Assembly: GCA_029945445.1 (NCBI GenBank)
Contig: JAQSCO010000060.1
Location: forward strand, 372,001-436,000
Reading direction: 5' to 3'
DNA length: 64,000 nt
Source: Lacunisphaera sp.
GTDB lineage: Bacteria; Verrucomicrobiota; Verrucomicrobiia; Opitutales; Opitutaceae
Shown here: positions 1 through 64,000 of the stretch, piece by piece
Numbering within the stretch: position 1 is the first letter of the stretch
Layout of the letters: each line of letters begins with the position of its first letter
The notes under the pieces: model-generated
What the model saw: only the letters and a program-made list of their open reading frames with translations
Database searches by the model: none
Told to the model about the DNA's origin: nothing
Translations under genes and position numbers: made by a program

Positions 1-41
1 CTTCGCGTGAACGCAAAATCACCTGGCTGACAGCGAATCAG

Positions 42-1481
42 TTACGGCGCCTTGTCGGAATAGGTCCGCTTGAGCCAGGCCGCGGGCACGGGCACGACAC
101 AGATGTTCAGGGAGCGGTTGTCGGCCGATAGCATCGCGGTCTGGATCTCGATTCGCGTGCTGTCCGCGCTGAAGGTCGGGTGGATATGGTCGGCGGCCCC
201 GGTCTTGTGGCCGAGATCGGCCAGCAGCATGCTGTCGCCGCTGCGCAGGTCGTAAAGCCAGAGACGGTATTGGAAATCATCCGCCACCGCCCAGCGGCCG
301 TCCGGCGAGCCGCCCACATGCCAGACTGACCGGCCCGGGTCGCCGATGGGCACCTGCCCGGCTATGCGCATCTCGCGGGTGCGCAGGTTGACCAGGGCGA
401 GTCCCGTCGGGTGCTCGCCCGTGCCGGAGGGTCCCCACTCGGCCTGTTGCCCCGGACCGTCGTCCGCGGCTGGCTTCTGCCCCGTGGGGATGCGCCGGTG
501 GGCGAGGATCGCGAGCGCGACGTAGTCCTTGCTGACCACCGCCTCATGCGTGACCCAGTCGTAGGATGCCTCAGGGAAAAGCGGCCGCAGGCCCGAGCCG
601 TCCGCCATCACCGTCCAGGTGCGCTGCGGGGCCTTGCCGCCGGTCTCCCAGCAAAAAACAATCTCGCCGGTCACCCACGGATTGGTCTGCACGTGGCCTA
701 TCTGGAACGGCACCGCGACGATGAAGCTGACTTCGCCGGTCTTGAGGTTCATCCGGCCGAGGCCGGTCGGGCCCGCACCCATCTTGCGCGGGCCAAACGC
801 GGGCTCGAGCTTCGTGTCGGTGGGCAGGTGCTTGGCGGCCTCTTCCTTTCCGACGCGGAAAACGGCAAACTCCCCCGAGCAATCGAGCGCCATGTCGCCG
901 CCCGCGCCCCAGTCCGTCGGGATGGTGCCGCAAACGTGCTCGTATGCCGTAGCCGCCTGCAGCTTGCCCGCCTCGCTGTCGGCAAACAGTATGGCCAAGT
1001 CCACCCGGATGATCTGCGCCGGGCCCGTCGGACGTCGGCCGCGGCTGTCCACCCCGCTCGAGGGCGCGGAATCCGCTGCGACCGCCGGCCCGGGCGCGGC
1101 GTCGGAGGTCCGCAGGAAATAAAGATGCATCGTCTGGTCGGCGAGGCAGAGCATGCCCGTATAGCCGTTCTCCGTGACCTGCACCATGACGCCCGTCTCC
1201 TCGTTGACCGCCATGGCCTGCCCGCGCACCCGCGCGGAGCGGAACACCACCCACTTGCCGTCGGCGGTCCATTGGTGGTGCGTCTGGTAAATCTTGGAAT
1301 CGCCCGCGGGTGTGCTCGTGAGAAAGGTCAGCGGCAGACCCGTGACGGGATCCGGCACGATTTTCTTTTCGGACGGAAACCGGGCGCCGATGCCGGCGAA
1401 GGCGGGGGAACTCAGCAGGGCCAGGGCGGCGAACGCGGTGGCGGACAAAAGCAAGGCGCGAAGTCGGGGCGTGGGGTGCAT
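42..1481 (-). CDS. Exported PL22-like oligogalacturonate lyase / beta-propeller protein
   Basis: The product is a secreted seven-bladed-propeller type protein that resembles polysaccharide lyase family 22 (oligogalacturonate lyase), which splits unsaturated pectin oligomers using a metal held by histidines. Seen: the start chosen at 1481 gives an N-terminal signal peptide (MHPTPRLR, then a hydrophobic stretch ending SSPAFA). TolB/WD-like repeats follow (HHQWTADGKWVVF, HVGGSPDGRWAVADD), and there are His-rich segments GHVQTNPW, YDWVTHEA and ADHIHPTFSADS placed as in PL22. An upstream in-frame start at 1529 would put the signal peptide 16 residues in, so it is less likely. No pectin genes are nearby, so the substrate is open. 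A plain TolB-like propeller is the alternative. Confidence 0.6.
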   Translation of the reverse strand: MHPTPRLRALLLSATAFAALALLSSPAFAGIGARFPSEKKIVPDPVTGLPLTFLTSTPAGDSKIYQTHHQWTADGKWVVFRSARVRGQAMAVNEETGVMVQVTENGYTGMLCLADQTMHLYFLRTSDAAPGPAVAADSAPSSGVDSRGRRPTGPAQIIRVDLAILFADSEAGKLQAATAYEHVCGTIPTDWGAGGDMALDCSGEFAVFRVGKEEAAKHLPTDTKLEPAFGPRKMGAGPTGLGRMNLKTGEVSFIVAVPFQIGHVQTNPWVTGEIVFCWETGGKAPQRTWTVMADGSGLRPLFPEASYDWVTHEAVVSKDYVALAILAHRRIPTGQKPAADDGPGQQAEWGPSGTGEHPTGLALVNLRTREMRIAGQVPIGDPGRSVWHVGGSPDGRWAVADDFQYRLWLYDLRSGDSMLLADLGHKTGAADHIHPTFSADSTRIEIQTAMLSADNRSLNICVVPVPAAWLKRTYSDKAP

Positions 1482-1950
1482 AAGAACGGGGCTTGAAGTA
1501 GCGCTGAGCCGGCCGGAGTGGACGACCATACGAAAGATACTTTTTACCTTAGCACAGGTTTTCAGCCCAGAGGCGAACTTTGCAATCTGACAGTATGAAT
1601 CGCCGGCTCCAGAAACTCATCGTCCGCGATGCGCGTTTCAATCTCCCCCCACCGACTTGTCTGCCATTGCGTCAGCGTGGGGGCAGGCTTGGCGAAAGCC
1701 CGCTTCATTGCCATCCGCGAGGCATGGCTTGGAAATGGCCTCCAGCTTGGCCCAAGTCGCACCGGCAGAATCCGCTCTTTTCGCCGGCGCGCGGGAGTCC
1801 CGGTGCAGCTTCGAGAAGCTGCGGGGCTTCCGGGCCAGGCCATTCCGCGGCTCACCAATCATCAGCGGCGATGTTGCGGCTAGTGCGAGTCCTGCGACAG
1901 CAGGCCTTAAGCGAAAGCGCATTCTACAGCGAGAATGCGCTTCAGAAAGC
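1482..1950. other. Gene-free stretch upstream of the PL22-like gene
   Basis: About 470 bases without a convincing gene. ORFs here on both strands overlap each other and show no recognisable domain, and their composition looks like translated non-coding DNA. The part nearest 1481 should hold the promoter of the minus-strand lyase-like gene. A perfect hairpin lies at 1915-1942. The rest shows short GC-rich self-complementary runs (for example the GGCGAAAGCC type near 1690) but no clear function. Confidence 0.5.
1915..1942 (-). terminator. Hairpin downstream of tRNA-Glu
   Basis: Perfect 11-bp inverted repeat AAGCGCATTCT / AGAATGCGCTT with a 6-base loop, starting 8 bases past the encoded CCA of tRNA-Glu on the minus strand. 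It lacks a strong U tract, so it may be a processing or weak termination signal. Confidence 0.45.
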
Positions 1951-2025
1951 TGGTGCCCCCACGCGGAATCGAACCGCGGTTTGATGAATGAGAATCATCT
2001 GTCCTAGCCGCTAGACGATGGGGGC
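1951..2025 (-). tRNA. tRNA-Glu (anticodon CTC), CCA encoded
   Basis: Read on the minus strand it folds as a cloverleaf. The acceptor stem is GCCCCCA/TGGGGGC, the D arm contains GTCTAGCGGCTAGGAC as is usual for tRNA-Glu, and the anticodon stem is GATGA/TCATC around loop TTCTCAT (anticodon CTC, reading GAG). The T arm is CGCGG TTCGATT CCGCG, the discriminator is A, and a genomic CCA follows. It lies just downstream of ndk on the same strand, after the ndk terminator. Confidence 0.95.
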
Positions 2026-2041
2026 GGAAAATCGAAAGAAC

Positions 2042-2077
2042 AAAAAAGTGCACCGGACGGGCCCCCGTCAAGCGCAC
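2042..2077 (-). terminator. Rho-independent terminator of ndk
   Basis: On the minus strand GTGC...ACGG...CCGT...GCAC forms a stem immediately followed by six T residues (A run at 2042-2047 on the plus strand). It lies a few bases past the ndk stop codon and before tRNA-Glu. Confidence 0.65.
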
Positions 2078-2084
2078 AGATGAC

Positions 2085-2504
2085 TCAGGCGTGGAACAGC
2101 TCCTCGGGCTTGAAGAAGCGGGCCAGCTCGGCCTGCGCGTTCTCGACGCTGTCGGAGGCGTGCACGACGTTCTTCATCATCTCGGTGCCGAAGTCGCCGC
2201 GGATGGTGCCCTTGGCAGCCTTGCGCGAGTCGGTCGGCCCGAGCAGGTCGCGCACCTTCTGGACGATGTTGTCGCCCTCGAACGCCATCATGATGACGGG
2301 CCGCGAGCTCATGAAGGCCTCGATCTCCGGGTAAAACGGCTTGTCCGCCACATGGGCGTAGTGCACGCGCAACAGGGCCGGCGTCAGGCGGCTCATCTTG
2401 CAGCCGACGATGGCGAAACCGGCGCTCTCGAAGCGGTTGAGCACGTTGCCGACATGGCGTTGGGCCATGCAGTCCGGCTTAAAAATGACGAATGTTCTCT
2501 GCAT
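2085..2504 (-). CDS. ndk: Nucleoside diphosphate kinase
   Basis: Cytosolic enzyme that moves the gamma phosphate of ATP onto other NDPs through a phospho-histidine. The 139-residue length is normal for the family. Seen: N-terminal MQRTFVIFKPDC, the RPVIMMAFEGDN segment, GDFG, and the catalytic His115 in NVVHASDS followed by the family's Ala-Glu end (ENAQAELARFF). The reading frame is open further upstream to 2633, but the family start fits the ATG at 2504. A terminator follows directly, then tRNA-Glu. It is transcribed in the same direction as the photolyase and glgA genes upstream. Confidence 0.95.
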   Translation of the reverse strand: MQRTFVIFKPDCMAQRHVGNVLNRFESAGFAIVGCKMSRLTPALLRVHYAHVADKPFYPEIEAFMSSRPVIMMAFEGDNIVQKVRDLLGPTDSRKAAKGTIRGDFGTEMMKNVVHASDSVENAQAELARFFKPEELFHA

Positions 2505-2562
2505 ATAAGCGGCCCACCATACTTTCGGGGACCGGTTTGAAAAGCCCCGAATTGAGATTTTT

Positions 2563-4011
2563 TCAGGAGCGGGCAACCCGGATGGTCTGCAAGGCCGCCA
2601 GCGCCGCCGCCCGTGCTTCTCCATGATCCACAATGGGGTGCGGGTAATTGCCGCCGAGCGCTACGCCCGCCCCGGCCAGCACGTCCGGCGGCGCCGCCCA
2701 CGGCTGGTGGATGAACTGGACGGGCATGCGCGCGAGTTCGGGCACCCAGCGGCGCACATAGTCACCGTTGGCATCGAACTTGGCCCCCTGCAGCAGCGGA
2801 TTGAAAATGCGGAAATAGGGCGCGGCATCGGCGCCGCACCCCGCGCTCCACTGCCAGCCCAGCGTGTTGTTCGCGAGGTCCGCGTCCACGAGCGTGTCCC
2901 AGAACCATGCCGCTCCGGCCTGCCACGCGAGCCGCAGGTGCTTCACCAGGAACGACGCCACGATCATCCGCACGCGATTGTGCATCCAGCCCGTCGCCCA
3001 CAGCTGCCGCATGCCGGCATCGACGATCGGGTAGCCGGTCAGGCCCTTCTGCCAGGCGCGCAGGTGCTGCGGATTCTCCTGCCAAGGAAACGCGGCGAAT
3101 TCCCTCCGCAACGGCGCCGCCGGGGTCGCCGGGAAATGATACAGCAGATGATAAGCGAACTCCCGCCACCCCACCTCGCTCAGAAAGACCTGCGCGCCGC
3201 GATGGGCCGGGAACACGCCACTGGCCTGCGAGACCGCCGCCACTGCCGCCCAGATCTGGCGCGGCCCGATCTCGCCGAAATGCAGATGCGGCGACAGCGC
3301 CGACGTGCCGTCGATGTCCGGTCGGTTCCGTTTTTCGGAGTAATCCGCCATCGCCCGCGCGATGAATTTCTTGAGGCGTTTCATTGCCGCCGCCTCGCCG
3401 GGGGTCCACGCCGCCGCCAGCCCGGTGTCCCATTTGCTGCGCGGCAGGAGCGCCAGTTTTTCGAGCGCGAGCGACGCCGGCCACTTTGCCGGCGCCGGCA
3501 GTTCGCCCGCGGGCAATTTCACCGGCGCGTCAACCGGGAGCGCCAGGCAATGCCGCCAGAACGGGGTGAACACCTGGAACGGCCCGCCGGATTTGTTCTG
3601 CACCGTGTGCGGCTCGAACAGCAGCGACGCATTGAAGCTCTTCGCCTCCACCCCCGCCGCGACCAGTCCGGCCTTGAGGTCCTGATCGCGCCCCATGACC
3701 GCCGGCTCGTAGCGCCGGTTCCAGTAAATGGCCCTCGCGCCGGCTTCCTTCACCAGCGCACGCAGCACCGCCCCGCTCTCGCCTTTGGCCAGCAGCAGCC
3801 GCGAGCCGCGTTCCCGCAGCGTGGCGTCGAGTGTCGCGAGCGAATGATGCAGCCACCACTGCGAGGCGCCGCCGGGCGGCCAGTCGCCCGCTCCTGCGCC
3901 GTCCAGAATGTAGATCGGCAGCACCGGGCCGCCGTTCGTTATCGCCGCGGCCAGTGCGGGATTATCCTGCAGCCGCAGGTCCTGCCGAAACCAGACAATC
4001 GTGGCGGCCAT
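2563..4011 (-). CDS. phrB: Deoxyribodipyrimidine photolyase (class I cryptochrome/photolyase)
   Basis: Light-driven repair of UV pyrimidine dimers using FAD and an antenna chromophore. The 482 residues match the family. Seen: the N-terminal photolyase alpha/beta domain (MAATIVWFRQDLRLQDNPAL) and the C-terminal FAD-binding helical domain with TGYPIVDAGMRQLWATGWMH, NRVRMIVASFLVKHL and DADLANNTLGWQW, which are diagnostic. The start at 4011 was chosen because it begins exactly at the family N-terminus; the frame is open upstream only because of glgA. It begins 8 bases after the glgA stop and is very likely co-transcribed with it. Confidence 0.95.
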   Translation of the reverse strand: MAATIVWFRQDLRLQDNPALAAAITNGGPVLPIYILDGAGAGDWPPGGASQWWLHHSLATLDATLRERGSRLLLAKGESGAVLRALVKEAGARAIYWNRRYEPAVMGRDQDLKAGLVAAGVEAKSFNASLLFEPHTVQNKSGGPFQVFTPFWRHCLALPVDAPVKLPAGELPAPAKWPASLALEKLALLPRSKWDTGLAAAWTPGEAAAMKRLKKFIARAMADYSEKRNRPDIDGTSALSPHLHFGEIGPRQIWAAVAAVSQASGVFPAHRGAQVFLSEVGWREFAYHLLYHFPATPAAPLRREFAAFPWQENPQHLRAWQKGLTGYPIVDAGMRQLWATGWMHNRVRMIVASFLVKHLRLAWQAGAAWFWDTLVDADLANNTLGWQWSAGCGADAAPYFRIFNPLLQGAKFDANGDYVRRWVPELARMPVQFIHQPWAAPPDVLAGAGVALGGNYPHPIVDHGEARAAALAALQTIRVARS

Positions 4012-4019
4012 ACGGGGAC

Positions 4020-5462
4020 TCAGAGCGCCTCGGTGTAGAGCTGCTCGTACGCCGCGACGGCGTTCGTCCACGAGAAATCCTTCTGCATCGCGCGGCGCTG
4101 CACGACGGCGTAGGCGGGCTGGTCGGCAAAGAGCTGCAGCGCGCGGTGCAGGCCGGCGATGAACTCCTCCTGCTTCGGCGCAAACATGAGGCCGGTGCCG
4201 GTATCGGGCTGCGCGGTGCAATCGGTCACGGTGTCGACCAGTCCGCCGACGTTGCTGACGATCGGCACGGTGCCGAAGGCCTGGCTATACATCTGGTTCA
4301 GGCCGCACGGTTCGAAGAGCGAGGGCATCAGGAAAAAATCCGCACCCGCCTCCACAAGGTGGCTCATGGCCTCGTCGTGCTTCACGGCGACGCCGACCTG
4401 GTCGGGATGGGCGGCCGCCAACTCGCGGAAGGACTCCTCGTATTTCTTTTCGCCGCTGCCGAGCAGCACGAGGCGGCAGTTTTCCTTCGCGAAAAAATCC
4501 CTCGCGCCGAGCACGAGGTCGAGGCCCTTCGCCGGGGTGAAACGGCAGACCATGCCGAAGACCGGCCCCTTGAACTTCAGGCTCCAGCCAAAATACTTCA
4601 ACAGTTTCGCGCGGCACTTCGCCTTGCCCGTCAGGTCGTCCGCGGTGTAGCGCGCGGGCAGGCTTTGGTCGGTCGCCGGGTTCCACACCGCGGTGTCGAT
4701 GCCGTTGAGCAGGCCGTGCAGATCCTCGAGCCGCGTGCCGATGACCCCGTCCATGCCGTTGCCGAACTCCGGCGTCTGGATCTCCTTCGCGTATTGCGGG
4801 CTGACGGTCGTCACCTTGTCCGCGTAGACGATGCCGGCCTTGAGCATGCACATCTGGTCGTAATACTCGAGGCCGTCGATGGTCATCAGGTCCTCGGGCA
4901 GGTTCGTCAGCGCGAAGGATTTTCGCGGGAACACGCCTTGGTAGGCGATGTTGTGGATGGTGAACACCGTCTTCAACGCGAGCGTGACGCTGTAGCGCCG
5001 CTCCGCCTCGCGCAGGAACAGCGGGAGCAGGCCGCACTGCCAGTCGTGGCAGTGCAGGATGTCGGCCTTGAAGTCGGTCAGCCGCATCAGCTCGACCACG
5101 GCCTTCTGAAAAAAGATGAAGCGGGCGTCGTTGTCGTCGTAGTCGCGCTCCCCGGTCCAATACGGCAGCTTGCGGTCGAAGAATTCCTCGCGGCAGATGA
5201 GGTAGAGCGTGAGGCCGGGCCGCGGATGCAGCGTATAGACGTCGCCCGCGAGAAAGACGTCGCCCATCTCGATCTTGAGCTTGTGGCTTGGTTTCGCGCC
5301 GGCCACGTGCGGGCCGTCGAGCACCGAGCGGTAGCCGGGCATGAAAACCGCCAGCTCGTGCCCCTTGTCAGCGAGCGCCCCGGTGAGGGCCGAAACCGCG
5401 TCCGCGAGGCCACCCGTCTTGAGGTAGGGGAACAGTTCACTCGCTGCGTGGACAATTCGCAT
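4020..5462 (-). CDS. glgA: Glycogen synthase (GT5, ADP-glucose type)
   Basis: Extends alpha-1,4-glucan from ADP-glucose in the cytosol. The 480-residue length is typical of bacterial GlgA. Seen: MRIVHAASELFPYLKTGGLADAV with the nucleotide-sugar-binding KTGG at residues 15-18, the N-terminal Rossmann half, and in the C-terminal half the GT-B acceptor/donor region FFLMPSLFEPCGLNQMY with its catalytic Glu. The ATG at 5462 gives the family start; upstream in-frame ATGs are weaker. It is divergent from RNase R, with about 96 bases between the two starts, and is followed by phrB. Confidence 0.95.
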   Translation of the reverse strand: MRIVHAASELFPYLKTGGLADAVSALTGALADKGHELAVFMPGYRSVLDGPHVAGAKPSHKLKIEMGDVFLAGDVYTLHPRPGLTLYLICREEFFDRKLPYWTGERDYDDNDARFIFFQKAVVELMRLTDFKADILHCHDWQCGLLPLFLREAERRYSVTLALKTVFTIHNIAYQGVFPRKSFALTNLPEDLMTIDGLEYYDQMCMLKAGIVYADKVTTVSPQYAKEIQTPEFGNGMDGVIGTRLEDLHGLLNGIDTAVWNPATDQSLPARYTADDLTGKAKCRAKLLKYFGWSLKFKGPVFGMVCRFTPAKGLDLVLGARDFFAKENCRLVLLGSGEKKYEESFRELAAAHPDQVGVAVKHDEAMSHLVEAGADFFLMPSLFEPCGLNQMYSQAFGTVPIVSNVGGLVDTVTDCTAQPDTGTGLMFAPKQEEFIAGLHRALQLFADQPAYAVVQRRAMQKDFSWTNAVAAYEQLYTEAL

Positions 5463-5558
5463 GTTGCAACACTGCATACCCTGACGCATGGTTCCACCAG
5501 AAAATCCCGGGCCCACCTATCCGCCGGACCGTTTCCGGCCCCGCCCGAGTTGTCTGTT

Positions 5559-7793
5559 ATGAGTTATACCGACCGTCTATTGTCCCATCTCAACCGCCGT
5601 GGCTACGTCCCGGCCCCCGCCGACGCCATCGCGCGTGAATGGCGCCTCAATCCCAAGGATCGCCGCAAGTTCAACCAGCAGGTCGCCGAACTGCTCCAGT
5701 CCGGCCGCGTCGTCCTCATCAAGGGCGACCGCCTCTGCGTGCCCCGCGAGGCCGACCTTGTCACCGGCAAGATCAACTTCCGCCAGAAGGGGTCGGCCAT
5801 GGTCTTCCCCGAGGTCAAGGTCACCGAGCCGCGCAAACCCGCGGTCTTCATCGCCGCCGAGGACACCGGCGTCGCCCTCCAGGGCGACAAGGTCGTCGTC
5901 CGCCTGCGTTCGCCGAAGGACCGCGACTGGCCGCACTTCCTCAAGCCCGGCGAGCAGGCCGGCCGCGTCATCAAGATCCTCGAGCGCGGCAACGCCACGC
6001 TCACCGGCACGCTCCAGCGCGGCCGCATCAATTTCTACGTCGTCTCCGACGACCCGCGCATGGGCCACGACATCATCGTCGCCGATCCGGTGAAATCCAC
6101 CCTGCGGCCGCCGCCAATGGTCGGCGACAAGGTCGTCGTCAAACTCAACGAGTGGACCGACCGGCAGATGAACCCCGACGGCGTCGTCATCGAGCGCCTC
6201 GGCCGCGCCTTCGAGCCCCGGGCCGAGCTCGCGGCCATCTACCACAAATACAATCTGTCCACCTCCTTCCCCGAGGAGGTCGTGCGCGAGGCCGCGGCGA
6301 TTCCGAATGTGGTCGGCCCGGCCGATCTGGCCGGTCGCCGCGACTACCGCGCGATCCCGACCTTCACGATCGACCCCGACGACGCCAAGGATTTCGACGA
6401 CGCGCTCTCGATCGAGTATCTCGACCACGGCGACATCCGCATCGGCGTGCACATCGCCGACGTCAGCTACTACGTGAAGCCCGGCACCGCCCTCGACCGC
6501 GAGGCGCAGAATCGCGGCAACTCGACCTATCTGGTCGGCACGGTCATTCCGATGCTGCCGGAGAAACTCTCCAACGGCCTCTGCTCGCTCGTCGAGGCGC
6601 AGGACCGCGTGACCAAGGCCACGCTGTTCACCTTCACCGCCAGCGGCCGGCTCAAGGCCACCGAGTTCGCGAACACCGTCATCCGCTCCACCAAGCGCAT
6701 GACCTACAAGCAGGCCTTCGCGCTGATGTTTGAGGACGACCTCAACCAGATCCGCAAGCTCCCTCTCCCCGCCGCGCACCAGACGGGCTCGACCGGCCGC
6801 GCACTCAGCGAGATGCCGCAACCGGAACTCGCCGACCTGCAGAAATGGGTCCGCCAGCTTTGGACCATCGGCCTGAAAATCCGCCGCGAGCGCATGGCCG
6901 GCGGCAGCCTCGACCTCGACATGCCCGAGACGAAGATCTTCGTCGACGCCGAGGGCTACGCCGACCGCATTGAACTCATCCACAACGACGAGAGCCACCA
7001 GCTCATCGAGGAATACATGCTGATGGCCAACGAGGCCGTCGCGCGCCTCACCCGCAGCCACCACCTGCCCTCGCTCTACCGCGTGCACGACGACCCCGAC
7101 GAGGCCAAGCTCGCCGATCTGCGGCAGTTCCTCTCGACCTTTAATATCAAGACCGGCGACCTCACCAACCGCGCCGAGGTTGTGAAACTGCTCGCCGTTC
7201 TGAAGGACCACCCGCAGGGCTACATTCTCCGCACGCAGCTCCTCCGCTCGATGCGCAAGGCGTGCTACCGCGCCTCGCCTGACGGCCACTACGGCCTCAA
7301 CAAGACCGACTACACGCATTTCACGTCGCCCATCCGGCGCTACTCCGACCTCGTCGTGCACCGCGTGTTCGACACCTACCTCGCGAAAACCGCGGGCAAG
7401 CCCACGGCCAGCTACCGCATCGCTCAGATCGACAACCTCGCCGAGCACCTCAGCCTCACCGAGATCAACAGCACCGAGGCCGAGCGCGATTCCGTGAAGG
7501 TGAAGCTCATGGAGTATTTCGAGCGTGAGGCGGAGCGGAAGAAGAAGACCCTCTTCAACGCCATCATCACGGACGTCCGCAACCACGGCTTCTTCATCGA
7601 GGTCGCCGAGGCCGGCGCGTTCGGCATGGTGCCGGTCTCGTCGCTCAAGGACGACTTCTACGTCCTCAACGCCCCCGGCACGGCCTTCATCGGCCGCAAA
7701 CTCAAACGCAAGTTCGAGCTCGGCCACAAGATCCAGGTCGTCGTGGACAAGGTCGACCGCCAGAAGCGGCTGATCGACTTCACCGTACCATGA
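5559..7793 (+). CDS. rnr: Ribonuclease R (RNB family 3'-5' exoribonuclease)
   Basis: Processive 3'-5' exoribonuclease for structured RNA. The 744 residues run in the order N-terminal winged-helix-like region (about 1-60), OB/cold-shock domains (about 65-215), RNB catalytic domain (from about 260), and C-terminal S1 domain (about 660 onward, ending in the VDKVDRQKRLIDFTV region). The catalytic acidic cluster is IDPDDAKDFDDAL at residues 271-283. The start MSYTDRLLSHLNRRGY fits the family; the frame is open far upstream only as an antisense artefact of glgA and phrB. Its stop overlaps a minor ATG of the next frame, and a DUF5069 gene follows 74 bases later. Confidence 0.93.
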   Translation: MSYTDRLLSHLNRRGYVPAPADAIAREWRLNPKDRRKFNQQVAELLQSGRVVLIKGDRLCVPREADLVTGKINFRQKGSAMVFPEVKVTEPRKPAVFIAAEDTGVALQGDKVVVRLRSPKDRDWPHFLKPGEQAGRVIKILERGNATLTGTLQRGRINFYVVSDDPRMGHDIIVADPVKSTLRPPPMVGDKVVVKLNEWTDRQMNPDGVVIERLGRAFEPRAELAAIYHKYNLSTSFPEEVVREAAAIPNVVGPADLAGRRDYRAIPTFTIDPDDAKDFDDALSIEYLDHGDIRIGVHIADVSYYVKPGTALDREAQNRGNSTYLVGTVIPMLPEKLSNGLCSLVEAQDRVTKATLFTFTASGRLKATEFANTVIRSTKRMTYKQAFALMFEDDLNQIRKLPLPAAHQTGSTGRALSEMPQPELADLQKWVRQLWTIGLKIRRERMAGGSLDLDMPETKIFVDAEGYADRIELIHNDESHQLIEEYMLMANEAVARLTRSHHLPSLYRVHDDPDEAKLADLRQFLSTFNIKTGDLTNRAEVVKLLAVLKDHPQGYILRTQLLRSMRKACYRASPDGHYGLNKTDYTHFTSPIRRYSDLVVHRVFDTYLAKTAGKPTASYRIAQIDNLAEHLSLTEINSTEAERDSVKVKLMEYFEREAERKKKTLFNAIITDVRNHGFFIEVAEAGAFGMVPVSSLKDDFYVLNAPGTAFIGRKLKRKFELGHKIQVVVDKVDRQKRLIDFTVP

Positions 7794-7867
7794 TCCTGCG
7801 GCGGCTAGACCGCCTGCTCACCCGTTTGCTATTGCACGGTTTTTCAGTCCTCTGGCCCAAGTCCTCC

Positions 7868-8392
7868 ATGAAACACTACGATTTCGCCGACCAATTCCGC
7901 GCGCTCTACGACAAGGCCGTCAAGATCTACGCCTCGGGCCAGACCGACGCCGGCACCTACTTCGCGCCCGCGGAGACCGCCTTTCTCGCCGCCAACGGCC
8001 TCACCGCCCAGGCCATGTATGACTACGCCGAGGACCACAACAACGGCGGCGAACCGGGTTACGACCGCGCCCTCGCCATCGAACTCGTCCGCCGCGACTA
8101 CTTCCTGAACGTCCAGGGCGGCAAAACCTCCACGCAGGTCCTCGACGAAACCAAGATGCCCGCCAAGTCCGACGCGGTGCAGGGCATCGAGTGGCTGCCA
8201 CGCCTCATCCCGAAGACCAAGGCCAAGCTCCGCGGCGAACTGCCGGGGTCGCTGATGTATTGCTGCGGCGGCGACCGGCGCTTCTTCAAGCAGCACGACA
8301 TCAATCCCGCGGAATTCCTGAGTCTCGTCTGGCGCAGCGAGGGCAACGATGCCGCGGTCGTGGACTGGGTCGTGCGACGGAGCAAGGGGTGA
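7868..8392 (+). CDS. DUF5069 domain protein
   Basis: Unknown function. The 174-residue protein looks cytosolic. Seen: start MKHYDFADQFRALYDKAV, then ELVRRDYFLNVQGGKTSTQVLDE and WLPRLIPKTKAKLRGELPG, which I associate with DUF5069, a family common in Verrucomicrobiota. An ATG at 7790 overlapping the rnr stop would add 26 unrelated residues and is rejected. It probably shares a transcript with rnr. No catalytic motif is evident. Confidence 0.75.
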   Translation: MKHYDFADQFRALYDKAVKIYASGQTDAGTYFAPAETAFLAANGLTAQAMYDYAEDHNNGGEPGYDRALAIELVRRDYFLNVQGGKTSTQVLDETKMPAKSDAVQGIEWLPRLIPKTKAKLRGELPGSLMYCCGGDRRFFKQHDINPAEFLSLVWRSEGNDAAVVDWVVRRSKG

Positions 8393-8395
8393 TCA

Positions 8396-8487
8396 AGGTG
8401 GGCGCCGGTTTCCACACCGGCGCCTGCGTGCAGGCCATAGCCTTGGCGAAGGCCTGTCGGCGATGGGGACACCGGCCGACCACCATT
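8396..8487. repeat. GC-rich REP-like intergenic element
   Basis: Contains a perfect 9-bp stem GGCGCCGGT (8401-8409) / ACCGGCGCC (8416-8424), a second fold around GCCTTGGCGAAGGC, and a closing GGGGACACCGGCC. It lies directly after the DUF5069 stop and has no T tract, so it is not a standard terminator. It belongs with the other intergenic GC hairpins of the window. Confidence 0.5.
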
Positions 8488-8565
8488 GTTTACGGTTACT
8501 CCCACATGGAGGTTTGACGCCCGCGACCGCGTGACTAGCATTTGCGACAGCTTTCGCCAAACCTC

Positions 8566-9042
8566 ATGCCCACCTACAACCTCAAAGTTAACGGGCAGAT
8601 GCGCCCCGTAACGGCGCCGGCCGACACGCCGCTGCTCTGGATTCTCCGCGACCACCTCGACCTCGTCGGCACCAAATACGGCTGCGGCATCGGCCTCTGC
8701 GGCACGTGCACCGTGCACATCAACGGCGCGCCCACCCGCTCCTGCCAGGCGCTTGTGTCCACGGTGTCCGGGGCGGTAATTACAACCATCGAGGGCCTCT
8801 CACCCGACGGCGCACATCCGCTGCAGAAAGCGTGGTGTGATCACGACGTGCCGCAATGCGGCTACTGTCAGGCCGGCCAGATCATGACGGCCGCCGCTTT
8901 TCTCAAGAACAACCCCACGCCCACCGAGGACGAGATCGATGGCGCGATGGCGGGCAACCTCTGCCGGTGCGGCACCTACCTCCGCATCCGCCACGCCGTC
9001 AAGGACGCCGCCGCGGCCATGCAGAAAGGAGGCGGCAAATGA
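8566..9042 (+). CDS. Molybdenum hydroxylase small subunit, (2Fe-2S)2 protein (IorA-like)
   Basis: Electron-transfer subunit of an aldehyde oxidase/isoquinoline 1-oxidoreductase type enzyme. The 158 residues carry both expected clusters: the plant-ferredoxin-type set Cys40, 45, 48 and 60 ([12 protein letters not shown]) and the helical-domain set Cys98, 101, 133 and 135 ([17 protein letters not shown]). The start at 8566 ([10 protein letters not shown]) was preferred over 8542 by family fit. Its stop overlaps the start of the large subunit (ATGA), so the pair is translationally coupled. Confidence 0.92.
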
Positions 9043-11255
9043 AAGCGCCCAACTCCACCTTTTCCCGTCGCGAGTTCATCCGCGTGTCCGCCCTGACCGG
9101 CGGCGGCTTCCTGTTGAGCCTGGCCCTGCCCGGCGAGGCCTGGGCGCAGGTCGGCCAGGCGCTCGACGACACCGCCAAGGTTTTCACGCCGGGCCCCTTC
9201 ATCAAGATCACCCCGGAGAACATCATCACTATCCTCGCCAAGAGCCCCGAGACCGGCCAGGGCGTGAAGACCTCGCTGCCCATGATCGTAGCCGAGGAAC
9301 TCGACGTGGACTTCGCCAAGGTGGTCGTCGAGCAGGCCGCCCTGCGCCCCGATGTCGGCGGCCAGTCCGCCGGGGGCAGCCGCTCGACGCCGAACAATTA
9401 CATGCTCCTCCGCCGCGCCGGCGCCACCGCCCGCGCCATGCTGGTCGAGGCGGCGGCCCAAACCTGGGGCGTCCGCGCCAACGAACTCACCACCGACAAC
9501 GGCCGCGTCATTCACGCCGCCACCGGCCGCAGCCTCACCTACGGCGAACTCGCGACCAAGGCCGCCACCCTGCCCGTCCCCGACGAGCGCAACATCAAGC
9601 TGAAGAACGAGGATGACTTCAAGGTCCTCGGCGCGCGCGTGGGCGGCGTGGACAATCCCCTGATCGTCACCGGCCGGGCGCTCTTCGGCATCGACCAGAA
9701 GCTGCCCGGCATGGTTTACGCGGCCTACGAGAAGTGCCCCGTCTACGGCGGCAAGGTCCTCCGCGCCAATCTCGACCGCATCAAGACCCTGCCCGGCGTG
9801 CGCGATGCCTTCATCCTGGAGGGCACGGATAACCTCAGCGGTCTCGTGCCGGGGGTCGCGATCATCGCCGACTCCACGTGGGCCGCCTTCTCCGCCAAGC
9901 GCCAGTTGCAGGTTGTCTGGGACGAAAGCGCCGGCGCCGGCCACAGCACTGCCGACTACGACGCCCGCGCCGCCGAGGCGGCCAAGGCCGGCGGCAAAAC
10001 CATCCGCCACGATGGTGATGTCACCGCGGCCTTCGCGTCCGCCGCCAAGGTCGTCGAGGGCGCCTATTACTACCCGTTTCTCAACCACGCCACGCTCGAG
10101 CCGCAGGGCTGCACCGCGTGGGCGAAGGACGACGGCATCGAACTCTGGAGTACCTCGCAGACGCCGGGCCCCGGTCAGCAACTGGTGGCCGACACGCTCA
10201 AGATCCCGAAGGAAAAGGTGAAGGTAAACCTCGTGCGCGCGGGTGGCGGCTTCGGCCGGCGCCTCGCCAACGACTACATGGCCGAGGCCGCGGCCATCGC
10301 CCTCCGCACCAACGGCGCGCCCGTCAAGCTCACGTGGACCCGCGAGGATGACATGCGCCACGACTGCTACCACCGGCCCGCCGGTTATCATTTCCTCCGG
10401 GGCGCCGTGGATGCCGCCGGCAAGCTGAGTGCGTGGCACAACCACTTCGTCACCTTCGGCCTGAAGAACACGGAACGCGTCGCCTCCAGCGCCGGCCTCG
10501 GGACCGACGAGCTGCCCGCGCGCTTCGTGCCGAACTACCGCCTGGATCAAACCATCATGGCCACGATCCTGCCGACGGGGCCGATGCGCGCGCCGGGCAG
10601 CAACGGCCTGGCCTTCGTGATGCAGAGCTTCCTCGACGAACTGGCTTACGCGGCCGGTCGGGATCCGGTGGCGTTCCGCCTAGAGCTGCTCGGCGGCGAC
10701 CGGCTTGTGCCCGCCAGCCAGCCGAACGGCCAGCCCTACAACGCCGGGCGCATGAGCGGCGTGATCCGGCTGGCGGCCGAGAAGGCCGGCTGGGGCAAAA
10801 AACTGCCCAAGGGCGAGGGCCTTGGGATCGCGTTTCACTTCAGCCACTCGGGTTACGTCGCCATGGTCGCCGAGGTGGCGGTCGCGCCGGACGGCACCCT
10901 CAAGGTCCGCCACGTCACGGCCGCCATCGACGTCGGCCCGATCATCAATCTCAGCGGGGCCGAAAACCAGATCCAAGGCTCGATCATCGACGGCCTCGGC
11001 ATGGCCTGGCTGCAGGAACTCACCTTCGACCGCGGCCGCGCGATGCAGAGCAACTTCCACGACTACCCGCTGCTCCGCTCGACGGAGACGCCCGCGATGT
11101 CGGTCAACTTCATCCAGAGCAAGAACCCGCCCACCGGCCTCGGCGAGCCGGGCTATCCCGTCGTGCCGCCGGCGATCTGCAACGCCATCTTTGCCGCCAC
11201 CGGCAAGCGCATCCGGCAACTGCCGTTCAGCAAGATTGACCTGCGGTGGAGCTGA
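9039..11255 (+). CDS. Molybdenum hydroxylase large subunit, molybdopterin-binding (IorB-like), Tat-exported
   Basis: Catalytic subunit binding the molybdopterin cofactor, 738 residues. Seen: a twin-arginine leader ([17 protein letters not shown], then a hydrophobic stretch to GEAWAQ), so the folded heterodimer is probably exported with its small subunit. [12 protein letters not shown] and [10 protein letters not shown] match Mo-cofactor-binding motifs of the IorB branch, and the C-terminus has the GLGEPG(Y)PVVPPAI segment with the active-site Glu. The substrate could be an aldehyde or N-heterocycle. No cytochrome acceptor or XdhC-type maturation gene is adjacent, so those must be elsewhere. 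Confidence 0.92.
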
Positions 11256-11280
11256 GGAGCCTTGGCCTTGGTGGGGCGGC

Positions 11281-12756
11281 TCACTGCACGCGCCACTTGC
11301 TCAGCTTCCGCAGGTCGATGACCAGGTCGTAGTCACTGGCCGCCGGCACGGCGCGGCCGAGCGCCACGGTGTAGCTGATCCCCTTGGGCAGCTTGTGGCC
11401 GAAGCGCGCGCGCATCGCGCAATTGAACATCTCCTTCGGCGCCCAGTCGGAGTCACTGGACAGGGAGCCGAATTCATCGGCAAAGCTCTGGCTCGTCGAG
11501 CGGTCCGCCGGCGTCGGCGTGATGAGGTAGACCTTGGTGCCGGGCTTGAAGGTCGTGCGCATCACCGGCGCGAGCACCAGGTCCCATTCGTAGCCCTGGG
11601 GCTCGGCGAGCAGCATGAAGCTGTTGCGGTTCGCCGTGAAGGCCGCACCGGCGAGGATCACCGCGAGGGCCAGGTGATGCATCCACGGCTTGAGCCGCCC
11701 GGCGTTGAGCAGGCTGCGCAGGGTGAACATCACCAGCACGAGCACCAGGCCCGAAAGGGCGAAGAGTGTGCGGTAACCGATTGCCCGCTCCGCGGCGGCG
11801 AGGCTGACCCCGTGGGCGAGGAACGGCAACGCGATGAGGCAGAGCAGCCACTTTTTCTTCTGCACCGGATCGGTGGCCGCCTTGACGCCGAAGCCGATGA
11901 CGAACACCACGACCACCACCGCGCCCCAGAAGGCCGGGTTGGTCGCATCGTAGCTGTCACGCAGCGCGTAAAGCCCGAGCGCGTTGGCTAGGGGTTGCTC
12001 GAAAAACCAGAGCAGCTTGCCGAAATACTCGGACTCGAACTGCAGCCGGGGGGACGGCGCGAACACGCCGCTGCTGAAGAGGGCCTGCACCACAAAGTAG
12101 CTGGCCGCGAGGCCGAGGATGAGCGCACCGAGGTGCATCGCGGCCCAGCGCAGGTCGGTGAGCCGCTCGCGCGCGCCGCGCACCAGCAGCACGGCGGCGA
12201 TCGGCACGACGGCAAACAGGACGTTGGACTGGTAGAGCAGTCCGGCCACGGCATAAATCATGCAGCCGCCGAGCAGGGCGACGACGCGCTTCATGCCGCC
12301 GCGCTCGAGTTCGGTTTCAATCGCGGAAAATCCCGCCACCGCCAGCAGGAGCGCCAGCACATGCGGCCAGCAAACCGCCCAGCCGGCCACGACCTGCGCG
12401 GCCGGCAAAAGGATTACCCCCAACCCGATGGCCGCGGCCTGGATCTCCGACCAACCCGATTGGTAGAGCTGCCGCCACAGCGCGAGGCCCAGGAGGGTCA
12501 GAAGCGCGACGCTGGTCAGACGCAACCAGGGCAGGTTGTCCACGTCGGCGGCCTCGCTGAACGAGGTTTCCAGCAGCGCGCCGTAGAGCGGCCGCCCGTG
12601 CGAGGCGGTGAACTTCACCAGCTTGCCGGGCTCCTCCCGCGACTCGCGCAGGTGGGCGTAGTCGTCGCGAAAACCGAAATCGTGGAAGATCATCTGGCAG
12701 TAGACCAGCAGCGGGGCCAGGAGCAGGACGTAGAGGCAGATGCGGGTGCGAATCAT
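11281..12756 (-). CDS. Polytopic membrane protein, GtrII/glucosyltransferase-like
   Basis: Inner-membrane protein of 491 residues with about ten to twelve predicted hydrophobic helices (for example LYVLLLAPLLVY, VALLTLLGLALW, LALLLAVAGF). An early DFGFRDDYAHLRE segment has the acidic pair after the first helix that is typical of GT-C glycosyltransferases. The C-terminal soluble tail is about 90 residues. The family assignment (GtrII-like) is tentative. Its ATG overlaps the stop of the upstream DNA polymerase gene by ATGA, so translation is coupled although no functional link is obvious. Confidence 0.6.
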   Translation of the reverse strand: MIRTRICLYVLLLAPLLVYCQMIFHDFGFRDDYAHLRESREEPGKLVKFTASHGRPLYGALLETSFSEAADVDNLPWLRLTSVALLTLLGLALWRQLYQSGWSEIQAAAIGLGVILLPAAQVVAGWAVCWPHVLALLLAVAGFSAIETELERGGMKRVVALLGGCMIYAVAGLLYQSNVLFAVVPIAAVLLVRGARERLTDLRWAAMHLGALILGLAASYFVVQALFSSGVFAPSPRLQFESEYFGKLLWFFEQPLANALGLYALRDSYDATNPAFWGAVVVVVFVIGFGVKAATDPVQKKKWLLCLIALPFLAHGVSLAAAERAIGYRTLFALSGLVLVLVMFTLRSLLNAGRLKPWMHHLALAVILAGAAFTANRNSFMLLAEPQGYEWDLVLAPVMRTTFKPGTKVYLITPTPADRSTSQSFADEFGSLSSDSDWAPKEMFNCAMRARFGHKLPKGISYTVALGRAVPAASDYDLVIDLRKLSKWRVQ

Positions 12757-14927
12757 CAGAGGGACATTTCCTGTTGCGCGGTTTGTGGCTTAATCCCCGC
12801 GAAACGTCCATATCGTTCAAGCCAGTCGTCTATTTTTACGAGATAATAGTCGGCATCATAGGGCGCTTTCTCCGCGTCGAACTGTGCGAGCGGCCGCGCG
12901 CGCTGCCAGTCGGAGGTCTGGCCCCTGGCCTTCGGTCCGATGTAGTAGCTCACGCGTTCGCCCATCCGCGGCCGCGGGTTCATCTGCAGCGCCACCTCGG
13001 CCGCGGCGCGCCGCGGCTTGCCGCCGCCGGCAACCCACTGCTCGTAGGCCTCGGGATTCTGGCTCAGCGTCTCGGCCTTGGCCAGGTCCGCCACCGGTTG
13101 CTCGCGGGCGGCGATCTTTTTCCGCAGCGACTGGATCTCCGCGTCGGGCGAAACCGCCGCCACGCCGAGCAGGAAGGCAATCAGCTGGTCCGACAACCGC
13201 TTGAGGAACGGCTCGATCCCGCGTGAGCGCAGCGCCGAGCCACGGAGCGTGACCTCACCCTTGGCCGCGAGGGCGTAGTTCTTGGCCTTGTAGCAGAACA
13301 TCGCGTCGTAGGTGCCGTCGTATTCCAGCTCGATGCCGGTGGGCAGGATTTTCCCGACGAGGGCCAGCAGCTCCTCCGGCCGGGTGAAATATTGGTCGGT
13401 GGAGAGGTAGATGCCGTCGGTGTCGGCCTCGAGGATGACGCAGCCCTGCCGCTGGAACTCCTCGATCAGGCCCTGCAACAGCTCGCGACCGCGCCGCGTG
13501 ACCTCGGCCGCCAGTTCGCCGTCGCCGAAGCGGGCGGCCGAGAAGCCGAGGTAACCGTAGAAGGAGTTGATCAGGATCTTGAAGGTCGCCTGCCGCGCCT
13601 GCGCCTCGTCCCGCTCGGCCGCGCTCGGCGCGGTCTTGGCGAGCTGCTTGAACTTCAGCCGGTATTCGCGCAGCCGCCGGAGCATTGGAATGAACACCCC
13701 GAGGCTGTCGCTCTGCGGGTTGCGCCCGATCTGCAGGAGCAGGCTCGGGTAGAGCGAGGCCACGTCAAAGTGCAGCACGTGCTGGAACACGCCTTCCTGG
13801 AAACTGCGCGTGAACCCGCCCTCGAACGACGCGATCTCCACCGGCGCCGGACAGCAGGCGCGCGCGTGGTAATATTGCTCGAGGAACAGCAGGTCGACCT
13901 TGCCCGCCGTGCCGCGCAGCGCCGCCTCCTGCAGGAGAAGCGGAAAGACCCGCGCCTGCTCGAAGTAGGTCGGCAGCAGCACGTCGGCCAGCCCCCTGGT
14001 CTCGCGCAGATCGTCGGCGAGGTAGGCCAGGAACTGCTCCCGGTTGTCGCGGAAGGCATGCTGGATCTGCGCACCGTCGATGTAGGTGCGACCCTCGCCC
14101 GACTCCGGCGTGATGCCGAAGTAGACCGCGACGTCCTTCAGGCCGTAGGCGGTCATCTCGCGCGCCGTGATGTCGTAGAGCTGCACGAGCAGGTAGGTGT
14201 CGATCACCGCGCGGCCGGGCATGTCGCACCGGGAAAAATCAATCCAGCGCTCCGCCACCTTCATGCGGCTGTTGCGGAACTCGGCCGGCAGGCCGAAGCG
14301 GCCCCACGCGCACGGCACCTTGTGGCGCTTCGCGCGCGTACGCAGGTAGTCGAGGTCGAACTTGAAGATGTTGTGCCCCTCGACGACATCCGGGTCCAGT
14401 TCGCGCAGCATTTCGGTGAAGGCGAGCAGCAGGCGCTTTTCGCCGGCGTCGGTCTCCTCGCCGAGCGTCAGCAATTCGCGGCGTGCGCCGCATTGCAGGC
14501 CGATGGCGAGCACGCGGTCGCCGGGGTTCTTGGCGTCGCTGAAGGCGCCCGCCTCGCTCGCGCCGGTCTCGATGTCGAGCTGGCAGCGTCGGAGGTCGGA
14601 GAACTTCAGGTCGTTGTAGAGCCGCGCCCGCTGCTGCAGCAGCCACTGGCTCTCGTAGGGCTTGAGCACGTCGATCGGGGCGCCCTCCCGGACATCCTTG
14701 AAAAAAACTTCGAACGCGCCGAGCGATTCGGCGTGCGCCAGCCAGCGGAAGGCGCCCTCGCCCTGCAGCGGCTCAAACGTCACGCCCTCGTGCGCGGTCT
14801 CGGCGCCCAGCCAGGCGAAGGGCCGGAAGATTTCACCCTGCTCCGTGCGGCCGCCCGCGGCCGTCGCCCGGCAGGTGTGGACGCGGCCGGCGTCGTCAAT
14901 CCACAGGCCGCAGAGGGATCCGGTCAT
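12756..14927 (-). CDS. B-family DNA polymerase (Pol II-like) with 3'-5' exonuclease
   Basis: DNA-dependent DNA polymerase, 723 residues. All core motifs are readable: Exo I LDIETG (117-122), Exo II NIFKFD (186-191), Exo III YGLKD (261-265), Pol A DVASLYPS (388-395), Pol B KILINSFYG (450-458) and Pol C DTDG (502-505). Exonuclease and polymerase therefore both look intact. It is slightly shorter than E. coli Pol II and its N-terminal domain is divergent. The start MTGSLCGLWIDD at 14927 is preferred over 14987, which would overlap the upstream gene. It probably has a role in translesion or repair synthesis, by family analogy. Confidence 0.88.
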   Translation of the reverse strand: MTGSLCGLWIDDAGRVHTCRATAAGGRTEQGEIFRPFAWLGAETAHEGVTFEPLQGEGAFRWLAHAESLGAFEVFFKDVREGAPIDVLKPYESQWLLQQRARLYNDLKFSDLRRCQLDIETGASEAGAFSDAKNPGDRVLAIGLQCGARRELLTLGEETDAGEKRLLLAFTEMLRELDPDVVEGHNIFKFDLDYLRTRAKRHKVPCAWGRFGLPAEFRNSRMKVAERWIDFSRCDMPGRAVIDTYLLVQLYDITAREMTAYGLKDVAVYFGITPESGEGRTYIDGAQIQHAFRDNREQFLAYLADDLRETRGLADVLLPTYFEQARVFPLLLQEAALRGTAGKVDLLFLEQYYHARACCPAPVEIASFEGGFTRSFQEGVFQHVLHFDVASLYPSLLLQIGRNPQSDSLGVFIPMLRRLREYRLKFKQLAKTAPSAAERDEAQARQATFKILINSFYGYLGFSAARFGDGELAAEVTRRGRELLQGLIEEFQRQGCVILEADTDGIYLSTDQYFTRPEELLALVGKILPTGIELEYDGTYDAMFCYKAKNYALAAKGEVTLRGSALRSRGIEPFLKRLSDQLIAFLLGVAAVSPDAEIQSLRKKIAAREQPVADLAKAETLSQNPEAYEQWVAGGGKPRRAAAEVALQMNPRPRMGERVSYYIGPKARGQTSDWQRARPLAQFDAEKAPYDADYYLVKIDDWLERYGRFAGIKPQTAQQEMSL

Positions 14928-14943
14928 GAGGCGCGCGCCGCGC

Positions 14944-15294
14944 TCAGAACGACGGCCGGAAATAGACCATGAACACCGCCACCGCAATCAGCACCAGGCC
15001 AATCGTGCTCAGCGTCCCGCGCAGGTGCGGCCGGCGGTAGGCGATGCCCGCCAGCGCCGAGAGCCCGAGCCAGCAGACGAATTTCACGATGACCCAGCCC
15101 GTGGCGAAGGGGATCTTGTTGAGGGTCAGCATGCCGAAGCCGGCCCCCAGCATAAGCAGCGCGGCGCTGCCGGTGATGATGAGGGTGCGCTTGCGGTTCT
15201 CCGGGGCCGGATTCGCAAAGGCCATGAAGGTATGGGCCGTGAGCACAATCAGGGACAGGATGTGCAGGAGTTGATAGTAGGGCAGTCTTTCCAT
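14944..15294 (-). CDS. Small four-helix inner-membrane protein (SirB2-like)
   Basis: 116 residues with four hydrophobic segments (LLHILSLIVLTAHTFMAF, TLIITGSAALLMLGAGFGML, WVIVKFVCWLGLSALAGIA, IGLVLIAVAVFMVYF). It resembles the SirB2 or CopD-like small membrane families; no cofactor ligands are obvious beyond a few His. It lies 16 bases upstream of the DNA polymerase start on the same strand and is probably the first gene of that transcript. Confidence 0.65.
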   Translation of the reverse strand: MERLPYYQLLHILSLIVLTAHTFMAFANPAPENRKRTLIITGSAALLMLGAGFGMLTLNKIPFATGWVIVKFVCWLGLSALAGIAYRRPHLRGTLSTIGLVLIAVAVFMVYFRPSF

Positions 15295-15570
15295 GGTGGG
15301 TGGGTTGAAAATAGTGACTCCCCATATGTGCCGTGCGCCCCGGGGCTCATGTCCTTTTTAAGTTAAAGGTGGGCACCCCCCGACGGACCCTCTGCCTTCC
15401 GGTTTACGGCCTGGCATCAGCCCGCCTGTCAGCGGTTCCCAAATTATAGCAAAGGCAAAGAGCGTTGTGTGGAGCACCTCGAACACTACAGGGTGTCGGC
15501 AAGGAAGCTACCCCGCCCTTCCCCGCCGTCAAATGCGAACCCCGGCGCGGAAAATTCTCCTTGCGGGCCG
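15295..15570. other. Intergenic region between the SirB2-like gene and the DUF2017-like gene
   Basis: About 276 bases holding the promoter side of the minus-strand membrane-protein gene and the 3' flank of the proS-clpS-DUF2017 chain. An AT-rich patch (CTTTTTAAGTTAAAGG near 15353) stands out from the GC-rich surroundings. No gene or clear terminator is seen. Confidence 0.4.
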
Positions 15571-16029
15571 TCACTCCATCACCGTCGGGTCCAGGTGCTG
15601 CACGATCAGCTCCTGCAGCGTCGCCAGGAAAACATAGGCGGCAAAGGCCCGCCGCTGCGGTTCGGGCATCTCGTCAAGCGGGACTTCACCGCTCTCCAGC
15701 GCCTCGTCGCCGAGCGGCGCGAGGTGCTTGGCGTGCAGGCGCAGCCGCACCGCCGCGCACGCGCGCAGGATCGCCTCGCTGTTCGTCGGGTCGAGCGGCA
15801 GCACGCCGGTGGTGAAGAATTCGCTGTCGAACAGCGCCAGAAACGCGCCGATGTCGGTGTTCTGCCCCGCCAGCAGTTCCTGCTTCCACCCGTCGGCGAA
15901 CTCCTTGTCCGCGTCGGGCGCATGGGTGGACAGCGCGAGTTCGGGCCGCAGGTCGTCTGCGGCCTCCTTGATCGCGTCGAGCAGCGGCGCGACCGCCTCG
16001 AGGTTGAGCTTTACCTCCACGCGCTTCAT
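15571..16029 (-). CDS. DUF2017-like protein encoded next to clpS
   Basis: 152-residue soluble, acidic, mostly helical protein. The sequence (KLNLEAVAPLLDAIKEAADDLRP... DPTNSEAILRACAAVRLRLHAKHL) and the location immediately after clpS recall DUF2017, which follows clpS in Actinobacteria. Function unknown; a role with the ClpS/ClpAP N-degron system is inferred from neighbourhood only. The start MKRVEVKLNLEAV at 16029 overlaps the clpS stop (ATGA). Confidence 0.6.
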   Translation of the reverse strand: MKRVEVKLNLEAVAPLLDAIKEAADDLRPELALSTHAPDADKEFADGWKQELLAGQNTDIGAFLALFDSEFFTTGVLPLDPTNSEAILRACAAVRLRLHAKHLAPLGDEALESGEVPLDEMPEPQRRAFAAYVFLATLQELIVQHLDPTVME

Positions 16030-16322
16030 TCTGCCTCGATCACGGCATTGAGATGCCACTGTTGCAAGGTGAAGACGTAGGCCTCGGCCTGCTCGCGCAC
16101 GCCGGCCCAGATGATGGAGCGGCCCTGCTCGTGCACCTCCAGCATGTGCCGCCGGGCCTTCATTTCATCGAAACCGAACACCTTCTTGAGCACCATGACG
16201 ACGTAGGACATCAGATTCACGGGATCGTTCAGCACCACGACACGCCAGACGTCGGCGAGTTGGGTCTGCGCCGCGGTCGCCGGGCTCGGGTTCGGGTTGG
16301 GTCTGGATTCGGCAACAATCAT
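16026..16322 (-). CDS. clpS: ATP-dependent Clp protease adaptor ClpS
   Basis: 98-residue adaptor that hands N-degron substrates to ClpA/ClpC. Seen: the core VVVLNDPVNLMSYVVMVLKK with the substrate-pocket Asn-Asp, HMLEVHEQGRSIIWAG, and the EQAEAYVFTLQQWHLNAVIE end, all typical. The N-terminus is a proline-rich flexible tail. The start is fixed by the ATGA overlap with the proS stop, and the clpS stop in turn overlaps the DUF2017-like start, giving a tightly coupled three-gene chain. Confidence 0.95.
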   Translation of the reverse strand: MIVAESRPNPNPSPATAAQTQLADVWRVVVLNDPVNLMSYVVMVLKKVFGFDEMKARRHMLEVHEQGRSIIWAGVREQAEAYVFTLQQWHLNAVIEAE

Positions 16323-18085
16323 GCCTTGCTGGCGGCCTCGCGCACGGCCTGGGTGACCACGCTCTCGGCCTCGGCGATCGCCACCTTGCGCACTTCCTTT
16401 GAGTTGCGCCACTTGAATTCGAAGATGCCCTCCTTGAGGCCGCGGCCGCCGACGCACAGGCGCAGCGGCAGGCCGATGAGGTCGGCGTCCTTGAACTTCA
16501 CGCCCGGCCGCTCGGCGCGGTCGTCGATGAGCACGTCGACCCCCGCCGCCTCGGCGGCCTGGGCGAGCTTGAGGCAGAGTTCCGTCGCGGCGGCGTCCTG
16601 CGGGTCGAGGTTGACGACCAGCACCTGCCACGGCGCGACATTCCACGGCCAGATGATGCCGTCGGCATCGTTGCTCTGCTCGATGACGGCCTGCAGCGTG
16701 CGGCTGATGCCGATGCCGTAGCAGCCCATGATCATCGGGTGCGACTGCTTCTGATCGTCGGTGTAGACGGCGCCGAACTTCTCGGAGTATTTCGTGCCGA
16801 GAATGAAGACATGGCCGACCTCAATCGCGCGGGCGATCTTGAGCGGCGCGCCGGACTTCGGGTCGGGCTCGCCGGCGCGCACCGTGCGGAAATCGCCGAA
16901 CTTGGTGACCTCGAGATCGCGGACGACATTCACGTTGCGCAGATGGAAACCGTCCTTGTTGGCGCCGGTCGTGCCGTTGCCGACGAGGCGGATGGCGTGG
17001 TCGGCGAAGATGCCGGCGAGCGCCGTGGGGTTCTTGATGGTGCCGCGGACCGTGCCGAGGCTGCCGGGCTTCGCGCCCATGACCGGTTCGATCTCCTCCG
17101 GCGTGGCCTGACGCCACAGCTGGAAACCGAGCGTGCCGAGCTTTGCTTCCTCGAGTTCATCGCAGCCGCGCAGGACGACGAGGAAGGGCTTGCCGTCGCC
17201 CATGTAGACGAGGGTCTTGAACTGCTTGTCCGGCGCCGCGTTGTAGGGCGCCGCCGCGAGCGCCGCGATGGTGACGATGCCGGGCGTGGCGAACTCCTCG
17301 AGCGCGCCCACGGGCGCCGCGTCGGCCAGGTCCTTCGGCACGAGGCCGCTGGTCGCCTTCTCGCGGTTGGCCGAGTAGCCGCTCTCCTCAGAATAGACGA
17401 TGTCGTCGTCACCGACCGGGGCGGGCACCATGAACTCGTGCGAAAAGCTGCCGCCCATCACGCCGGTGTCGGCCTCGACCGCGATGGTCTTCAGCCCGCA
17501 GCGCGTAAAGAACGCCGTGTAGGCCCGCTTCATCTTGTTGTAGCTCACGATCGCGGCGGCGTCCGTCGCGTCGAAGCTGTAGGCGTCCTTCATGATGAAC
17601 TCCCGCGCGCGCATCAGGCCGTAGCGCGGGCGGATCTCGTTCCGGAACTTGGTGCCGATCTGATAAAAGTTTTTCGGGAGATCGCGGTAGCTGGTAAGCT
17701 CACTCTTGATGAGCGGGGTGATGACCTCCTCGTGCGTCGGCCCGAGGACATACTCCGGCTCCTTGGCGCGGCCCTTGCCGGCGCCGGCGTGGTCGACGCG
17801 ATACATGATCTCGCGCGCGGCGGGCCAGCGCGGGCCCTCGACCCAGTTGTCCGCCGGGTGGATGAACGGCATGGAGAGCTCGATCGCGCCCTCGCGGTCC
17901 ATCTCCTCGCGGCAGAGCTGGCTGATCTTCTGCACGACGCGGAGGCCGGCCGGCATATAGGTGTAGAGACCGCCGCCGAGCTTGCGCACGAGGCCGGCGC
18001 GCAGCAGGAGCTTGTGCGACGCGATCTCGGCGTCGGACGGGCTTTCCTTGAGTGTCGGGATGAAAGTCTGCGACCAATATTTCAT
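16319..18085 (-). CDS. proS: Prolyl-tRNA synthetase (bacterial type with editing insertion)
   Basis: Charges tRNA-Pro; 588 residues, normal for ProS with the INS editing domain. Seen: MKYWSQTFIPTLKESPSDAE start, class II motif 2 region TKFRNEIRPRYGLMRAREFIMKDAYSFD, the insertion domain in the middle, PMIMGCYGIGISRTLQAVIEQ (motif 3 region) and the C-terminal anticodon-binding domain. The start at 18085 fits the family; a longer frame to 18163 is rejected. First gene of the proS-clpS-DUF2017 chain. Confidence 0.96.
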   Translation of the reverse strand: MKYWSQTFIPTLKESPSDAEIASHKLLLRAGLVRKLGGGLYTYMPAGLRVVQKISQLCREEMDREGAIELSMPFIHPADNWVEGPRWPAAREIMYRVDHAGAGKGRAKEPEYVLGPTHEEVITPLIKSELTSYRDLPKNFYQIGTKFRNEIRPRYGLMRAREFIMKDAYSFDATDAAAIVSYNKMKRAYTAFFTRCGLKTIAVEADTGVMGGSFSHEFMVPAPVGDDDIVYSEESGYSANREKATSGLVPKDLADAAPVGALEEFATPGIVTIAALAAAPYNAAPDKQFKTLVYMGDGKPFLVVLRGCDELEEAKLGTLGFQLWRQATPEEIEPVMGAKPGSLGTVRGTIKNPTALAGIFADHAIRLVGNGTTGANKDGFHLRNVNVVRDLEVTKFGDFRTVRAGEPDPKSGAPLKIARAIEVGHVFILGTKYSEKFGAVYTDDQKQSHPMIMGCYGIGISRTLQAVIEQSNDADGIIWPWNVAPWQVLVVNLDPQDAAATELCLKLAQAAEAAGVDVLIDDRAERPGVKFKDADLIGLPLRLCVGGRGLKEGIFEFKWRNSKEVRKVAIAEAESVVTQAVREAASKA

Positions 18086-18210
18086 GTAAGGCCGTGACGA
18101 GAACAACTCGCCCACAGCGGCGCAAATGTATTTGCGCCCCGCCGGCCCGCGCCGCGATAACACCTGCCGTGACCGCCCTGCCCCCGCGCCCGCCGCCCAA
18201 GCCCTGGCCC

Positions 18211-18795
18211 ATGAAATACATCGTGGCGGCCATCGTGGTGTTCGTGGTCGGCTACACGCTGGTGAACGTGTATTTCCGCAAGCCCGGCCGCGGCTTTCGG
18301 CCCTACGAGGACATGAACAGCCGCGCCACCACCGCGCGTCTGCTCGCGGCCGGCTGGCAGAAGCTGCCGGTCGAGGCCCGCCGTCCGGTCGAAAAACCGG
18401 CGGTCGACGACGCGCCCGCCGCCGTCACGCGTGCCGCCGTCGGGTTGGGCGCGGACCTCGAGAGCATGTTCGCCGAGAAGCCGAAGCTCCTCGCGAGCAT
18501 CGAACGGGTGGTCGCTCCCGCCGCCGTCCCACGCGGCAGCGACTACTACGCCTACTTCACCGCGACCCTGCCCACGCAGAAGGCGCTGATCGGCGACCTC
18601 GCGCTCTACCGCAAGGGTAACGAGCTCGTTCTCATCCCCAGCACCGAGCCGCTGCCGGGCAAGGACCTCATGAGCCGCTGGGACGACTCCACCTACCACA
18701 TCAGCATTGCCACGGAGAAGCTGCCGACCGGCCGTTACCAGATGCGCATCGTGGCGAAGGGCCCGGCGGCCGCGTGGTCGTTCAACATCAAGTGA
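18211..18795 (+). CDS. Hypothetical membrane-anchored protein
   Basis: 194 residues from the ATG at 18211: one N-terminal membrane segment (YIVAAIVVFVVGYTLVNVYF), a short basic stretch, then a soluble domain of about 160 residues ending in RMIVAKGPAAAWSFNIK. A GTG at 18169 would add 14 residues rich in Pro ahead of the helix and is an equally possible start. No known domain recognised; the soluble part may face the periplasm. Divergent from proS, and followed by argA after a REP-like element. Confidence 0.65.
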   Translation: MKYIVAAIVVFVVGYTLVNVYFRKPGRGFRPYEDMNSRATTARLLAAGWQKLPVEARRPVEKPAVDDAPAAVTRAAVGLGADLESMFAEKPKLLASIERVVAPAAVPRGSDYYAYFTATLPTQKALIGDLALYRKGNELVLIPSTEPLPGKDLMSRWDDSTYHISIATEKLPTGRYQMRIVAKGPAAAWSFNIK

Positions 18796-18810
18796 CGCGT
18801 TGGTCAGCTG

Positions 18811-18866
18811 CAGGGCACGTGGCCCGGCGAGCCGCGGCCCGCGCGAACGCGGGCCCTCCACCTTCC
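18811..18866. repeat. GC-rich REP-like element
   Basis: Intergenic hairpin-forming segment of the type GGGC...GCGGCCCGCG...GGGCCCTCC, between the hypothetical protein and argA. It is similar in arm sequence (GGGCCCTCCA) to the elements at 48611, 52997 and 61866. Confidence 0.5.
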
Positions 18867-18877
18867 TCGAATCCCCA

Positions 18878-18906
18878 TTGACGAGCGCGCCGCGATGCCT
18901 GATTAA
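18878..18906 (+). promoter_or_regulatory. Candidate sigma-70 promoter of argA
   Basis: TTGACG at 18878-18883, a 17-base spacer, then GATTAA at 18901-18906. The start codon at 18918 is only 11 bases past the -10 box, so the leader would be very short. Assigned by inspection only. Confidence 0.4.
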
Positions 18907-18917
18907 CATTTTCCGAA

Positions 18918-20216
18918 ATGAGCAATGGCGCCGACATCAAGCCCACCGACCTGCGCGGCATCCTGAAATACGTTCCCCGGTTTCAGGGGCAGACCTTTGT
19001 CATTTCCGCCGACGGGATCATCGTGGCCGACGAGAATTTCGCGAACATCCTGACCGACATCGCGGTGCTCCGCAGCCTCGGCATCAAGATCATCATCGTC
19101 CACGGCATCGGCCACCAGATCGAGCAGCTCTCCAAGCAGCGCAGCATCCCGATCACGGACGTCCAGGGCACGGGCGCGGCCGACGCCGCCACGCTCGACC
19201 TCGCGATCCGCGCCTCCTCCCGCGTGACCCACCTCGTCATCGAGGGCCTGACCCAGAACGGCCTCAAGGCCGCGCTGACCAACGCCGTGCGCGCCGCGCC
19301 ACTCGGCATCATCAAGGGCGTCGACCACCAGTTCACCGGCCGCGTCGACCGCATCGACAAGGACTTCCTCAACCAGCTCATCGAGTCGCACGTCGTGCCC
19401 GTGCTGAACCCCATCGGTTTCGACCGCGACGGCCGGCCGCTGCGCATCAACTCCGACCTGCTCGCCGCCGAGCTGGCCGAGGCGTTGCACGCCACCAAGA
19501 TCATCTACCTCACCCCGCACGAGGGCCTCGAGCTTAACGGCAAGCTCCAGCACCAGATCGCCGCCGGCACGCTCAAGAGCATCCTCGAGGGCAAACCCGA
19601 GTCCATCAACGAGCCCATGCGCAGCACCGCCGCCCACGCCGTGAAGGCGGTCGAGACCGGCACGCCGCGCATCCACCTGCTGGACGGCCGGCTCATGGAC
19701 GGCCTGCTCAACGAGATCTTCTCCAACGAGGGCGTGGGCACGCTCATCCACGGCAACGAATACCAGCAGATCCGGCAGGCCACGAAGCGCGACGTCCGCG
19801 CCATCTACAACCTCACGCGACAGGCCGTGAAGCGCGAGGAATTGCTCTACCGCACGCAGGCGGCGATCGAGAAAAACGTCGAGCAGTTCTACGTGTTCGA
19901 GATCGACGAGAACATCATCGCCTGCGTGTCCCTGCAGTTCTACCCCGACAAGCCAAAGTTCGCCGAGGTCGGCTCGCTCTATGTCATGCCTTTCTACCAT
20001 CACCGTGGCATCGGCAAGAAGATGGTCGATTACGCCTGCATGATGGCCAAGGAGCGCGGCGCGACCAACATCATCGCGCTCTCCACGCAGGCCTACACCT
20101 TCTTCACGTCCGTCGTCGGCTTCGAGGAGACCGACAAGGAGGCGTTGCCCGAGTCGCGCCTCAAGGCTTACGACGACAGTGGCCGGAACTCGAAGGTGCT
20201 GACGAAGAAGCTGTGA
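18918..20216 (+). CDS. argA: N-acetylglutamate synthase (amino-acid kinase fold plus GNAT)
   Basis: First step of arginine synthesis: acetyl-CoA plus glutamate. The 432 residues comprise an amino-acid-kinase-like domain (about 20-275; IIIVHGIGHQIEQLSKQ, LRINSDLLAAELAEALHATKIIYLT) and a C-terminal GNAT acetyltransferase domain (about 285-432; EVGSLYVMPFYHHRGIGKKMVDYA, with the acetyl-CoA loop HRGIGKK). This matches classical ArgA. The kinase-like part is expected to be the arginine-sensing regulatory domain, from the family. It appears monocistronic, with a candidate promoter just upstream and a REP-like element downstream. Confidence 0.93.
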   Translation: MSNGADIKPTDLRGILKYVPRFQGQTFVISADGIIVADENFANILTDIAVLRSLGIKIIIVHGIGHQIEQLSKQRSIPITDVQGTGAADAATLDLAIRASSRVTHLVIEGLTQNGLKAALTNAVRAAPLGIIKGVDHQFTGRVDRIDKDFLNQLIESHVVPVLNPIGFDRDGRPLRINSDLLAAELAEALHATKIIYLTPHEGLELNGKLQHQIAAGTLKSILEGKPESINEPMRSTAAHAVKAVETGTPRIHLLDGRLMDGLLNEIFSNEGVGTLIHGNEYQQIRQATKRDVRAIYNLTRQAVKREELLYRTQAAIEKNVEQFYVFEIDENIIACVSLQFYPDKPKFAEVGSLYVMPFYHHRGIGKKMVDYACMMAKERGATNIIALSTQAYTFFTSVVGFEETDKEALPESRLKAYDDSGRNSKVLTKKL

Positions 20217-20275
20217 GGTAGGGGCCGTTGCCCTCAACGGCCCGGGCGCTTGAGGGCAAGCGTCCCTACCCGCCC
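20216..20275. repeat. GC-rich palindromic element (GTAGGG...CCCTAC type)
   Basis: Begins at the argA stop. The outer arms GTAGGG/CCCTAC enclose two smaller folds (GGCCGTTGCC...GGCC and GCTTGAGGGCAAGC). It lies between the convergent argA and ridA-like genes and could act as a bidirectional terminator without a T run. Confidence 0.45.
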
Positions 20276-20276
20276 C

Positions 20277-20768
20277 TCACCCCGTCGGCTTACCCCGGTC
20301 CATGCGGTGTCCCTCGAGTTCGACGATCACCTGGATCTCGACGGTGGAATTCTTGGGCAGGCCGGCCACGGCCACGGCGGCGCGCGCATGCTTGCCGGCG
20401 TCGCCGAAGACCTTGCCGAACAGTTCGGAGGCGCCGTTGATGACGGCCGGACTGTCGGCGAAGCCGCTGACCGCGTTGACAAACCCGGTGACGAGCACGA
20501 ACCGCTTCACTTGGTCGAGGTCGCCGGTGGCGGCCTTGATGTTGGCGAGCGTGTTGAGCGCGCAGATCTTCGCGGACTCGTAGGCCGCCTGCACGGTCTG
20601 CTCCTTGCCGACCTGGCCGACATGCGTCATCTCCCCGTTGAACGAGCTGATGGTGCCGGCGAGATACAGCAGGTTGTCCGTGCGGACGAACGGCACGTAG
20701 CTGCCCGCGACAGCGGGCGGATTGGGGAGCGTGAGGCCGAGTTCGGCAAGTTTGGCTTCGTAGTTCAT
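20277..20768 (-). CDS. RidA-family protein
   Basis: 163-residue RidA/YjgF-like protein; family members hydrolyse reactive enamines/imines. Seen: LPNPPAVAGSYVPFVRTDNLLYLAGTIS (family N-terminal signature), AAYESAKICALNTLANIK, VNAVSGFADSPAVINGASELF and GKHARAAVAVAGLPKNSTVEIQVIVE, near the C-terminal signature. It is longer than RidA itself (about 130), as in the YjgF-related subfamily with the GASELF segment. Its start lies about 100 bases past the ABC substrate-binding gene on the same strand, so it may detoxify intermediates of the imported compound; that is inference. Confidence 0.88.
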   Translation of the reverse strand: MNYEAKLAELGLTLPNPPAVAGSYVPFVRTDNLLYLAGTISSFNGEMTHVGQVGKEQTVQAAYESAKICALNTLANIKAATGDLDQVKRFVLVTGFVNAVSGFADSPAVINGASELFGKVFGDAGKHARAAVAVAGLPKNSTVEIQVIVELEGHRMDRGKPTG

Positions 20769-20788
20769 GGGATGTTTTGTCGGAGAGG

Positions 20789-20864
20789 TAACCACCAATG
20801 GACACTAATAAACACTAATTCAGCAGTCGTGATTCGTGTGCCTTCGTGTTCATTCGTGGTTAAC
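20789..20864. repeat. Dispersed long inverted repeat, copy 1 (ACCACGAATG type)
   Basis: Imperfect inverted repeat: arm TAACCACCAATGGACACTAA... at 20789 and its partner ...CATTCGTGGTTAA ending at 20863. AT-richer than the surroundings. It lies between ridA and the ABC substrate-binding gene. The second copy is at 21834-21942, on the other side of that gene. Confidence 0.65.
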
Positions 20865-20868
20865 TGCC

Positions 20869-21930
20869 TTAGGGTTTGGGGATGAAATCAAAAGTGGCGA
20901 CTTCGGACACCGCCACCGGCTTGTCGAGCACGCCGACCTCCTGCAGCAGGTTGATCTGCTTCTGCAGGCGCGCCGCCGTGAGCTGGCCGGCGGCCTCGCC
21001 CTTCGCGGGATCGCCGGAGACCAGCTTGAAGTCGTTCATGGCCTTGATGCTGTAGAGCATGAATTCCCGCGGCAGGTCGCCGCGCTGGCGGGCGATCAGC
21101 GCATTGCCCGGCGCGGGATCGCCCTTCAGGTAGTCGGTCCAGCCGTGGATGCTGGCGCGGACGAACTTGCCGACCAGGTCGGGATGCTTCGCAATAAAAT
21201 CCGTGCCGGCGAACATCACCCGGTAAGGCTCATAGGTGTCGCTCGCGATGAGCAGCGCCCCGACGTCCGCCCCACGCTGCTTCGCAAAGTATGGCTCGTT
21301 GGTCACGAAGCACTGCTGGACAAATTCCTTGTTGTTCATGAACCGCGCGAGGTCACCCACGAGCGGGATCAGGTTGAACTTTACGCCGAGCTTTTTCTGC
21401 ATCACCTGCAGCCAGGTCGAGCCGGCGCCGGCCATCAGCGTCCTGCCCTCGAGGTCTTGCAGGCTCTGCAGCGGATGCTCCGAGTGGAAAAGGATGCCCT
21501 GCGGGTCGCGCTGCATCTCGGCGCCGACCATCTTGAGCGGCACGCCGCGCGCGACCGCCACGATCACGTCGTCGCCGTTCGTCATGCCGAGCTCGGCGCG
21601 GCCGACCGCGACGGTGGTCATCACCTGTGCATTCGGGCCGCCGGGCAGGATCTCGACGTCGAGCCCCTCCGCCGCGTAGTAGCCCTTGGCGAGCGCCTGA
21701 TAGTAGCCACCGTGCTCCGGCTGCGGAAACCAGTCGGTCTGGAAACGGATCTTCACCAGCGCACCTGGGGCCGTGGCGACCACGGACTCGGTCTTCTTGC
21801 CGCAACCGGCGAGGAAAAACACCAAGACAGAGCCAACCACGAATGAGCACCAATGGATACGAAACAGAAAGGCCGCTGCATGGAAAGGCGGTCCGGCCTG
21901 GCCGCCTGATTCGTGTCTATTGGTGTTCAT
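20869..21930 (-). CDS. ABC transporter substrate-binding lipoprotein (NMT1/THI5, TauA/SsuA type)
   Basis: Periplasmic binding lipoprotein of an ABC importer in the family that recognises pyrimidine precursors, taurine, sulfonates or similar small molecules. Seen: lipobox LVFFLAGCGKK, then IRFQTDWFPQPEHGGYYQALAKGYYAAEGLDVEI, typical of the NMT1 superfamily, and LIASDTYEPY. The start is uncertain: the ATG at 21930 lies inside a dispersed repeat, giving 42 residues before the lipid Cys. A CTG at 21867 or GTG at 21840 is possible, but the GTG leaves too short a signal. Operon order: ATPase, permease, this gene, ridA. Confidence 0.85.
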   Translation of the reverse strand: MNTNRHESGGQAGPPFHAAAFLFRIHWCSFVVGSVLVFFLAGCGKKTESVVATAPGALVKIRFQTDWFPQPEHGGYYQALAKGYYAAEGLDVEILPGGPNAQVMTTVAVGRAELGMTNGDDVIVAVARGVPLKMVGAEMQRDPQGILFHSEHPLQSLQDLEGRTLMAGAGSTWLQVMQKKLGVKFNLIPLVGDLARFMNNKEFVQQCFVTNEPYFAKQRGADVGALLIASDTYEPYRVMFAGTDFIAKHPDLVGKFVRASIHGWTDYLKGDPAPGNALIARQRGDLPREFMLYSIKAMNDFKLVSGDPAKGEAAGQLTAARLQKQINLLQEVGVLDKPVAVSEVATFDFIPKP

Positions 21931-21942
21931 TCGTGGTTAAAA
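21834..21942. repeat. Dispersed long inverted repeat, copy 2 (ACCACGAATG type)
   Basis: Arms 21834-21866 (AACCACGAATGAGCACCAAT...) and 21905-21942 (...TTGGTGTTCATTCGTGGTT) are nearly complementary over about 33 bases, around a GC-rich middle. The element overlaps the 5' end of the ABC substrate-binding gene, and one arm supplies its possible start codon and signal-peptide codons. Related to copy 1 at 20789-20864. Confidence 0.7.
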
Positions 21943-21943
21943 C

Positions 21944-22738
21944 TCAGTGGTCGTTGCGTTCGAAGGAATCGTGCCACTTGTGGAGCACGGCCCAGTTGAG
22001 CCAGGAAACGGCTGCCACGAAGATGAATCCCAGCAGGCAGCTGGTCAACGCCGTGGCGAACAGGGCGGGTATCTTTATCTGGGTATTGTAGCTGTAGACG
22101 AGGAAGCCCAGCCCGCCGGTGCCGCCGGACGAGTTGCCGACCATGTATTCGCCGAAGATCGCGCCGATCGGCGCCAGCGTCGCGGCGATGCGCAGGCCGG
22201 CGAGGTAGAGCGGCATCGCGGCCGGCACGCGCAGCAGCAGCATCTCCTGCACGCGGCTGGCGTTGCACATGCGGAAGAGCGCCACGTGGTTCATGTCGGT
22301 CGAGAGCAATCCCTGCGTCATGTTCGCGACAATCGGAAAATAACTGATGAGCCAGGTGATGGTGATGATGCCCGGCATGCCGGGCCCGGCCCAGAGCATG
22401 ATGATTGGCGTCAGCACGATCACCGGCGTCATCTGCAGCACCAGCAGCCACGGATAAAGCCCCGCGCGCAGCGAGCGTGAGACCCCGAGCAGCAGGGACG
22501 TCGCAAAGCCCAGCGCCGCCGCGAGCACGAATCCGCCCAGCGCACCGACGGCGGTGTGTCCGGCCGCGGCGAGCAGCCGCGCATGTTCATTCCACGCCGC
22601 CGTGATGATCTCGATGGGCGTGGGCAGGATCCAGCTCTGCAGTCCGCTGACCAGCCGCACGCCATACCAGAGGGCGACGAACAGCACGCCGCTCGCGACC
22701 GGCAGGCCCCAGCGCAGGATGGGCGGCAGCTTTTTCAT
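21944..22738 (-). CDS. ABC transporter permease (TauC/SsuC type)
   Basis: Inner-membrane permease, 264 residues with six or so helices. Seen: LPTPIEIITAAW near the N-terminus, VGALGGFVLAAALGFATSLLLG, and the EAA-like loop region MCNASRVQEMLLLRVPAAMPLYLAGLRIAATLAPIGAIFGEYM that contacts the ATPase. The start at 22738 overlaps the stop of the ATPase gene (ATGA). Partner of the flanking ATPase and binding-protein genes. Confidence 0.92.
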   Translation of the reverse strand: MKKLPPILRWGLPVASGVLFVALWYGVRLVSGLQSWILPTPIEIITAAWNEHARLLAAAGHTAVGALGGFVLAAALGFATSLLLGVSRSLRAGLYPWLLVLQMTPVIVLTPIIMLWAGPGMPGIITITWLISYFPIVANMTQGLLSTDMNHVALFRMCNASRVQEMLLLRVPAAMPLYLAGLRIAATLAPIGAIFGEYMVGNSSGGTGGLGFLVYSYNTQIKIPALFATALTSCLLGFIFVAAVSWLNWAVLHKWHDSFERNDH

Positions 22739-23511
22739 GCGGGGACCGGCTCCTCGACCTCGTGCAGCAGGCGCGACACCTCGTTGACCTTCGCCTGGAA
22801 ATCGGGCCGGGCCCGCAGTTCCGGCGGGCGCGGATAGGGGAACTCCACCGCCACCTCGGCGTGCAGGCGCCCGGGGTTCGCGGCCATCACGACGATGCGG
22901 TTGGAGAGGAAAACCGCCTCGGCCATCGAGTGCGTGACGAACATCGCGGTGAACGGCGCCTGCGCGCGCAGCGCCAGCAGTTCCTCGTTCAACCGGTTGC
23001 GCGTCATCTCGTCGAGCGCGCCGAACGGCTCGTCGAGCAGCAGCAGTTGCGGCGCGAGGGTCAGCGCGCGCGCGATCGAGACGCGCATTTTCATGCCGCC
23101 GGAAAGTTGCCGCGGGTAATAGCCGCTCACGGCGCCGAGCCCGACCAAGGCGAGCATCTGCCGCGCCTTGGCCGCCCGCTCCGCCTCCGGCGCGCCGCGC
23201 AGCCGCCGCGGCAGCTCGACGTTCAATTGCGCCGTGAGCCACGGCAGCAGCGTGGCGTCCTGGAAGATGAAGGCCTGCCGGTCGCGCGCCTGCCGCGGTT
23301 TCATGCCCGCGACGCTCAACTCGCCCACCGTCCACGGGCTCAGCCCGGAGACCAGCTTGAGCACGGTGGACTTACCGCAGCCGCTCGGCCCGATGAAGGT
23401 GATGAAGTCGCCCGGCTGCACCGCCAGGCTGATGCCGTCCAGCACGAGCGGGCCGTCGCCATAGCGCTTTTGCAGCGAGGTAAATTTGACGATGGGCGCG
23501 GCAGCCTCCAT
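22735..23511 (-). CDS. ABC transporter ATP-binding protein (TauB/SsuB type)
   Basis: 258 residues. Seen: Walker A GPSGCGKST, Q-loop FQDATLLPW, signature LSGGMKMRVSIARAL, Walker B LLLLDEPFGALDEMTR and switch His in VTHSMAEA; this subtype is typical of nitrate/sulfonate/taurine importers. First gene of the importer operon. Its ATG is only 12 bases from the ATG of the divergent amidase gene, so each ribosome-binding region falls in the other gene's leader or coding sequence. Confidence 0.93.
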   Translation of the reverse strand: MEAAAPIVKFTSLQKRYGDGPLVLDGISLAVQPGDFITFIGPSGCGKSTVLKLVSGLSPWTVGELSVAGMKPRQARDRQAFIFQDATLLPWLTAQLNVELPRRLRGAPEAERAAKARQMLALVGLGAVSGYYPRQLSGGMKMRVSIARALTLAPQLLLLDEPFGALDEMTRNRLNEELLALRAQAPFTAMFVTHSMAEAVFLSNRIVVMAANPGRLHAEVAVEFPYPRPPELRARPDFQAKVNEVSRLLHEVEEPVPA

Positions 23512-23523
23512 GAATCCAACCGA

Positions 23524-24804
23524 ATGGACACAATCGCGCCCAAAACGCCAGCCACTTTGCCGTTCGCGGCGTGGCAGGCCATGGCCCCCGCGGCCGCCGC
23601 GCAGGAGGTCCAGCGCCGCATGGCGGCGCTGCCGGCCGATCTGCGCGCCGCCGCCCTCGCCTGGGTGCGGCCGGAGCAGGCACTGGCGGGCGAACTGGCC
23701 GCGGCCGACCCCAAGCAGCCCTTGTCCGGCGTGCCTTACCTGTTGAAGGATTTATTTGATCTCGCCGGTGTGCCGACGAAGGCCGGTTCCACCTTTCTTG
23801 ACCAGGCCCGCGGCCTGCCGGGGCAGGACGGCGCCCTGCCCCGCCGCCTGCGCGAGCTCGGCGCCGCCTGCGCGGGCAAGACCCACCTCGTGGAATTCGC
23901 CGCCGGCCTCTTTGGCGACAACGCGCACTACGGCGACTGTCCGCATCCGTTTTTTACCGGCCGCCTTTCCGGCGGCTCGAGCAGCGGCTCGGCGGCGCTG
24001 GTCGCTGCGGGAGTAGCGCCCCTCGCCATCGGCAGCGACACCGGCGGCTCGGTGCGCTTGCCCGCGGCGTTCTGCGGGCTGTATGGTTTCCGGCTGACGC
24101 CGCACGGCGAGTTCATCCGTGACGCCATGCCGCTGGCACCGTCGCTCGACACGGCCGGCTGGTTCACGGCCAATGCGGCCGACCTGCTCGCCGCAAACGC
24201 CGCCCTCGTCGGCCCGAGCCGGCAAAGCAAGGAGCCGCGCGGTTGCTTTCTCCCGGCCGGCGAACTGGGCATTCCCTTCGACCCCGCGACCGCCAAGGCC
24301 TGCGACCGAGCGGCCGCTGATCTCAGCAAACCGGCCGGGCGCGACACCACGGCGGCACTCCTCGCCTCGTGGACCGGGGCGATCGAGGCCTACACCGTGA
24401 CGGCGTTGCACGAGGCCCACGCGGTCCATCGTGACTGGCTCGCGCCGTATCACGAACACTACGAGCCCGGCAGCTGGCAGCGCTTTTCCGACGGCGGGCG
24501 TTACCAGCCGGAGCAATTGGCCAAGGCCGCCGCCACGTTCGCCGCGGTGCGCACGACATTCCGCCGGTTCTTCGCCGACTACGACTACCTCATCCTGCCG
24601 GCCTCGCCCTTCCCCGCCCTGCGCAAGGCCGACTGCACGCCCGAGGCGCGGAAGCATATCCTGACCCTCACCACGCCCGCCAGCCTGGGCGGCTTGCCCG
24701 TGCTGACGATCCCGGTGGCGCTGCCATCGGGCCTGACGACCGGCTTGCAGGTTATCGTGCCAACCGCGGACAGCGCGGTCGTGCCCTGGATTCTGAAAAG
24801 GTAG
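23524..24804 (+). CDS. Amidase (amidase signature family)
   Basis: 426-residue amidase using a Ser-cisSer-Lys triad. Seen: catalytic Lys75 in VPYLLKDLFDLAG, the Gly/Ser-rich loop SGGSSSGSAALVA (residues 149-161) and nucleophile Ser176 in SDTGGSVRLPA. It is shorter than many family members at the C-terminus but complete. The ATG at 23524 is preferred; the next in-frame ATG is at 23581. Divergent from the ABC importer and plausibly acts on the imported amide or a related nitrogen compound (inference). Confidence 0.9.
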   Translation: MDTIAPKTPATLPFAAWQAMAPAAAAQEVQRRMAALPADLRAAALAWVRPEQALAGELAAADPKQPLSGVPYLLKDLFDLAGVPTKAGSTFLDQARGLPGQDGALPRRLRELGAACAGKTHLVEFAAGLFGDNAHYGDCPHPFFTGRLSGGSSSGSAALVAAGVAPLAIGSDTGGSVRLPAAFCGLYGFRLTPHGEFIRDAMPLAPSLDTAGWFTANAADLLAANAALVGPSRQSKEPRGCFLPAGELGIPFDPATAKACDRAAADLSKPAGRDTTAALLASWTGAIEAYTVTALHEAHAVHRDWLAPYHEHYEPGSWQRFSDGGRYQPEQLAKAAATFAAVRTTFRRFFADYDYLILPASPFPALRKADCTPEARKHILTLTTPASLGGLPVLTIPVALPSGLTTGLQVIVPTADSAVVPWILKR

Positions 24805-24852
24805 GGCGCGCTATCCCGAGCGCTCCGCGCGGCGGTTTAAGGATAATCTGGT

Positions 24853-25722
24853 CTACCAGCCAAACAACTTCGTCGCGTTGCCTCCGAGCAAAGAGGCCGA
24901 CGCACCGGCGGCCTTCGCTTCCTTGAGCAGGCCGTTGAACTCCGGCGCCACCTCGGTCTTGGGATAAAGGATGAGCGGATAATCCGAACCGAACAGCACG
25001 CGCCCGTGCGGCGCCTTTGCCCACACCTCCGGGCCGTAAAGCAAGGGCGAGGCGGCGGTGTCGAACCAGACATTGGGCAGCGCGGCGGCCTCCCGCGCCC
25101 ACGCCAGCCCGCCGCCCCAGTGCGCGAGGATGAAATTCGTCGCCGGAAATTCCTGCGCCAGCCGGATGAAATCCGCGAGCGGCGTCTCGACGCGCCCGGC
25201 ATACTTGCGGCTGGCCGGGTCCGTGACGTGCAGGTTGACGGGCACCTTCCACTCTGCGGCCAGCGCGAGCACCTGCCGCCACACCGGATCATCCAGCCGG
25301 AAGTGCTGGGAATGCGGCGACAGTTCACCGAAGCCGGACAGCCCGTCGTCCATTGCGCGGCAGGCCTCCTCGAAGGCCGGCGTGCCGGCCTTCGGCTGGA
25401 CCGTCGCGAACGCGGCAAGCCGGTCGGGATGCGCGCGGAGGCAGTCGGCATAGAATTTGTTCTGGGCGACGCACGTCTCGTGTTTTTCCCAATACCACCC
25501 GAGCAGCACGACCTTCGCGATTCCGGCCGTGTCCATGTCGCGCAGCAACTGGTCGACCGAGGGGAATCCCTGCACCGCCGCGCCATCCTTTCTCCGCCGG
25601 CCGCACAGGACGGCCCAGTGCGGTTCATCATGCACCACGGCCCACGCCAGCGGGTCGCGGTTCACCTCCGGCGGATAGAGATGCACGTGGCTGTCGATGA
25701 TCGGCACAGCCTGACGTTTCAT
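24853..25722 (-). CDS. Amidohydrolase (amidohydrolase_2 / PF04909-like)
   Basis: 289-residue TIM-barrel metal-dependent hydrolase or decarboxylase. Seen: IIDSHVHLYPP (the HxH metal motif), a central LHVTDP, ILAHWGGGLAW and a late GSDYPLILYPKTE with the conserved metal Asp. The start is the ATG at 25722; a GTG one codon upstream is possible. It is the last gene of the minus-strand string TonB receptor, SAM hydrolase, NCS2 permease, amidohydrolase. Its substrate may be a purine-ring or other heterocycle product, but the sequence does not say. Confidence 0.85.
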   Translation of the reverse strand: MKRQAVPIIDSHVHLYPPEVNRDPLAWAVVHDEPHWAVLCGRRRKDGAAVQGFPSVDQLLRDMDTAGIAKVVLLGWYWEKHETCVAQNKFYADCLRAHPDRLAAFATVQPKAGTPAFEEACRAMDDGLSGFGELSPHSQHFRLDDPVWRQVLALAAEWKVPVNLHVTDPASRKYAGRVETPLADFIRLAQEFPATNFILAHWGGGLAWAREAAALPNVWFDTAASPLLYGPEVWAKAPHGRVLFGSDYPLILYPKTEVAPEFNGLLKEAKAAGASASLLGGNATKLFGW

Positions 25723-25755
25723 CACGCCCGCCTTCCGGGCAAGCCGGGAACGCCG

Positions 25756-27084
25756 CTAGACGGCCGGCTTGCGCCACCCAAAGCTCAGGACCAGCGCCGT
25801 GAGTCCTCCCGCGGAGATGCTGGACTCCAGCAGTGATTGCACCACCGCCGGCAGGCCGGCCAACATTCCCGGCTGCGTGGGCAGGCCGAGTCCGACGCCA
25901 AGCGATAGCGCCACAATCAAACCCTCTCTTTGCCCCAGCCCCTCGCTGAGAATCAGCCGGATGCCCGACACCGCGACCAGCCCGAAGAGCATCATCGCAA
26001 GCGCGCCGATGACCGGTGGCGGCACGACGGAGATCAGGCGGCCCACTGCCGGGAAAATTCCGAGTAACGCGAGCAGCGCCGCCATGTAGTAGCCGACGCG
26101 GCGGCTGGCGACACCGGTGAGTTGAATGACGCCGTTGTTCTGGGCGTAGGTCGCGCTCGGAAAACCCCCGAACAGCGCCGACACCGTGCTCGTGAGGCCG
26201 TCGGCCAGCACGCCGCCCGACAGGCGCCGCCAATGCTCCGGGCCGGTCGTGGTCAGACCGGAGAGCTGCGAGGTGGCGGTCATGTCGCCGATCGCCTCGA
26301 GCATAGACACGAGGTAGACAAACGCGAACGGCAGCAGCAAATCCCAACGGAAGGCAAACCCGTGCGGCAGCAGCCGGACCGGCGTGAACCAGCTGCCGTC
26401 ACCCGCCGGCGGCGCCGGCAGGGCGCCGAGCAGCGCGCAAACGATCACGCCCCCCGCCACGCCGAGTGCGATGCCGGCAATGCGCGCCCACGCGCGGCCG
26501 ATGGCCTGCGAGACGGTCACGATGACGACCACGCCCGCCCCGACCGCGAGGCCCAGCCACGGCGGGGCATCCGGCCGCAGCGGCGCCGCGAGATTGAAAT
26601 AGGCCGTCGGGATCAGCGACACGCCGATAAGCAGCACGACGATGCCGGACACGAGCGGCGTAAACACCCGGCGCACGTGCCGCAGCAGCGGCGAAAAGAA
26701 CATCTGCAACGGCGCCGCCAGGCAGGACAAGCCGAACATCAAGGCCAGTCCGCCCGCATGCCACGCCTGCGTGAGCACGCCGATGAAAGCGAAGCTGGTG
26801 CCCGTGACACTCAGCAGGCCCGACCCAACCGGACCACGCCGACGACATTGCAGGAAAGTGCCGAGCGCCGAGGAGAGCAACGCGAGGCTGATGAAGTAGG
26901 CCGTGTCGGCCGGCGCAAATTTCAGCGCGCCCGCCAGCAGCAGCGGCGGCGTGATGGTGCCCACGACCATCGCGGCCACATGCTGCGTGCCGACCAGCAG
27001 GGCCGTGACCGGCGGCACGCGGTCCTCCAGTCCGTAGACAATCGGGGAGGAACTCGCGACGGGCGACGGCGGCAGGTCTTCCAT
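25756..27084 (-). CDS. NCS2 nucleobase permease (xanthine/uracil family)
   Basis: 442 residues, about 12-14 membrane segments. Seen: TQHVAAMVVGTITPPLL at TM1 (the His-bearing QH motif), FVYLVSMLEAIGDMTATSQL in TM8 with the substrate-site Glu/Asp, and the NCS2 signature AQNNGVIQLTGVASRRVG. The signature resembles proton-coupled xanthine/urate carriers more than uracil carriers, so xanthine or urate is the likelier cargo. It starts 12 bases after the SAM hydrolase stop on the same strand and is followed by the amidohydrolase. Confidence 0.92.
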   Translation of the reverse strand: MEDLPPSPVASSSPIVYGLEDRVPPVTALLVGTQHVAAMVVGTITPPLLLAGALKFAPADTAYFISLALLSSALGTFLQCRRRGPVGSGLLSVTGTSFAFIGVLTQAWHAGGLALMFGLSCLAAPLQMFFSPLLRHVRRVFTPLVSGIVVLLIGVSLIPTAYFNLAAPLRPDAPPWLGLAVGAGVVVIVTVSQAIGRAWARIAGIALGVAGGVIVCALLGALPAPPAGDGSWFTPVRLLPHGFAFRWDLLLPFAFVYLVSMLEAIGDMTATSQLSGLTTTGPEHWRRLSGGVLADGLTSTVSALFGGFPSATYAQNNGVIQLTGVASRRVGYYMAALLALLGIFPAVGRLISVVPPPVIGALAMMLFGLVAVSGIRLILSEGLGQREGLIVALSLGVGLGLPTQPGMLAGLPAVVQSLLESSISAGGLTALVLSFGWRKPAV

Positions 27085-27096
27085 GAGTTAGCTGCG

Positions 27097-27996
27097 TCAG
27101 GGTGCGCGTTCGATGCGCGCGGTCCAGCCGCCGCCCGAGGACAGGCCGTGTTTCTGGGAGAAGCTGCCCATGTTCAGAGCCAAAGCCACGTTGAGCAGGC
27201 TGTTCAGGTAGAGCAGCGGCTCGCCTTCTTTCACGTCGCCGAAAGTCCGCACATACGGCAGCACGCCGCGGTAGGCTTCCTTGCCGTCGTGGAAAATCGT
27301 GACCGTGAATTTGTCCCCGAAGGCGGGCTTCAGCTCGTTGAAGAGCGTGTCCGGAATGTTGGTCCAGACATTCCCATAGTGGAAATCAACCATCGGGATC
27401 GTGCCGCGCAGCACGCCCTTTTCCAGCGCCGGCTTCTCGTAGGGCAGACTGACGACCTTGGGCGCGAGCAGCGGGCCGACTTGCTCGAACGTGATGGTGC
27501 CGGACGCGAGCCGCGCGCCGGTGTAGGCGTAGATGTCGCGGCCGTGGAATGTGTAGCTTTTCTCCGAGCCGGCGCGCCGGTTCAGGTTCTCGTCGATGCG
27601 GCGGACGGCCGCGATGCCGAGATCCTCCGCCACGAGCGTCCAGGTGCCGTTGTCCGGCCCGACGAAATAATGCCCGCTCTTCGTCTGCAGCACGATCGAC
27701 GCGCGCTCGGTGCCGACGCCCGGATCCACGACCGAGATGAACACCGTGCCGGCCGGCCAGAACGGCGCGCTTTGTTTGAGGCGGTAGGCCGCCTCCCAGA
27801 TGTCATAGGGCGTATTCTCGTGGCTCAGGTCGAAGATCGGCAGGTGCGGGTCGACGCCGACCGCGACGCCTTTCATCGCCGCGACGGCGCCATCCTTCGT
27901 GCCAAAGTCGGTCTGGATGACGAGCGCGTGGTCGGCGGCACGGGCCGCGCCGGCCGTGAACAGGGCGAGCAGCAAAGGCAGGAATAATTTTCTCAT
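27097..27996 (-). CDS. Exported SAM hydrolase / SAM hydroxide adenosyltransferase (DUF62)
   Basis: Family members hydrolyse S-adenosylmethionine to adenosine and methionine. 299 residues with a clear signal peptide (MRKLFLPLLLALFTAGAARA), unusual for this normally cytosolic family. Seen: TDFGTKDG (29-36), VVDPGVGTERAS (89-100), FVGPDNGTW (111-119) and FHGRDIYAY (150-158), all family motifs. A strong terminator lies only about 12 bases before its start, with no obvious Shine-Dalgarno site. Expression therefore probably depends on readthrough from the TonB receptor gene. If active outside the cytosol it would release adenosine next to the exported deaminase encoded at 33174. Confidence 0.88.
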   Translation of the reverse strand: MRKLFLPLLLALFTAGAARAADHALVIQTDFGTKDGAVAAMKGVAVGVDPHLPIFDLSHENTPYDIWEAAYRLKQSAPFWPAGTVFISVVDPGVGTERASIVLQTKSGHYFVGPDNGTWTLVAEDLGIAAVRRIDENLNRRAGSEKSYTFHGRDIYAYTGARLASGTITFEQVGPLLAPKVVSLPYEKPALEKGVLRGTIPMVDFHYGNVWTNIPDTLFNELKPAFGDKFTVTIFHDGKEAYRGVLPYVRTFGDVKEGEPLLYLNSLLNVALALNMGSFSQKHGLSSGGGWTARIERAP

Positions 27997-28010
27997 GGCA
28001 GAGCGGATGA

Positions 28011-28043
28011 AGAAAACCGCCGGGAGACAAGCTCCCGGCGGTC
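28011..28043 (-). terminator. Rho-independent terminator after the TonB receptor gene
   Basis: Perfect 11-bp stem ACCGCCGGGAG (28016-28026) / CTCCCGGCGGT (28032-28042), 5-base loop, then on the minus strand TTTTCTTC. It separates the receptor gene from the SAM hydrolase gene, whose ATG lies just beyond, so it may act as an attenuator. Confidence 0.8.
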
Positions 28044-28076
28044 GAGGTTGGCTGATTCAGGCGGAGGCGGACGCGC

Positions 28077-30440
28077 TCAGTAGTTGTATTTGACGTTGAG
28101 CGAGAAGGTCGTGCCGGCGAGCGCGAGGATCGAGCCGTTGCCGTAGACGGAATTCGGCGGGGCCCAGTTTTTCCGGTCGGTCACGTTGCCCACGCTCAGG
28201 CGGAATTCCCACTCCTTGCGGATCTTGTAGTTGAGGCTGGCATCAATCTCATACTGCCAGGGAATGACCAGGGTGGCCGCGACGTTGTTGTTGATCGGGC
28301 TCGTGACGAGGGCGTTCGTCGAGAAGCCGAAGCCGTTGTCGAACGTATACGAGACCAGTCCGTTAAAGCTGCTGCGCGGGACGCCGCTGGTGCGGGTCTC
28401 GGGCGCGAAGGTGATCGCCTCGCCGCCGGTCAGCTCGCTCGTGCCGCCGAACATGCCGTATTGAAACTGGAAGCCGGCGGTCTTGGCGTCGATGTAGGAG
28501 TAGGACGCCGTGGCGTAGAGGTGCTTGTTCGGCTGGTAGTTCAGCTCAACCTCGACGCCCTTGGTCTTGTATTCGACGATGCTCGTGCTGCTGGTCGTCT
28601 TGGCCGTGCGCTTCTGCTGGAAGTAGGCCAGGTTGAAGAAGAGCTGGCCCTTCAGCAGCGCGTATTTGGTGCCCGCCTCGAAGAGCGTGGCCGGCTGCTG
28701 GAAGTTCTCCTTGTCGAGCGCCGTGCCCGCGCCATTCCACCCGGTGATGCCGCCGCCGTTGCCCACCGCCCCGGAGATGTTCTTGCTGTAATTGTAGGTC
28801 ACGTAGGCGGAGGCGGTGTCCGACATCTTGTAGACCAGGCTGGCGTTGTAGTTCGGGTTGGTGATGCTGATGTCCGCCGTGGGATGCGTGGACTTCAGCG
28901 GCTCGCGCACGTGGGCCTTCAAATAGTCGAAGCGCGCACCGGTCACGAGATTGAGCTTGCCCGACACCTTCCAGGTCGCCTGGGCGAAGGGGCCGAAGGT
29001 GGTGCCGTGGCTGTCGTTGGTGTCACCGTTCGCGGTGCCGGCGATGCCGTAGCGCCCGGGCCAGCCGGGGACGGGGATATCGGCGCCAAAATCAAAGAAG
29101 TTGGGCGCCGGAAAATTCACCGACTTGTAGACGTCGATGAAATTATGGTCCTTGGTCAGGTCCCAGGCATTGGCCGGCTCGAACGAGTAATCATCGTAGG
29201 CCAGCGTGCGCTGGTAGCGCAGGTCGAGGCCGGCGTTCAGGGAGACGAACGGCTTGGTGATGATGAACTCCGTGCGGTTCTCGGCGAACCAGGAGGGGTC
29301 GATGATCTCGGAATAGTAGTAGGTGCTGAGGGTGTTGCGCGCCGTGTAACTCCAGAACGTGTTGTTGACGACCTTGAGGTCGGGCCCGGCGAGGAAGGTC
29401 TGGATGGCCTGCATGTTGAACTCGCGGCCGACCGAATGATTGCTGGGCTTGAGGAGCCGGTTATGGCGGCTGATCGGCACGGCGGCGCCAAAGGCGATGG
29501 TGTTCCCCACCACGGTGGTGCCGCCGACGTTCTTGGCATTCTGCGGATCCGCCGCGGTGGCGGCGGTGCCGCCGTTGACGTTGGTGCCGGTGATGTAGAG
29601 CAGGTGGTCGATCAGGGCCTGGGTCGGGCGGTTCATGCCCCAGTTTTCGGTGTAGCGGTAGAACGAGGCCGAGGCGTTGAAGAAGACCTCGTATTTCTCG
29701 GTGGGCCGGAAGATCAGCGCCCCGTAGAGCGAGTGGTTCTTGTTATAGTAGTCCCACCAGAAACCCTTGCTGTCGGTGCCCGAATAGCTGAAGCGGTAGG
29801 CCAGCTCCTTGGAGACCGGGCCGCCGACGTCGATGGTCCATTCCTTCTGGGAGTAGGAGCCGATGGTCGCGCTGACCGAGCCCTTGAAGCCGTCGAAATA
29901 GGGCCGCTTGGTGACGAGGTCGACAAAGCCGCCGACATACATGGAGGCGCCCTGCACCGCGGTCGCCGGGCCCTTCACGATGTTGACCGACTCGACGGAG
30001 TTGAAGTCGAGCGGCAGGCCGTTGCCGTTGGAAGTGATGCGCCCGCGCACGCCGTTGATGAACAGGTCGGCCGTCTGGGCGCGGATGCTCGGGTTGGAGG
30101 GCGCGCCGAAGTTCGTCGTCGTGTAGGAGCTGGAGGTGAGCTTGGCGAAATCCAGCACGCTCGAGATGTTGATGTCGCTCAGCTGCTGGCGCGAGATGAT
30201 GGTGACGTTGCGCGGCACATCGATGATGTTGTCGTCAGTGCCGAAGACGGAGTTGAACGGCCGGGACGTGGGCATGATCTGCTGCTCGGGGGCGACCCCG
30301 CGCACGCTGAACTTGTCCAGTTCCAGGATTTCCTCCTTGGCCGCGGGGGCGGCGGCGGGAGCGGTTTGCGCGGCCATTCGGCCGGTGACGCTGGCGGCAA
30401 AGAGCACGGCCAGCAACGTGCGGAGCAAGTTGGTGTTCAT
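28077..30440 (-). CDS. TonB-dependent outer-membrane receptor
   Basis: 787-residue outer-membrane active transporter. Seen: signal peptide (MNTNLLRTLLAVLFAASVTGRMAAQ), a TonB-box-like region EEILELDKFSV, a plug domain (DVPRNVTIISRQQLSDINISSVLDFAK; NGVRGRI; VESVNIVKGPATAVQGASMYVGG) and a 22-strand-type barrel ending in the aromatic terminus SLNVKYNY. The start at 30440 is set by the signal peptide; the frame is open upstream to 30563. First gene of the minus-strand string that includes SAM hydrolase and a nucleobase permease, and divergent from a NUP-family gene, so a nucleoside or nucleobase cargo is inferred. Confidence 0.93.
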   Translation of the reverse strand: MNTNLLRTLLAVLFAASVTGRMAAQTAPAAAPAAKEEILELDKFSVRGVAPEQQIMPTSRPFNSVFGTDDNIIDVPRNVTIISRQQLSDINISSVLDFAKLTSSSYTTTNFGAPSNPSIRAQTADLFINGVRGRITSNGNGLPLDFNSVESVNIVKGPATAVQGASMYVGGFVDLVTKRPYFDGFKGSVSATIGSYSQKEWTIDVGGPVSKELAYRFSYSGTDSKGFWWDYYNKNHSLYGALIFRPTEKYEVFFNASASFYRYTENWGMNRPTQALIDHLLYITGTNVNGGTAATAADPQNAKNVGGTTVVGNTIAFGAAVPISRHNRLLKPSNHSVGREFNMQAIQTFLAGPDLKVVNNTFWSYTARNTLSTYYYSEIIDPSWFAENRTEFIITKPFVSLNAGLDLRYQRTLAYDDYSFEPANAWDLTKDHNFIDVYKSVNFPAPNFFDFGADIPVPGWPGRYGIAGTANGDTNDSHGTTFGPFAQATWKVSGKLNLVTGARFDYLKAHVREPLKSTHPTADISITNPNYNASLVYKMSDTASAYVTYNYSKNISGAVGNGGGITGWNGAGTALDKENFQQPATLFEAGTKYALLKGQLFFNLAYFQQKRTAKTTSSTSIVEYKTKGVEVELNYQPNKHLYATASYSYIDAKTAGFQFQYGMFGGTSELTGGEAITFAPETRTSGVPRSSFNGLVSYTFDNGFGFSTNALVTSPINNNVAATLVIPWQYEIDASLNYKIRKEWEFRLSVGNVTDRKNWAPPNSVYGNGSILALAGTTFSLNVKYNY

Positions 30441-30469
30441 TTTGTGGGTTGGGTGGCGTGGGACGGCAT

Positions 30470-30499
30470 TTTCTAAGCAAGCCATGTGCCAGTTCACAA
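30470..30499 (-). promoter_or_regulatory. Candidate promoter of the TonB receptor gene
   Basis: On the minus strand TTGTGA (30499-30494), 18-base spacer, TAGAAA (30475-30470), about 30 bases before the ATG. It sits in the 121-base gap shared with the divergent NUP gene, which is the natural control point of the purine locus. Confidence 0.4.
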
Positions 30500-30561
30500 G
30501 GGGTTTCATCGCGCACAATATCTTGCCGACCCGGTATGAACCCTGCTGACTACTCCGGTTC

Positions 30562-31641
30562 ATGCGACCGCTTCATCTGGCCCAGTGTCTTCTTGTTTTC
30601 CTCGCCGTAAGCCCGCCCGTTTTCTTACCGGCCGCCGAGGCCGTCATTCGCCCGCGGGTCGTGATCGTCACGATGTTCGAGCTCGGCGCCGACACCGGCG
30701 ACCAGCCCGGGGAATTCCAGTTCTGGGTCGAGCGCGAGCATCTCGACCGCGTCATTCCCCTTCCCGCCGGCTACCACGACGTGCGCGTCAACGCCGACGG
30801 CACGGTGCTCGCGATTCTCACCGGCCAGGGCAACACCCGCTCCGCGACCAGCATCATGGCCCTCGGGCTCGATCCGCGCTTTGACTTTTCCAAGAGCTAC
30901 TGGCTCGTCGCGGGCATCGCCGGCCTGGATCCGGCCGTGGCGTCCGTCGGCTCCGCTGTTTGGACCGATTACGTGGTCGAGGGCGACCTGGCGCACGAGA
31001 TCGATGCCCGCGAAATCCCGACGGACTGGAAAACCGGCTATGTCCCGTTGCGCAAAAAGCAGCCCTACGAACTACCCTTGCAACCGGCTGACGAACTGGT
31101 GGACCATGTCTACCAGTTGAATCCCGCCCTGCTGCACTGGGCCTTCGACCTGACCAAGGACACCCCGCTGGCCGACAGCGCCGCCGTGCGCGAATTCCGG
31201 GCCCGCTACGCCGACTCGCCAGCCGCCTTGCGGCCCGCGTCCGTGCTGATCGGCGCCAACCTCGCCTCCAGCACATATTGGCACGGTAAACTGCTCAATG
31301 ACTGGGCCCACGACTGGGTGGCCTACTACACCGGTGGCCGCGGCCGTTATGCCACCACCGCGATGGAGGACACCGGCACTTTGCGGGCGCTGACCAACCT
31401 GGCGCGCGCCGGCCGGGCGGATTACAGCCGGGTGATGGTGCTCCGCACCGCCAGCAACTTCGATATGCAGCCGCCTGACCTCACCGCCGCGCAGAGCATG
31501 AGTGGCGAGAAGATCGGCCATTACTCCGCCTATATACCATCCCTCGAGGCCGCGCACGCCGTCGGCCGCCGTGTGCTGCACACGCTCCTGGAGGGTTGGG
31601 CCAGATTTGAGACCACCCCACCCGCGGCCCCGGCCAAATAA
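30562..31641 (+). CDS. Exported NUP-family protein (purine nucleoside permease / nucleosidase-like)
   Basis: 359 residues with an N-terminal signal peptide (MRPLHLAQCLLVFLAVSPPVFL...). Seen: RVVIVTMFELGADTGDQPGE at the start of the mature part, LTGQGNTRSATSIMALGLDPRFD, AGIAGLDPAVASVGSAVW and a late TASNFDMQPP, matching the NUP family (PF06516). The family name comes from fungal purine nucleoside permeases, but these proteins lack membrane helices and resemble the nucleoside phosphorylase fold. A periplasmic nucleoside-binding or nucleoside-cleaving role is the better guess. Followed after 18 bases by a purine permease gene. Confidence 0.85.
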   Translation: MRPLHLAQCLLVFLAVSPPVFLPAAEAVIRPRVVIVTMFELGADTGDQPGEFQFWVEREHLDRVIPLPAGYHDVRVNADGTVLAILTGQGNTRSATSIMALGLDPRFDFSKSYWLVAGIAGLDPAVASVGSAVWTDYVVEGDLAHEIDAREIPTDWKTGYVPLRKKQPYELPLQPADELVDHVYQLNPALLHWAFDLTKDTPLADSAAVREFRARYADSPAALRPASVLIGANLASSTYWHGKLLNDWAHDWVAYYTGGRGRYATTAMEDTGTLRALTNLARAGRADYSRVMVLRTASNFDMQPPDLTAAQSMSGEKIGHYSAYIPSLEAAHAVGRRVLHTLLEGWARFETTPPAAPAK

Positions 31642-31659
31642 TCGTCACCGCCCCGCCCC

Positions 31660-32997
31660 ATGCTGAACCGCCTCTACAAGCTCGACCAGTCCGGCACGAC
31701 CGTCGGCCGTGAACTCCAGGCCGGCGCGACGACCTTCGCCGCGATGGCCTACATCCTCGCGGTCAATCCCGCCATCCTCGCCGCCGCCGGCATGCCGCAG
31801 CCTGCCCTCATCACGGTCACCGCGATCACCGCTGCGATCAGCACGCTGCTGATGGGTTTCCTGACCAACTATCCCCTGGCCCTCGCGCCCGGCATGGGAA
31901 TCAACGCCTACTTCGCTTTCACCGTCTGCCTCGGGCTCGGCGTTTCATGGCAGTCCGCCCTCGGGCTGGTCTTCGTGAACGGCTGCATCTTTCTCGCCCT
32001 CTCGGTCAGCGGCGTCCGCGAGAAGATCATCGCCGCCATCCCGCACCAGCTGAAGCTCGCCATCACCTGCGGCATCGGGCTCTTCATCGCCTTCATCGGC
32101 CTGAAAAACGGCGGCATTGTCGTCGCCAGTCCCGCCACTTTCGTCTCGCACGGCGACTTCGGCACGCCGGCGGTGCTGCTCTGCTTCGGCGGCATCCTGC
32201 TGACCGCCGTCCTCATCGCCCGGCGCGTGCCGGGCGCGATCATCCTCTCGATCCTCGCGGTCACCGCCGCCGGGCTGTTCGTCACCGACGGCAAGGGCGG
32301 CCATGTCACCACGATGCCGGCGGCGCTGTTCTCGCTGCCGTCCTCGCCCGCGCCCACTTTCCTGCAGCTCAACTTCGACCTGCTGCTGCATGATTTCGGC
32401 AAGGCCCTGCCGATCATCCTCACGCTGCTGCTCGTGGACATGTTCGACAACATCGGGACGCTCATCGGCGTCACGCAGCGCGCCGGTTTGCTCGACCAGG
32501 ACGGCAAGCTGCCCAAGGCCGGCCGCGCGCTCGTGGCCGATTCGATCGCCGCCATCCTCAGTTCGCTCATGGGCACCTCGACGGTCGTCAGCTACATTGA
32601 GTCGGCCTCGGGTGTCGAGGCCGGCGGCCGCACGGGCCTGACCGGCGCCGCCACCGCGGTGCTCTTTCTCCTGGCGCTGTTCCTCACGCCGGTGATTCTC
32701 GCCATCCCGGCAGCCGCGACCGCACCGGCGCTCGTGATCGTCGGGGTCTTCATGTTCCAGTCGGTCGCGCAGCTGAAGCTCGACGATTTCGCCGAGACGG
32801 CCCCGATCTTCCTGATCATCGCGGGCATTCCGCTCAGCTTCAGCATCGCCGAGGGCATCGGCCTCGGGCTCATCGCTTACGCCGTGCTGCACCTCGCCAC
32901 CGGCCGCGCCCGACAGGCCTCGCCGCTGACCTATCTCCTCGCGCTGATCTTCAGCCTGCACCTGCTCCGCGCCATCCTCGCCCGGCTTTTCCCATAG
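31660..32997 (+). CDS. AzgA-like adenine/guanine/hypoxanthine permease
   Basis: 445-residue inner-membrane carrier of the AzgA branch of NCS2. Seen: GRELQAGATTFAAMAYILAVNP, ALAPGMGINAYFAFTVCLG, LLLVDMFDNIGTLIGVTQRAG (substrate-site acidic residues) and SSLMGTSTVVSYIESASGVEAGGRTGLT, all diagnostic. Imports hypoxanthine, guanine or adenine with protons, by family. It sits directly downstream of the NUP-family gene and upstream of the exported adenosine deaminase, so its likely cargo is the base released outside the inner membrane. Confidence 0.94.
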   Translation: MLNRLYKLDQSGTTVGRELQAGATTFAAMAYILAVNPAILAAAGMPQPALITVTAITAAISTLLMGFLTNYPLALAPGMGINAYFAFTVCLGLGVSWQSALGLVFVNGCIFLALSVSGVREKIIAAIPHQLKLAITCGIGLFIAFIGLKNGGIVVASPATFVSHGDFGTPAVLLCFGGILLTAVLIARRVPGAIILSILAVTAAGLFVTDGKGGHVTTMPAALFSLPSSPAPTFLQLNFDLLLHDFGKALPIILTLLLVDMFDNIGTLIGVTQRAGLLDQDGKLPKAGRALVADSIAAILSSLMGTSTVVSYIESASGVEAGGRTGLTGAATAVLFLLALFLTPVILAIPAAATAPALVIVGVFMFQSVAQLKLDDFAETAPIFLIIAGIPLSFSIAEGIGLGLIAYAVLHLATGRARQASPLTYLLALIFSLHLLRAILARLFP

Positions 32998-33018
32998 CCG
33001 CGCCTCCGCCGGTTCTGG

Positions 33019-33074
33019 ATGTCAACTAATAGTATACTAGAGTTCCCGGGCCTTAGTATACTATTAGTTGACAT
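33019..33074. repeat. Inverted pair of 21-bp AT-rich arms, element A
   Basis: Left arm 33019-33039 ends TAATAGTATACTA; right arm 33054-33074 starts TAGTATACTATTAG and ends TTGACAT. The arms are perfect reverse complements, and the spacer is 14 bases containing CCCGGGCC. It lies between the AzgA-like and adenosine deaminase genes. The hairpin would be strong despite its AT content. The same arms recur at 39590-39648 in opposite arrangement. Confidence 0.85.
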
Positions 33075-33173
33075 TAGATCAGGCGGACGGAAGCGGCGGC
33101 GCCGGGCGGGGAAGCGGCGCCGGGGCCGACTTTCAGGTTGCCTGTAACCTAGCCGAGGCCCGTAAATCATCCC

Positions 33174-34574
33174 ATGCGATATCTCCCCCTCCTGCTCGCC
33201 CTCTGCGGTGCGGCCTGCGCGGCAACTTTTGCCGAGCGCTTCGAGGCCATCAAGCACACCGCCAAGCCCGCCGAGCTCTACGCCTTCCTCTATGCCCTGC
33301 CCAAGGGCGGCGACCTGCACAACCACAGTGGCGCCGAGCGCCCCGAGTGGCTCTACGCCATCTGCACCGACCCGGCCCGCACCGGCGGCGAGACCTTCTA
33401 CACCCGCGCGCATTTCGCCGCCGCGCCCGACGCCATCGCCCCGGGCCAGCGCTTCCACAACATCCGGCAATATGCCTACGACAAGCTGACCGGCGAGGCC
33501 CGCACGGAATACGTCCGGCTCGACGCCCTCACGCCGGCCGAACGCGCCGCCTGGTGCAACAGCCTCCGCCTCGATGCGCCCGGCGAAGGCCGCGAAGAAT
33601 TCTTCAGCAACATCTGGCCGCGCCGCGGCGGGATCGACAGCTCCCTGCCGGTCAACACCGAGGCGCTCGTCGAAAACATCAAGGCCTTCGGCGCCGAGCA
33701 CCTCGCCTACCTCGAGACGCAGTTCAGCGTCGATCGCATGACGGCCAACGATGGCAGCCTGATCCCCGTCGAGGACGCGGTGGCCTACGTCAAGCACCGG
33801 CTCGCCCAGCCCGATGTCGCCAGCTCGGGCGTCACCGTGCGCTTCCAAAAGGCCCTCCTGCGCTTCCTGCCCAGCTCCGAGGCCCGGCTCGCCGAGTCCT
33901 ATGCCTTCGTCGACGCCCACCGCGACCTCTGGGTCGGCCTCAACCTGGTCGGCATCGAGGAGAACGGCCACGGCTACCCGGCGCGTTTCCTCGAAACCTT
34001 CCGCGCATTGCGCGTCCGCTACCCGACGCTCGCCCTCTCCATCCACGCCGGCGAGATGGACGGCAACGACTCGCATATCCGCGACACGCTGCTCCTCGGC
34101 GCCAGCCGCATCGGCCATGGCGTCAACATTCTCAAGGACCCCGACACCCTGCTGCTGCTCCAGCAGAGCCGCCGCGTGCTGATCGAGATCAACCTGATCT
34201 CCAACCGCCTGCTCGAATACACCCCCGACCTCACGAAGCATCCGTTCCCCGAGCTGCTCCGCACCGGCGTGCCCGTCTGTCTTAACACCGACGACCGCGG
34301 CATGTGGGACTCGAACCTCACCGACGAATACTACACCGCCGTCACGACGTTCAACCTGTCGTGGGACGAGATTGTGCTGCTCGGCCGCAACTCCCTCGCC
34401 CGCTCCTTCGTCCAGCCCGAGGTGAAGACCAGACTCCTCGCCGACTACGACCGCGCCGTCACGGACTTCGCGGCGAAGTATCTGCCGGCCGACTCCCTCG
34501 CCCAGCTCGCGGGCGTGAAGCCCGTGGCCTACGGTTACGCGAAGCGCACCTGGGGCTTCGATTTCGTGCAATAA
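33174..34574 (+). CDS. Exported adenosine deaminase-family protein
   Basis: Deaminates adenosine to inosine. 466 residues, longer than cytosolic Add and with a signal peptide (MRYLPLLLALCGAACA), as in secreted ADGF-type deaminases. Zinc and catalytic motifs are intact: GDLHNHSG (His49, His51), SIHAGEMDG (His291, Glu294), RIGHGVNI (His315) and LNTDDRG (Asp373-374). It carries an extra N-terminal region (about 60-170) relative to Add. Same strand as the NUP-family and AzgA-like genes but separated from them by the palindromic element A. Confidence 0.92.
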   Translation: MRYLPLLLALCGAACAATFAERFEAIKHTAKPAELYAFLYALPKGGDLHNHSGAERPEWLYAICTDPARTGGETFYTRAHFAAAPDAIAPGQRFHNIRQYAYDKLTGEARTEYVRLDALTPAERAAWCNSLRLDAPGEGREEFFSNIWPRRGGIDSSLPVNTEALVENIKAFGAEHLAYLETQFSVDRMTANDGSLIPVEDAVAYVKHRLAQPDVASSGVTVRFQKALLRFLPSSEARLAESYAFVDAHRDLWVGLNLVGIEENGHGYPARFLETFRALRVRYPTLALSIHAGEMDGNDSHIRDTLLLGASRIGHGVNILKDPDTLLLLQQSRRVLIEINLISNRLLEYTPDLTKHPFPELLRTGVPVCLNTDDRGMWDSNLTDEYYTAVTTFNLSWDEIVLLGRNSLARSFVQPEVKTRLLADYDRAVTDFAAKYLPADSLAQLAGVKPVAYGYAKRTWGFDFVQ

Positions 34575-34601
34575 AAGCCCGCACCGGAGGCTCCGACCCA
34601 G

Positions 34602-35055
34602 ATGTCCTCGCTCTCGCCCGCCGAGAAAGTCGAACTTGCCGCCCTCCCGCTCGGGACAGCGCTCGCCGCGTGGCTGGCACCGCTCGGCGGCCTGAGGCTG
34701 GAACTCGGCGAGCTCATCGCCGGCGGCGCGCTGCTCATTCTCGTGCAGGGTTTCTTCCGCGACCTCTGGCTGCTGCGCGAGACCCGCCGCAAGGCCTCGG
34801 CGACCCCCCGCCCGCGAGGCGCGGTGCATGTGCGTCGAGTCGGCTCTGGGCATCACCGGCGTGGTCGCGGGCATCGGGTTGGTCGGCCTGGGCCTGACCG
34901 CGCCGGTCTCCGTCAGTGCAGCGAGCCTGGCCGCGAGTGTCGGCGTCACGATGACGGCCGGGTTCCTGCTCAAGGATTTCGTGTTCGAGTGGTCGCCCTG
35001 GAAGATCTACCGCGAGAAGGACCACGCCCAGGTCATCTTCCGCTGGCGGAAGTGA
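34602..35055 (+). pseudogene. Small membrane protein gene with an apparent frameshift
   Basis: Two consecutive frames together make one plausible protein of about 150 residues. 34602-~34806 encodes MSSLSPAEKVELAALPLG... with one hydrophobic segment. The next frame continues from about 34807 to 35055 as ...REARCMCVESALGITGVVAG and AASLAASVGVTMTAGFLLKDF, then WSPWKIYREKDHAQVIFRWRK before the stop. The switch falls at a run of six C at 34804-34809, so a one-base indel (real or a sequencing error) or a slippage site is likely. Function unknown; about three membrane segments. Confidence 0.65.
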
Positions 35056-35075
35056 CCGGCCGACGGGCGCGGCGC

Positions 35076-35507
35076 TTACCTCGCCGTCTTCGCGCTGACC
35101 ACGAGCAGGGGAATGTTCGTGTTGTGGCGGACCTTGTCGATGGTGCTGCCGTGGATGAGGTCGCCGATCAGTTTGTGCCCGTGCGAGGCCAGCGCAATGA
35201 GGTCGCACTGGCTCGAGACCGCGATCTTCACGATCTCGTTGGGCGGGTTGCCCAACGCGAGCACCGTGTCCACCTGCAGGCCCGTCCCGCGGAGCCGGTC
35301 CGCGGTGCTTTCCAGGTAATCGCTGTCGGCCCGCATCTCGTCGGACTCGGCCAGCTTGAGCTGCTCGAAGTTGCGCGCGGCCCAGCCGTCGGCGACATGC
35401 AGCAGCAGCAGTTCGGCCTTGAAATGCGCGGCCAGCTGGCTGATGTGCGGCAGCAGCCGTTCATCGGCGGGCCCGTTCTCGAGGGCGACGAGGATCTTCC
35501 GATACAT
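35076..35507 (-). CDS. Universal stress protein, UspA family
   Basis: 143-residue single Usp domain: MYRKILVALENGPADERLLPHISQLA at the N-terminus, LLLLHVADGW, and the C-terminal nucleotide-loop region DLIALASHGHKLIGDLIHGSTIDKV followed by IPLLVVSAK. The loop keeps the G-x2-G-like and GST elements, so ATP binding is possible. It starts 2 bases after the Nramp transporter stop and is clearly co-transcribed with it; Nramp-Usp linkage occurs in other bacteria. Confidence 0.92.
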   Translation of the reverse strand: MYRKILVALENGPADERLLPHISQLAAHFKAELLLLHVADGWAARNFEQLKLAESDEMRADSDYLESTADRLRGTGLQVDTVLALGNPPNEIVKIAVSSQCDLIALASHGHKLIGDLIHGSTIDKVRHNTNIPLLVVSAKTAR

Positions 35508-35509
35508 GG

Positions 35510-36874
35510 TCAGGTGCCGCCCGTCAGGCCGGCGAAGTCCAGCAGCAGTTTCACGTTGAGGCCGATGATGACCAAAGTGACGGTCCAGCCGAGCAATTTA
35601 ATCCACCACGGGTTGACGAACTCGCCCATTTTGGCCCTTTCCCCGGTGAAGCGCATCAGCGGCCAGCAGGCGAAGCCGAGCTGCATGCTGAGACACACCT
35701 GGCTGGCGACGAGCAACGCGGTGGCCTTGTGCTCGCCATAGATCCCGATGACCACCAGGGCCGGCACCAGGGCAATCGCCCGGGTGATGAGCCGGCGCAG
35801 CCACGGCCGCAGCCGGATGTTAAGAAAACCCTCCATCACGATTTGCCCGGCGAGGGTGCCGGTCAGGGTCGAGTTTTGCCCCGACGCCAGCAGGGCCACG
35901 GCGAAGAGGGTGCTGGCAAAAGTGACCCCCATGACGCCATCGAGCAGGTGGTAGGCCTGCTGGATCTCCCCCACGTTTTGGTGGGCCGTGCCGTGGAAGG
36001 CGGCGGCAGCCACGATGAGGATGGCGCCGTTGATGAACAGCGCGAACATCAGGGCGACCGTCGAGTCGATGGTCGCGAACTTGATGGCCTCGCGTTTGCC
36101 ACCGGCGGTCTGCTCGTAGCGGCGCGTCTGCACGATGGACGAATGCAGGTAGAGGTTGTGGGGCATCACGGTCGCGCCGAGGATGCCGATGGCCACGTAG
36201 AGCATGGCGGGGTTGCGGAGGATCTCCGCCGTCGGCACGAAGCCCCGGGCAATTCCGCCGAGGTCGGGCCGGGCGAGGAACAGCTCCACCGCAAAGCAGC
36301 CGCCGATCGTCAGCATCAGGGTGAGCACGACCGCCTCGAGGTAACGGAAACCCTTGTGCTGCAGCAGGAGAATAATCAGCACGTCGACGACGGTGATGAT
36401 GCAGCCCCACAGCAGCGGAATGCCGAAGAGCAGTTGGAGCGCGATCGCGGACCCGATGATCTCCGCCAGGTCGCACGCCGCGATGGCCAGTTCGCACAGC
36501 ACCCACAGGAACCACACGACCGGCCGCGGGTAATGGTCGCGGCACGCCTGCGCCAGGTCGCGGCCGGTGGCGATGCCGAGCTTCACGCACAGGTGCTGCA
36601 GCAGGATCGCCATCAGGTTCGAGATCAGGATGACCGACAGCAGCGTGTAGCCAAATTGCGACCCGCCCGCGAGGTCCGTGGCCCAATTGCCCGGGTCCAT
36701 GTAGCCGACCGCCACCATGAAGCCGGGACCCGAGAATGCGAGGAGCTTGCGCCAGAAGCCCGTGCCCGTCGGCACGGCGATGCTCCCGTGCGACTCGGGC
36801 AGGCTCAACGCCACGCGGGCGTGCCGCCAGCCGGGCTCGCTTGTCGTGGTCTTGGTGGGCAGCGGGTCGGTCAT
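35510..36874 (-). CDS. mntH: Nramp divalent metal transporter (MntH-like)
   Basis: Proton-coupled Mn2+/Fe2+ importer of the inner membrane, 454 residues and about 11 helices. Metal-site motifs are intact: [12 protein letters not shown] (Asp60, Asn63) in TM1 and [13 protein letters not shown] in TM6 (the MPH motif). The cytosolic N-terminus is about 45 residues, longer than E. coli MntH. Order on the minus strand: outer-membrane MetA-type protein, mntH, uspA, so the three probably form one unit under the operator-like site at 37705-37737. Confidence 0.94.
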
Positions 36875-36898
36875 CAGCGTCGTGCGGTTGTCGCGGCG

Positions 36899-37690
36899 TC
36901 AGAATCCCCAGTGGAGCCGGACCACCGGGTTCCACCCCGGCGCGCCGCGCGAGAGCCCGCGGTAGATGGCGAAGTCCCACCAATACAGGCTCGAGAGGTG
37001 CACCTGCACGCCGCCGCCGAGCGTGCCCGCCCACGGCGCCCCGCCCGAGGATTTCCCGACGGTCACTTCGCCGTATAACTTGAGCAGCCCGGTCAGCGGC
37101 TGCTGGAAGGCGGCCGCGGCCGCCCAGAATGAATCATAGCCGTTGTCGGCGTCGTTGCGCAGAAAATCCAGTTCGCCCTGGGCGAGGAACTCCCCGCCGC
37201 CGGGCAGATACGTCGCCCACGGCACGATGACGCCCCCCTGCAGCCCGCGCTTGCCCACGTTGCCGGTGCTGGTCGGCAGCCGGACAAACGGCATGACCGC
37301 CACCGCGGAGCGCTCGTCCCGCCAGAAGGTCCACTTCGTGCGCACGTAGAGATCACCGAACCCGCTGTTCCGGTCGGTAAATCCGGCCTTCGATTCGTAT
37401 TTCTGGCTGAGGAAAACATCCGCACCGACCTGCACGTCGATGTCGTTGGTCAGGCCGGTCGTGAGGAAGGTTGTCGCCACCGCCACCGCGCTGTAGCTGC
37501 CACCGGCCGAGTCGTGCAGGTTGGTCGCGACCGACAGCGCGTCCATTTCGACGAGGAAATGCCCGGGCTTCACGGTCTCGGGCGTCTGCGTGATCTGGGC
37601 CCGGGCCGGCGAAGCGAAAAGGAGGAGCCCGGCCAGTGCCAGCCACGCGGGCGGGCGGCGGGTTCCGACGGAGTTTTTCCTTGGCGGCAT
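36899..37690 (-). CDS. Outer-membrane MetA-pathway/porin-like protein (PF13557-like)
   Basis: 263 residues with signal peptide (MPPRKNSVGTRRPPAWLALAGLLLFASPARAQ). The mature part has repeated amphipathic beta-strand patterns (for example FLTTGLTNDIDVQVGADVFL, SGFGDLYVRTKWTFWRDE) and ends in aromatic VRLHWGF, like barrel proteins annotated as phenol-degradation MetA. It probably lets solutes cross the outer membrane. The start at 37690 fits the signal peptide; longer frames upstream are rejected. It is followed 24 bases later by mntH, suggesting a part in metal uptake (inference). Confidence 0.75.
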   Translation of the reverse strand: MPPRKNSVGTRRPPAWLALAGLLLFASPARAQITQTPETVKPGHFLVEMDALSVATNLHDSAGGSYSAVAVATTFLTTGLTNDIDVQVGADVFLSQKYESKAGFTDRNSGFGDLYVRTKWTFWRDERSAVAVMPFVRLPTSTGNVGKRGLQGGVIVPWATYLPGGGEFLAQGELDFLRNDADNGYDSFWAAAAAFQQPLTGLLKLYGEVTVGKSSGGAPWAGTLGGGVQVHLSSLYWWDFAIYRGLSRGAPGWNPVVRLHWGF

Positions 37691-37704
37691 GGTGATTTTA
37701 TCTG

Positions 37705-37737
37705 TTAGGCGAATTATATTAGGCAAGGCTAATCTTT
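37705..37737. promoter_or_regulatory. DtxR/MntR/IdeR-like operator in the divergent metal-transport promoter
   Basis: TTAGGC at 37705-37710, then TTAGGCAAGGCTAATCTTT at 37719-37737. The latter matches the IdeR/DtxR iron-box consensus TTAGGTTAGGCTAACCTAA at 14 of 19 positions (my alignment by eye). It is AT-rich in a GC-rich genome and sits between the outer-membrane/mntH/usp unit and the divergent Fe-type ABC permease, where a metal-dependent repressor would be expected. Confidence 0.5.
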
Positions 37738-37795
37738 TGGGTTCCCCGCCTTCCCCCTTGTCTGTTCCGCCCGAGGCAGGCATTCCCAAGGTCGC

Positions 37796-39490
37796 ATGTC
37801 ACGGAACTTCGCGCGCCTTGTGTTTGCCTCCACGCTTTTGTTCTTCTGCGCGTTCTTCCTCTGGCCGATCCTGCAGATCCTGAAGGGCGGATTTGTCGAC
37901 GCCGACGGCCGGCTGACCTTCGCCTATCTCGGCTCGCTGCTCACCGACCCGATCTACCTTGGCGGGCTGGCCAATTCCTTCCGCCTGGCGCTGACCAGCA
38001 CGGTTTTCGCCCTGCTGCTTGCCCTGCCCCTCGCCTACGTGGCGGACCGGTTCCGCTTCCCGGCCAAGGCGGCGCTCGGCGCGCTCATCCTCGTGCCGAT
38101 GATCTTGCCGCCGTTCGTCGGGGCCATCGGCCTCAAGCAGATCCTCGGGCAATACGGCGCGCTCAACGCCCTCCTCATCGACCTCGGCCTGCGGCCGCAC
38201 GGCTGGTCCTTCGACTGGCTCGGCGCGAACCAGTTTCTCGGCGTCGCGATGGTCAACGCCCTCAGCCTCTACCCGATCATCTACCTCAACGCCGTCGCGG
38301 CGCTCGCCAACATCGACCCGGCGATGGAGGAGGCCGCGGAAAACCTCGGCTGCACCGGCCTGCGCCGCTTCTGGCGGATCACGCTGCCGCTCATCAAGCC
38401 CGGCCTCTTCGCTGGCGGCACCATCGTCTTCATCTGGGCCTTCACCGATCTCGGCGTGCCGCTCATCTTCGACTACTCGCGCGTCACGGCCGTGCAGATT
38501 TTTTACGGCCTCAAGGACATTGGCGGCAACCCGTTCCCCTACGCGCTCGTCGCCGTCATGCTGTTCAGCTCGGTGCTGTTCTATGCGCTGGGCAAGGGCC
38601 TCTTCGGCCGCGACACGCATGCGATGATGGCCAAGGCCACGTCGTCCGGTGGCCCGCGCGACCTGCCGCCGGCCCGGGCCTGGCTGTGCACGGCGCTGTT
38701 CGCGGGCGTGACCTTTGTCGCCATCCTCCCCCATCTCGGCGTCGTGCTCGTGGCCTTCTCGACCGACTGGTATGCGAGCGTGTTGCCGCAGAGCCTGACG
38801 CTGCAGAATTTCCAACTGGCGCTCGGCCACGACCTCACCGTGCCGGCCATCGCCAACAGCCTCAAATACGCGAGCATCTCCACCGTCATCGACCTCGTGC
38901 TCGGCGTCGCGCTGGCCTACGTCATCGTGCGCTCGAAGGTCGCCGGCCGCTCGATCCTCGACTTCCTCGCGATGCTCCCGCTCGCCGTGCCGGGCCTCGT
39001 GCTCGCCTTCGGCTACCTCGCGATGAGCCAGGACGGGAAGTTCTTCGCGTTCCTCAACCCGGTGCAGAACCCGACGATCCTGCTCATCATCGCCTACTCC
39101 ATCCGCCGCCTGCCCTACGTCGTGCGCTCGGCCGCCGCCGGTTTCCAGCAGACCAGCGAGACGCTTGAGGAGGCCGCGCAGAACCTCGGTTGCCCGCCGC
39201 TCAAGGCCATGGTCCGCGTCACACTGCCGCTGATCATGGCCAACGTCATCGCCGGCGGGCTGCTCGCCTTCTCCTTCGCGATGCTGGAGGTGTCCGACTC
39301 CCTCGTGCTCGCGCAGAAGCAGCTGTATTACCCGATCACGAAGGCCATCTACGAGCTCTTCCAGCTGCTCGGCGACGGCCGGCTCATCGCCTCCGCGCTC
39401 GGCGTCTGGGCGATGGTGTTCCTCGGCATCTGCATCGTGGGCATGACGGTCCTGCTGGGCAAGAAACTCGGGGCAATTTTCCGCGTTTAG
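37796..39490 (+). CDS. Fe(III)-type ABC transporter permease (FbpB-like, fused double permease)
   Basis: 564 residues with two binding-protein-dependent transport domains in tandem and about 12 helices. Seen: two EAA loops, EEAAENLGCTGLRRFWRITLPLIKPGL and LEEAAQNLGCPPLKAMVRVTLPL, one per half, as in FbpB/SfuB. Its natural partners (binding protein and FbpC-like ATPase) are not adjacent but occur at 49393-52247. It is divergent from the outer-membrane/mntH operon across a DtxR-like site, which supports a metal substrate. Confidence 0.92.
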   Translation: MSRNFARLVFASTLLFFCAFFLWPILQILKGGFVDADGRLTFAYLGSLLTDPIYLGGLANSFRLALTSTVFALLLALPLAYVADRFRFPAKAALGALILVPMILPPFVGAIGLKQILGQYGALNALLIDLGLRPHGWSFDWLGANQFLGVAMVNALSLYPIIYLNAVAALANIDPAMEEAAENLGCTGLRRFWRITLPLIKPGLFAGGTIVFIWAFTDLGVPLIFDYSRVTAVQIFYGLKDIGGNPFPYALVAVMLFSSVLFYALGKGLFGRDTHAMMAKATSSGGPRDLPPARAWLCTALFAGVTFVAILPHLGVVLVAFSTDWYASVLPQSLTLQNFQLALGHDLTVPAIANSLKYASISTVIDLVLGVALAYVIVRSKVAGRSILDFLAMLPLAVPGLVLAFGYLAMSQDGKFFAFLNPVQNPTILLIIAYSIRRLPYVVRSAAAGFQQTSETLEEAAQNLGCPPLKAMVRVTLPLIMANVIAGGLLAFSFAMLEVSDSLVLAQKQLYYPITKAIYELFQLLGDGRLIASALGVWAMVFLGICIVGMTVLLGKKLGAIFRV

Positions 39491-39580
39491 CTCCGGCTAA
39501 ACGCGCCGCGCCACAGCCCGCAGGGCGCCGGCGGGCATACTCACCGACCGCACTCGCCCAGCGCATTCCGACCCCATCTT

Positions 39581-39648
39581 ACGGGGCCTTAGTATACTAT
39601 TAGTTGACATCAAGTGGGCCCCGTCTAATGTCAACTAATAGTATACTA
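39581..39648. repeat. Inverted pair of 21-bp AT-rich arms, element B (arms reversed)
   Basis: Arms at 39590-39610 (TAGTATACTATTAG...) and 39628-39648 (...TAATAGTATACTA), identical to those of element A but in the opposite order. A second nested palindrome, ACGGGGCC (39581-39588) / GGCCCCGT (39617-39624), would compete with the AT-rich hairpin. The right arm supplies the TAG stop codon of the MFS gene. It lies between the convergent ABC permease and MFS genes. Confidence 0.85.
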
Positions 39649-40836
39649 GGGCGTCGGTCGCTTGCGCGGACTGAGCCCGGCCAGGCCCAGCACGCCCAGG
39701 CCGAGCGCGGCGCTGAAGAGATAATAGCGCCCGTTCTCCTGCAGCCCGAGCGCCGTGATGAGCACCGGCGCGAAGCCCGCGAGGATGCGCCCGAGGTTGT
39801 AGGCCGCGCCCGACAGCATCGTGCGGAAGTCGACGAAGATCTCGTTGAACCACGCGCCCATCAGCCCGAACGGAATGCCGTTGAGCAACGGCAGGACCAG
39901 CGCGAACCACAATCCCGCGCGCGCCGAGCCGCTCAGCCACGCCGCGAGCGACAGCACCAGCAGTCCGCCCGCATACAACGCCAGCGCGCGGCCCACGCCC
40001 CAGCGCCGCACCACCCACGCGCCGGCCAGCATCCCGGGCGCGACGTTGGCCCAGAAGAACACGGTGTAGAGCGTCGATTGCGGCAGGTCCCGGGCATAAA
40101 AGACATTCATGGTGCCGCTCGCGATCGTCAGGCTCGCCAGCCCGAAGCAGAGCAGGAACGGCCGCCAGTTGGCAATTATGGCCTGGGGCAGTGTACTGGT
40201 TTTCTGAAGGGCCCAGTTCCCGCTGGGCCGCGGCTCATCTTCTGCTGCGCCCTCCGCCGCCAAAACCCGCCCGCGCACCACCGACAACACCGCCACCGGC
40301 ACAATCGACGCCGCAAACAGCCACCGCCATCCGATCACCGGCAGCGCATACTTCGAGGCGAGGGCCGCGAGCAGGCCGCCGAGGATGGAAAACTGCAGTA
40401 GCGCCGAAAACCGGTAGCGCCGCGCGCCGTCCACGCGCTCGGCCAGATACGTGTGGCTGATGCCCCACTCGGCTCCGAGCGACATCGACGCCAGCAAGCG
40501 GAACGCCAGCAGGCTCTCGTAGTTCCACGCGAGGCTCAGACCGGCGATGCCCGCCGCATACACGCCGAAGACCGCGAGCATCATCCGCCCTCGCCCGAAG
40601 CGATCGGCGAGATAACCGAACACCAGCGCCCCGCCCCCGACGCCCGCGAGCCCAACGAACTGCAGCCAGTTACTTTGTGCCGTTGTCAGCGCGAACTCCG
40701 CCGTCAGCCTCTTTGCCAGGTAAACGAAGAGGTAGAGGTCGTAGTAGTCGAAGAACAGCCCGATGAAGGCCGTCCAGTAGACGCGCGCGGAGGATTCAGG
40801 CGTGGACGCCACAGGCACAGCGATAAGCCCGGGCAA
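39646..40836 (-). CDS. MFS transporter
   Basis: 396 residues with about 12 helices. Seen: FIGLFFDYYDLYLFVYLAKRL in TM1 (acidic residues as in metabolite:H+ symporters), the loop 2-3 signature FGYLADRFGRGRMM, ISHTYLAERVDGARR, and LLNGIPFGLMGAWFNEIF in the C-half. It belongs near the metabolite:H+ (sialate/aromatic acid) group, but the substrate cannot be told. Its stop codon lies within palindromic element B. No partner genes are adjacent. Confidence 0.88.
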   Translation of the reverse strand: MPGLIAVPVASTPESSARVYWTAFIGLFFDYYDLYLFVYLAKRLTAEFALTTAQSNWLQFVGLAGVGGGALVFGYLADRFGRGRMMLAVFGVYAAGIAGLSLAWNYESLLAFRLLASMSLGAEWGISHTYLAERVDGARRYRFSALLQFSILGGLLAALASKYALPVIGWRWLFAASIVPVAVLSVVRGRVLAAEGAAEDEPRPSGNWALQKTSTLPQAIIANWRPFLLCFGLASLTIASGTMNVFYARDLPQSTLYTVFFWANVAPGMLAGAWVVRRWGVGRALALYAGGLLVLSLAAWLSGSARAGLWFALVLPLLNGIPFGLMGAWFNEIFVDFRTMLSGAAYNLGRILAGFAPVLITALGLQENGRYYLFSAALGLGVLGLAGLSPRKRPTP

Positions 40837-40941
40837 CGGCGAGCGTCAACGAGCGAGTAGTCGCGTGCGACAGGCTCAAAGGATCTTTGCCTTGCGCAAG
40901 CTCGCGGCGATGATGGCGCCGATCGTCAAGTGAGGTTTGTT

Positions 40942-42282
40942 TCAGAGAATACCCAATTCGCCCCGCGCGGCGGCCTGCAATTTCTGCATCGCGGCCTGCA
41001 CGACCGCATCCGTCGGCCCCTCAACGAGCAGCCGCAGCTTCGACTCGGTGCCGGAATACCGCACGAGCACGCGGCCGCGGTCGCCCAGTTCCGCCTCGAC
41101 CGCCCGGATGGCCGCCGGCAGCGCCTGCAGCGACTCGAGGGGCTTTTTCTCCGGCACCTGGAGCGCGACCGAAAGCTGCGGGAATTTCACGAGCGCCCGG
41201 CGGAGTTCGGACAAGGGTTTCCCCGTCGCGAGCATGACCTCGATGACCTTCATCGCCGCGACCAACCCGTCGCCGGTCGGCGAGACGGACGCCCAGATGA
41301 CATGGCCGGACGACTCGCCGCCGAGCTCCGCCCCCTCGGCGAGCATGCGCTCGATCACATAGCGATCGCCCACGGGCGTGCGACAGACGCGCCCGCCGGC
41401 CGCGGTGACCGCGGCATCGACGCCGAGATTGCTCTGCACCGTGACCACGAGGGTCTTCCGCGCGAGCTTGCCCAGCCGCAGGGCGTGCAGGGCGAGGATC
41501 GTCAGGATCTCGTCGCCATCGAGCACCGCCCCGTGCTCGTCGCACAGGACGCAGCGGTCGCCGTCGCCGTCGTGCGCGATGCCCAGCACCGCGCCATGGT
41601 GCCGCACGACCGCGCTCATTTTCTCCGGGTGCTCGCTGCCCACCCCCGCGTTGATGTTCGCGCCATCGGGCGAATTGCCGACCAGGGTCAGCGACGCGCC
41701 GATGTGCTCCAACACCACGGGGCTGGTGACGCAAGTGGCGCCGTTGGCGGTATCGAGGACGATCTTCCAACCCTGGATGGAATACATCGGGAGGATGGCG
41801 GAGACTTTGCTCTCGTAGGCCCTGGCCGCTGCCCAGGTCGGCAGATTCCCGGGCGCAGGCGCCCCCGCCTGGTCCGGCAGCAGTTGCTCGATGCGCCGCT
41901 CGTCCTCATCGGTCAGCTTCCTGCCCGCCGGCCCGAAGAACTTGATGCCATTGTCGCCGGCCGGATTGTGCGACGCGGTGATCACGACGCCCAAGGCCGC
42001 CCGCTCGTCCCGGACCGCGAGACTGACCGCCGGAGTCGGCACCACGCCGAGGCTCACCGCTTGAAAGCCCTCGGCCGTCAGCCCGCCGGCGACGGCCCGC
42101 AACAATGACGCGCCGGACGCCCGCGTGTCGCGGCCGAGGAAAATCCGGCCGCCGGTGACTGTCCTTGCGGCCTTGAGCCATCGGCCCGCCGCCGCCCCGA
42201 GCCGCCAGGCAAAATCCTCGTTGATGAGCGGACCACCGTAGGGTCCGCGCACGCCGTCGGTGCCGAAGTATTGGCGTTTCAT
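40942..42282 (-). CDS. glmM: Phosphoglucosamine mutase
   Basis: Interconverts glucosamine-6-P and glucosamine-1-P for UDP-GlcNAc synthesis. 446 residues, normal length. Seen: KRQYFGTDGVRG start, active-site phosphoserine loop VVITASHNPAGDNGIKFFGP (Ser104), metal loop IAHDGDGDRCVLCDE, sugar loop LGGESSGH and the C-terminal phosphate site VRYSGTESKLR. Its start overlaps the trpD stop (ATGA), so the two are translationally coupled although their pathways differ. Confidence 0.96.
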   Translation of the reverse strand: MKRQYFGTDGVRGPYGGPLINEDFAWRLGAAAGRWLKAARTVTGGRIFLGRDTRASGASLLRAVAGGLTAEGFQAVSLGVVPTPAVSLAVRDERAALGVVITASHNPAGDNGIKFFGPAGRKLTDEDERRIEQLLPDQAGAPAPGNLPTWAAARAYESKVSAILPMYSIQGWKIVLDTANGATCVTSPVVLEHIGASLTLVGNSPDGANINAGVGSEHPEKMSAVVRHHGAVLGIAHDGDGDRCVLCDEHGAVLDGDEILTILALHALRLGKLARKTLVVTVQSNLGVDAAVTAAGGRVCRTPVGDRYVIERMLAEGAELGGESSGHVIWASVSPTGDGLVAAMKVIEVMLATGKPLSELRRALVKFPQLSVALQVPEKKPLESLQALPAAIRAVEAELGDRGRVLVRYSGTESKLRLLVEGPTDAVVQAAMQKLQAAARGELGIL

Positions 42283-43325
42283 GAGCGGTAGAATTCCTTT
42301 GTCGCCGCGATCTTCTTCGCCACGGCGCCGCCGAGCAACAGCTCACGGGCGGGAGCGAGCCCATCGCGGATGGTGGTCGCCCGGCCGGTAATGTGCAGGC
42401 CGACGGCGGCGTTGAGCACGATGGTATCAACCAGTCCGGCCGGGCCGCGGCCGGCGAGAACGGCGTCGACGATGGCAAGGTTCGCCGCGAGATCGCCGCC
42501 CTGGAGGTCGGCAAACGGCGCGCTCTTCAGGCCGAAGTCCTCCGCGCGCCACGCCGTCTGCAGGTGGCGGAGCCGGCCGACGCCGCGCACATGGTTGAGC
42601 GTGCCGGTGGTGAGCTCGTCGATGCCGCGGTCGGGCGTGATGACGCCGTGGCCGACCAGGCCGGCCGGCTGGCCCAGGGCTTCAAGCGCGTCGGCGAGCT
42701 TGTCCACGAGCGGCAGGGAGAAGACGCCGAGCAAGGTGTGTGCGGGGCGGCCGGGATTAATCAGGGGGCCGAGGATGTTGAACACCGTGCGCTGGCCCTG
42801 CGCGGCGAGCGTCTGGCGGACCGGTGCGATGTGCTTGAACGCCGGGTGATAGTTCGGCGCGAAGAAAAACACGAAGCCCAGCTCGTCGAGCGCGCGGCGC
42901 AGCTTCTCGGACGGCGCGGCGAGGTCGACGCCCAGCGCCGCGAGCAGGTCGGCGCTGCCGCACTTCGAGGTGATGCCGCGGTTGCCGTGCTTCATCACGG
43001 GCACGCCGGCGCTGGCGAGCACGAGCACGACGAGGCTGGAGATGTTGAACCCGCCGGCGTGATCGCCGCCGGTGCCGACGATGTCGATGGCGCGCGGCGC
43101 CCAGGCCTCGACGCCGGGATTCACCGCGAGCGCGCGGAAGGCGGTGGCAAAGCTCGCGAGCTCGGCCGAGGTCTCGCCCTTGACCGCGAGCGCGGTGAGG
43201 AACGCGGCCTTGGCGTCGTCCGGCTCACCGGGGGCGGCCAGCGCGGAGGCCGCGGCCGACACTTCCGCCGGCGAAAGCTCCTGCGGCGCGGTCAACTTGG
43301 CGGTGAACTCAACAAGGGGGGGCAT
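42279..43325 (-). CDS. trpD: Anthranilate phosphoribosyltransferase
   Basis: Second step of tryptophan synthesis. 348 residues. Seen: DIVGTGGDHAGGFNISSLVVLVLASAG (PRPP loop), MKHGNRGITSKCGSADLLAALG (anthranilate/Mg site), FFFAPNYHPAFKHIAPVRQTL and ILGPLINPGRP. The ATG at 43325 is preferred; an ATG at 43346 is possible and longer frames lack family support. No other trp gene is in the window; the only partner is glmM, overlapping downstream. Confidence 0.95.
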   Translation of the reverse strand: MPPLVEFTAKLTAPQELSPAEVSAAASALAAPGEPDDAKAAFLTALAVKGETSAELASFATAFRALAVNPGVEAWAPRAIDIVGTGGDHAGGFNISSLVVLVLASAGVPVMKHGNRGITSKCGSADLLAALGVDLAAPSEKLRRALDELGFVFFFAPNYHPAFKHIAPVRQTLAAQGQRTVFNILGPLINPGRPAHTLLGVFSLPLVDKLADALEALGQPAGLVGHGVITPDRGIDELTTGTLNHVRGVGRLRHLQTAWRAEDFGLKSAPFADLQGGDLAANLAIVDAVLAGRGPAGLVDTIVLNAAVGLHITGRATTIRDGLAPARELLLGGAVAKKIAATKEFYRS

Positions 43326-43427
43326 CGCGGCGCCGAGCAGAATCATTTCCCCCGATGGCGCAAAGCCTAAAACATTGCGGGAGTTGGAGCGCGGCCGCCG
43401 GGCGCGCTTTGAACCCCTCCGGAGGGC

Positions 43428-43443
43428 GGGTTTCACCCAGTAG
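43428..43443 (+). promoter_or_regulatory. GGGTTTCACCC motif upstream of uppP
   Basis: GGGTTTCACCCAGTAG, a weaker relative of the GGGTTTnACCCCATA motif found before three units at 55.5 and 59.1 kb. It lies 51 bases before the uppP start codon; its role is unknown. Confidence 0.3.
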
Positions 43444-43494
43444 GGGCCCAGCATAAAACTCGACAGGGCCCGGAGCTTCCCGAAACATAGACGC

Positions 43495-44499
43495 GTGCAT
43501 TTTTCGTTCCGCTCCTTCTGCCGCGGCGTGATTCTCTGCGCCGCGCTCTGCAGCGCCGCCCGCGGCGCTGAAACCGCCAAGCCGCCCGTGGCCGAGCTTA
43601 GCGCCGGTGATGCCGTCGTGCTCGGCGTGGTGGAGGGCGTGACGGAGTTCCTGCCGATTTCCTCGACCGGCCACCTCATCATTGCGAACCAGTGGCTCGG
43701 CCTCGAGTCAGACAAGCAGCTCACCGGCAAGGACGACCAGCCGCTCTGGCACAAGCCGCCCACGAAAGAGAAGCCCGAGGGCGTGCCGCTCACGCTGAAG
43801 CTCGCCGCCGACACCTACACCGTGGTCATCCAGGTCGGCGCGATCATGGCGGTGGTCACGCTGTATTGGCGGCAGATCCTGCTCATGCTGATCGGGCTCA
43901 TGGGCCGCAGCAGTCCAGGGTTCCGGCTGCTGCGAAACGTCATGCTGGCCTTCTTCCCCGTCGCGATCGTCGGTCTCCTGCTCCACGATCTCATCGACAA
44001 GTATTTTTTCTCGATCTGGGTGGTCGCAGCGGCGCAGGTGGCCGGCGCCGGCCTGATGCTGTGGGCGGAACGCTGGCGCCGGATGAACAGCGGCATCGGC
44101 TTTTCGAAGAACGAGCCTTCCGATCTGACGGTAGCGAAGGCGCTCGGCATCGGCTTCTCGCAATGCGTCGCGCTGATCCCCGGCACGAGCCGCTCGATGA
44201 TGACGATCGTGCCCGGCTATCTCGCGGGCCTTAGCCCGGCCAAGGCGGCGGAGTTCAGCTTCCTCGTCGGCCTGCCGGTGCTCGGCGGCGCAGCGGTCTA
44301 CAAGGGCTTCCGGTCGGGCCCGGCCATGATCGAGGTCTTCGGCTGGAGCAGCGTGCTGCTGGGGAGCTTGGTGGCGGCGGTGACGGCGCTCGCGGCGGTC
44401 AAATTCCTCGTGCATTTCATCTCCCGCCACGGGCTCGCCGGATTCGCGTATTACCGGCTGGGGCTGGCGGTTGTGCTCATTGTCTTCTCCCTGTTTTGA
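43495..44499 (+). CDS. uppP: Undecaprenyl-diphosphatase
   Basis: Recycles the undecaprenyl carrier for cell-wall synthesis; inner membrane. 334 residues, longer than the usual ~270. There is an N-terminal signal-like extension (HFSFRSFCRGVILCAALCSAARGAE) and an insertion of about 35 hydrophilic residues after the first motif. Catalytic motifs intact: VVEGVTEFLPISSTGHLI and IPGTSRSMMTIVPGY. A GTG at 43495 is used as start; no in-frame ATG precedes the first motif nearby. Monocistronic, with its own upstream region. Confidence 0.92.
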   Translation: MHFSFRSFCRGVILCAALCSAARGAETAKPPVAELSAGDAVVLGVVEGVTEFLPISSTGHLIIANQWLGLESDKQLTGKDDQPLWHKPPTKEKPEGVPLTLKLAADTYTVVIQVGAIMAVVTLYWRQILLMLIGLMGRSSPGFRLLRNVMLAFFPVAIVGLLLHDLIDKYFFSIWVVAAAQVAGAGLMLWAERWRRMNSGIGFSKNEPSDLTVAKALGIGFSQCVALIPGTSRSMMTIVPGYLAGLSPAKAAEFSFLVGLPVLGGAAVYKGFRSGPAMIEVFGWSSVLLGSLVAAVTALAAVKFLVHFISRHGLAGFAYYRLGLAVVLIVFSLF

Positions 44500-44527
44500 C
44501 CCCGCGGACCAGGGGTGACTATAACTC

Positions 44528-44556
44528 TTGACGGCCCCCGGGGCGAACCCTACGAA
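44528..44556 (+). promoter_or_regulatory. Candidate promoter of rpmF-plsX-fabH
   Basis: TTGACG at 44528-44533, 17-base spacer, TACGAA at 44551-44556, about 80 bases before rpmF. Assigned by eye. Confidence 0.4.
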
Positions 44557-44637
44557 CCTCGTCTTTATATCAAGAAATCAGGCCGGTTTTAACCACCGGC
44601 CGCAGCACAAAGTCACCACATCTAGCCACTTCTTCCT

Positions 44638-44814
44638 ATGGCCAACCCGAAACGCAAACAATCCAAGCGCCGCAGCGCCAATCGCCGCGCGGCCAACAAA
44701 TTCCAGGCTCCTGAATTCGCCAAGGACACGGACGGTGGTTCCTTCCGCCCGCACCGCGTCAACCCGAAGACGGGCATTTATCGCGGCCGGCAGGTGTTGA
44801 ACGTCGAGGTCTGA
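44638..44814 (+). CDS. rpmF: 50S ribosomal protein L32
   Basis: 58-residue basic protein of the large ribosomal subunit: MANPKRKQSKRRSANRRAA at the start, then a Phe-Arg-Pro-His core and RVNPKTGIYRGRQVL. The family's usual Cys pairs are absent, as in many zinc-independent L32 forms. It is followed directly by plsX and fabH, the widely conserved L32-fatty acid synthesis order. Confidence 0.93.
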   Translation: MANPKRKQSKRRSANRRAANKFQAPEFAKDTDGGSFRPHRVNPKTGIYRGRQVLNVEV

Positions 44815-44878
44815 GTCAGCCCGGCAGTTTTCCCCCATCGACCCCGCACCGGCCAGTCCCGCGACAGCCCAGGCCCGT

Positions 44879-45919
44879 ATCGCGGTTGACGCGATGGGTG
44901 GCGACCTCGGACCTGCCGAGGTGGTCGAGGCCGTCAAGCTCGTGCTCGCCGCCGGCGAGCCGTTCGATCCCATTGTGCTGGTCGGTGACCAGGCGGTGCT
45001 CGAACCCCTGCTCGTCGACGCCGGCCTGAAGGGCCACGCCGGGCTTTCCATCCTGCACGCCTCCGAGGTGATCACGATGGAGGACAAGCCCCTGCGCGCC
45101 ATCGCGCGCAAGAAGGACTCCTCGATGGTGCGCTGCTTCAACCTGATCAAGGAAGGCCAGGCGGGCGCCCTCGTCAGCTCGGGCAACACCGGCGCCCTCA
45201 TGGCCGGCAGCAAGCTCATCGTCGGCTCGATGGAAGGCGTCGAGCGCCCCGCCCTCGCGCCCGCCATTCCGCGCGAGAACGGCTATTTCATCCTGATCGA
45301 CGCCGGCGCCAACCCGACTTCCGAGGCCGTGCACCTGCTGCACAACGCCATCATGGGTTCCCACTACGCCCGCGCGGTGCTCGGCGCCCCCAGCCCACGG
45401 GTCGGCCTGCTCACCATCGGCACCGAGGAGGGCAAGGGCACGCCCCTGACCAACGAGGCCAACGAGCTCCTCAAGAAGATCAACGGCGTCATCAACTACA
45501 TCGGCCCGGTCGAGGGCTTCCAGGTTTTCCGCGACCACGTGGACGTCATCGTCTGCGACGGCTTTGTCGGCAACGCGCTGCTCAAGTCCTGGGAGTCGAT
45601 GGCCAAGTTCATCAAGAACCTGCTCACCGAGGAAATGAAGCGCAACCCCCTGCGGATGGGCGGCTATGTCCTCGCCAAGGGCGCATTTGATGCCATGAAG
45701 GAACGCCTCAACCCCGACCGGTATGGCGGCGCCCCGCTCCTCGGCGTGCGCGGCAACATCCTCAAGGCCCACGGCTCCAGCAACCGCTACGCCTGGGCCA
45801 GCGCCATCCGGGCGGCCGAGAAAATCATCCAGCACGATCTCTACCACCGCATCGAACAGGACGTCGCCCGCGCGAACGCGCTCCTCGCGACCCCCAGCCC
45901 TGACGGCGCGGTCAAATAA
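44879..45919 (+). CDS. plsX: Phosphate acyltransferase PlsX, apparent non-ATG start
   Basis: Makes acyl-phosphate from acyl-ACP for phospholipid synthesis. The conserved N-terminus RIAVDAMGGDLGPAEVV is encoded, but no ATG, GTG or TTG occurs in frame between the preceding stop (44798) and the ATG at 44894, which falls in the middle of this motif. The only candidates that keep it are rare ATC codons at 44837 and 44879; 44879 is given here provisionally. Further support: VSSGNTGALMAGSK, VCDGFVGNALLKSWES and the closing HRIEQDVARANALL. It follows rpmF closely and precedes fabH by 12 bases. Confidence 0.9.
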   Translation: MAVDAMGGDLGPAEVVEAVKLVLAAGEPFDPIVLVGDQAVLEPLLVDAGLKGHAGLSILHASEVITMEDKPLRAIARKKDSSMVRCFNLIKEGQAGALVSSGNTGALMAGSKLIVGSMEGVERPALAPAIPRENGYFILIDAGANPTSEAVHLLHNAIMGSHYARAVLGAPSPRVGLLTIGTEEGKGTPLTNEANELLKKINGVINYIGPVEGFQVFRDHVDVIVCDGFVGNALLKSWESMAKFIKNLLTEEMKRNPLRMGGYVLAKGAFDAMKERLNPDRYGGAPLLGVRGNILKAHGSSNRYAWASAIRAAEKIIQHDLYHRIEQDVARANALLATPSPDGAVK

Positions 45920-45931
45920 CCTCTCTCCCTT

Positions 45932-46918
45932 ATGGCTTCCGTAATCATCGCCGGCGTCGGCTCCTATGCGCCGCCCCGCATCGTCACCAACGAGGAGCTG
46001 TCCAAGACGGTCGACACCACCGACGAATGGATCCGCACCCGCTCGGGCATCCGCGAGCGCCGCATTGCCGCCCCGGACCAGACGACTTCCGACATGGCCG
46101 TCGAGGCCGCCAAGGCCGCCCTGACCGACGCCAAGCTCACCGCCGCGGACATCGACCTCCTGATCATCGCCACCGCGTCCCCCGACGCCCCGCTGCCCTC
46201 CACCGCCTGCTACGTGCAGCACAAGCTCGGCGTGCCCGCCCATGCGACCTGCTTCGACATCGCCGCGGCCTGCTCCGGCTTCCTCTACGCCCTGGAGATC
46301 GCCTACGGCCAGCTCCTGACCAACCGCTACAAGCGCGCCCTCATCATCGGCTCGGAGAAGCTTTCCTCCGTCACCGACTGGACGGACCGCACCACCTGCG
46401 TGCTCTTCGGTGACGCCGCCGGGGCCGCCGTGCTGCACAAGGTCGACCAGCCCGGCATCGGCATCCTCGGTTCCGACCTCGGTGCCGACGGCGAGTTCGC
46501 CGACAACCTCTACATCTCCGCCGGCGGCAGCAAGCGCCCGGCCGACGCCCAGTCCGTCGCGGAACGCGCCCACTGCATCCGCATGAACGGCCGCGAGGTC
46601 TTCAAAAGCGCCGTCCGCGTCATGGAGACCGTCGCCCGGGAAATGATGGAACAACACCACCTGACGCCTGACCAAATCAACCTTGTGATTCCCCATCAGG
46701 CCAACATCCGGATCATCGAGGCCCTCGCCGCCAACCTGAAGGTGCCGATGGAGCGCGTCTACGTGAACCTCGACCGCTACGGCAACACCTCGTCGGCCTC
46801 CATTCCACTGGCCCTGGACGAAGCCCGCCGCTCCGGCCGGATCAAGCCCGGCGATCTCACCCTGCTGGTGGCCTTCGGCGCCGGCTTGACCTACGGTTCC
46901 ACTCTTATTCGATGGTAA
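45932..46918 (+). CDS. fabH: 3-oxoacyl-ACP synthase III
   Basis: Starts fatty-acid synthesis by condensing acetyl-CoA with malonyl-ACP. 328 residues. Catalytic triad visible: Cys114 in DIAAACSGFLYAL, His in VIPHQANIRIIEA and Asn in DRYGNTSSASIPLAL. The start MASVIIAGVGSYAPPRIVTN is the family start. Third gene of rpmF-plsX-fabH; its stop overlaps a minor ATG of the next gene. Confidence 0.97.
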   Translation: MASVIIAGVGSYAPPRIVTNEELSKTVDTTDEWIRTRSGIRERRIAAPDQTTSDMAVEAAKAALTDAKLTAADIDLLIIATASPDAPLPSTACYVQHKLGVPAHATCFDIAAACSGFLYALEIAYGQLLTNRYKRALIIGSEKLSSVTDWTDRTTCVLFGDAAGAAVLHKVDQPGIGILGSDLGADGEFADNLYISAGGSKRPADAQSVAERAHCIRMNGREVFKSAVRVMETVAREMMEQHHLTPDQINLVIPHQANIRIIEALAANLKVPMERVYVNLDRYGNTSSASIPLALDEARRSGRIKPGDLTLLVAFGAGLTYGSTLIRW

Positions 46919-46929
46919 GCACTCGTTCC

Positions 46930-47991
46930 ATGCGCCGCCTCACTTCCCTTCTCTTCCTGTCAGCCCTCACCGGGCTGCTGCTTCTTCCCGCCCGGCTCGC
47001 CGCCGACCTCATCTGGACGCCGTCGGGCGGCTGGAAGGTCGAGGGTGGCGTGCTCGCCGGCCTGGGTGGCGAGGAAGGGCGCAATGCCCTCGACCTGATG
47101 AACAAGGCCCGCACGGCCGAGGAAGCCGGCAGCAAGGGCAGCGCGCTCAAGCTCTACACCACCGTCTCCAGGAAATATCCGAACTCCGTCTTCGCGGCCG
47201 AGGCCCTCTTCCGCATCGGCAGCCTCTACCAGCAGCGCCAGCAATATTTCAAGGCGTTCGAGAATTACCAGGCCATGCTCGCCCGCTACCCGAGCTCGGA
47301 AAAGTTCACCCAGGTCGTCGGCGAGCAATACCGCATCGCCTCCGATCTTTTCGCCGGCAAGCGCAGCAAGATCTGGGGCTGGCTCCCCGGCTTCCGCAAC
47401 CGCGAGAAGGCCCTCGAGTATTTCGAGGTCATCGTGGCGACCGCCCCCTACAGCGACTATGCGCCCCTCGCGCTCATGAATGCCGCCCGCGGCTACAAGC
47501 AGATCAACGAGACCCCCGCGGCCATCGACGCGCTCGACCGCATGATCAATACCTACCCGCGCAGCGTGCTCACGCCCGACGCCTACCTGAAGATCGCGCA
47601 GACCCACGCCTCGCTCGTCGACGGCCCGTATTACGACCAGGCCTCGACCAAGGAAGCCATCACCTACTACGAGGACTACATGATCCTGTTCCCCGGTGAC
47701 GCCGGCATGGCCACCGCCGAAAAGGGCCTCGGGGACATGAAAACCGTGCTGGCCAAGAGCAAGCTGACGATCGCCGACTACTACCTGAAGTATCGCAAAA
47801 ACTACAAAGCCGCGAAGGTGTTTTATAACGAGGCCATCACCGTCTACCCCGACTCGCCGGTCGCCGCCCAGGCCCGCACCAAGCTCGTCGACGTCGAGGC
47901 CAAGCTCGAACAGCAAACCAACGCTGCGGCGGGCAAACCCGCGCCCGCGCCGGTCGCCCCCGCGAAGAAAAAGCGTTTCTGGTTATTCTGA
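46930..47991 (+). CDS. BamD-like TPR protein of outer-membrane assembly
   Basis: 353 residues with a signal sequence (MRRLTSLLFLSALTGLLLLPARLA) and five or so TPR-like helical pairs (LKLYTTVSRKYPNSVFAAEALFRIGSLY; FENYQAMLARYPSSEKF; AIDALDRMINTYPRSVLTPDAYLKIA; KVFYNEAITVYPDSPVAAQA). The layout matches BamD/ComL, but no lipobox Cys is evident. The C-terminus is a Lys/Pro/Ala tail. The start at 46930 is preferred over 46912, which overlaps fabH. It probably belongs with the next gene (LptE-like) to envelope biogenesis. Confidence 0.78.
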   Translation: MRRLTSLLFLSALTGLLLLPARLAADLIWTPSGGWKVEGGVLAGLGGEEGRNALDLMNKARTAEEAGSKGSALKLYTTVSRKYPNSVFAAEALFRIGSLYQQRQQYFKAFENYQAMLARYPSSEKFTQVVGEQYRIASDLFAGKRSKIWGWLPGFRNREKALEYFEVIVATAPYSDYAPLALMNAARGYKQINETPAAIDALDRMINTYPRSVLTPDAYLKIAQTHASLVDGPYYDQASTKEAITYYEDYMILFPGDAGMATAEKGLGDMKTVLAKSKLTIADYYLKYRKNYKAAKVFYNEAITVYPDSPVAAQARTKLVDVEAKLEQQTNAAAGKPAPAPVAPAKKKRFWLF

Positions 47992-47997
47992 GTATTT

Positions 47998-48075
47998 TCT
48001 TCGCTATCCGCCATTCTGAGCGTAGCGAAGAATCCAGCATGACTATCGCACGAACTGGATCCTTCGCCCGCCTTG
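47998..48075. repeat. TTCTGAGCGTAGCGAAGAAT-type intergenic element
   Basis: The segment ATTCTGAGCGTAGCGAAGAA followed by TCCAG, with a partial inverted partner CTGGATCCTTCGC about 20 bases on, can form an imperfect hairpin. It sits between the BamD-like and LptE-like genes and is the reason the LptE frame looks longer than it should. Confidence 0.5.
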
Positions 48076-48086
48076 GCGGCAGCAGG

Positions 48087-48608
48087 ATGGCACTGCTCCG
48101 GGTTCTGTTCTCCGGCCTCTGCCTTCTGTCCTCCGGCCTCTGCTTCACCGGCTGCGCCGGCTACCAGCTCGGCCCAGGCTCCGCGCCCAGGTTTGCCACC
48201 CTCTTCATCGCCCCCGTGACCAGCGAGGCGCTCATCCCGCAGGCCCAGGTGCTCGTGACGACCCAGCTCCGCGAAGCCTTCAGCCGCGACGGCCGTGTCA
48301 CGCTGGTGAACTCGGCCGCGGCCGCCGACGCCGTGCTGACCATCGCGCTCTCCAGCTACGGCCGGCAGGTCACCGTTTCCCGGCCGGACGACACCGGGCT
48401 CGCCCGCCGCTTTGACGTGACGCTGACGGCGCACGCCACGCTCACCGACAACCGCACCAAGCAGGCCCTGTTCACGCAGCGGCCGCTCACCGCCAAGCGC
48501 GGCGTCTTCACCGACAGCGGCCTGGTGCCAGCCGAGTATCAGACCCTGCCGCTGCTCGCCGAGTTGCTGGCCAAGGAAGCCACGCACGCGGTGCTGGATA
48601 CGTGGTGA
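48087..48608 (+). CDS. LptE-like LPS-assembly lipoprotein
   Basis: 173-residue lipoprotein: signal MALLRVLFSGLCLLSSGLCFTGC with lipobox FTGC, then AGYQLGPGSAPRFATLFIAPVTSEALIPQ, the LptE N-terminal pattern, and a region with ADAVLTIALSSYGRQVTV. LptE plugs the LptD barrel for LPS insertion in the outer membrane. The start at 48087 was chosen because 48039 lies in a repeat element. No lptD is in the window; the upstream BamD-like gene supports an envelope role. Confidence 0.78.
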   Translation: MALLRVLFSGLCLLSSGLCFTGCAGYQLGPGSAPRFATLFIAPVTSEALIPQAQVLVTTQLREAFSRDGRVTLVNSAAAADAVLTIALSSYGRQVTVSRPDDTGLARRFDVTLTAHATLTDNRTKQALFTQRPLTAKRGVFTDSGLVPAEYQTLPLLAELLAKEATHAVLDTW

Positions 48609-48665
48609 TTGGTGGAGGGCCCGTCTCCTGACGGGCCGCGGTCCAGCGGAAGCTGGGCCCTCCAA
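48609..48665. repeat. GC-rich REP-like element
   Basis: GGTGGAGGGCCCG...CGGGCC...GGGCCCTCCA: outer arms GGAGGGC/GCCCTCC enclose smaller hairpins. Located between lptE-like and rpe. Confidence 0.6.
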
Positions 48666-48729
48666 GTTGAAACAAATGATTGAGCCTTCGCGGTCCTCCG
48701 TCATCTGTAATCTGTCCGCTGAATCCGCC

Positions 48730-49389
48730 ATGCTCCACCCGCCCCTCCTCGCCCCTTCCCTGCTCGCCGGCGATCACGCCCATCTCGCCGACAGTGCGGC
48801 GACGGTGGCCGCATCCGGAGCGACGTGGCTGCACTGTGACATCATGGACGGGCATTTCGTGCCCAATCTGACTTTCGGCCCGGAAGTCCTCGCCGCGCTG
48901 CGCCGCGCCGGCTCGAAGCTTTTCCTCGACACGCACCTGATGCTCGCCGAGCCGCAGAAATACCTCGAGCCCTTCGCCCAGGCTGGCGCCAACAACATCA
49001 GCGTCCACATCGAGCCCGCCTACGACCACCGCGGCACGCTTGCCCGCATCCGCCAGCTCGGCTGCCAGTGCGGCATCGTCCTCAACCCCGGCACGCCGGC
49101 GTCGGCCATCGAGCATTTGCTCGGCGACGTCGACCTCGTGCTCGTGATGACGGTGCAGCCCGGCTTCGGCGGCCAGCCCTTCCGGCGCGACATGCTGCCC
49201 AAGCTCACGCAGATCGACGGTTGGCGGCAGCAGCGCGGGCTGAAGTTCCGCCTCGAGGTGGACGGCGGCATCGACCGCGCCACGGCCAAGGAATGCCGCG
49301 CCGTGGGGACCGACACCTTCGTGGCCGGCACGTCGTTCTTCAAGGCGCCCGACAAGACCGCGTTTGCCGCGGCCTTTGCGAAACTCTGA
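48730..49389 (+). CDS. rpe: Ribulose-phosphate 3-epimerase
   Basis: Pentose-phosphate pathway enzyme, 219 residues, TIM barrel. Seen: LLAPSLLAGDHAHLAD, LHCDIMDGHFVPNLTFGP (metal His/Asp), LDTHLMLAEP, VMTVQPGFGGQPFRR and LEVDGGIDRATAKEC. The ATG at 48730 fits the family; the longer frame from 48667 is rejected. Convergent with the ABC binding-protein gene, with only 3 bases between stops. Confidence 0.96.
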   Translation: MLHPPLLAPSLLAGDHAHLADSAATVAASGATWLHCDIMDGHFVPNLTFGPEVLAALRRAGSKLFLDTHLMLAEPQKYLEPFAQAGANNISVHIEPAYDHRGTLARIRQLGCQCGIVLNPGTPASAIEHLLGDVDLVLVMTVQPGFGGQPFRRDMLPKLTQIDGWRQQRGLKFRLEVDGGIDRATAKECRAVGTDTFVAGTSFFKAPDKTAFAAAFAKL

Positions 49390-49392
49390 GCC

Positions 49393-51027
49393 TCAGCGCG
49401 GCGCGGTCCGCGCGATCTCCGCCGCCTTGAGGTATTGCCGGCGGAACGTCCCCGCCAACTCACTGGCGAGCCGCACCTCATCGACCTTGTCCCTGGAGTT
49501 CAACGCCTGCTTGATCCGGCCGTTCATCTCTGGATAGGTCACGGCGGACATGTCGCCTAGAACGGCCAGCGCCTCGGCCGGCAAGCCGGCGCGGATGATC
49601 GCCTGCCATGCGGCCACCAGTTCGGGATGCGTGTCCTGACACATCACGCGGACGACGAAGGCCATCTCGCGCACCAGACTGTTAGTCCACTCGGGGTGAT
49701 AGATCATCGGGTTGTCCGCTTCATAGGGATTCACTTCCGGATCCGACCGATGGGGCAGGAATTCCTTGGCCGAGTAGAAATCTCGCCGGATGGGCAGGCG
49801 GTGCAGTTCATACCGCTCGGTCCCTCCGGGCGTCCCGGGTTTGAAGCCCCACAGTTTCTGCCCCTCCATCGACAAGGCGTATTCGACGAAGGCGCGGGCC
49901 GCGGCCGGATTGGGCGCACCGCGCAGGACGGCCAGCGGATCGGGCGAGAGCACCGTCCCATCCGGCGGCGAGTAATAGCCAATGCGACCGCTGGTGCCGT
50001 CAATCCGCGACTCCGCGTGCTCGTGGCCGGCGCGGCCGTAGAAATCAATGCACAGGCCCACCGCGGAGTTGCCTTGCACGACATCGCTCGGCGGCTTCTG
50101 CGAGGAGTCGGTGAAATAACGGGCATTGGCCCCGATGCGCTGGAGGAGGCGCAGGCCCATGACCCAACCTTCCGCGACGGCCTGGGCTTCCAGCTCCGTG
50201 CGCTTGCGGCCGGTCTCGCGGACCAGCTGCACCCAGCGACGGTGCATCTGTTGTTGGATGACATTCTCAAACGCCTTCGCGATGGAACTGCTCTTCGTCG
50301 GGTCGCACAAGGCGACCTCACCCTGCAGTTTCGGGTCCTGCAGGTCGTCCCACTGCCGCGGCTCGTGCGCGACGCCGAGCCGCTGCAGCACGTCGCGGTT
50401 GTAGATCATCCCGTAGCTGCTGAGCACGTCGCCGACCCAGCGGCCTTCCGGATCCCAATATTGCTCACCCGTGAAGGATTGGGGGATAACCCCGTCGCCG
50501 AACCACTCCGGGTGCAATTGCAGGATGCCCGAGTCCACAATCCGGCCGGCCTCCGCCTGCCGGATGTAATCGTAGCTGCCGCCGCCGAAGAAGACATCGA
50601 GACCGCAGCTGATCGTGGACCCGAGGAACGCCCGCCGCGCCGCCAGCTCGATGGTGTCGTCCGCGGGGGAGTCGTCCGGCTTGAGCCGGCCGTCCTGAAA
50701 CGCCGCCTGCACCTCCATGCTCCACGGCCGGCCGAGTTTCTTTGTCCAATGATTCTGAAAGGCCGCCACGTATTCGGACTCGATGAACCGCGTGATCTCA
50801 GTCGTGCCGCCGATGACGCGCCAGTCGATGGCGATGGTCCGGCCGGTCTTCGCGCGATACCACTCGCTGAAACCGTGGGAGTATTCATAGCGCAGCGCCT
50901 CATTGTGCGGGGTGATGATCACCAGCACTTCGTCAGCGTTCCCGACCGTCGCCAGCTTTCTCGGCCGCAGCAGGAACGGCACCGCCACAACCGTCACCAG
51001 CGCGAGGAGGAGGAGCGCACGTTTCAT
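49393..51027 (-). CDS. ABC transporter substrate-binding protein, Fe(III)/FbpA type
   Basis: 544-residue periplasmic binding protein anchored by an uncleaved or long N-terminal hydrophobic segment (ALLLLALVTVVAVPFLL). Seen: VLVIITPHNEALRYEYSHGFSEWYRAKTGRTIAIDW at the mature start, DVFFGGGSYDYIRQAEAG, GMIYNRDVLQRLGV and SPDPLAVLRGAPNPAAARAFVEYALS, the pattern of Fe(III)/FbpA-like proteins, though it is longer than FbpA (about 330). It follows the ATPase gene on the same strand; the matching permease is at 37796-39490. Confidence 0.85.
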   Translation of the reverse strand: MKRALLLLALVTVVAVPFLLRPRKLATVGNADEVLVIITPHNEALRYEYSHGFSEWYRAKTGRTIAIDWRVIGGTTEITRFIESEYVAAFQNHWTKKLGRPWSMEVQAAFQDGRLKPDDSPADDTIELAARRAFLGSTISCGLDVFFGGGSYDYIRQAEAGRIVDSGILQLHPEWFGDGVIPQSFTGEQYWDPEGRWVGDVLSSYGMIYNRDVLQRLGVAHEPRQWDDLQDPKLQGEVALCDPTKSSSIAKAFENVIQQQMHRRWVQLVRETGRKRTELEAQAVAEGWVMGLRLLQRIGANARYFTDSSQKPPSDVVQGNSAVGLCIDFYGRAGHEHAESRIDGTSGRIGYYSPPDGTVLSPDPLAVLRGAPNPAAARAFVEYALSMEGQKLWGFKPGTPGGTERYELHRLPIRRDFYSAKEFLPHRSDPEVNPYEADNPMIYHPEWTNSLVREMAFVVRVMCQDTHPELVAAWQAIIRAGLPAEALAVLGDMSAVTYPEMNGRIKQALNSRDKVDEVRLASELAGTFRRQYLKAAEIARTAPR

Positions 51028-51044
51028 GGCTGGAATGGAATCTT

Positions 51045-51112
51045 CGGTAGGGCGGCGAGTCCCTGCGCCGCCGCCGCGCGCATCGGAATCTGCGCCCTAC
51101 CCCGATTAACCC
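51045..51112. repeat. GC-rich REP-like element (GTAGGGCG...GCCCTACC)
   Basis: Outer arms GTAGGGCG / GCGCCCTAC around GAGTCCCTGCGCCGCCGCC. It lies between the ABC ATPase and binding-protein genes and could give differential expression of the two. Confidence 0.55.
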
Positions 51113-51176
51113 GTCCGGCGGCCGGGTTCCACCTGCTGATGCGGAGGCTACTGCCGTTCATCGGAGCGATTGCCTC

Positions 51177-52247
51177 TCAGATCGTAAGCACGACCACGTC
51201 CTCTGGTTCGACCGTCGCGTAGAGTTCGCCGCGCGTCGCGCCGTCCACGAAGCGCGGGTTGCGCTCGAAGATCTTCAGGTTGGTGCCGCCGGTGATGAAC
51301 TCATACTGGGCGACCTCGCCGAGGTAGATGCACTCGCCGATGCGGCCCTTCACCACGTTGCGGGTCCCCGGCGCGGGGCTCAGTTCCCAGCATTCGGGGC
51401 GGATGGAAACGGTGATGCTGGCGCCGACGGCGGGCGGCCGGGCCGGATCGCCGAGGACACCCTCGAATCTGCCCGCGGCGGTCTCGACGGTGACATTGCC
51501 CCCCGTGAGGCCCAGCACGCTGCCCGGCAGGAAATCGGTCTCCCCGATGAAGTTCGCCACCGTGCGGCAGGCCGGGCGCTTGTAGACCTCGCGGGGAGTG
51601 CCGACCTGGAGGATTTGGCCGGCATCGAGGATTGCCATGCGGTCCGCGATGGACAGCGCCTCCTTCTGGTCGTGGGTGACGTAGACGGTGGTGAGTTGGA
51701 ATTCCTTGCAGACGCGGCGGATCTCGGCGCGCATCTCGAGGCGGAGCTTGGCGTCGAGGTTGGACAACGGCTCGTCGAGCAGCAGGCAGCGCGGCCGGAT
51801 GACCAGCGCCCGGGCCAGCGCGACGCGCTGCTGCTGGCCGCCGGACAGCTGGTTGGGTTTGCGGTCCGCGTATTGCTCCATGCGCACGGAGGCCAGCGCC
51901 TCCGCCACGCGCCGTCGGCGCTCCGCCTCCGGCACCTTGCGCTCCTCCAGGCCGAAGGCGACGTTGCCGGCCACGGTCATATGCGGCCAGAGGGCGTAAC
52001 TCTGAAACATCATGCCCGTATTCCGCTTGTGCGGCTCGAGGCGCGTCACGTCCTCGTCGCCGAATAGAATCTGGCCCTGCTCCGGGATGGAGAAGCCCGC
52101 GAGGCAGCGCAGCAGCGTGGTCTTGCCGCAGCCGCTGGGCCCGAGCAGGAAGAACAGCTCGCCGGGATTGATCGTCAGGTCGAGCCCGTGCAACGCGACC
52201 ACGGGGCCGAATTGCTTGGTCAGTTGCTTAACCTGGATGGATATCAT
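51177..52247 (-). CDS. ABC transporter ATP-binding protein (FbpC/PotA type with TOBE domain)
   Basis: 356 residues: ATPase domain (about 1-240; Walker A GPSGCGKTT, Q-loop MMFQSYALWPHMTV, signature LSGGQQQRVALARAL, Walker B CLLLDEPLSNLDAKLR, switch VTHDQKEA) then a C-terminal TOBE regulatory domain (about 250-356; SIRPECWEL). This is the CUT/FbpC subtype. Paired with the downstream binding protein; together with the permease at 37796 it completes an Fe(III)-like importer. Confidence 0.92.
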   Translation of the reverse strand: MISIQVKQLTKQFGPVVALHGLDLTINPGELFFLLGPSGCGKTTLLRCLAGFSIPEQGQILFGDEDVTRLEPHKRNTGMMFQSYALWPHMTVAGNVAFGLEERKVPEAERRRRVAEALASVRMEQYADRKPNQLSGGQQQRVALARALVIRPRCLLLDEPLSNLDAKLRLEMRAEIRRVCKEFQLTTVYVTHDQKEALSIADRMAILDAGQILQVGTPREVYKRPACRTVANFIGETDFLPGSVLGLTGGNVTVETAAGRFEGVLGDPARPPAVGASITVSIRPECWELSPAPGTRNVVKGRIGECIYLGEVAQYEFITGGTNLKIFERNPRFVDGATRGELYATVEPEDVVVLTI

Positions 52248-52402
52248 GGTTCATGGAGCCCGGCGCCCGCAATCTGGTTGCGCGGTGGCCGGCGCGTCCC
52301 GGCGAGGCAACCGGCCGTCTCCAGCCAAGTCAAAAAAATAAACCCCCGCGGCGGGCCGGTAACGGTTTGCCTTGGCCGGGGCGTTCGCCTCTCATCCCGC
52401 GC

Positions 52403-52966
52403 ATGCCCTCGCCCAAAGGCCCGCCGGAACTCAAGCACCTCGACCACGTCCTCGTCACGCCGGCCGCCATCAAGCGCCGCATTGCGGGCCTCGGCGTGCA
52501 GCTGAACCACGACTACGCGAGCAAGGACATGATGGTGGTGGCCATCGTCAATGGGGCGTTGATTTTCGCGGCCGACCTGTTGCGCCAGTTGAGCAGCCCG
52601 CTGCGCCTCGACTGCCTGCGCGCTTCCAGCTACCACGACGGCACCAAGGCCACCCACGAGCCGCGCATCGTCGACCAGATGAAGCTCGATGTGCGCGGCC
52701 AGCACGTGCTGCTGGTGGACGACATCCTCGACACGGGCAAGACCCTCGCGGCGGTCGCCGGCCTTGTCCGGAGCAAGGGCGCGGCCTCGGTCCGCACCTG
52801 CGTCCTGCTCGACAAGAAGGGCCGGCGTCAGGTGCCATTTGAGGCTGACTACGTGGGGTTTGATATTCCCAACGAATTCGTCGTCGGCTACGGCCTGGAT
52901 TTCAACGAGCGCTACCGGAACCTGCCCTGCATCGGCGTGCTGAAGCCGAAATACTACGCCGGCTAA
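52403..52966 (+). CDS. hpt: Hypoxanthine phosphoribosyltransferase
   Basis: Converts hypoxanthine/guanine plus PRPP to IMP/GMP in the cytosol. 187 residues. Seen: MMVVAIVNGALIFAADLLRQL, the PRPP-binding loop HVLLVDDILDTGKTLAAV, and DYVGFDIPNEFVVGYGLDFNERYRNLP. The ATG at 52403 fits the family start. It is the enzyme needed to use hypoxanthine brought in by the permease at 31660, but it is encoded 20 kb away in its own unit. Confidence 0.95.
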   Translation: MPSPKGPPELKHLDHVLVTPAAIKRRIAGLGVQLNHDYASKDMMVVAIVNGALIFAADLLRQLSSPLRLDCLRASSYHDGTKATHEPRIVDQMKLDVRGQHVLLVDDILDTGKTLAAVAGLVRSKGAASVRTCVLLDKKGRRQVPFEADYVGFDIPNEFVVGYGLDFNERYRNLPCIGVLKPKYYAG

Positions 52967-52996
52967 AGGCAAGGCGCGGCCACCTGATCGGACTTG

Positions 52997-53056
52997 GTTT
53001 GGAGGGCCTGCGTCCCTGCGAGCCGAGCGGCCCGCCGTGCCGCGGGCCCTCCAGAA
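52997..53056. repeat. GC-rich REP-like element
   Basis: TTGGAGGGCCTGCGTCCCTG...GCGGGCCCTCCAG: outer arms GGAGGGCC/GGGCCCTCC. Located between hpt and tRNA-Ser. Confidence 0.6.
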
Positions 53057-53118
53057 TGCACTGTGGAGAAAATACCTTGCGCTTGGGATTCCCGCGCCTT
53101 TGCTTGCCGGCTCACCCC

Positions 53119-53208
53119 GGAGAGATGGCCGAGTGGCTGAAGGCACAGCTTTGCTAAAGCTGCATAGGCGAAAGTCTATCGAGGGTTCGAATCCCTCTCT
53201 CTCCGCCA
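53119..53208 (+). tRNA. tRNA-Ser (anticodon GCT), CCA encoded
   Basis: Acceptor GGAGAGA/TCTCTCC, D arm with GAGTGGCTGAAGGC, anticodon stem CAGCT/AGCTG around TTGCTAA (anticodon GCT, reading AGC/AGT). A long variable arm (CATAGGCGAAAGTCTATCG region) is typical of class II tRNA-Ser. T arm GAGGG TTCGAAT CCCTC, discriminator G, encoded CCA. Confidence 0.95.
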
Positions 53209-53338
53209 TTTTTCCCGTCGCTTTCAAGCCTGTCCGAAACGACGGGCTGAAAATTAATCGGCTGCGCCGGCTGCGGCATTTCCCTTGCGGACGGTCGGGG
53301 ATAAACCGCGGCTCAGATTCAGCACCTATTGCTGCAAG
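53209..53338. other. AT-richer flank downstream of tRNA-Ser
   Basis: Includes a weak terminator-like stem CCCGTCG (53214-53220) / CGACGGG (53240-53246). No gene is evident. The composition drops relative to the rest of the window and stays low through the next gene. No second copy of the tRNA 3' end was seen, so an attachment site is not demonstrated. Confidence 0.4.
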
Positions 53339-53683
53339 TCATACGCCACCGTCGCTCCCATCATAGATTAGGTCTCCGGTTTTTTGATCAAAGACCAGGA
53401 CCAGACCTGGCCCAACCATCACACTGTTTTTGGACTTGGAATAGGGCACATAGTATATCTTTCGTGCCCGGACGCCGGGAGCATAGTAACCTTGGAACCT
53501 GCTGCCGAAATAGGGTCCATCGTAGATTTGAAACCAGATGATTTCCGGGCGGCCGGCGAGGTAGGTCTGCACGCCTGGGTTAAGGGCTACCGCCGACTCA
53601 TTTTCCGTGGCCTGCCCCTGCGAATAGATTCTCGTGCGAACACGGAAGTCACGACCACTATTGTATTTCAGCTGAGCGCCCAT
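53339..53683 (-). CDS. Hypothetical protein, AT-richer orphan gene
   Basis: 114 residues, unknown. The stretch EIIWFQIYDGPYFGSRFQG, then VRARKIYYVPYSKSK and GPGLVLVFDQKTGDLIYDG look like real protein with alternating strands, rather than a shadow. No signal peptide or motif. The local base composition is near 50% G+C, against about two-thirds elsewhere, and it lies just past tRNA-Ser, suggesting transfer. It may be the remnant of a longer gene, since the frame closes 10 codons upstream. Confidence 0.5.
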   Translation of the reverse strand: MGAQLKYNSGRDFRVRTRIYSQGQATENESAVALNPGVQTYLAGRPEIIWFQIYDGPYFGSRFQGYYAPGVRARKIYYVPYSKSKNSVMVGPGLVLVFDQKTGDLIYDGSDGGV

Positions 53684-53752
53684 GGAGAGAATGTTTTCAG
53701 TGTGGCTTCAGAGCCGTCGGTAATTTTTCAGCAGCCGGCTGGCCATAAACCT

Positions 53753-54085
53753 TCAGCGATCGCGCAGGAAGCGGACCTCGGTGTGCAGCTGTTCGATCTC
53801 GCGGAGGAGGTCGCAGACGAGCGGGAGCGCGTGCAGGTTCACCCCGTGGTGCGACCGGAAATCCTCGATGCGCCGCACCGCGTAGAGCGTGTTGTCATCG
53901 AACACGGGCTCGGGCTCCGGGTTGATGCGCGCCGCGCCCAGCAGGCCGATGCGGCAGTAATGCGCGAGCAGGTCGGGGTGGACGGCGGCGAGACGGGCCG
54001 CGACCGCCAGCGAATAAGGCGTCCGGTCGGACTCGGCCGAGTTCACGAACACCAGCAGATGGGAGGAGCAGGCCGCGTCGTTCAT
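53753..54085 (-). CDS. CbpM-like chaperone modulator
   Basis: 110 residues. CbpM proteins bind the J domain of CbpA and restrain it. Seen: AARLAAVHPDLLAHYCRIGLLGAARINPEPEPVFDDNTLYAVRRIEDFRSHHGVNLHAL, a MerR-like helix-turn-helix arrangement, then LVCDLLREIEQLHTEVRFLR (coiled helix), the usual CbpM architecture. Its ATG overlaps the stop of cbpA (ATGA). Confidence 0.82.
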   Translation of the reverse strand: MNDAACSSHLLVFVNSAESDRTPYSLAVAARLAAVHPDLLAHYCRIGLLGAARINPEPEPVFDDNTLYAVRRIEDFRSHHGVNLHALPLVCDLLREIEQLHTEVRFLRDR

Positions 54086-55053
54086 GATTTGTCCCGGGGG
54101 TTGAAGGTCGAGGCCTTGGCCAGCTGGGCCCAAAGTTCCTGCTCCGCCTTGGACACCACGGCGGGAGTCTGGATGCGCACCCGGGCATAAAGATCGCCAC
54201 GCCCGCCGCTGTCGCGCGGCAGGCCGAGTCCGCGCATGCGGAGCTGGCTGCCCGCGGTGGTGCCGGGCGGCACCTTGAGCGACGCGCTGCCGTCCAGGGT
54301 CGTGATCTTCGCCGACACGCCGAGCACGGCCTCCCACGGCGCGAGTTCGAGGTCGAAATGGAGATCGGCCCCCTGCGCACTGAAATCGGGATGACGGGCG
54401 AGACGCACGCGGAGGTAAAGGTCGCCCGGCGCCCCGCCGCCCTCACCCGGATGGCCCTGACCGGCCAGGCGTATCCGCAAGCCCTCGGAGGCGCCCGGCG
54501 GGATGCGCACCTTGTAGGTGTCATTGCGTTCGGCGGTCCCGTTGTTGGCGGGTCGGCGCAGGGTCACCTGGCGCACCGAACCGCGCAGGGCCTCGCCCAG
54601 CGTGACCATGAAGTCCGCGTCGATGTCCTCGCCGCGCGCGGTAAACGTCTGCTCGCGGTCCGGGCGGGCGTGTCGCCGGGCGGAACCGAACCCGCCGTGG
54701 CCGCCACCAAAGAAACTCTCGAAGAAATCACTGAAGCCCGTGCCGCTGAATTCGAACGAGTCGTCGCCCCCCGCTCCGCCCGGGCGGGCCTGGTGCCGGC
54801 CGCCCGGCGCAAATGCACCCGCGTCCTGCCAGTCGGGCCCGAGTTCATCATAGCGGCGGCGCTTCTCCGGGTCGCTCAGGACCTCGTTGGCCTCGTTGAT
54901 CTCCTTGAATTTATCCTCGGCCGTGGCCTTGTTCTTGGCCACGTCGGGGTGATACAGGCGCGCCAGCTTGCGGAAGGCCGTCTTGATATCGTCCGGCGTG
55001 GCCGTGCGCGGCACAGCCAGCGTCTCGTAATAGTCCTTGAACTTGATAGCCAT
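54082..55053 (-). CDS. cbpA: DnaJ-type co-chaperone CbpA
   Basis: 323 residues. N-terminal J domain (about 1-72) with KDYYETLAVPRTATPDDIK and the HPD motif at 35-37; a Gly/Phe-rich linker (GDDSFEFSGTGFSDFFESFFGGGHGGFG); and two C-terminal substrate-binding beta domains (YKVRIPPGASEGLRIRLAGQGHPG; LKVPPGTTAGSQLRMRGLGLP). No zinc finger, so type II/CbpA. Works with DnaK; coupled to the CbpM-like gene. Confidence 0.94.
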   Translation of the reverse strand: MAIKFKDYYETLAVPRTATPDDIKTAFRKLARLYHPDVAKNKATAEDKFKEINEANEVLSDPEKRRRYDELGPDWQDAGAFAPGGRHQARPGGAGGDDSFEFSGTGFSDFFESFFGGGHGGFGSARRHARPDREQTFTARGEDIDADFMVTLGEALRGSVRQVTLRRPANNGTAERNDTYKVRIPPGASEGLRIRLAGQGHPGEGGGAPGDLYLRVRLARHPDFSAQGADLHFDLELAPWEAVLGVSAKITTLDGSASLKVPPGTTAGSQLRMRGLGLPRDSGGRGDLYARVRIQTPAVVSKAEQELWAQLAKASTFNPRDKS

Positions 55054-55107
55054 GAATAACGGGCGGTTTGCAGCGGCCGGATCAAGACCCGGGGCCGGAC
55101 GGCGTTT

Positions 55108-55452
55108 TCACTCGGGCCAGACCGCTTTCGCTTTAGGACGGGCTTCCGGATGAGCGGCGTGGTTTACCTTGTCGCGCTCGGCCGCCTTGGCGCCCTTTTC
55201 GAAGAGCTGTTCACTGGTGTTCCGCCCCTCGCTGTCCTCGTCGTCGTTGAGCGAATCCGGCACCTGGTGGCCGGCGGCGCCGCGCACGGGATTGAACGGC
55301 AGGGTCGGATCAAGACCCGGTTCGGGCGTATCTTGGTTTGGCCCGGCGCTCAGTTCCGGCTCGATCGGGTCCAACTCCGAAGGCAACGGGGGCAGCAAGG
55401 CCGGCTTGGCGATCCCGGGCGAAATACCCTGCGGGAGGGGCTGGTGGTTCAT
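55108..55452 (-). CDS. Hypothetical hydrophilic protein
   Basis: 114 residues, Pro/Glu/Asp-rich N-terminal half and Lys/Ala-rich C-terminal half, probably disordered; no known domain. Support for being real: a promoter-like motif GGGTTACACTCCATAG lies 32 bases upstream on the same strand, like those before the kinase and PRC-barrel genes. Opposite-strand frames are less protein-like. Moderately sure. Confidence 0.5.
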   Translation of the reverse strand: MNHQPLPQGISPGIAKPALLPPLPSELDPIEPELSAGPNQDTPEPGLDPTLPFNPVRGAAGHQVPDSLNDDEDSEGRNTSEQLFEKGAKAAERDKVNHAAHPEARPKAKAVWPE

Positions 55453-55484
55453 GTCCTGATTGTCAGGGAAAAATCAGCACGCAG

Positions 55485-55500
55485 CTATGGAGTGTAACCC
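55485..55500 (-). promoter_or_regulatory. GGGTTnnACnCCATA motif before the hypothetical gene
   Basis: Minus-strand GGGTTACACTCCATAG, 13 of 16 positions shared with the motif at 55546. Lies 32 bases before the ATG at 55452. Confidence 0.4.
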
Positions 55501-55545
55501 TATGGGCCCGGTGCACGGTGGCCGCCGCCTGGGCGGGTAATTCAT

Positions 55546-55561
55546 CGGGTTTGACCCCATA
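55546..55561 (+). promoter_or_regulatory. GGGTTTnACCCCATA motif before the kinase operon
   Basis: GGGTTTGACCCCATAG, 94 bases before the histidine kinase ATG. A CTAT element follows at the same distance as in the copy at 59126, suggesting a promoter or activator site. Confidence 0.45.
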
Positions 55562-55655
55562 GCGATCGACGGAAGCCCCGGCTATCGTCCGGTGTGTTGC
55601 CCAGTATCAAATTTTCCAGCGACGGCGGTGAATCGGGGACGGAAGCCGGCCGCAG

Positions 55656-56801
55656 ATGAAAGTCTTGGATCCCGAGTATTCGGCTCGCGCCACCATGGGC
55701 ACCTCCCACCCGGGATTGGCGCTGAAGAATCGCACGATTCTGATCGTGGCCAATGATCGCGCCAAGGTGCGCAGCCTGACGGATATCCTGCGCCCGGAAG
55801 GCTACCTGGTCACCACTCTGGACGCTGCCGCCGCGGGCGATTTTCCGGAGACGGCGGCGGATCTGATCCTGCTCGATGTGGAATTGCCCGGCGTGCCCGC
55901 CTTCGAAATCTGTCGCCGACTCAAGGATCGGGGCGGCGCGGCGGCCACGGTTATCTTTATCGCCTCACAAAGCGATCCGCAGGAAGTCGTCGAGGGCCTG
56001 GCCGCCGGCGGCGTCGATTACCTGCCCAGCCCCTTTCGCCGACAGGAAGTGCTGGCGCGCATCCGCGTGCACCTGTTGAACCGGCTGCGCCTCGCCCAGC
56101 TGAACAAGGACGACAAGGCCAAGAACCGCCTGCTCTGCATGGCCGCACACGACCTGCGCAACCCGCTCGTCTCGATTCGTGCCTTGGCCAACATCATGCG
56201 GGCCGGCTCCGTGGGAACCGTCACCTCCGAACAGCACGATCTCCTCGACACCGTCTACGATGCCAGCCAGTCGATGCTCGATCTCGTGAACGAGTTGCTC
56301 GATGTCTCCGTGCTCGAGGCGGGCGAATTGAAGCTTACGCCCCACCCCACGTCGCTCACGGAGCTGATCGCGGCCTCGGTCAGGCTGAGCAACGCCATCG
56401 CAGCGGAAAAGGGCTCGCTGATCGCGGTCGAACCGGGTCCGCTGCCGCCGGAACTGTCCATCGATGGGCCGAAGATCCGGCAGGTCCTGAACAACCTGCT
56501 GGGCAACGCCATCAAGTTTTCCCCGCCCGGATCGACCATCACGGTGGCAACCTTCCTGACCCCGGGCCACTGCGCGATCGCGGTCCGGGACCAGGGTCCC
56601 GGCATTCCCGAGAGCGAAAGCGCGCGGCTCTTCAAGGATTTCAGCCGCACCTCGGTGAAGCCCACCGGGGGCGAATCGACGACCGGCCTGGGCCTCTCCA
56701 TCTGCTACACCATCATGCAGGCCCACGCCGGCACGATCGGCGCGCGCAGCCTGCCGGGGGGCGGCGCCGAGTTCCGCATCACCTTTCCCGTCAATCCATG
56801 A
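55656..56801 (+). CDS. Hybrid sensor: receiver-like domain plus histidine kinase
   Basis: 381 residues, no membrane segment, so a cytosolic kinase. An N-terminal receiver-like domain (about 26-145) keeps the phospho-Asp (Asp74 in LILLDVELPG) but has VANDRA where DD is usual, and SPF in place of KPF, so it may be a pseudo-receiver. The HisKA H box is MAAHDLRNPLVSI (His165), followed by N box NNLLGNAIKFSP (279-290), DQGPGIP and a TGLGLSICYTIMQAH G2 box. Its stop overlaps the response-regulator start (ATGA). Confidence 0.92.
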   Translation: MKVLDPEYSARATMGTSHPGLALKNRTILIVANDRAKVRSLTDILRPEGYLVTTLDAAAAGDFPETAADLILLDVELPGVPAFEICRRLKDRGGAAATVIFIASQSDPQEVVEGLAAGGVDYLPSPFRRQEVLARIRVHLLNRLRLAQLNKDDKAKNRLLCMAAHDLRNPLVSIRALANIMRAGSVGTVTSEQHDLLDTVYDASQSMLDLVNELLDVSVLEAGELKLTPHPTSLTELIAASVRLSNAIAAEKGSLIAVEPGPLPPELSIDGPKIRQVLNNLLGNAIKFSPPGSTITVATFLTPGHCAIAVRDQGPGIPESESARLFKDFSRTSVKPTGGESTTGLGLSICYTIMQAHAGTIGARSLPGGGAEFRITFPVNP

Positions 56802-57226
56802 ACCTGGCGGGCAAAGTCCTGGTCGTCGATGACGAGACGCACATCCGCAAGTTTGTGAGCCTCCTCATCAAGACCATCGGCGGCTACTCCACCGTCCTGC
56901 AGGCGGCGAACGGCGGCGAGGCCTTGCAGGTCTACGAACGCGAAAAGCCCGATCTGGTCCTGCTGGACGTCAACATGCCCCGCCTCGACGGGCTCCAGAC
57001 CCTGCGCAATCTCAAGCGCATCGATCCCGGTTGCCGGGTCGTCATGCTCACCTCGCTGGTGAACCGGCAGACCGTGGAGGAATGCCTCCACCTCGGCGCG
57101 GTGGGCTACCTGCGCAAGGACAACCCGCCCGATCAGCTTACGGCCCAGCTGAAAAAGATCATCCACGACAGTTTCTTGAGCCGGAGCGGCTCGAATTCCG
57201 CGGGACCTACCGCTTCCACCGCATGA
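56798..57226 (+). CDS. Stand-alone response regulator (CheY-like)
   Basis: 142 residues, a single receiver domain with all key residues: Asp11-Asp12, phospho-Asp57 in LLDVNMPRLDG, Thr85 and Lys107. No DNA-binding output domain; a Ser/Gly-rich tail follows. It probably transmits the kinase signal to a protein target, and the PilB-type ATPase downstream is the obvious candidate. Overlaps the genes on both sides by 4 bases. Confidence 0.93.
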   Translation: MNLAGKVLVVDDETHIRKFVSLLIKTIGGYSTVLQAANGGEALQVYEREKPDLVLLDVNMPRLDGLQTLRNLKRIDPGCRVVMLTSLVNRQTVEECLHLGAVGYLRKDNPPDQLTAQLKKIIHDSFLSRSGSNSAGPTASTA

Positions 57227-57435
57227 GCCAGCCCGCAGAAACATCCGGGCCCGAGCGGCGCTCCGGTTCGCCGTTCCTCGAAGTCCGCTATTCCCTGGCT
57301 GACCTGCTGCAGGAGGTGCAACGCGACCGGGCCTCCAGCGCCTTTGCCATGGAGAAACTCGACCAGCCCGCGATCACCGCCCTTTTCGAACTGCAGCAAC
57401 AGCGCGCCCGTCGTGATCCCGGTCCAACTCAATAG
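57223..57435 (+). CDS. Small conserved-context protein between response regulator and ATPase
   Basis: 70 residues, unrecognised. It begins in an ATGA overlap with the response regulator and its 3' end overlaps the proposed ATPase GTG start by 23 bases, which argues that it is translated. Sequence: a polar N-terminus, then helix-prone SLADLLQEVQRDRASSAFAM and ITALFELQQQRARRDPGP. It could be an adaptor or the N-terminal part of a split ATPase-associated domain. Confidence 0.55.
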   Translation: MSQPAETSGPERRSGSPFLEVRYSLADLLQEVQRDRASSAFAMEKLDQPAITALFELQQQRARRDPGPTQ

Positions 57436-59122
57436 GTCCTTCCTCGAGCTCGTGCTCCGCTCCCCCGGCTTCGCCGCCCGGGCCAAGCTGGAGTCGCTCG
57501 CCCAGAAGCACGAGGAGCCACTCGCGCTGCTGCAGGCCGTGATCGACCACAAGCTCCTCCTGAAGGAGGACGCCTGCCGCCTGTGGAGCGACTGGCTGGA
57601 CATTGCGTATGTCGACGTGCTCGCCTCCGGCATCACGCTGGAGGCGGCCAAGCACATCCCGCAGGAGATCGCCCGGATGGTGCTCGCGATCGGCCTCTAC
57701 GTGATCGATGGCGTCCTGACCGTCGCCATGGCCACGCCCGAGGACGAGAAGCTGGTGCGCCGCCTGGAGCAGATCGCCCAGATCCCAATCAGCCCGGTGT
57801 TCTGCCTACCGTGCGAGATCGACGATGCCATCTCGATCATCTACGCCACAGAGCGGTCGATCGCGGACTGCCTGGTCGAGCTGGAACGCAACGCGCTCTT
57901 CGCCGAGCCCGACCTGGCGATCGAGCGGATCTCCGAGCTGGCGAAGACCGAGACCCTCGTCCACGTGCTCAACGAGATCATCCATTTCGCCCTGCGCGAG
58001 CGCGCGACGGACCTCCACATCGAGCCGCTGGAGATCCATTCGCGCATCCGCTTCCGCATCGACGGCACGCTCCGCGATATCCTGACCTTTCCCAAAAGCC
58101 TGCACCGCGCCGTCCTTTCGCGCCTGAAGATTCTCAGCGACCTGAACATCTCCGAATCCCGCCTGCCGCAGGACGGGCGGTTTTCCATTCCCCTCGGCAC
58201 CAGCAAGGCCAACTTCCGGCTCTCGATCGTGCCCACCATGTATGGCGAGAAAGCCGTGGTGCGCGTGCTGTCGTCGGCCACCCGGCGCGCAATGATCACC
58301 CTCGACTCCATGCTCATGTCGCAGCGGATCCTCGTGCCCTTCCGGCGGCTGATCCGGAACCCCAACGGCATCATCTTTGTCGCCGGCCCCACGGGCTCGG
58401 GCAAGACCACCACGCTTTACGCCGCGATCGACGAGATCAATTCCCCGCGGATCAACATCTCGACCATCGAGGACCCGATCGAGATCCCGGTGCCCGGCGT
58501 GATGCAGAGCCAGATCAACCCGCACATCGACCTGAAGTTCGCCACCCTGCTGCGCGCCTACCTGCGGCAGGATCCCGACGTCATCCTCATCGGTGAAATC
58601 CGGGACCCCGAGACGGCGAAGATCGCGATGGAGGCCGCGCTCACCGGGCACCTCGTCTTTGCCACGCTGCACACCAACACCGCCCCGCAGGCCATCGTGC
58701 GCCTCATGGAGATCGGCGTGGAGCCCTACATGGTGGCGCCATCCATCACGGCCGTGCTCTCCCAGCGCCTGGCCGCGCGGATCTGCGACAAGTGCAAGGA
58801 ATCCTACTACCCGTCGCGCGATGTCCTGCTGAAATATTTCACCGAGGACAACCTCACCGAGGTACCGTTCTACCGCGGCCGTGGCTGCGCCCACTGCCGC
58901 CAGACCGGCTACCGCGGCCGCGTGGCCTTTCACGAACTGGTCGTCATCACCGAGGAAATCCGCCAGATGATCTCGGAGCGGCGGAGCGTGCAGGAAATCA
59001 CCCGCGCCGCCTTCCGGGGCGGCTACCGCCCGATCCGCTACGACGGCCTGAACAAGGTCCTGCTCGGCCTCACGACCATCGAGGAGATCGAGGAGAACTG
59101 CGCGTTCGACCTGGCGGACTAA
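57413..59122 (+). CDS. PilB/GspE-type secretion ATPase
   Basis: 569 residues from the GTG at 57413. Domains: an MshEN/GspE N-terminal region (about 1-160), then the hexameric ATPase core with Walker A GPTGSGKT (325-332), Asp box TIEDPIE (351-357), Walker B ILIGEIRDPET (391-401), His box TGHLVFATLHTN, and the zinc Cys set 458, 461, 492 and 495. Such ATPases drive type IV pilus or type II secretion assembly, but no other pil/gsp gene is in the window. An ATG at 57344 would add 23 residues that read as antisense-like sequence. Confidence 0.9.
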   Translation: MIPVQLNRSFLELVLRSPGFAARAKLESLAQKHEEPLALLQAVIDHKLLLKEDACRLWSDWLDIAYVDVLASGITLEAAKHIPQEIARMVLAIGLYVIDGVLTVAMATPEDEKLVRRLEQIAQIPISPVFCLPCEIDDAISIIYATERSIADCLVELERNALFAEPDLAIERISELAKTETLVHVLNEIIHFALRERATDLHIEPLEIHSRIRFRIDGTLRDILTFPKSLHRAVLSRLKILSDLNISESRLPQDGRFSIPLGTSKANFRLSIVPTMYGEKAVVRVLSSATRRAMITLDSMLMSQRILVPFRRLIRNPNGIIFVAGPTGSGKTTTLYAAIDEINSPRINISTIEDPIEIPVPGVMQSQINPHIDLKFATLLRAYLRQDPDVILIGEIRDPETAKIAMEAALTGHLVFATLHTNTAPQAIVRLMEIGVEPYMVAPSITAVLSQRLAARICDKCKESYYPSRDVLLKYFTEDNLTEVPFYRGRGCAHCRQTGYRGRVAFHELVVITEEIRQMISERRSVQEITRAAFRGGYRPIRYDGLNKVLLGLTTIEEIEENCAFDLAD

Positions 59123-59125
59123 TCG

Positions 59126-59141
59126 GGTTTCACCCCATACG
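59126..59141 (+). promoter_or_regulatory. GGGTTTnACCCCATA motif before the PRC-barrel gene
   Basis: GGGTTTCACCCCATAC, 30 bases before the ATG at 59172; nearly identical to the copy at 55546. A CTAT element again begins 35 bases after the motif start. Confidence 0.45.
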
Positions 59142-59171
59142 TTTCCGGCAAAATTCCGCCTATGCTGGCTT

Positions 59172-59891
59172 ATGCTCCAAGACCTCAAGCCACTCTATGG
59201 CATCGCGCTCGGCGCGACGGACGGCGTGATCGGCCACGTAAAGGATTTCTATTTTGACGACAGCTCCTGGAAGGTGCGCTACCTCGTGGCGGACACAGGA
59301 ACCTGGCTGGCGGAGCGTCAGGTGCTGCTCTCGCCCCACGCCTTCGGGTCGAAGGCCGCCGTGGTTTTCGCCGGCGACGACAAGGCGCTGCTCGTCAACC
59401 TGACGCGGAAGCAGATCGAGGACAGTCCTTCGATCGATTCGCACCGGCCGGTCTCGCGGCAGCATGAGGAGGAATACTTCCGCTACTACGGCTGGGCGGG
59501 CTACTGGCAGGATGGCGGCTTGTGGGACGGCGCCGGCATTGCCGTGGCGCCCCCGCCCCCGCTGCCCGCGGCCCCCTCCCATCACGGGCACAATCAACGG
59601 GACGACGTGCATCTGCGCAGCACCAAGGCCGTGACCGGCTACCGGATCCACGCCACGGACGGTGAGATCGGCACGGTGCACAGCTTTCTGGTCGACGGCA
59701 AAACTTGGACCATCCGCGAACTGACCGTGCAAACCGGCCACTGGTATGCCGGCAAGACCATCCAGCTGCTGACTAAAAATATCACGCGCATCGGAAACGA
59801 CAACTCCTCTGTGTTCGTGAACCTGTCCCGCAAGGACATTACCGAAACCCTGCGGAACGACGTCGCGCAGGCGGGGGCCGGGGCGCGCTGA
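59172..59891 (+). CDS. Two-domain PRC-barrel protein
   Basis: 239 residues with two PRC-barrel domains: about 5-75 (LYGIALGATDGVIGHVKDFYFDD, WKVRYLVADTGTWL) and about 150-225 (VTGYRIHATDGEIGTVHSFLVDG, WTIRELTVQTGHWY). They are joined by a Pro/His-rich linker. Such proteins occur with stress and photosynthetic or membrane complexes; the specific role is unknown. Apparently driven by its own motif-bearing promoter, and followed by small membrane and stress-like genes. Confidence 0.85.
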   Translation: MLQDLKPLYGIALGATDGVIGHVKDFYFDDSSWKVRYLVADTGTWLAERQVLLSPHAFGSKAAVVFAGDDKALLVNLTRKQIEDSPSIDSHRPVSRQHEEEYFRYYGWAGYWQDGGLWDGAGIAVAPPPPLPAAPSHHGHNQRDDVHLRSTKAVTGYRIHATDGEIGTVHSFLVDGKTWTIRELTVQTGHWYAGKTIQLLTKNITRIGNDNSSVFVNLSRKDITETLRNDVAQAGAGAR

Positions 59892-59916
59892 GCCGGGTCC
59901 TTCTATTCCCGCATCC

Positions 59917-60120
59917 ATGGGCTTCGATCAAAACAGCCGCAACCCGCTCATCGTTCCCCGCCGGTGGACGACCAAAGTAAACGTCGGGATGGTCATGGGC
60001 GTCCTGCTATTTTTGAGCATGGGCATGCTCGCGATCACCTATTGGACCCGGCAGTCCCGGGCAAGCAGTGCCGCAACCCCGGTCGCTACCGCCGTAAAAA
60101 ATCCCGCCGGCCCACCCTGA
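59917..60120 (+). CDS. Small single-pass membrane protein
   Basis: 67 residues: a basic N-terminus (RNPLIVPRRWTTKVN), one membrane helix (VGMVMGVLLFLSMGMLAITYW) and an Ala/Thr/Pro tail. Unknown function; same strand, 25 bases after the PRC-barrel gene. Confidence 0.6.
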   Translation: MGFDQNSRNPLIVPRRWTTKVNVGMVMGVLLFLSMGMLAITYWTRQSRASSAATPVATAVKNPAGPP

Positions 60121-60144
60121 CATTTTTTCTTTCCCGTAAAATCC

Positions 60145-60621
60145 ATGAATAACCAACTCCCGGCCGAACCAACCGCCCCGCCCGCCTCGACCCCGAACAT
60201 GCCGGACACCCGCTGGCTCGTGGTGATCAATCATCACGAAGCCCGCCTTTTCCACTCGGTGGCTCATGGCACCGCGCCGAAGCATATCCTCGCGCGCCAC
60301 CCCGACGGCCAGATCGGGCAGTCGCACAGCTCGAAGAATTTCTCCAAGGGGAAGGAAAAGCCCGGCGCCAACGGTTTCTTCGCCCCCATCGCCGTGGCGC
60401 TGCAGCCGGCCGGCCCGATCCTGATTTTTGGCAGCGGCACCGGCAACGCCAGTGAAATGGATCAACTGGTGGCCTGGCTGCATGTTCATCATGCGGAGCT
60501 GGCCCGGCGCGTCGTCGGCACGCAGGTCATCGACGAACACCATCTCACCGACGCGCAGTTGCTGGGCAAGGCGCGGGACTTTTATACGAACCTCCCCAAT
60601 CAGGTCGTCACCGCCCACTGA
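60145..60621 (+). CDS. Host-attachment / eRF1-like domain protein
   Basis: 158 residues. A flexible Pro-rich N-terminus, then DTRWLVVINHHEARLFHSVAHG, an N-terminal pattern I associate with bacterial release-factor-like or host attachment families, HSSKNFSKGKEKPGANGFFAPIAVAL, and a beta-alpha core GPILIFGSGTGNASEMD. Function unknown; it follows the small membrane protein by 24 bases. Confidence 0.5.
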   Translation: MNNQLPAEPTAPPASTPNMPDTRWLVVINHHEARLFHSVAHGTAPKHILARHPDGQIGQSHSSKNFSKGKEKPGANGFFAPIAVALQPAGPILIFGSGTGNASEMDQLVAWLHVHHAELARRVVGTQVIDEHHLTDAQLLGKARDFYTNLPNQVVTAH

Positions 60622-60636
60622 GGCAAAACGGCGCCG

Positions 60637-61500
60637 GTGGCGAAATCGCACTTGCCCCGCCCCGCCGCCCGTGAGTGCCTCGGGAGCGTGCCAGCCTCCG
60701 CACCCCTGCTGATCGATTTCCGGAATCTCACCGTCACCCGCGGCGACAAGCGCGTGCTCCGGGGTTTCAACCTGCAGGTGCGCCGCGGCGAGCACATCGC
60801 CCTGCTCGGGCCCAACGGTTCCGGCAAGTCGACGCTCATTAAGGCCATCGCAAGGGAAATCTACCCGCTCGCCGGCGGCCGCGGCTTCCGCTTTCAGATC
60901 CTAGGCCGCGATGATTGGGACGTGAGCGACCTGCGCGGGCATTTCGGCATAGTCGCCCTCGATCAGCTGCAGAACCTCTCGAACGAGATCACCCTGCGCC
61001 GCGTGACCACGCGCGAATTGGTCCTCTCCGGTTACTTCAACAGCTTGGGCCTCTGGCCGCATCACCGCGTGAAGCCGGCACAGGAACGCCACGCGCGGGA
61101 AATCCTGCGGTTCCTTGAGATCAGTCGTCTTTCAGATCGCGCCGTGTCCGAAATGTCCTCTGGCGAACAGCGCCGCGCCATGATCGGCCGCGCCTTGGTG
61201 CACCAGCCTGAGGCCCTCATCCTCGACGAGCCGACCAACAGCCTCGATCCCGGCGCCGTGCGGGAATTCCGGCAACTGCTCCGCAAGCTCGTCCGCTCGG
61301 GCAAGAGCCTGATTCTCGTGACGCATCACATCGCCGATGTCATCCCTGAGATCGAACGGGTCATCCTGTTTCGCAATGGCCGGATCGTCGCCGACGGCCC
61401 GAAGGCGCAGCTGCTCACCTCCCCCACCCTGTCCAAGCTCTTCGGGGCAAAACTCCGCGTCGTCAAACGCGGCGACAACTACGACCTCGTCTCGGCCTAG
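60637..61500 (+). CDS. Stand-alone ABC ATP-binding protein
   Basis: 287 residues, GTG start at 60637. Seen: Walker A GPNGSGKST, signature EMSSGEQRRAMIGRAL, Walker B ALILDEPTNSLDPGAVREF and switch VTHHIADVIPE. It belongs near ModF/YlmA-type cytosolic ATPases rather than a CUT importer. No permease is adjacent, so a regulatory or repair-like role or an unlinked permease is possible. Its stop TAG overlaps the stop of the convergent cupin gene within the palindrome CCTAGG. Confidence 0.85.
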   Translation: MAKSHLPRPAARECLGSVPASAPLLIDFRNLTVTRGDKRVLRGFNLQVRRGEHIALLGPNGSGKSTLIKAIAREIYPLAGGRGFRFQILGRDDWDVSDLRGHFGIVALDQLQNLSNEITLRRVTTRELVLSGYFNSLGLWPHHRVKPAQERHAREILRFLEISRLSDRAVSEMSSGEQRRAMIGRALVHQPEALILDEPTNSLDPGAVREFRQLLRKLVRSGKSLILVTHHIADVIPEIERVILFRNGRIVADGPKAQLLTSPTLSKLFGAKLRVVKRGDNYDLVSA

Positions 61501-61859
61501 GCGTCGCGGTGAACCGTGTCCGGCGTGAACGCCGGCAGGCACACCGCGATGTATTCGGCGCCGTCGGTGTGCGGTGTGCTGTATTGCACCCACTCGCCCT
61601 TCGGCGTGTGGACACCCTGGCCAGCCCTTACGGTGAGCGTGGCGGCCCTGGTCTTCACCTGCAGTTCGCCGCGCAGGACGACAGTGTATTCGTCAAACTC
61701 GGGCGTCTGCCCCGGCTCGACCCAGCCGCCGGGGCTGCGCATGCGGGCGATGCTGGTGGCGGTCGTGCCGCTGTTCACGCGGCCGAAGAATTCCTCGATG
61801 AGCTTCGGCCTGTTGCCGGCGGACGCGATGACGGTGGGTTTGGGGATGAGTGTGGCCAT
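61497..61859 (-). CDS. Cupin-domain protein
   Basis: 120 residues. Seen: GGWVEPGQTPEFDEYTVVLRGELQV (first cupin motif, with Glu rather than the usual His pair) and AGQGVHTPKGEWVQYSTP (second motif). A small single-domain cupin, function unknown. The start at 61859 is preferred; the frame is open further upstream through a repeat element. Convergent with the ABC ATPase. Confidence 0.8.
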   Translation of the reverse strand: MATLIPKPTVIASAGNRPKLIEEFFGRVNSGTTATSIARMRSPGGWVEPGQTPEFDEYTVVLRGELQVKTRAATLTVRAGQGVHTPKGEWVQYSTPHTDGAEYIAVCLPAFTPDTVHRDA

Positions 61860-61865
61860 GGGGAA

Positions 61866-61936
61866 GAGGTGGAGGGCGCACGTCCCTGCGCGCGCGTTGA
61901 TCGCGTTGATTCGGCCCGCAGGGACGCGGGCCCTCA
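61866..61936. repeat. GC-rich REP-like element
   Basis: GGTGGAGGGCGCACGTCCCTG...CAGGGACGCGGGCCCTC: arms GGAGGGC/GGGCCCTC with inner GTCCCTGCG/CGCAGGGAC. Just upstream of the cupin start. Confidence 0.6.
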
Positions 61937-61939
61937 TAG

Positions 61940-61968
61940 AAAACGCCGCGTCTTGCGGCGCGGCGTTT
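61940..61968 (-). terminator. Rho-independent terminator of ahcY
   Basis: Stem AAACGCCGCG (61941-61950) / CGCGGCGTTT (61959-61968), 8-base loop, with a T run on the minus strand. It lies 9 bases past the ahcY stop. Confidence 0.7.
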
Positions 61969-61976
61969 GAATCGGT

Positions 61977-63401
61977 TCAGTAGCGGTAATGCTCGGGCTT
62001 GTAGGGCCCGCCGATCGAAACACCGAGGTATTCGGCCTGCTCCTTGGTGAGCGTGGTCAGCTTGGCGCCGATCTTCTCGAGGTGCAGGCGGGCGACCTCC
62101 TCGTCGAGGTGCTTCGGCAGACGGTAGACGCCGACCTTGTAGGCGTCCTTGTTCTTCCAGAGATCGAGCGCGGCCAGCGTCTGGTTGGTGAAGCTGTTCG
62201 ACATGACAAACGACGGGTGGCCGGTGGCACAACCGAGGTTCACGAGGCGGCCCTCGGCGAGCATGTAGATGCTGTTACCCTTCGGGAAAGTATACAGGTC
62301 GTATTGCGGCTTGATGTTGGTGCGCTTGGCGTCGGAGGTGTTGAGCTTGTCGACCTGGATCTCGTTGTCGAAATGGCCGATGTTGCAGACGATCGCCTGG
62401 TCCTTCATCTGGCGCATGTGCTCCAGGGTGATGATGTCCTTGTTGCCGGTCGTGGTGACGTAGATGTCGGCCGTGCCGAGCGTGGACTCGATCGTGTTGA
62501 CCTCGAAGCCTTCCATCGCGGCCTGCAGGGCGTTGATGGGGTCGATCTCGGTGACGACGACGCGGGCGCCGAAGCCTTTCAACGAAAAGGCCGAGCCCTT
62601 GCCGACGTCGCCGTAGCCGCAGACGCAGGCGACCTTGCCGGCGATCATGACGTCGGTGGCGCGCTTGAGGCCGTCGGCGAGCGACTCGCGGCAGCCGTAG
62701 AGATTGTCGAATTTCGACTTCGTGACCGAGTCGTTGACGTTGATGGCCGGGACGCGGAGCTTGCCCTTCTCCAGCATCTGGTAGAGGCGGTGCACGCCGG
62801 TGGTCGTCTCCTCGGAGACGCCCTTCCATTCCTTGGCGATGGTCGTCCAGCGGAGCGGGTCCTCCTTGTGGACGCGCTTGAGCACGTTCTTGATGACCTG
62901 CTCCTCGTGGGAGGTGGACGGGGTGTTGACCCAGTCGCTGCCCTCCTCGAGTTCGCAGCCCTTGTGGATGAGCAGCGTGACGTCGCCGCCGTCATCGACG
63001 ACGAGCTGCGGGCCCTTGCCGCCCGGGAAGGCGATGGCCTGCAGGGTCAGGTCCCAGTATTCCTCCAGCGTCTCGCCCTTCCAGGCGAAGACGGGCACGC
63101 CCGCCTTGGCGATGGCCGCGGCGGCGTGGTCCTGCGTCGAGAAGATGTTGCACGAACACCAGCGCACGTCGGCGCCGAGCTCCTTGAGCGTCTCGATGAG
63201 GACGGCGGTCTGGATCGTCATGTGCAGTGAGCCGGTGACGCGGACGCCCTGCAGGGGCTTGCCGGGGCCGAACTTCCGGCGGACGGACATGAGGCCGGGC
63301 ATTTCATGCTCGGCGATGGAGATTTCCTTGCGGCCCCAATCGGCCAGGGTGAGGTCCTTGACCTTGAAGTCGGTGGTAGTGGTGGTGGTGGTGGTAGCCA
63401 T
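61977..63401 (-). CDS. ahcY: Adenosylhomocysteinase (SAH hydrolase)
   Basis: Splits S-adenosylhomocysteine into homocysteine and adenosine, completing the methyl cycle. 474 residues including the usual insertion. Seen: [56 protein letters not shown] (catalytic Lys/Asp) and the NAD site [11 protein letters not shown]. The N-terminus is a run of eight Thr encoded by ACC/ACT repeats (63374-63398), possibly length-variable. It starts 26 bases after metK and is clearly in one operon with it. Confidence 0.97.
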
Positions 63402-63427
63402 GATAGTGATGAGTTGGAGGTGGGCGG

Positions 63428-64000
<573 letters not shown>

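Follow-up and report, generated by a model that had tools for sequence, protein, structure and literature searches.

The present study suggests that a divergent locus in Lacunisphaera sp. is probably a purine nucleoside scavenging system working across the cell envelope, with a NUP-family protein as an exported nucleosidase. The locus occupies positions 24853-34574 of the window, i.e., the whole stretch of 64,000 nucleotides that was analysed. Gene families, export signals, the fold of NUP, and linkage in relatives were computed, and the pathway is proposed from them. A first-pass annotation had described seven genes here; all seven lie at the claimed place and strand, and Pfam confirms their families. 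The features discussed below are as follows.

20277-20798, minus strand: RidA/YjgF-type protein, end of the attached module (PF14588 and PF01042; recurs in relatives)
20869-21930, minus strand: solute-binding protein, NMT1/THI5-like (PF09084, 116.6 bits)
21944-22735, minus strand: ABC transporter permease, attached module (Pfam; linkage in relatives)
22735-23511, minus strand: ABC transporter ATPase, attached module (Pfam; linkage in relatives)
23524-24804, plus strand: amidase (PF01425 by Pfam; linked in relatives)
24853-25725, minus strand: amidohydrolase (PF04909 by Pfam), without signal peptide
25756-27084, minus strand: NCS2 xanthine/urate-type permease (PF00860)
27097-27996, minus strand: SAM hydrolase (DUF62), predicted exported (PF01887 and PF20257)
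28077-30440, minus strand: TonB-dependent outer-membrane receptor (PF00593 and PF07715)
30441-30561, no strand: divergent intergenic region, 121 bp (from sequence and gene starts)
30562-31641, plus strand: NUP, candidate periplasmic purine nucleosidase, predicted exported (PF06516)
31660-32997, plus strand: AzgA-like permease, candidate hypoxanthine importer (PF00860)
33174-34574, plus strand: adenosine deaminase (ADA), predicted exported (PF00962)
52448-52945 of the window: HPRT, candidate for use of the base inside the cell

Control region and linkage in relatives

For the TonB receptor, the start at 30440 was preferred over the longest open reading frame start (30563); thus, 121 bp separate the divergent starts. 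This gap is expected to house both promoters, and a sigma-70 consensus scan of it gave zero matches. A search for riboswitches or other RNA control elements across the locus returned nothing at gathering scores; a mir-726 match at 33003-33089, far under its gathering score and on a dispersed palindrome, was discarded as chance. The AzgA-like gene begins 18 bp past the end of NUP.

Conservation of the neighbourhood in relatives had been set beforehand as the test on which the pathway could fall, and it holds for the closest NUP copies. By tblastn (matches >70 bits within 10 kb of NUP; distant receptors are counted under TonB), of the 13 fetched regions whose NUP is at least 65% identical to that of the window, 12 hold AzgA, 11 TonB, 9 SAM hydrolase, 8 ADA, and 7 NCS2. 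The corresponding numbers for 35 regions with a NUP less than 50% identical were 2, 2, 0, 0, and 1. Across the 98 NUP regions scanned in the family, AzgA is near in 28/98 and ADA in 15/98, most NUP copies standing without these partners. The NUP-AzgA-ADA-TonB association recurs across several genera of the family with shuffled order, which indicates that linkage has been kept through rearrangement. PF01048 proteins with signal peptides (judged by eye) also adjoin NUP in relatives, and one occupies a similar setting in L195, from a genome not among the NUP-positive ones; such substitution favours reading NUP as an enzyme.

Outside the family, NUP has purine-catabolic neighbours in one locus from Sphingomonadales and in two from Gammaproteobacteria. 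The Sphingomonadales locus L060 carries XdhB, 8-oxoguanine deaminase, XdhC, ADA, TonB, NUP, and NCS2 in one run, its XdhB and 8-oxoguanine deaminase exceeding NCBIfam cut-offs. In the gammaproteobacterial locus L063, NUP is grouped with genes for XDH, guanine deaminase, and urate oxidase. A separate IU nucleoside hydrolase encoded in L063 weighs against the scavenging reading, as do three loci from other groups (L054, L058, and L062) in which tblastn detected NUP without partners.

Export signals and the fold of NUP

Signal peptides on NUP, SAM hydrolase, and ADA, as claimed by the first-pass annotation, are borne out by sequence; they recur in relatives and are absent from cytosolic neighbours. 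Export was judged by our own crude N-terminal rule, not SignalP, on copies of at least 40% identity in the fetched loci, excluding the window; distinct copies are slightly fewer than counted, because L051 and L040, and likewise L052 and L038, are the same genome. By this rule, relatives of the three proteins keep an N-terminal export signal (Sec or Tat): a signal-peptide-like N-terminus is present in 116/124 NUP, 10/10 SAM hydrolase, and 14/20 ADA copies. Cytosolic controls from the same loci gave 0/33 together (amidohydrolase 0/12, amidase 0/13, ABC ATPase 0/8), and the permeases 1/11 (NCS2) and 2/32 (AzgA). Among the six failing ADA copies, five have a twin-arginine motif, and in the remaining one an internal start gives a hydrophobic N-terminus. 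Six of the eight failing NUP copies lie in loci with fused NUP pairs and are probably the inner domain; that in L059 resembles a lipoprotein by eye, and that in L054 is without explanation. An adenine deaminase (c17) was dropped as an exported candidate, only one of its 11 copies (L061) having an export-like start by eye.

NUP matches PF06516 with 368.7 bits (curated cut-off 27), its sole Pfam family at E up to 0.001, with no match to PF01156 (Nuh-type). A single 19-residue window exceeds 1.6 in hydropathy, and it falls inside the signal peptide (residue 3); by this rule, NUP lacks the membrane-spanning segments expected of a transport permease, and the AzgA-like permease has 12. The AlphaFold model of NUP (pLDDT 80.9, pTM 0.84) adopts the purine nucleoside phosphorylase/MTA-SAH nucleosidase superfamily fold. 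Its best 50 Foldseek rows are all MTA/SAH or futalosine nucleosidases (top E 5.0e-10, probability 1.00), and VIA-align superposes it, at about 12% identity, on Vibrio MTAN (Z 22.4, rmsd 3.0, 228 residues aligned) and on the periplasmic Aeromonas MTAN (Z 22.4, rmsd 3.1, 230 residues). A phmmer search of the PDB with the NUP sequence found no match at E up to 10, a profile search matched nothing but two antibody chains (E about 0.7), dismissed as chance, and hhalign alignments with PF01048 profiles were weak (probability 1.9, 10.6, and 6.0%). Thus, homology to PF01048 proteins is invisible to profile comparison alone and is shown by fold.

In a low-probability alignment, M268-E269 and R295-S298-N299 of NUP fall on the ME and R..SD of MTAN. 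Residues E51, E269, R295, and S298 are nearly invariant, and position 299 is Asn in 120/124 copies, Asp in 3, and Ser in 1. This Asn stands, by the same weak alignment, where MTAN has Asp197, and the title of a PDB entry among the Foldseek rows describes an Asp197Asn MTAN mutant crystallised with substrate bound; therefore, NUP could be weak or act otherwise. From the modelled fold, we read NUP as an exported nucleosidase misnamed a permease. The nucleosidase role that the first-pass annotation had proposed for the exported NUP thereby gains support from fold and genomic context, the activity being predicted.

We consider it very unlikely that NUP helps to bind or take up nucleosides (as a periplasmic binding protein, or as the permease that its name suggests) and that these are imported intact. 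This reading has the Pfam family name on its side, as well as the yeast data of a Candida study, in which an adenine-auxotrophic yeast with Candida NUP grew on adenosine and the authors infer an adenosine transporter (PMC9431476). The genome of the window also encodes two further PF01048 proteins without visible signal peptide; one of them resembles, by eye, a cytosolic purine nucleoside phosphorylase that could cleave nucleosides inside, so imported intact nucleosides would also be usable. However, NUP has no hydrophobic segment past its signal peptide and carries a nucleosidase fold with four almost invariant residues, and both permeases of the locus belong to base-permease families. 7-deaza analogues are not known to be cleaved by nucleosidases. 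If they are not, a secreted nucleosidase would explain why the same yeast strain remained toyocamycin-resistant; in our own reading, though the authors favour transport, those data fit a secreted enzyme freeing adenine, which is imported as base (PMC9431476). Also unlikely is that NUP is a phosphorylase yielding ribose-1-phosphate rather than a hydrolase yielding ribose. NUP does share a superfamily with phosphorylases, and PMC9815663 counts its profile under the Purine and Uridine Phosphorylase superfamily, but the best 50 Foldseek rows are hydrolases, and uridine phosphorylase first appears at VIA-align rank 50 (Z 18.7); with the fold in common, this difference does not decide the matter. 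Furthermore, a ribokinase (over its cut-off) is the second gene after NUP in the Kangiellaceae locus L059, which suits free ribose as the product, and ribose-1-phosphate would presumably require a sugar-phosphate importer.

Partner enzymes, permeases, and the attached module

ADA matches PF00962 (114.6 bits, cut-off 27) and carries the HxH, HAGE, GHG, and TDD motifs with the metal and catalytic residues; residues 49, 51, 291, 294, 373, and 374 are identical in 20/20 copies. It scores below the equivalog TIGR01430 (125.4, cut-off 216.55), and its Pfam and most PDB matches start only past about residue 160. Its AlphaFold model, from 6 sequences, was too poor for use (pLDDT 61.6).

The NCS2 permease exceeds TIGR00801 (296.3, cut-off 291.8) and falls below the pbuX subfamily (344.9, cut-off 414.15); its best solved structures are of the uric acid-xanthine permease. 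For the AzgA-like permease, phmmer found plant AZG1 (E 8.1e-65); of its three PDB matches at E up to 0.001, two are AZG1 and one is AZG2, placing it nearer AZG than UapA/UraA types; no NCBIfam match was found at E up to 0.001. Besides HPRT, the genome of the window encodes a xanthine dehydrogenase-like protein. Only weak partial matches to 8-oxoguanine deaminase were found in it, indicating that this branch of relatives is absent there. A PF02608 search of the same genome, a poorly chosen family, gave no match.

DUF62 SAM hydrolases convert SAM to adenosine and methionine. The enzyme of the locus has both domains (PF01887, 175.5 bits; PF20257, 79.3 bits), and its Asp91, Arg98, and His151, which we take to be the catalytic triad, are identical in 10/10 copies; it scores 129.3 against the (R)-SAM hydrolase equivalog NF058624 (cut-off 350). 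We give somewhat less than an even chance to the reading that this exported enzyme is unrelated to purine scavenging and merely parked here, with metabolite repair or another envelope role. Most of 30 copies examined carry an export signal, which is widespread in the family, and 20 regions around copies outside NUP loci hold AzgA in 2, TonB in 1, and ADA, NCS2, or NUP in none. By eye, the neighbours there are M23 peptidase (13), HemW (12), and PriA (11), so that these copies look as if they mostly adjoin housekeeping-type genes. PMC12120602 calls the role of DUF62 open, perhaps so far unknown for some members, and gives (R,S)-SAM hydrolysis as known for a Salinispora enzyme. Against this reading, the SAM hydrolase lies within 5 kb of NUP in 10 genomes of three genera, out of 78 that have it, among the matches listed. 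It also stands with TonB, AzgA, and a signal-peptide PF01048 protein in L195, from a genome not among the NUP-positive ones. In L200, some 4-7 kb separate it from AzgA, amidohydrolase, and RidA; moreover, ADA acts on adenosine, which the SAM hydrolase is known to produce.

The amidohydrolase, which the first-pass annotation had counted among the pathway genes, is present and belongs to PF04909 (no PDB match at E 1e-5), but it finds no place in the pathway and groups with the amidase, RidA, and ABC genes. From their linkage, amidohydrolase, amidase, RidA, and the THI5-like ABC transporter appear to form one attached module. The conserved neighbourhood is wider than previously stated, as RidA, the ABC transporter (20869-23511), and the amidase recur in relatives. 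We lean slightly towards regarding this module as a salvage unit of its own for nitrogen heterocycles (pyrimidine-like), linked to the purine genes by position only. Its solute-binding protein is similar to pyrimidine proteins (FAMP and THI5), with phmmer matches to 4nmy and 3ix1 (the latter an N-formyl-aminopyrimidine binder), and L200 groups AzgA, amidohydrolase, solute-binding protein, and RidA in a stretch where NUP was undetected; the module nevertheless adjoins NUP and AzgA repeatedly, in several genera.

Proposed pathway and known systems

In the scavenging system that we favour, the TonB receptor would admit nucleosides, and exported ADA would convert adenosine to inosine in the periplasm, or possibly at the cell surface. 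NUP, if active, would split the nucleoside into ribose and base, inosine giving hypoxanthine, which the AzgA-like permease would carry inward; the NCS2 permease probably imports xanthine or urate. In this lineage, the exported SAM hydrolase may supply adenosine from outside SAM. Inside the cell, HPRT or the xanthine dehydrogenase-like protein would use the base. Both the inward direction and the order, deamination before cleavage, are what we infer from these genes. Thus far, the envelope pathway of the first-pass annotation is supported by conservation, export signals, and the fold and context of NUP; the SAM hydrolase link is weaker (near NUP in the 10/78 genomes, among the matches listed), and the amidohydrolase is unplaced.

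In mammalian PNP, Asn at the position matching NUP 299 goes with 6-oxopurine preference. A broader proposal, which we find rather doubtful, is that all PF06516 proteins, bacterial and fungal, are exported purine nucleosidases rather than permeases, that in this lineage exported DUF62, ADA, and NUP turn extracellular SAM and adenosine into hypoxanthine before import, and that Asn299 makes bacterial NUP prefer 6-oxopurines. With such a preference ADA must act first; if Candida NUP cuts adenosine, the preference is not general to all members. Were NUP a secreted nucleosidase, transporter survey counts and the Candida transport model would change; COG5042, "Purine nucleoside permease", is included among DOC-related transporters in PMC2847192. 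DUF62 function could also be tested at this locus, and a true SAM-to-hypoxanthine assembly line would mean that some DUF62 enzymes serve nutrition.

No description of the locus was found among the matches listed from the open-licence PMC literature, a scope that makes this weak evidence of absence. Periplasmic nucleoside cleavage is already known from Pseudomonas Nuh, presumably a PF01156 enzyme; none of the 10 window proteins scanned with Pfam matched that family. Nuh of Pseudomonas aeruginosa is reported to cut adenosine and inosine in the periplasm, with the products imported, and to support growth on nucleosides; that work had yet to identify which proteins mediate outer-membrane passage and adenine import (PMC5437708). 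Our proposal, made from genes alone, likewise has periplasmic cleavage followed by product import; in contrast, the candidate enzyme is a PF06516 protein with an MTAN fold, ADA is also exported, and TonB and base-permease candidates adjoin. The periplasmic MTA/SAH nucleosidase of Aeromonas hydrophila (PDB 5b7q and 5b7p) is exported and shares the fold of NUP (Z 22.4 and 22.1), but at 13% identity, and NUP has Asn at the Asp197 position in a weak alignment. Like (R)-SAM hydrolases (DUF62/PF01887), the locus enzyme has the two domains together with the Asp, Arg, and His taken as catalytic; unlike them, it bears a signal peptide and falls below the NCBIfam equivalog cut-off. ADA shares the metal and catalytic motifs of the ADA/ADGF family (PF00962), whereas it is predicted to be exported (Sec or Tat), has its Pfam and most PDB matches only past about residue 160, and is below the TIGR01430 cut-off. 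The two permeases match the AzgA/AZG and NCS2 base-permease families, yet here they are sited with exported nucleoside-processing enzymes.

Layout of the locus and its surroundings

The window corresponds to positions 372001-436000 of contig 60, in a genome of 4.17 Mb and 66 contigs. All seven genes named in the first-pass annotation were recovered where it had placed them, with their families confirmed; for the TonB receptor gene, a start at 30440 is preferable. Plant AZG1/AZG2 are the nearest solved structures to the permease that follows NUP (the PF06516 protein), and the uric acid-xanthine permease is nearest to the other, NCS2. The intergenic gaps are short, at 18 bp (NUP-AzgA), 12 bp (SAM hydrolase-NCS2), 30 bp (NCS2-amidohydrolase) and 80 bp (TonB-SAM hydrolase); that from AzgA to the adenosine deaminase (ADA) measures 176 bp. 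A search of the locus for a promoter or riboswitch found none. The NMT1-like binding protein (20869-21930) of the attached module (amidohydrolase, amidase, ABC transporter, RidA) resembles THI5/ThiY-type pyrimidine binders, which points away from purines for this module.

Further features of the window are as follows.
8856-11255, + strand: molybdenum hydroxylase (MoCoBD_1/2) with a twin-arginine-like motif in the N-terminal region
15315-15497, - strand: 6S RNA (51.4 bits vs 46.4)
33020-33073, in the AzgA-ADA gap: hairpin built of two inverted copies of a 20-base arm
35076-36874, - strand: gene pair, by eye one Nramp-like and one universal-stress-like
39590-39648: the same hairpin again

Allowing up to 2 mismatches, the hairpin arm matches the window's genome 23 times in forward and 23 times in reverse orientation, and matches occur in 9 of the 21 genomes of the genus; this dispersed hairpin resembles an element of the REP or MITE type. 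The Nramp-like pair stays beside the ADA end in four fetched loci of other genomes (L038, L042, L047 and L091).

Regarding the fate of the base inside the cell, the window encodes an HPRT (52448-52945; 182.7 bits vs 150), and a xanthine dehydrogenase-like protein on contig 51 has FAD and molybdenum domains, its FeS match being sub-threshold in the fetched part. The window's genome gave no full match for 8-oxoguanine deaminase. It holds two PF01048 proteins elsewhere, by eye without signal peptide, one of which resembles cytosolic purine nucleoside phosphorylase. Another member of PF00962 besides ADA is encoded on the window's contig, beyond the limits of the window.

Conservation of the NUP neighbourhood

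NUP is present in 107 of the 252 genomes of the family. The 100 fetched stretches are a selection from the listed NUP places; 98 contain NUP, and L144 and L145 are flank extensions without it.

Table. Regions with each neighbour, by identity of their NUP to that of the window. The genomes are related and the counts non-independent; several regions stop at contig edges, which lowers them; those for TonB, a large receptor family, take in distant matches.
At least 65% (13 regions): AzgA 12, TonB 11, SAM hydrolase 9, ADA 8, amidase 8, NCS2 7, amidohydrolase 6
58-65% (33 regions): AzgA 7, TonB 5, NCS2 4, ADA 1, SAM hydrolase 0
50-58% (17 regions): AzgA 7, TonB 7, ADA 6, SAM hydrolase 0
Below 50% (35 regions): AzgA 2, TonB 2, NCS2 1, ADA 0, SAM hydrolase 0

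Thus, the association is limited to a subset of NUP copies. Overall, AzgA lies near NUP in 28 of the 98 regions, and the majority of NUP copies are without these partners. Gene order is shuffled among relatives; in L038, for example, the divergent neighbour of NUP is the SAM hydrolase, with TonB placed between AzgA and ADA. ExbB/ExbD/TonB-like genes, recognized by motif only, adjoin the NUP locus in L077, L094, L098, L104 and L106, and could possibly be a dedicated energiser for the receptor; L065 has MotA_ExbB and DUF3450 proteins.

In several relatives, PF01048 proteins lie between NUP and AzgA or adjoin NUP, in two groups.
c58: L033, L041, L074, L078, L115
c108: L068, L083, L120

Signal peptides are seen by eye in both groups where the start is clear, and the c108 protein of L120 exceeds the TIGR01704 cut-off (82.2 vs 73.8). 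Furthermore, L195, from a genome (G050) absent from the NUP-positive set, has a PF01048 protein whose N-terminus reads by eye as a signal peptide, together with AzgA, SAM hydrolase and TonB. An 8-oxoguanine deaminase near NCS2 is another recurrent neighbour (over the cut-off in L074, 681.3 vs 532), as are an HPRT-like protein, an adenine deaminase-like protein (below cut-off), a GTP cyclohydrolase II-domain protein, and formamidase-like and Rieske proteins. Group c119 occurs near the NCS2 permease in L033, L047 and L115, with Rieske and VanA_C domains in L033; methylpurine demethylation is possibly its role, as an idea only.

Loci from other bacterial groups are single metagenome-assembled contigs. 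That of Sphingomonadales (L060) combines a xanthine dehydrogenase (XDH) FAD subunit, XdhB (1193.5 vs 849.5), XdhC and LysR with an exported-looking ADA, TonB, NUP, 8-oxoguanine deaminase (679.1 vs 532) and NCS2. In Kangiellaceae (L059), UPRTase, NCS2, a CNT nucleoside transporter, cytidine deaminase, TonB and NUP are accompanied by a ureide-type permease, ribokinase (336.3 vs 299.65) and an amidohydrolase; because of the CNT transporter, intact nucleosides are probably imported there too. A gammaproteobacterial locus (L063) has an IU nucleoside hydrolase, NUP, 8-oxoguanine deaminase (642.6 vs 532), XDH subunits, XdhC, guanine deaminase (513.4 vs 375.4) and urate oxidase. Counting against the association, L055 (Bryobacterales) contains AzgA, an amidohydrolase and a molybdenum hydroxylase and otherwise peptidases and a glycosidase, and tblastn found no partner in L054, L058 and L062.

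Export signals and the SAM hydrolase

Export was scored with a simple N-terminus rule (charged start, hydrophobic stretch and small-residue cleavage site) on tblastn matches of at least 40% identity in the fetched loci. The rule was passed by 116 of 124 NUPs, 10 of 10 SAM hydrolases and 14 of 20 ADAs, as against 0 of 33 cytosolic neighbours (amidohydrolase 12, amidase 13, ABC ATPase 8), 1 of 11 NCS2 and 2 of 32 AzgA permeases; L040/L051 and L038/L052 are pairwise the same genome, so distinct copies are slightly fewer than these counts. Five of the six failing ADAs carry a twin-arginine motif (L077, L098, L102, L104 and L106), and in the sixth (L082) an internal start gives a hydrophobic N-terminus; the ADA of L094 passes the rule and has a twin-arginine motif also. 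ADA therefore seems to be exported via Sec in some genera and via Tat in others, which would argue that its extracytosolic place is selected. Six of the eight failing NUPs are in loci with fused NUP pairs and are probably the inner domain; that of L059 is lipoprotein-like by eye, and that of L054 has no such account. Tandem NUP-NUP fusions are single ORFs of ~700 aa in L077, L094, L098, L102, L104 and L106. The NUP N-terminus at L059:9830-10990 (+ strand) appears lipobox-like by eye, which suggests a membrane-anchored lipoprotein form.

PF01887 occurs in 78 of the 252 genomes, and the single copy in the window's genome is at the studied locus. The SAM hydrolase lies within 5 kb of NUP in at least 10 of the 78 (8 of the window's genus, window included, plus G122 and G046), a lower bound since some weaker NUP places are absent from the list; distances were measured in 16 genomes, and the rest were judged by eye as on different contigs. 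By rule, 23 of 30 copies have a signal peptide (2 of the 30 being linked ones); those of L150, L167 and L173 are exported-looking by eye, those of L154, L163 and L176 form a short clade without signal peptide, and L164 is unreadable. Around SAM hydrolases outside NUP loci (20 regions), most copies adjoin genes that by eye resemble M23 peptidase (13), HemW (12), PriA (11) and DXS (8), with AzgA in 2 (L195 and L200), TonB in 1, and no NUP, ADA or NCS2. We take the SAM hydrolase to be a member of an old exported family that some lineages have recruited to the locus.

NUP as a candidate nucleosidase

Past its signal peptide, NUP has no hydrophobic segment. Its AlphaFold model (16 sequences) reached a pLDDT of 80.9 and a pTM of 0.84, and the best 50 Foldseek rows (top E 5.0e-10) consisted entirely of MTA/SAH or futalosine nucleosidases. 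VIA-align gave Z 22.4 against the Vibrio MTA/SAH nucleosidase (MTAN; rmsd 3.0 over 228 aligned residues) and likewise 22.4 against the periplasmic Aeromonas MTAN. In weak hhalign alignments (probability 1.9 local, 10.6 global), M268-E269 of NUP pairs with the MTAN ME and R295-S298-N299 with R..SD, the motifs of the PF01048 relative used being anchored to solved MTANs. Among the NUP copies, E51 is found in 125/125, R295 and S298 in 124/124, E269 in 123/124 and N299 in 120/124. NUP has Asn where MTAN has Asp, and this could mean a preference for 6-oxopurines or else weak activity; the link between Asn at that place and 6-oxopurine preference comes from mammalian PNP.

The superfamily link is not new, since PMC9815663 already assigns the NUP profile to the Purine and Uridine Phosphorylase superfamily. 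As far as the literature searched shows, what would be new is the reading of exported bacterial NUPs as nucleosidases from their context. Likewise, periplasmic nucleoside cleavage as such is already known: P. aeruginosa Nuh hydrolyses nucleosides in the periplasm and the products are imported (PMC5437708 and PMC8863103), and PMC8289736 describes degraders of extracellular DNA that possess nucleosidases and transporters. Compared with these systems, the new elements of the present locus would be an ADA predicted to be exported, a member of the NUP family as candidate for the cutting step, putative import proteins of the outer and inner membranes beside it, and a SAM hydrolase likewise predicted to be exported.
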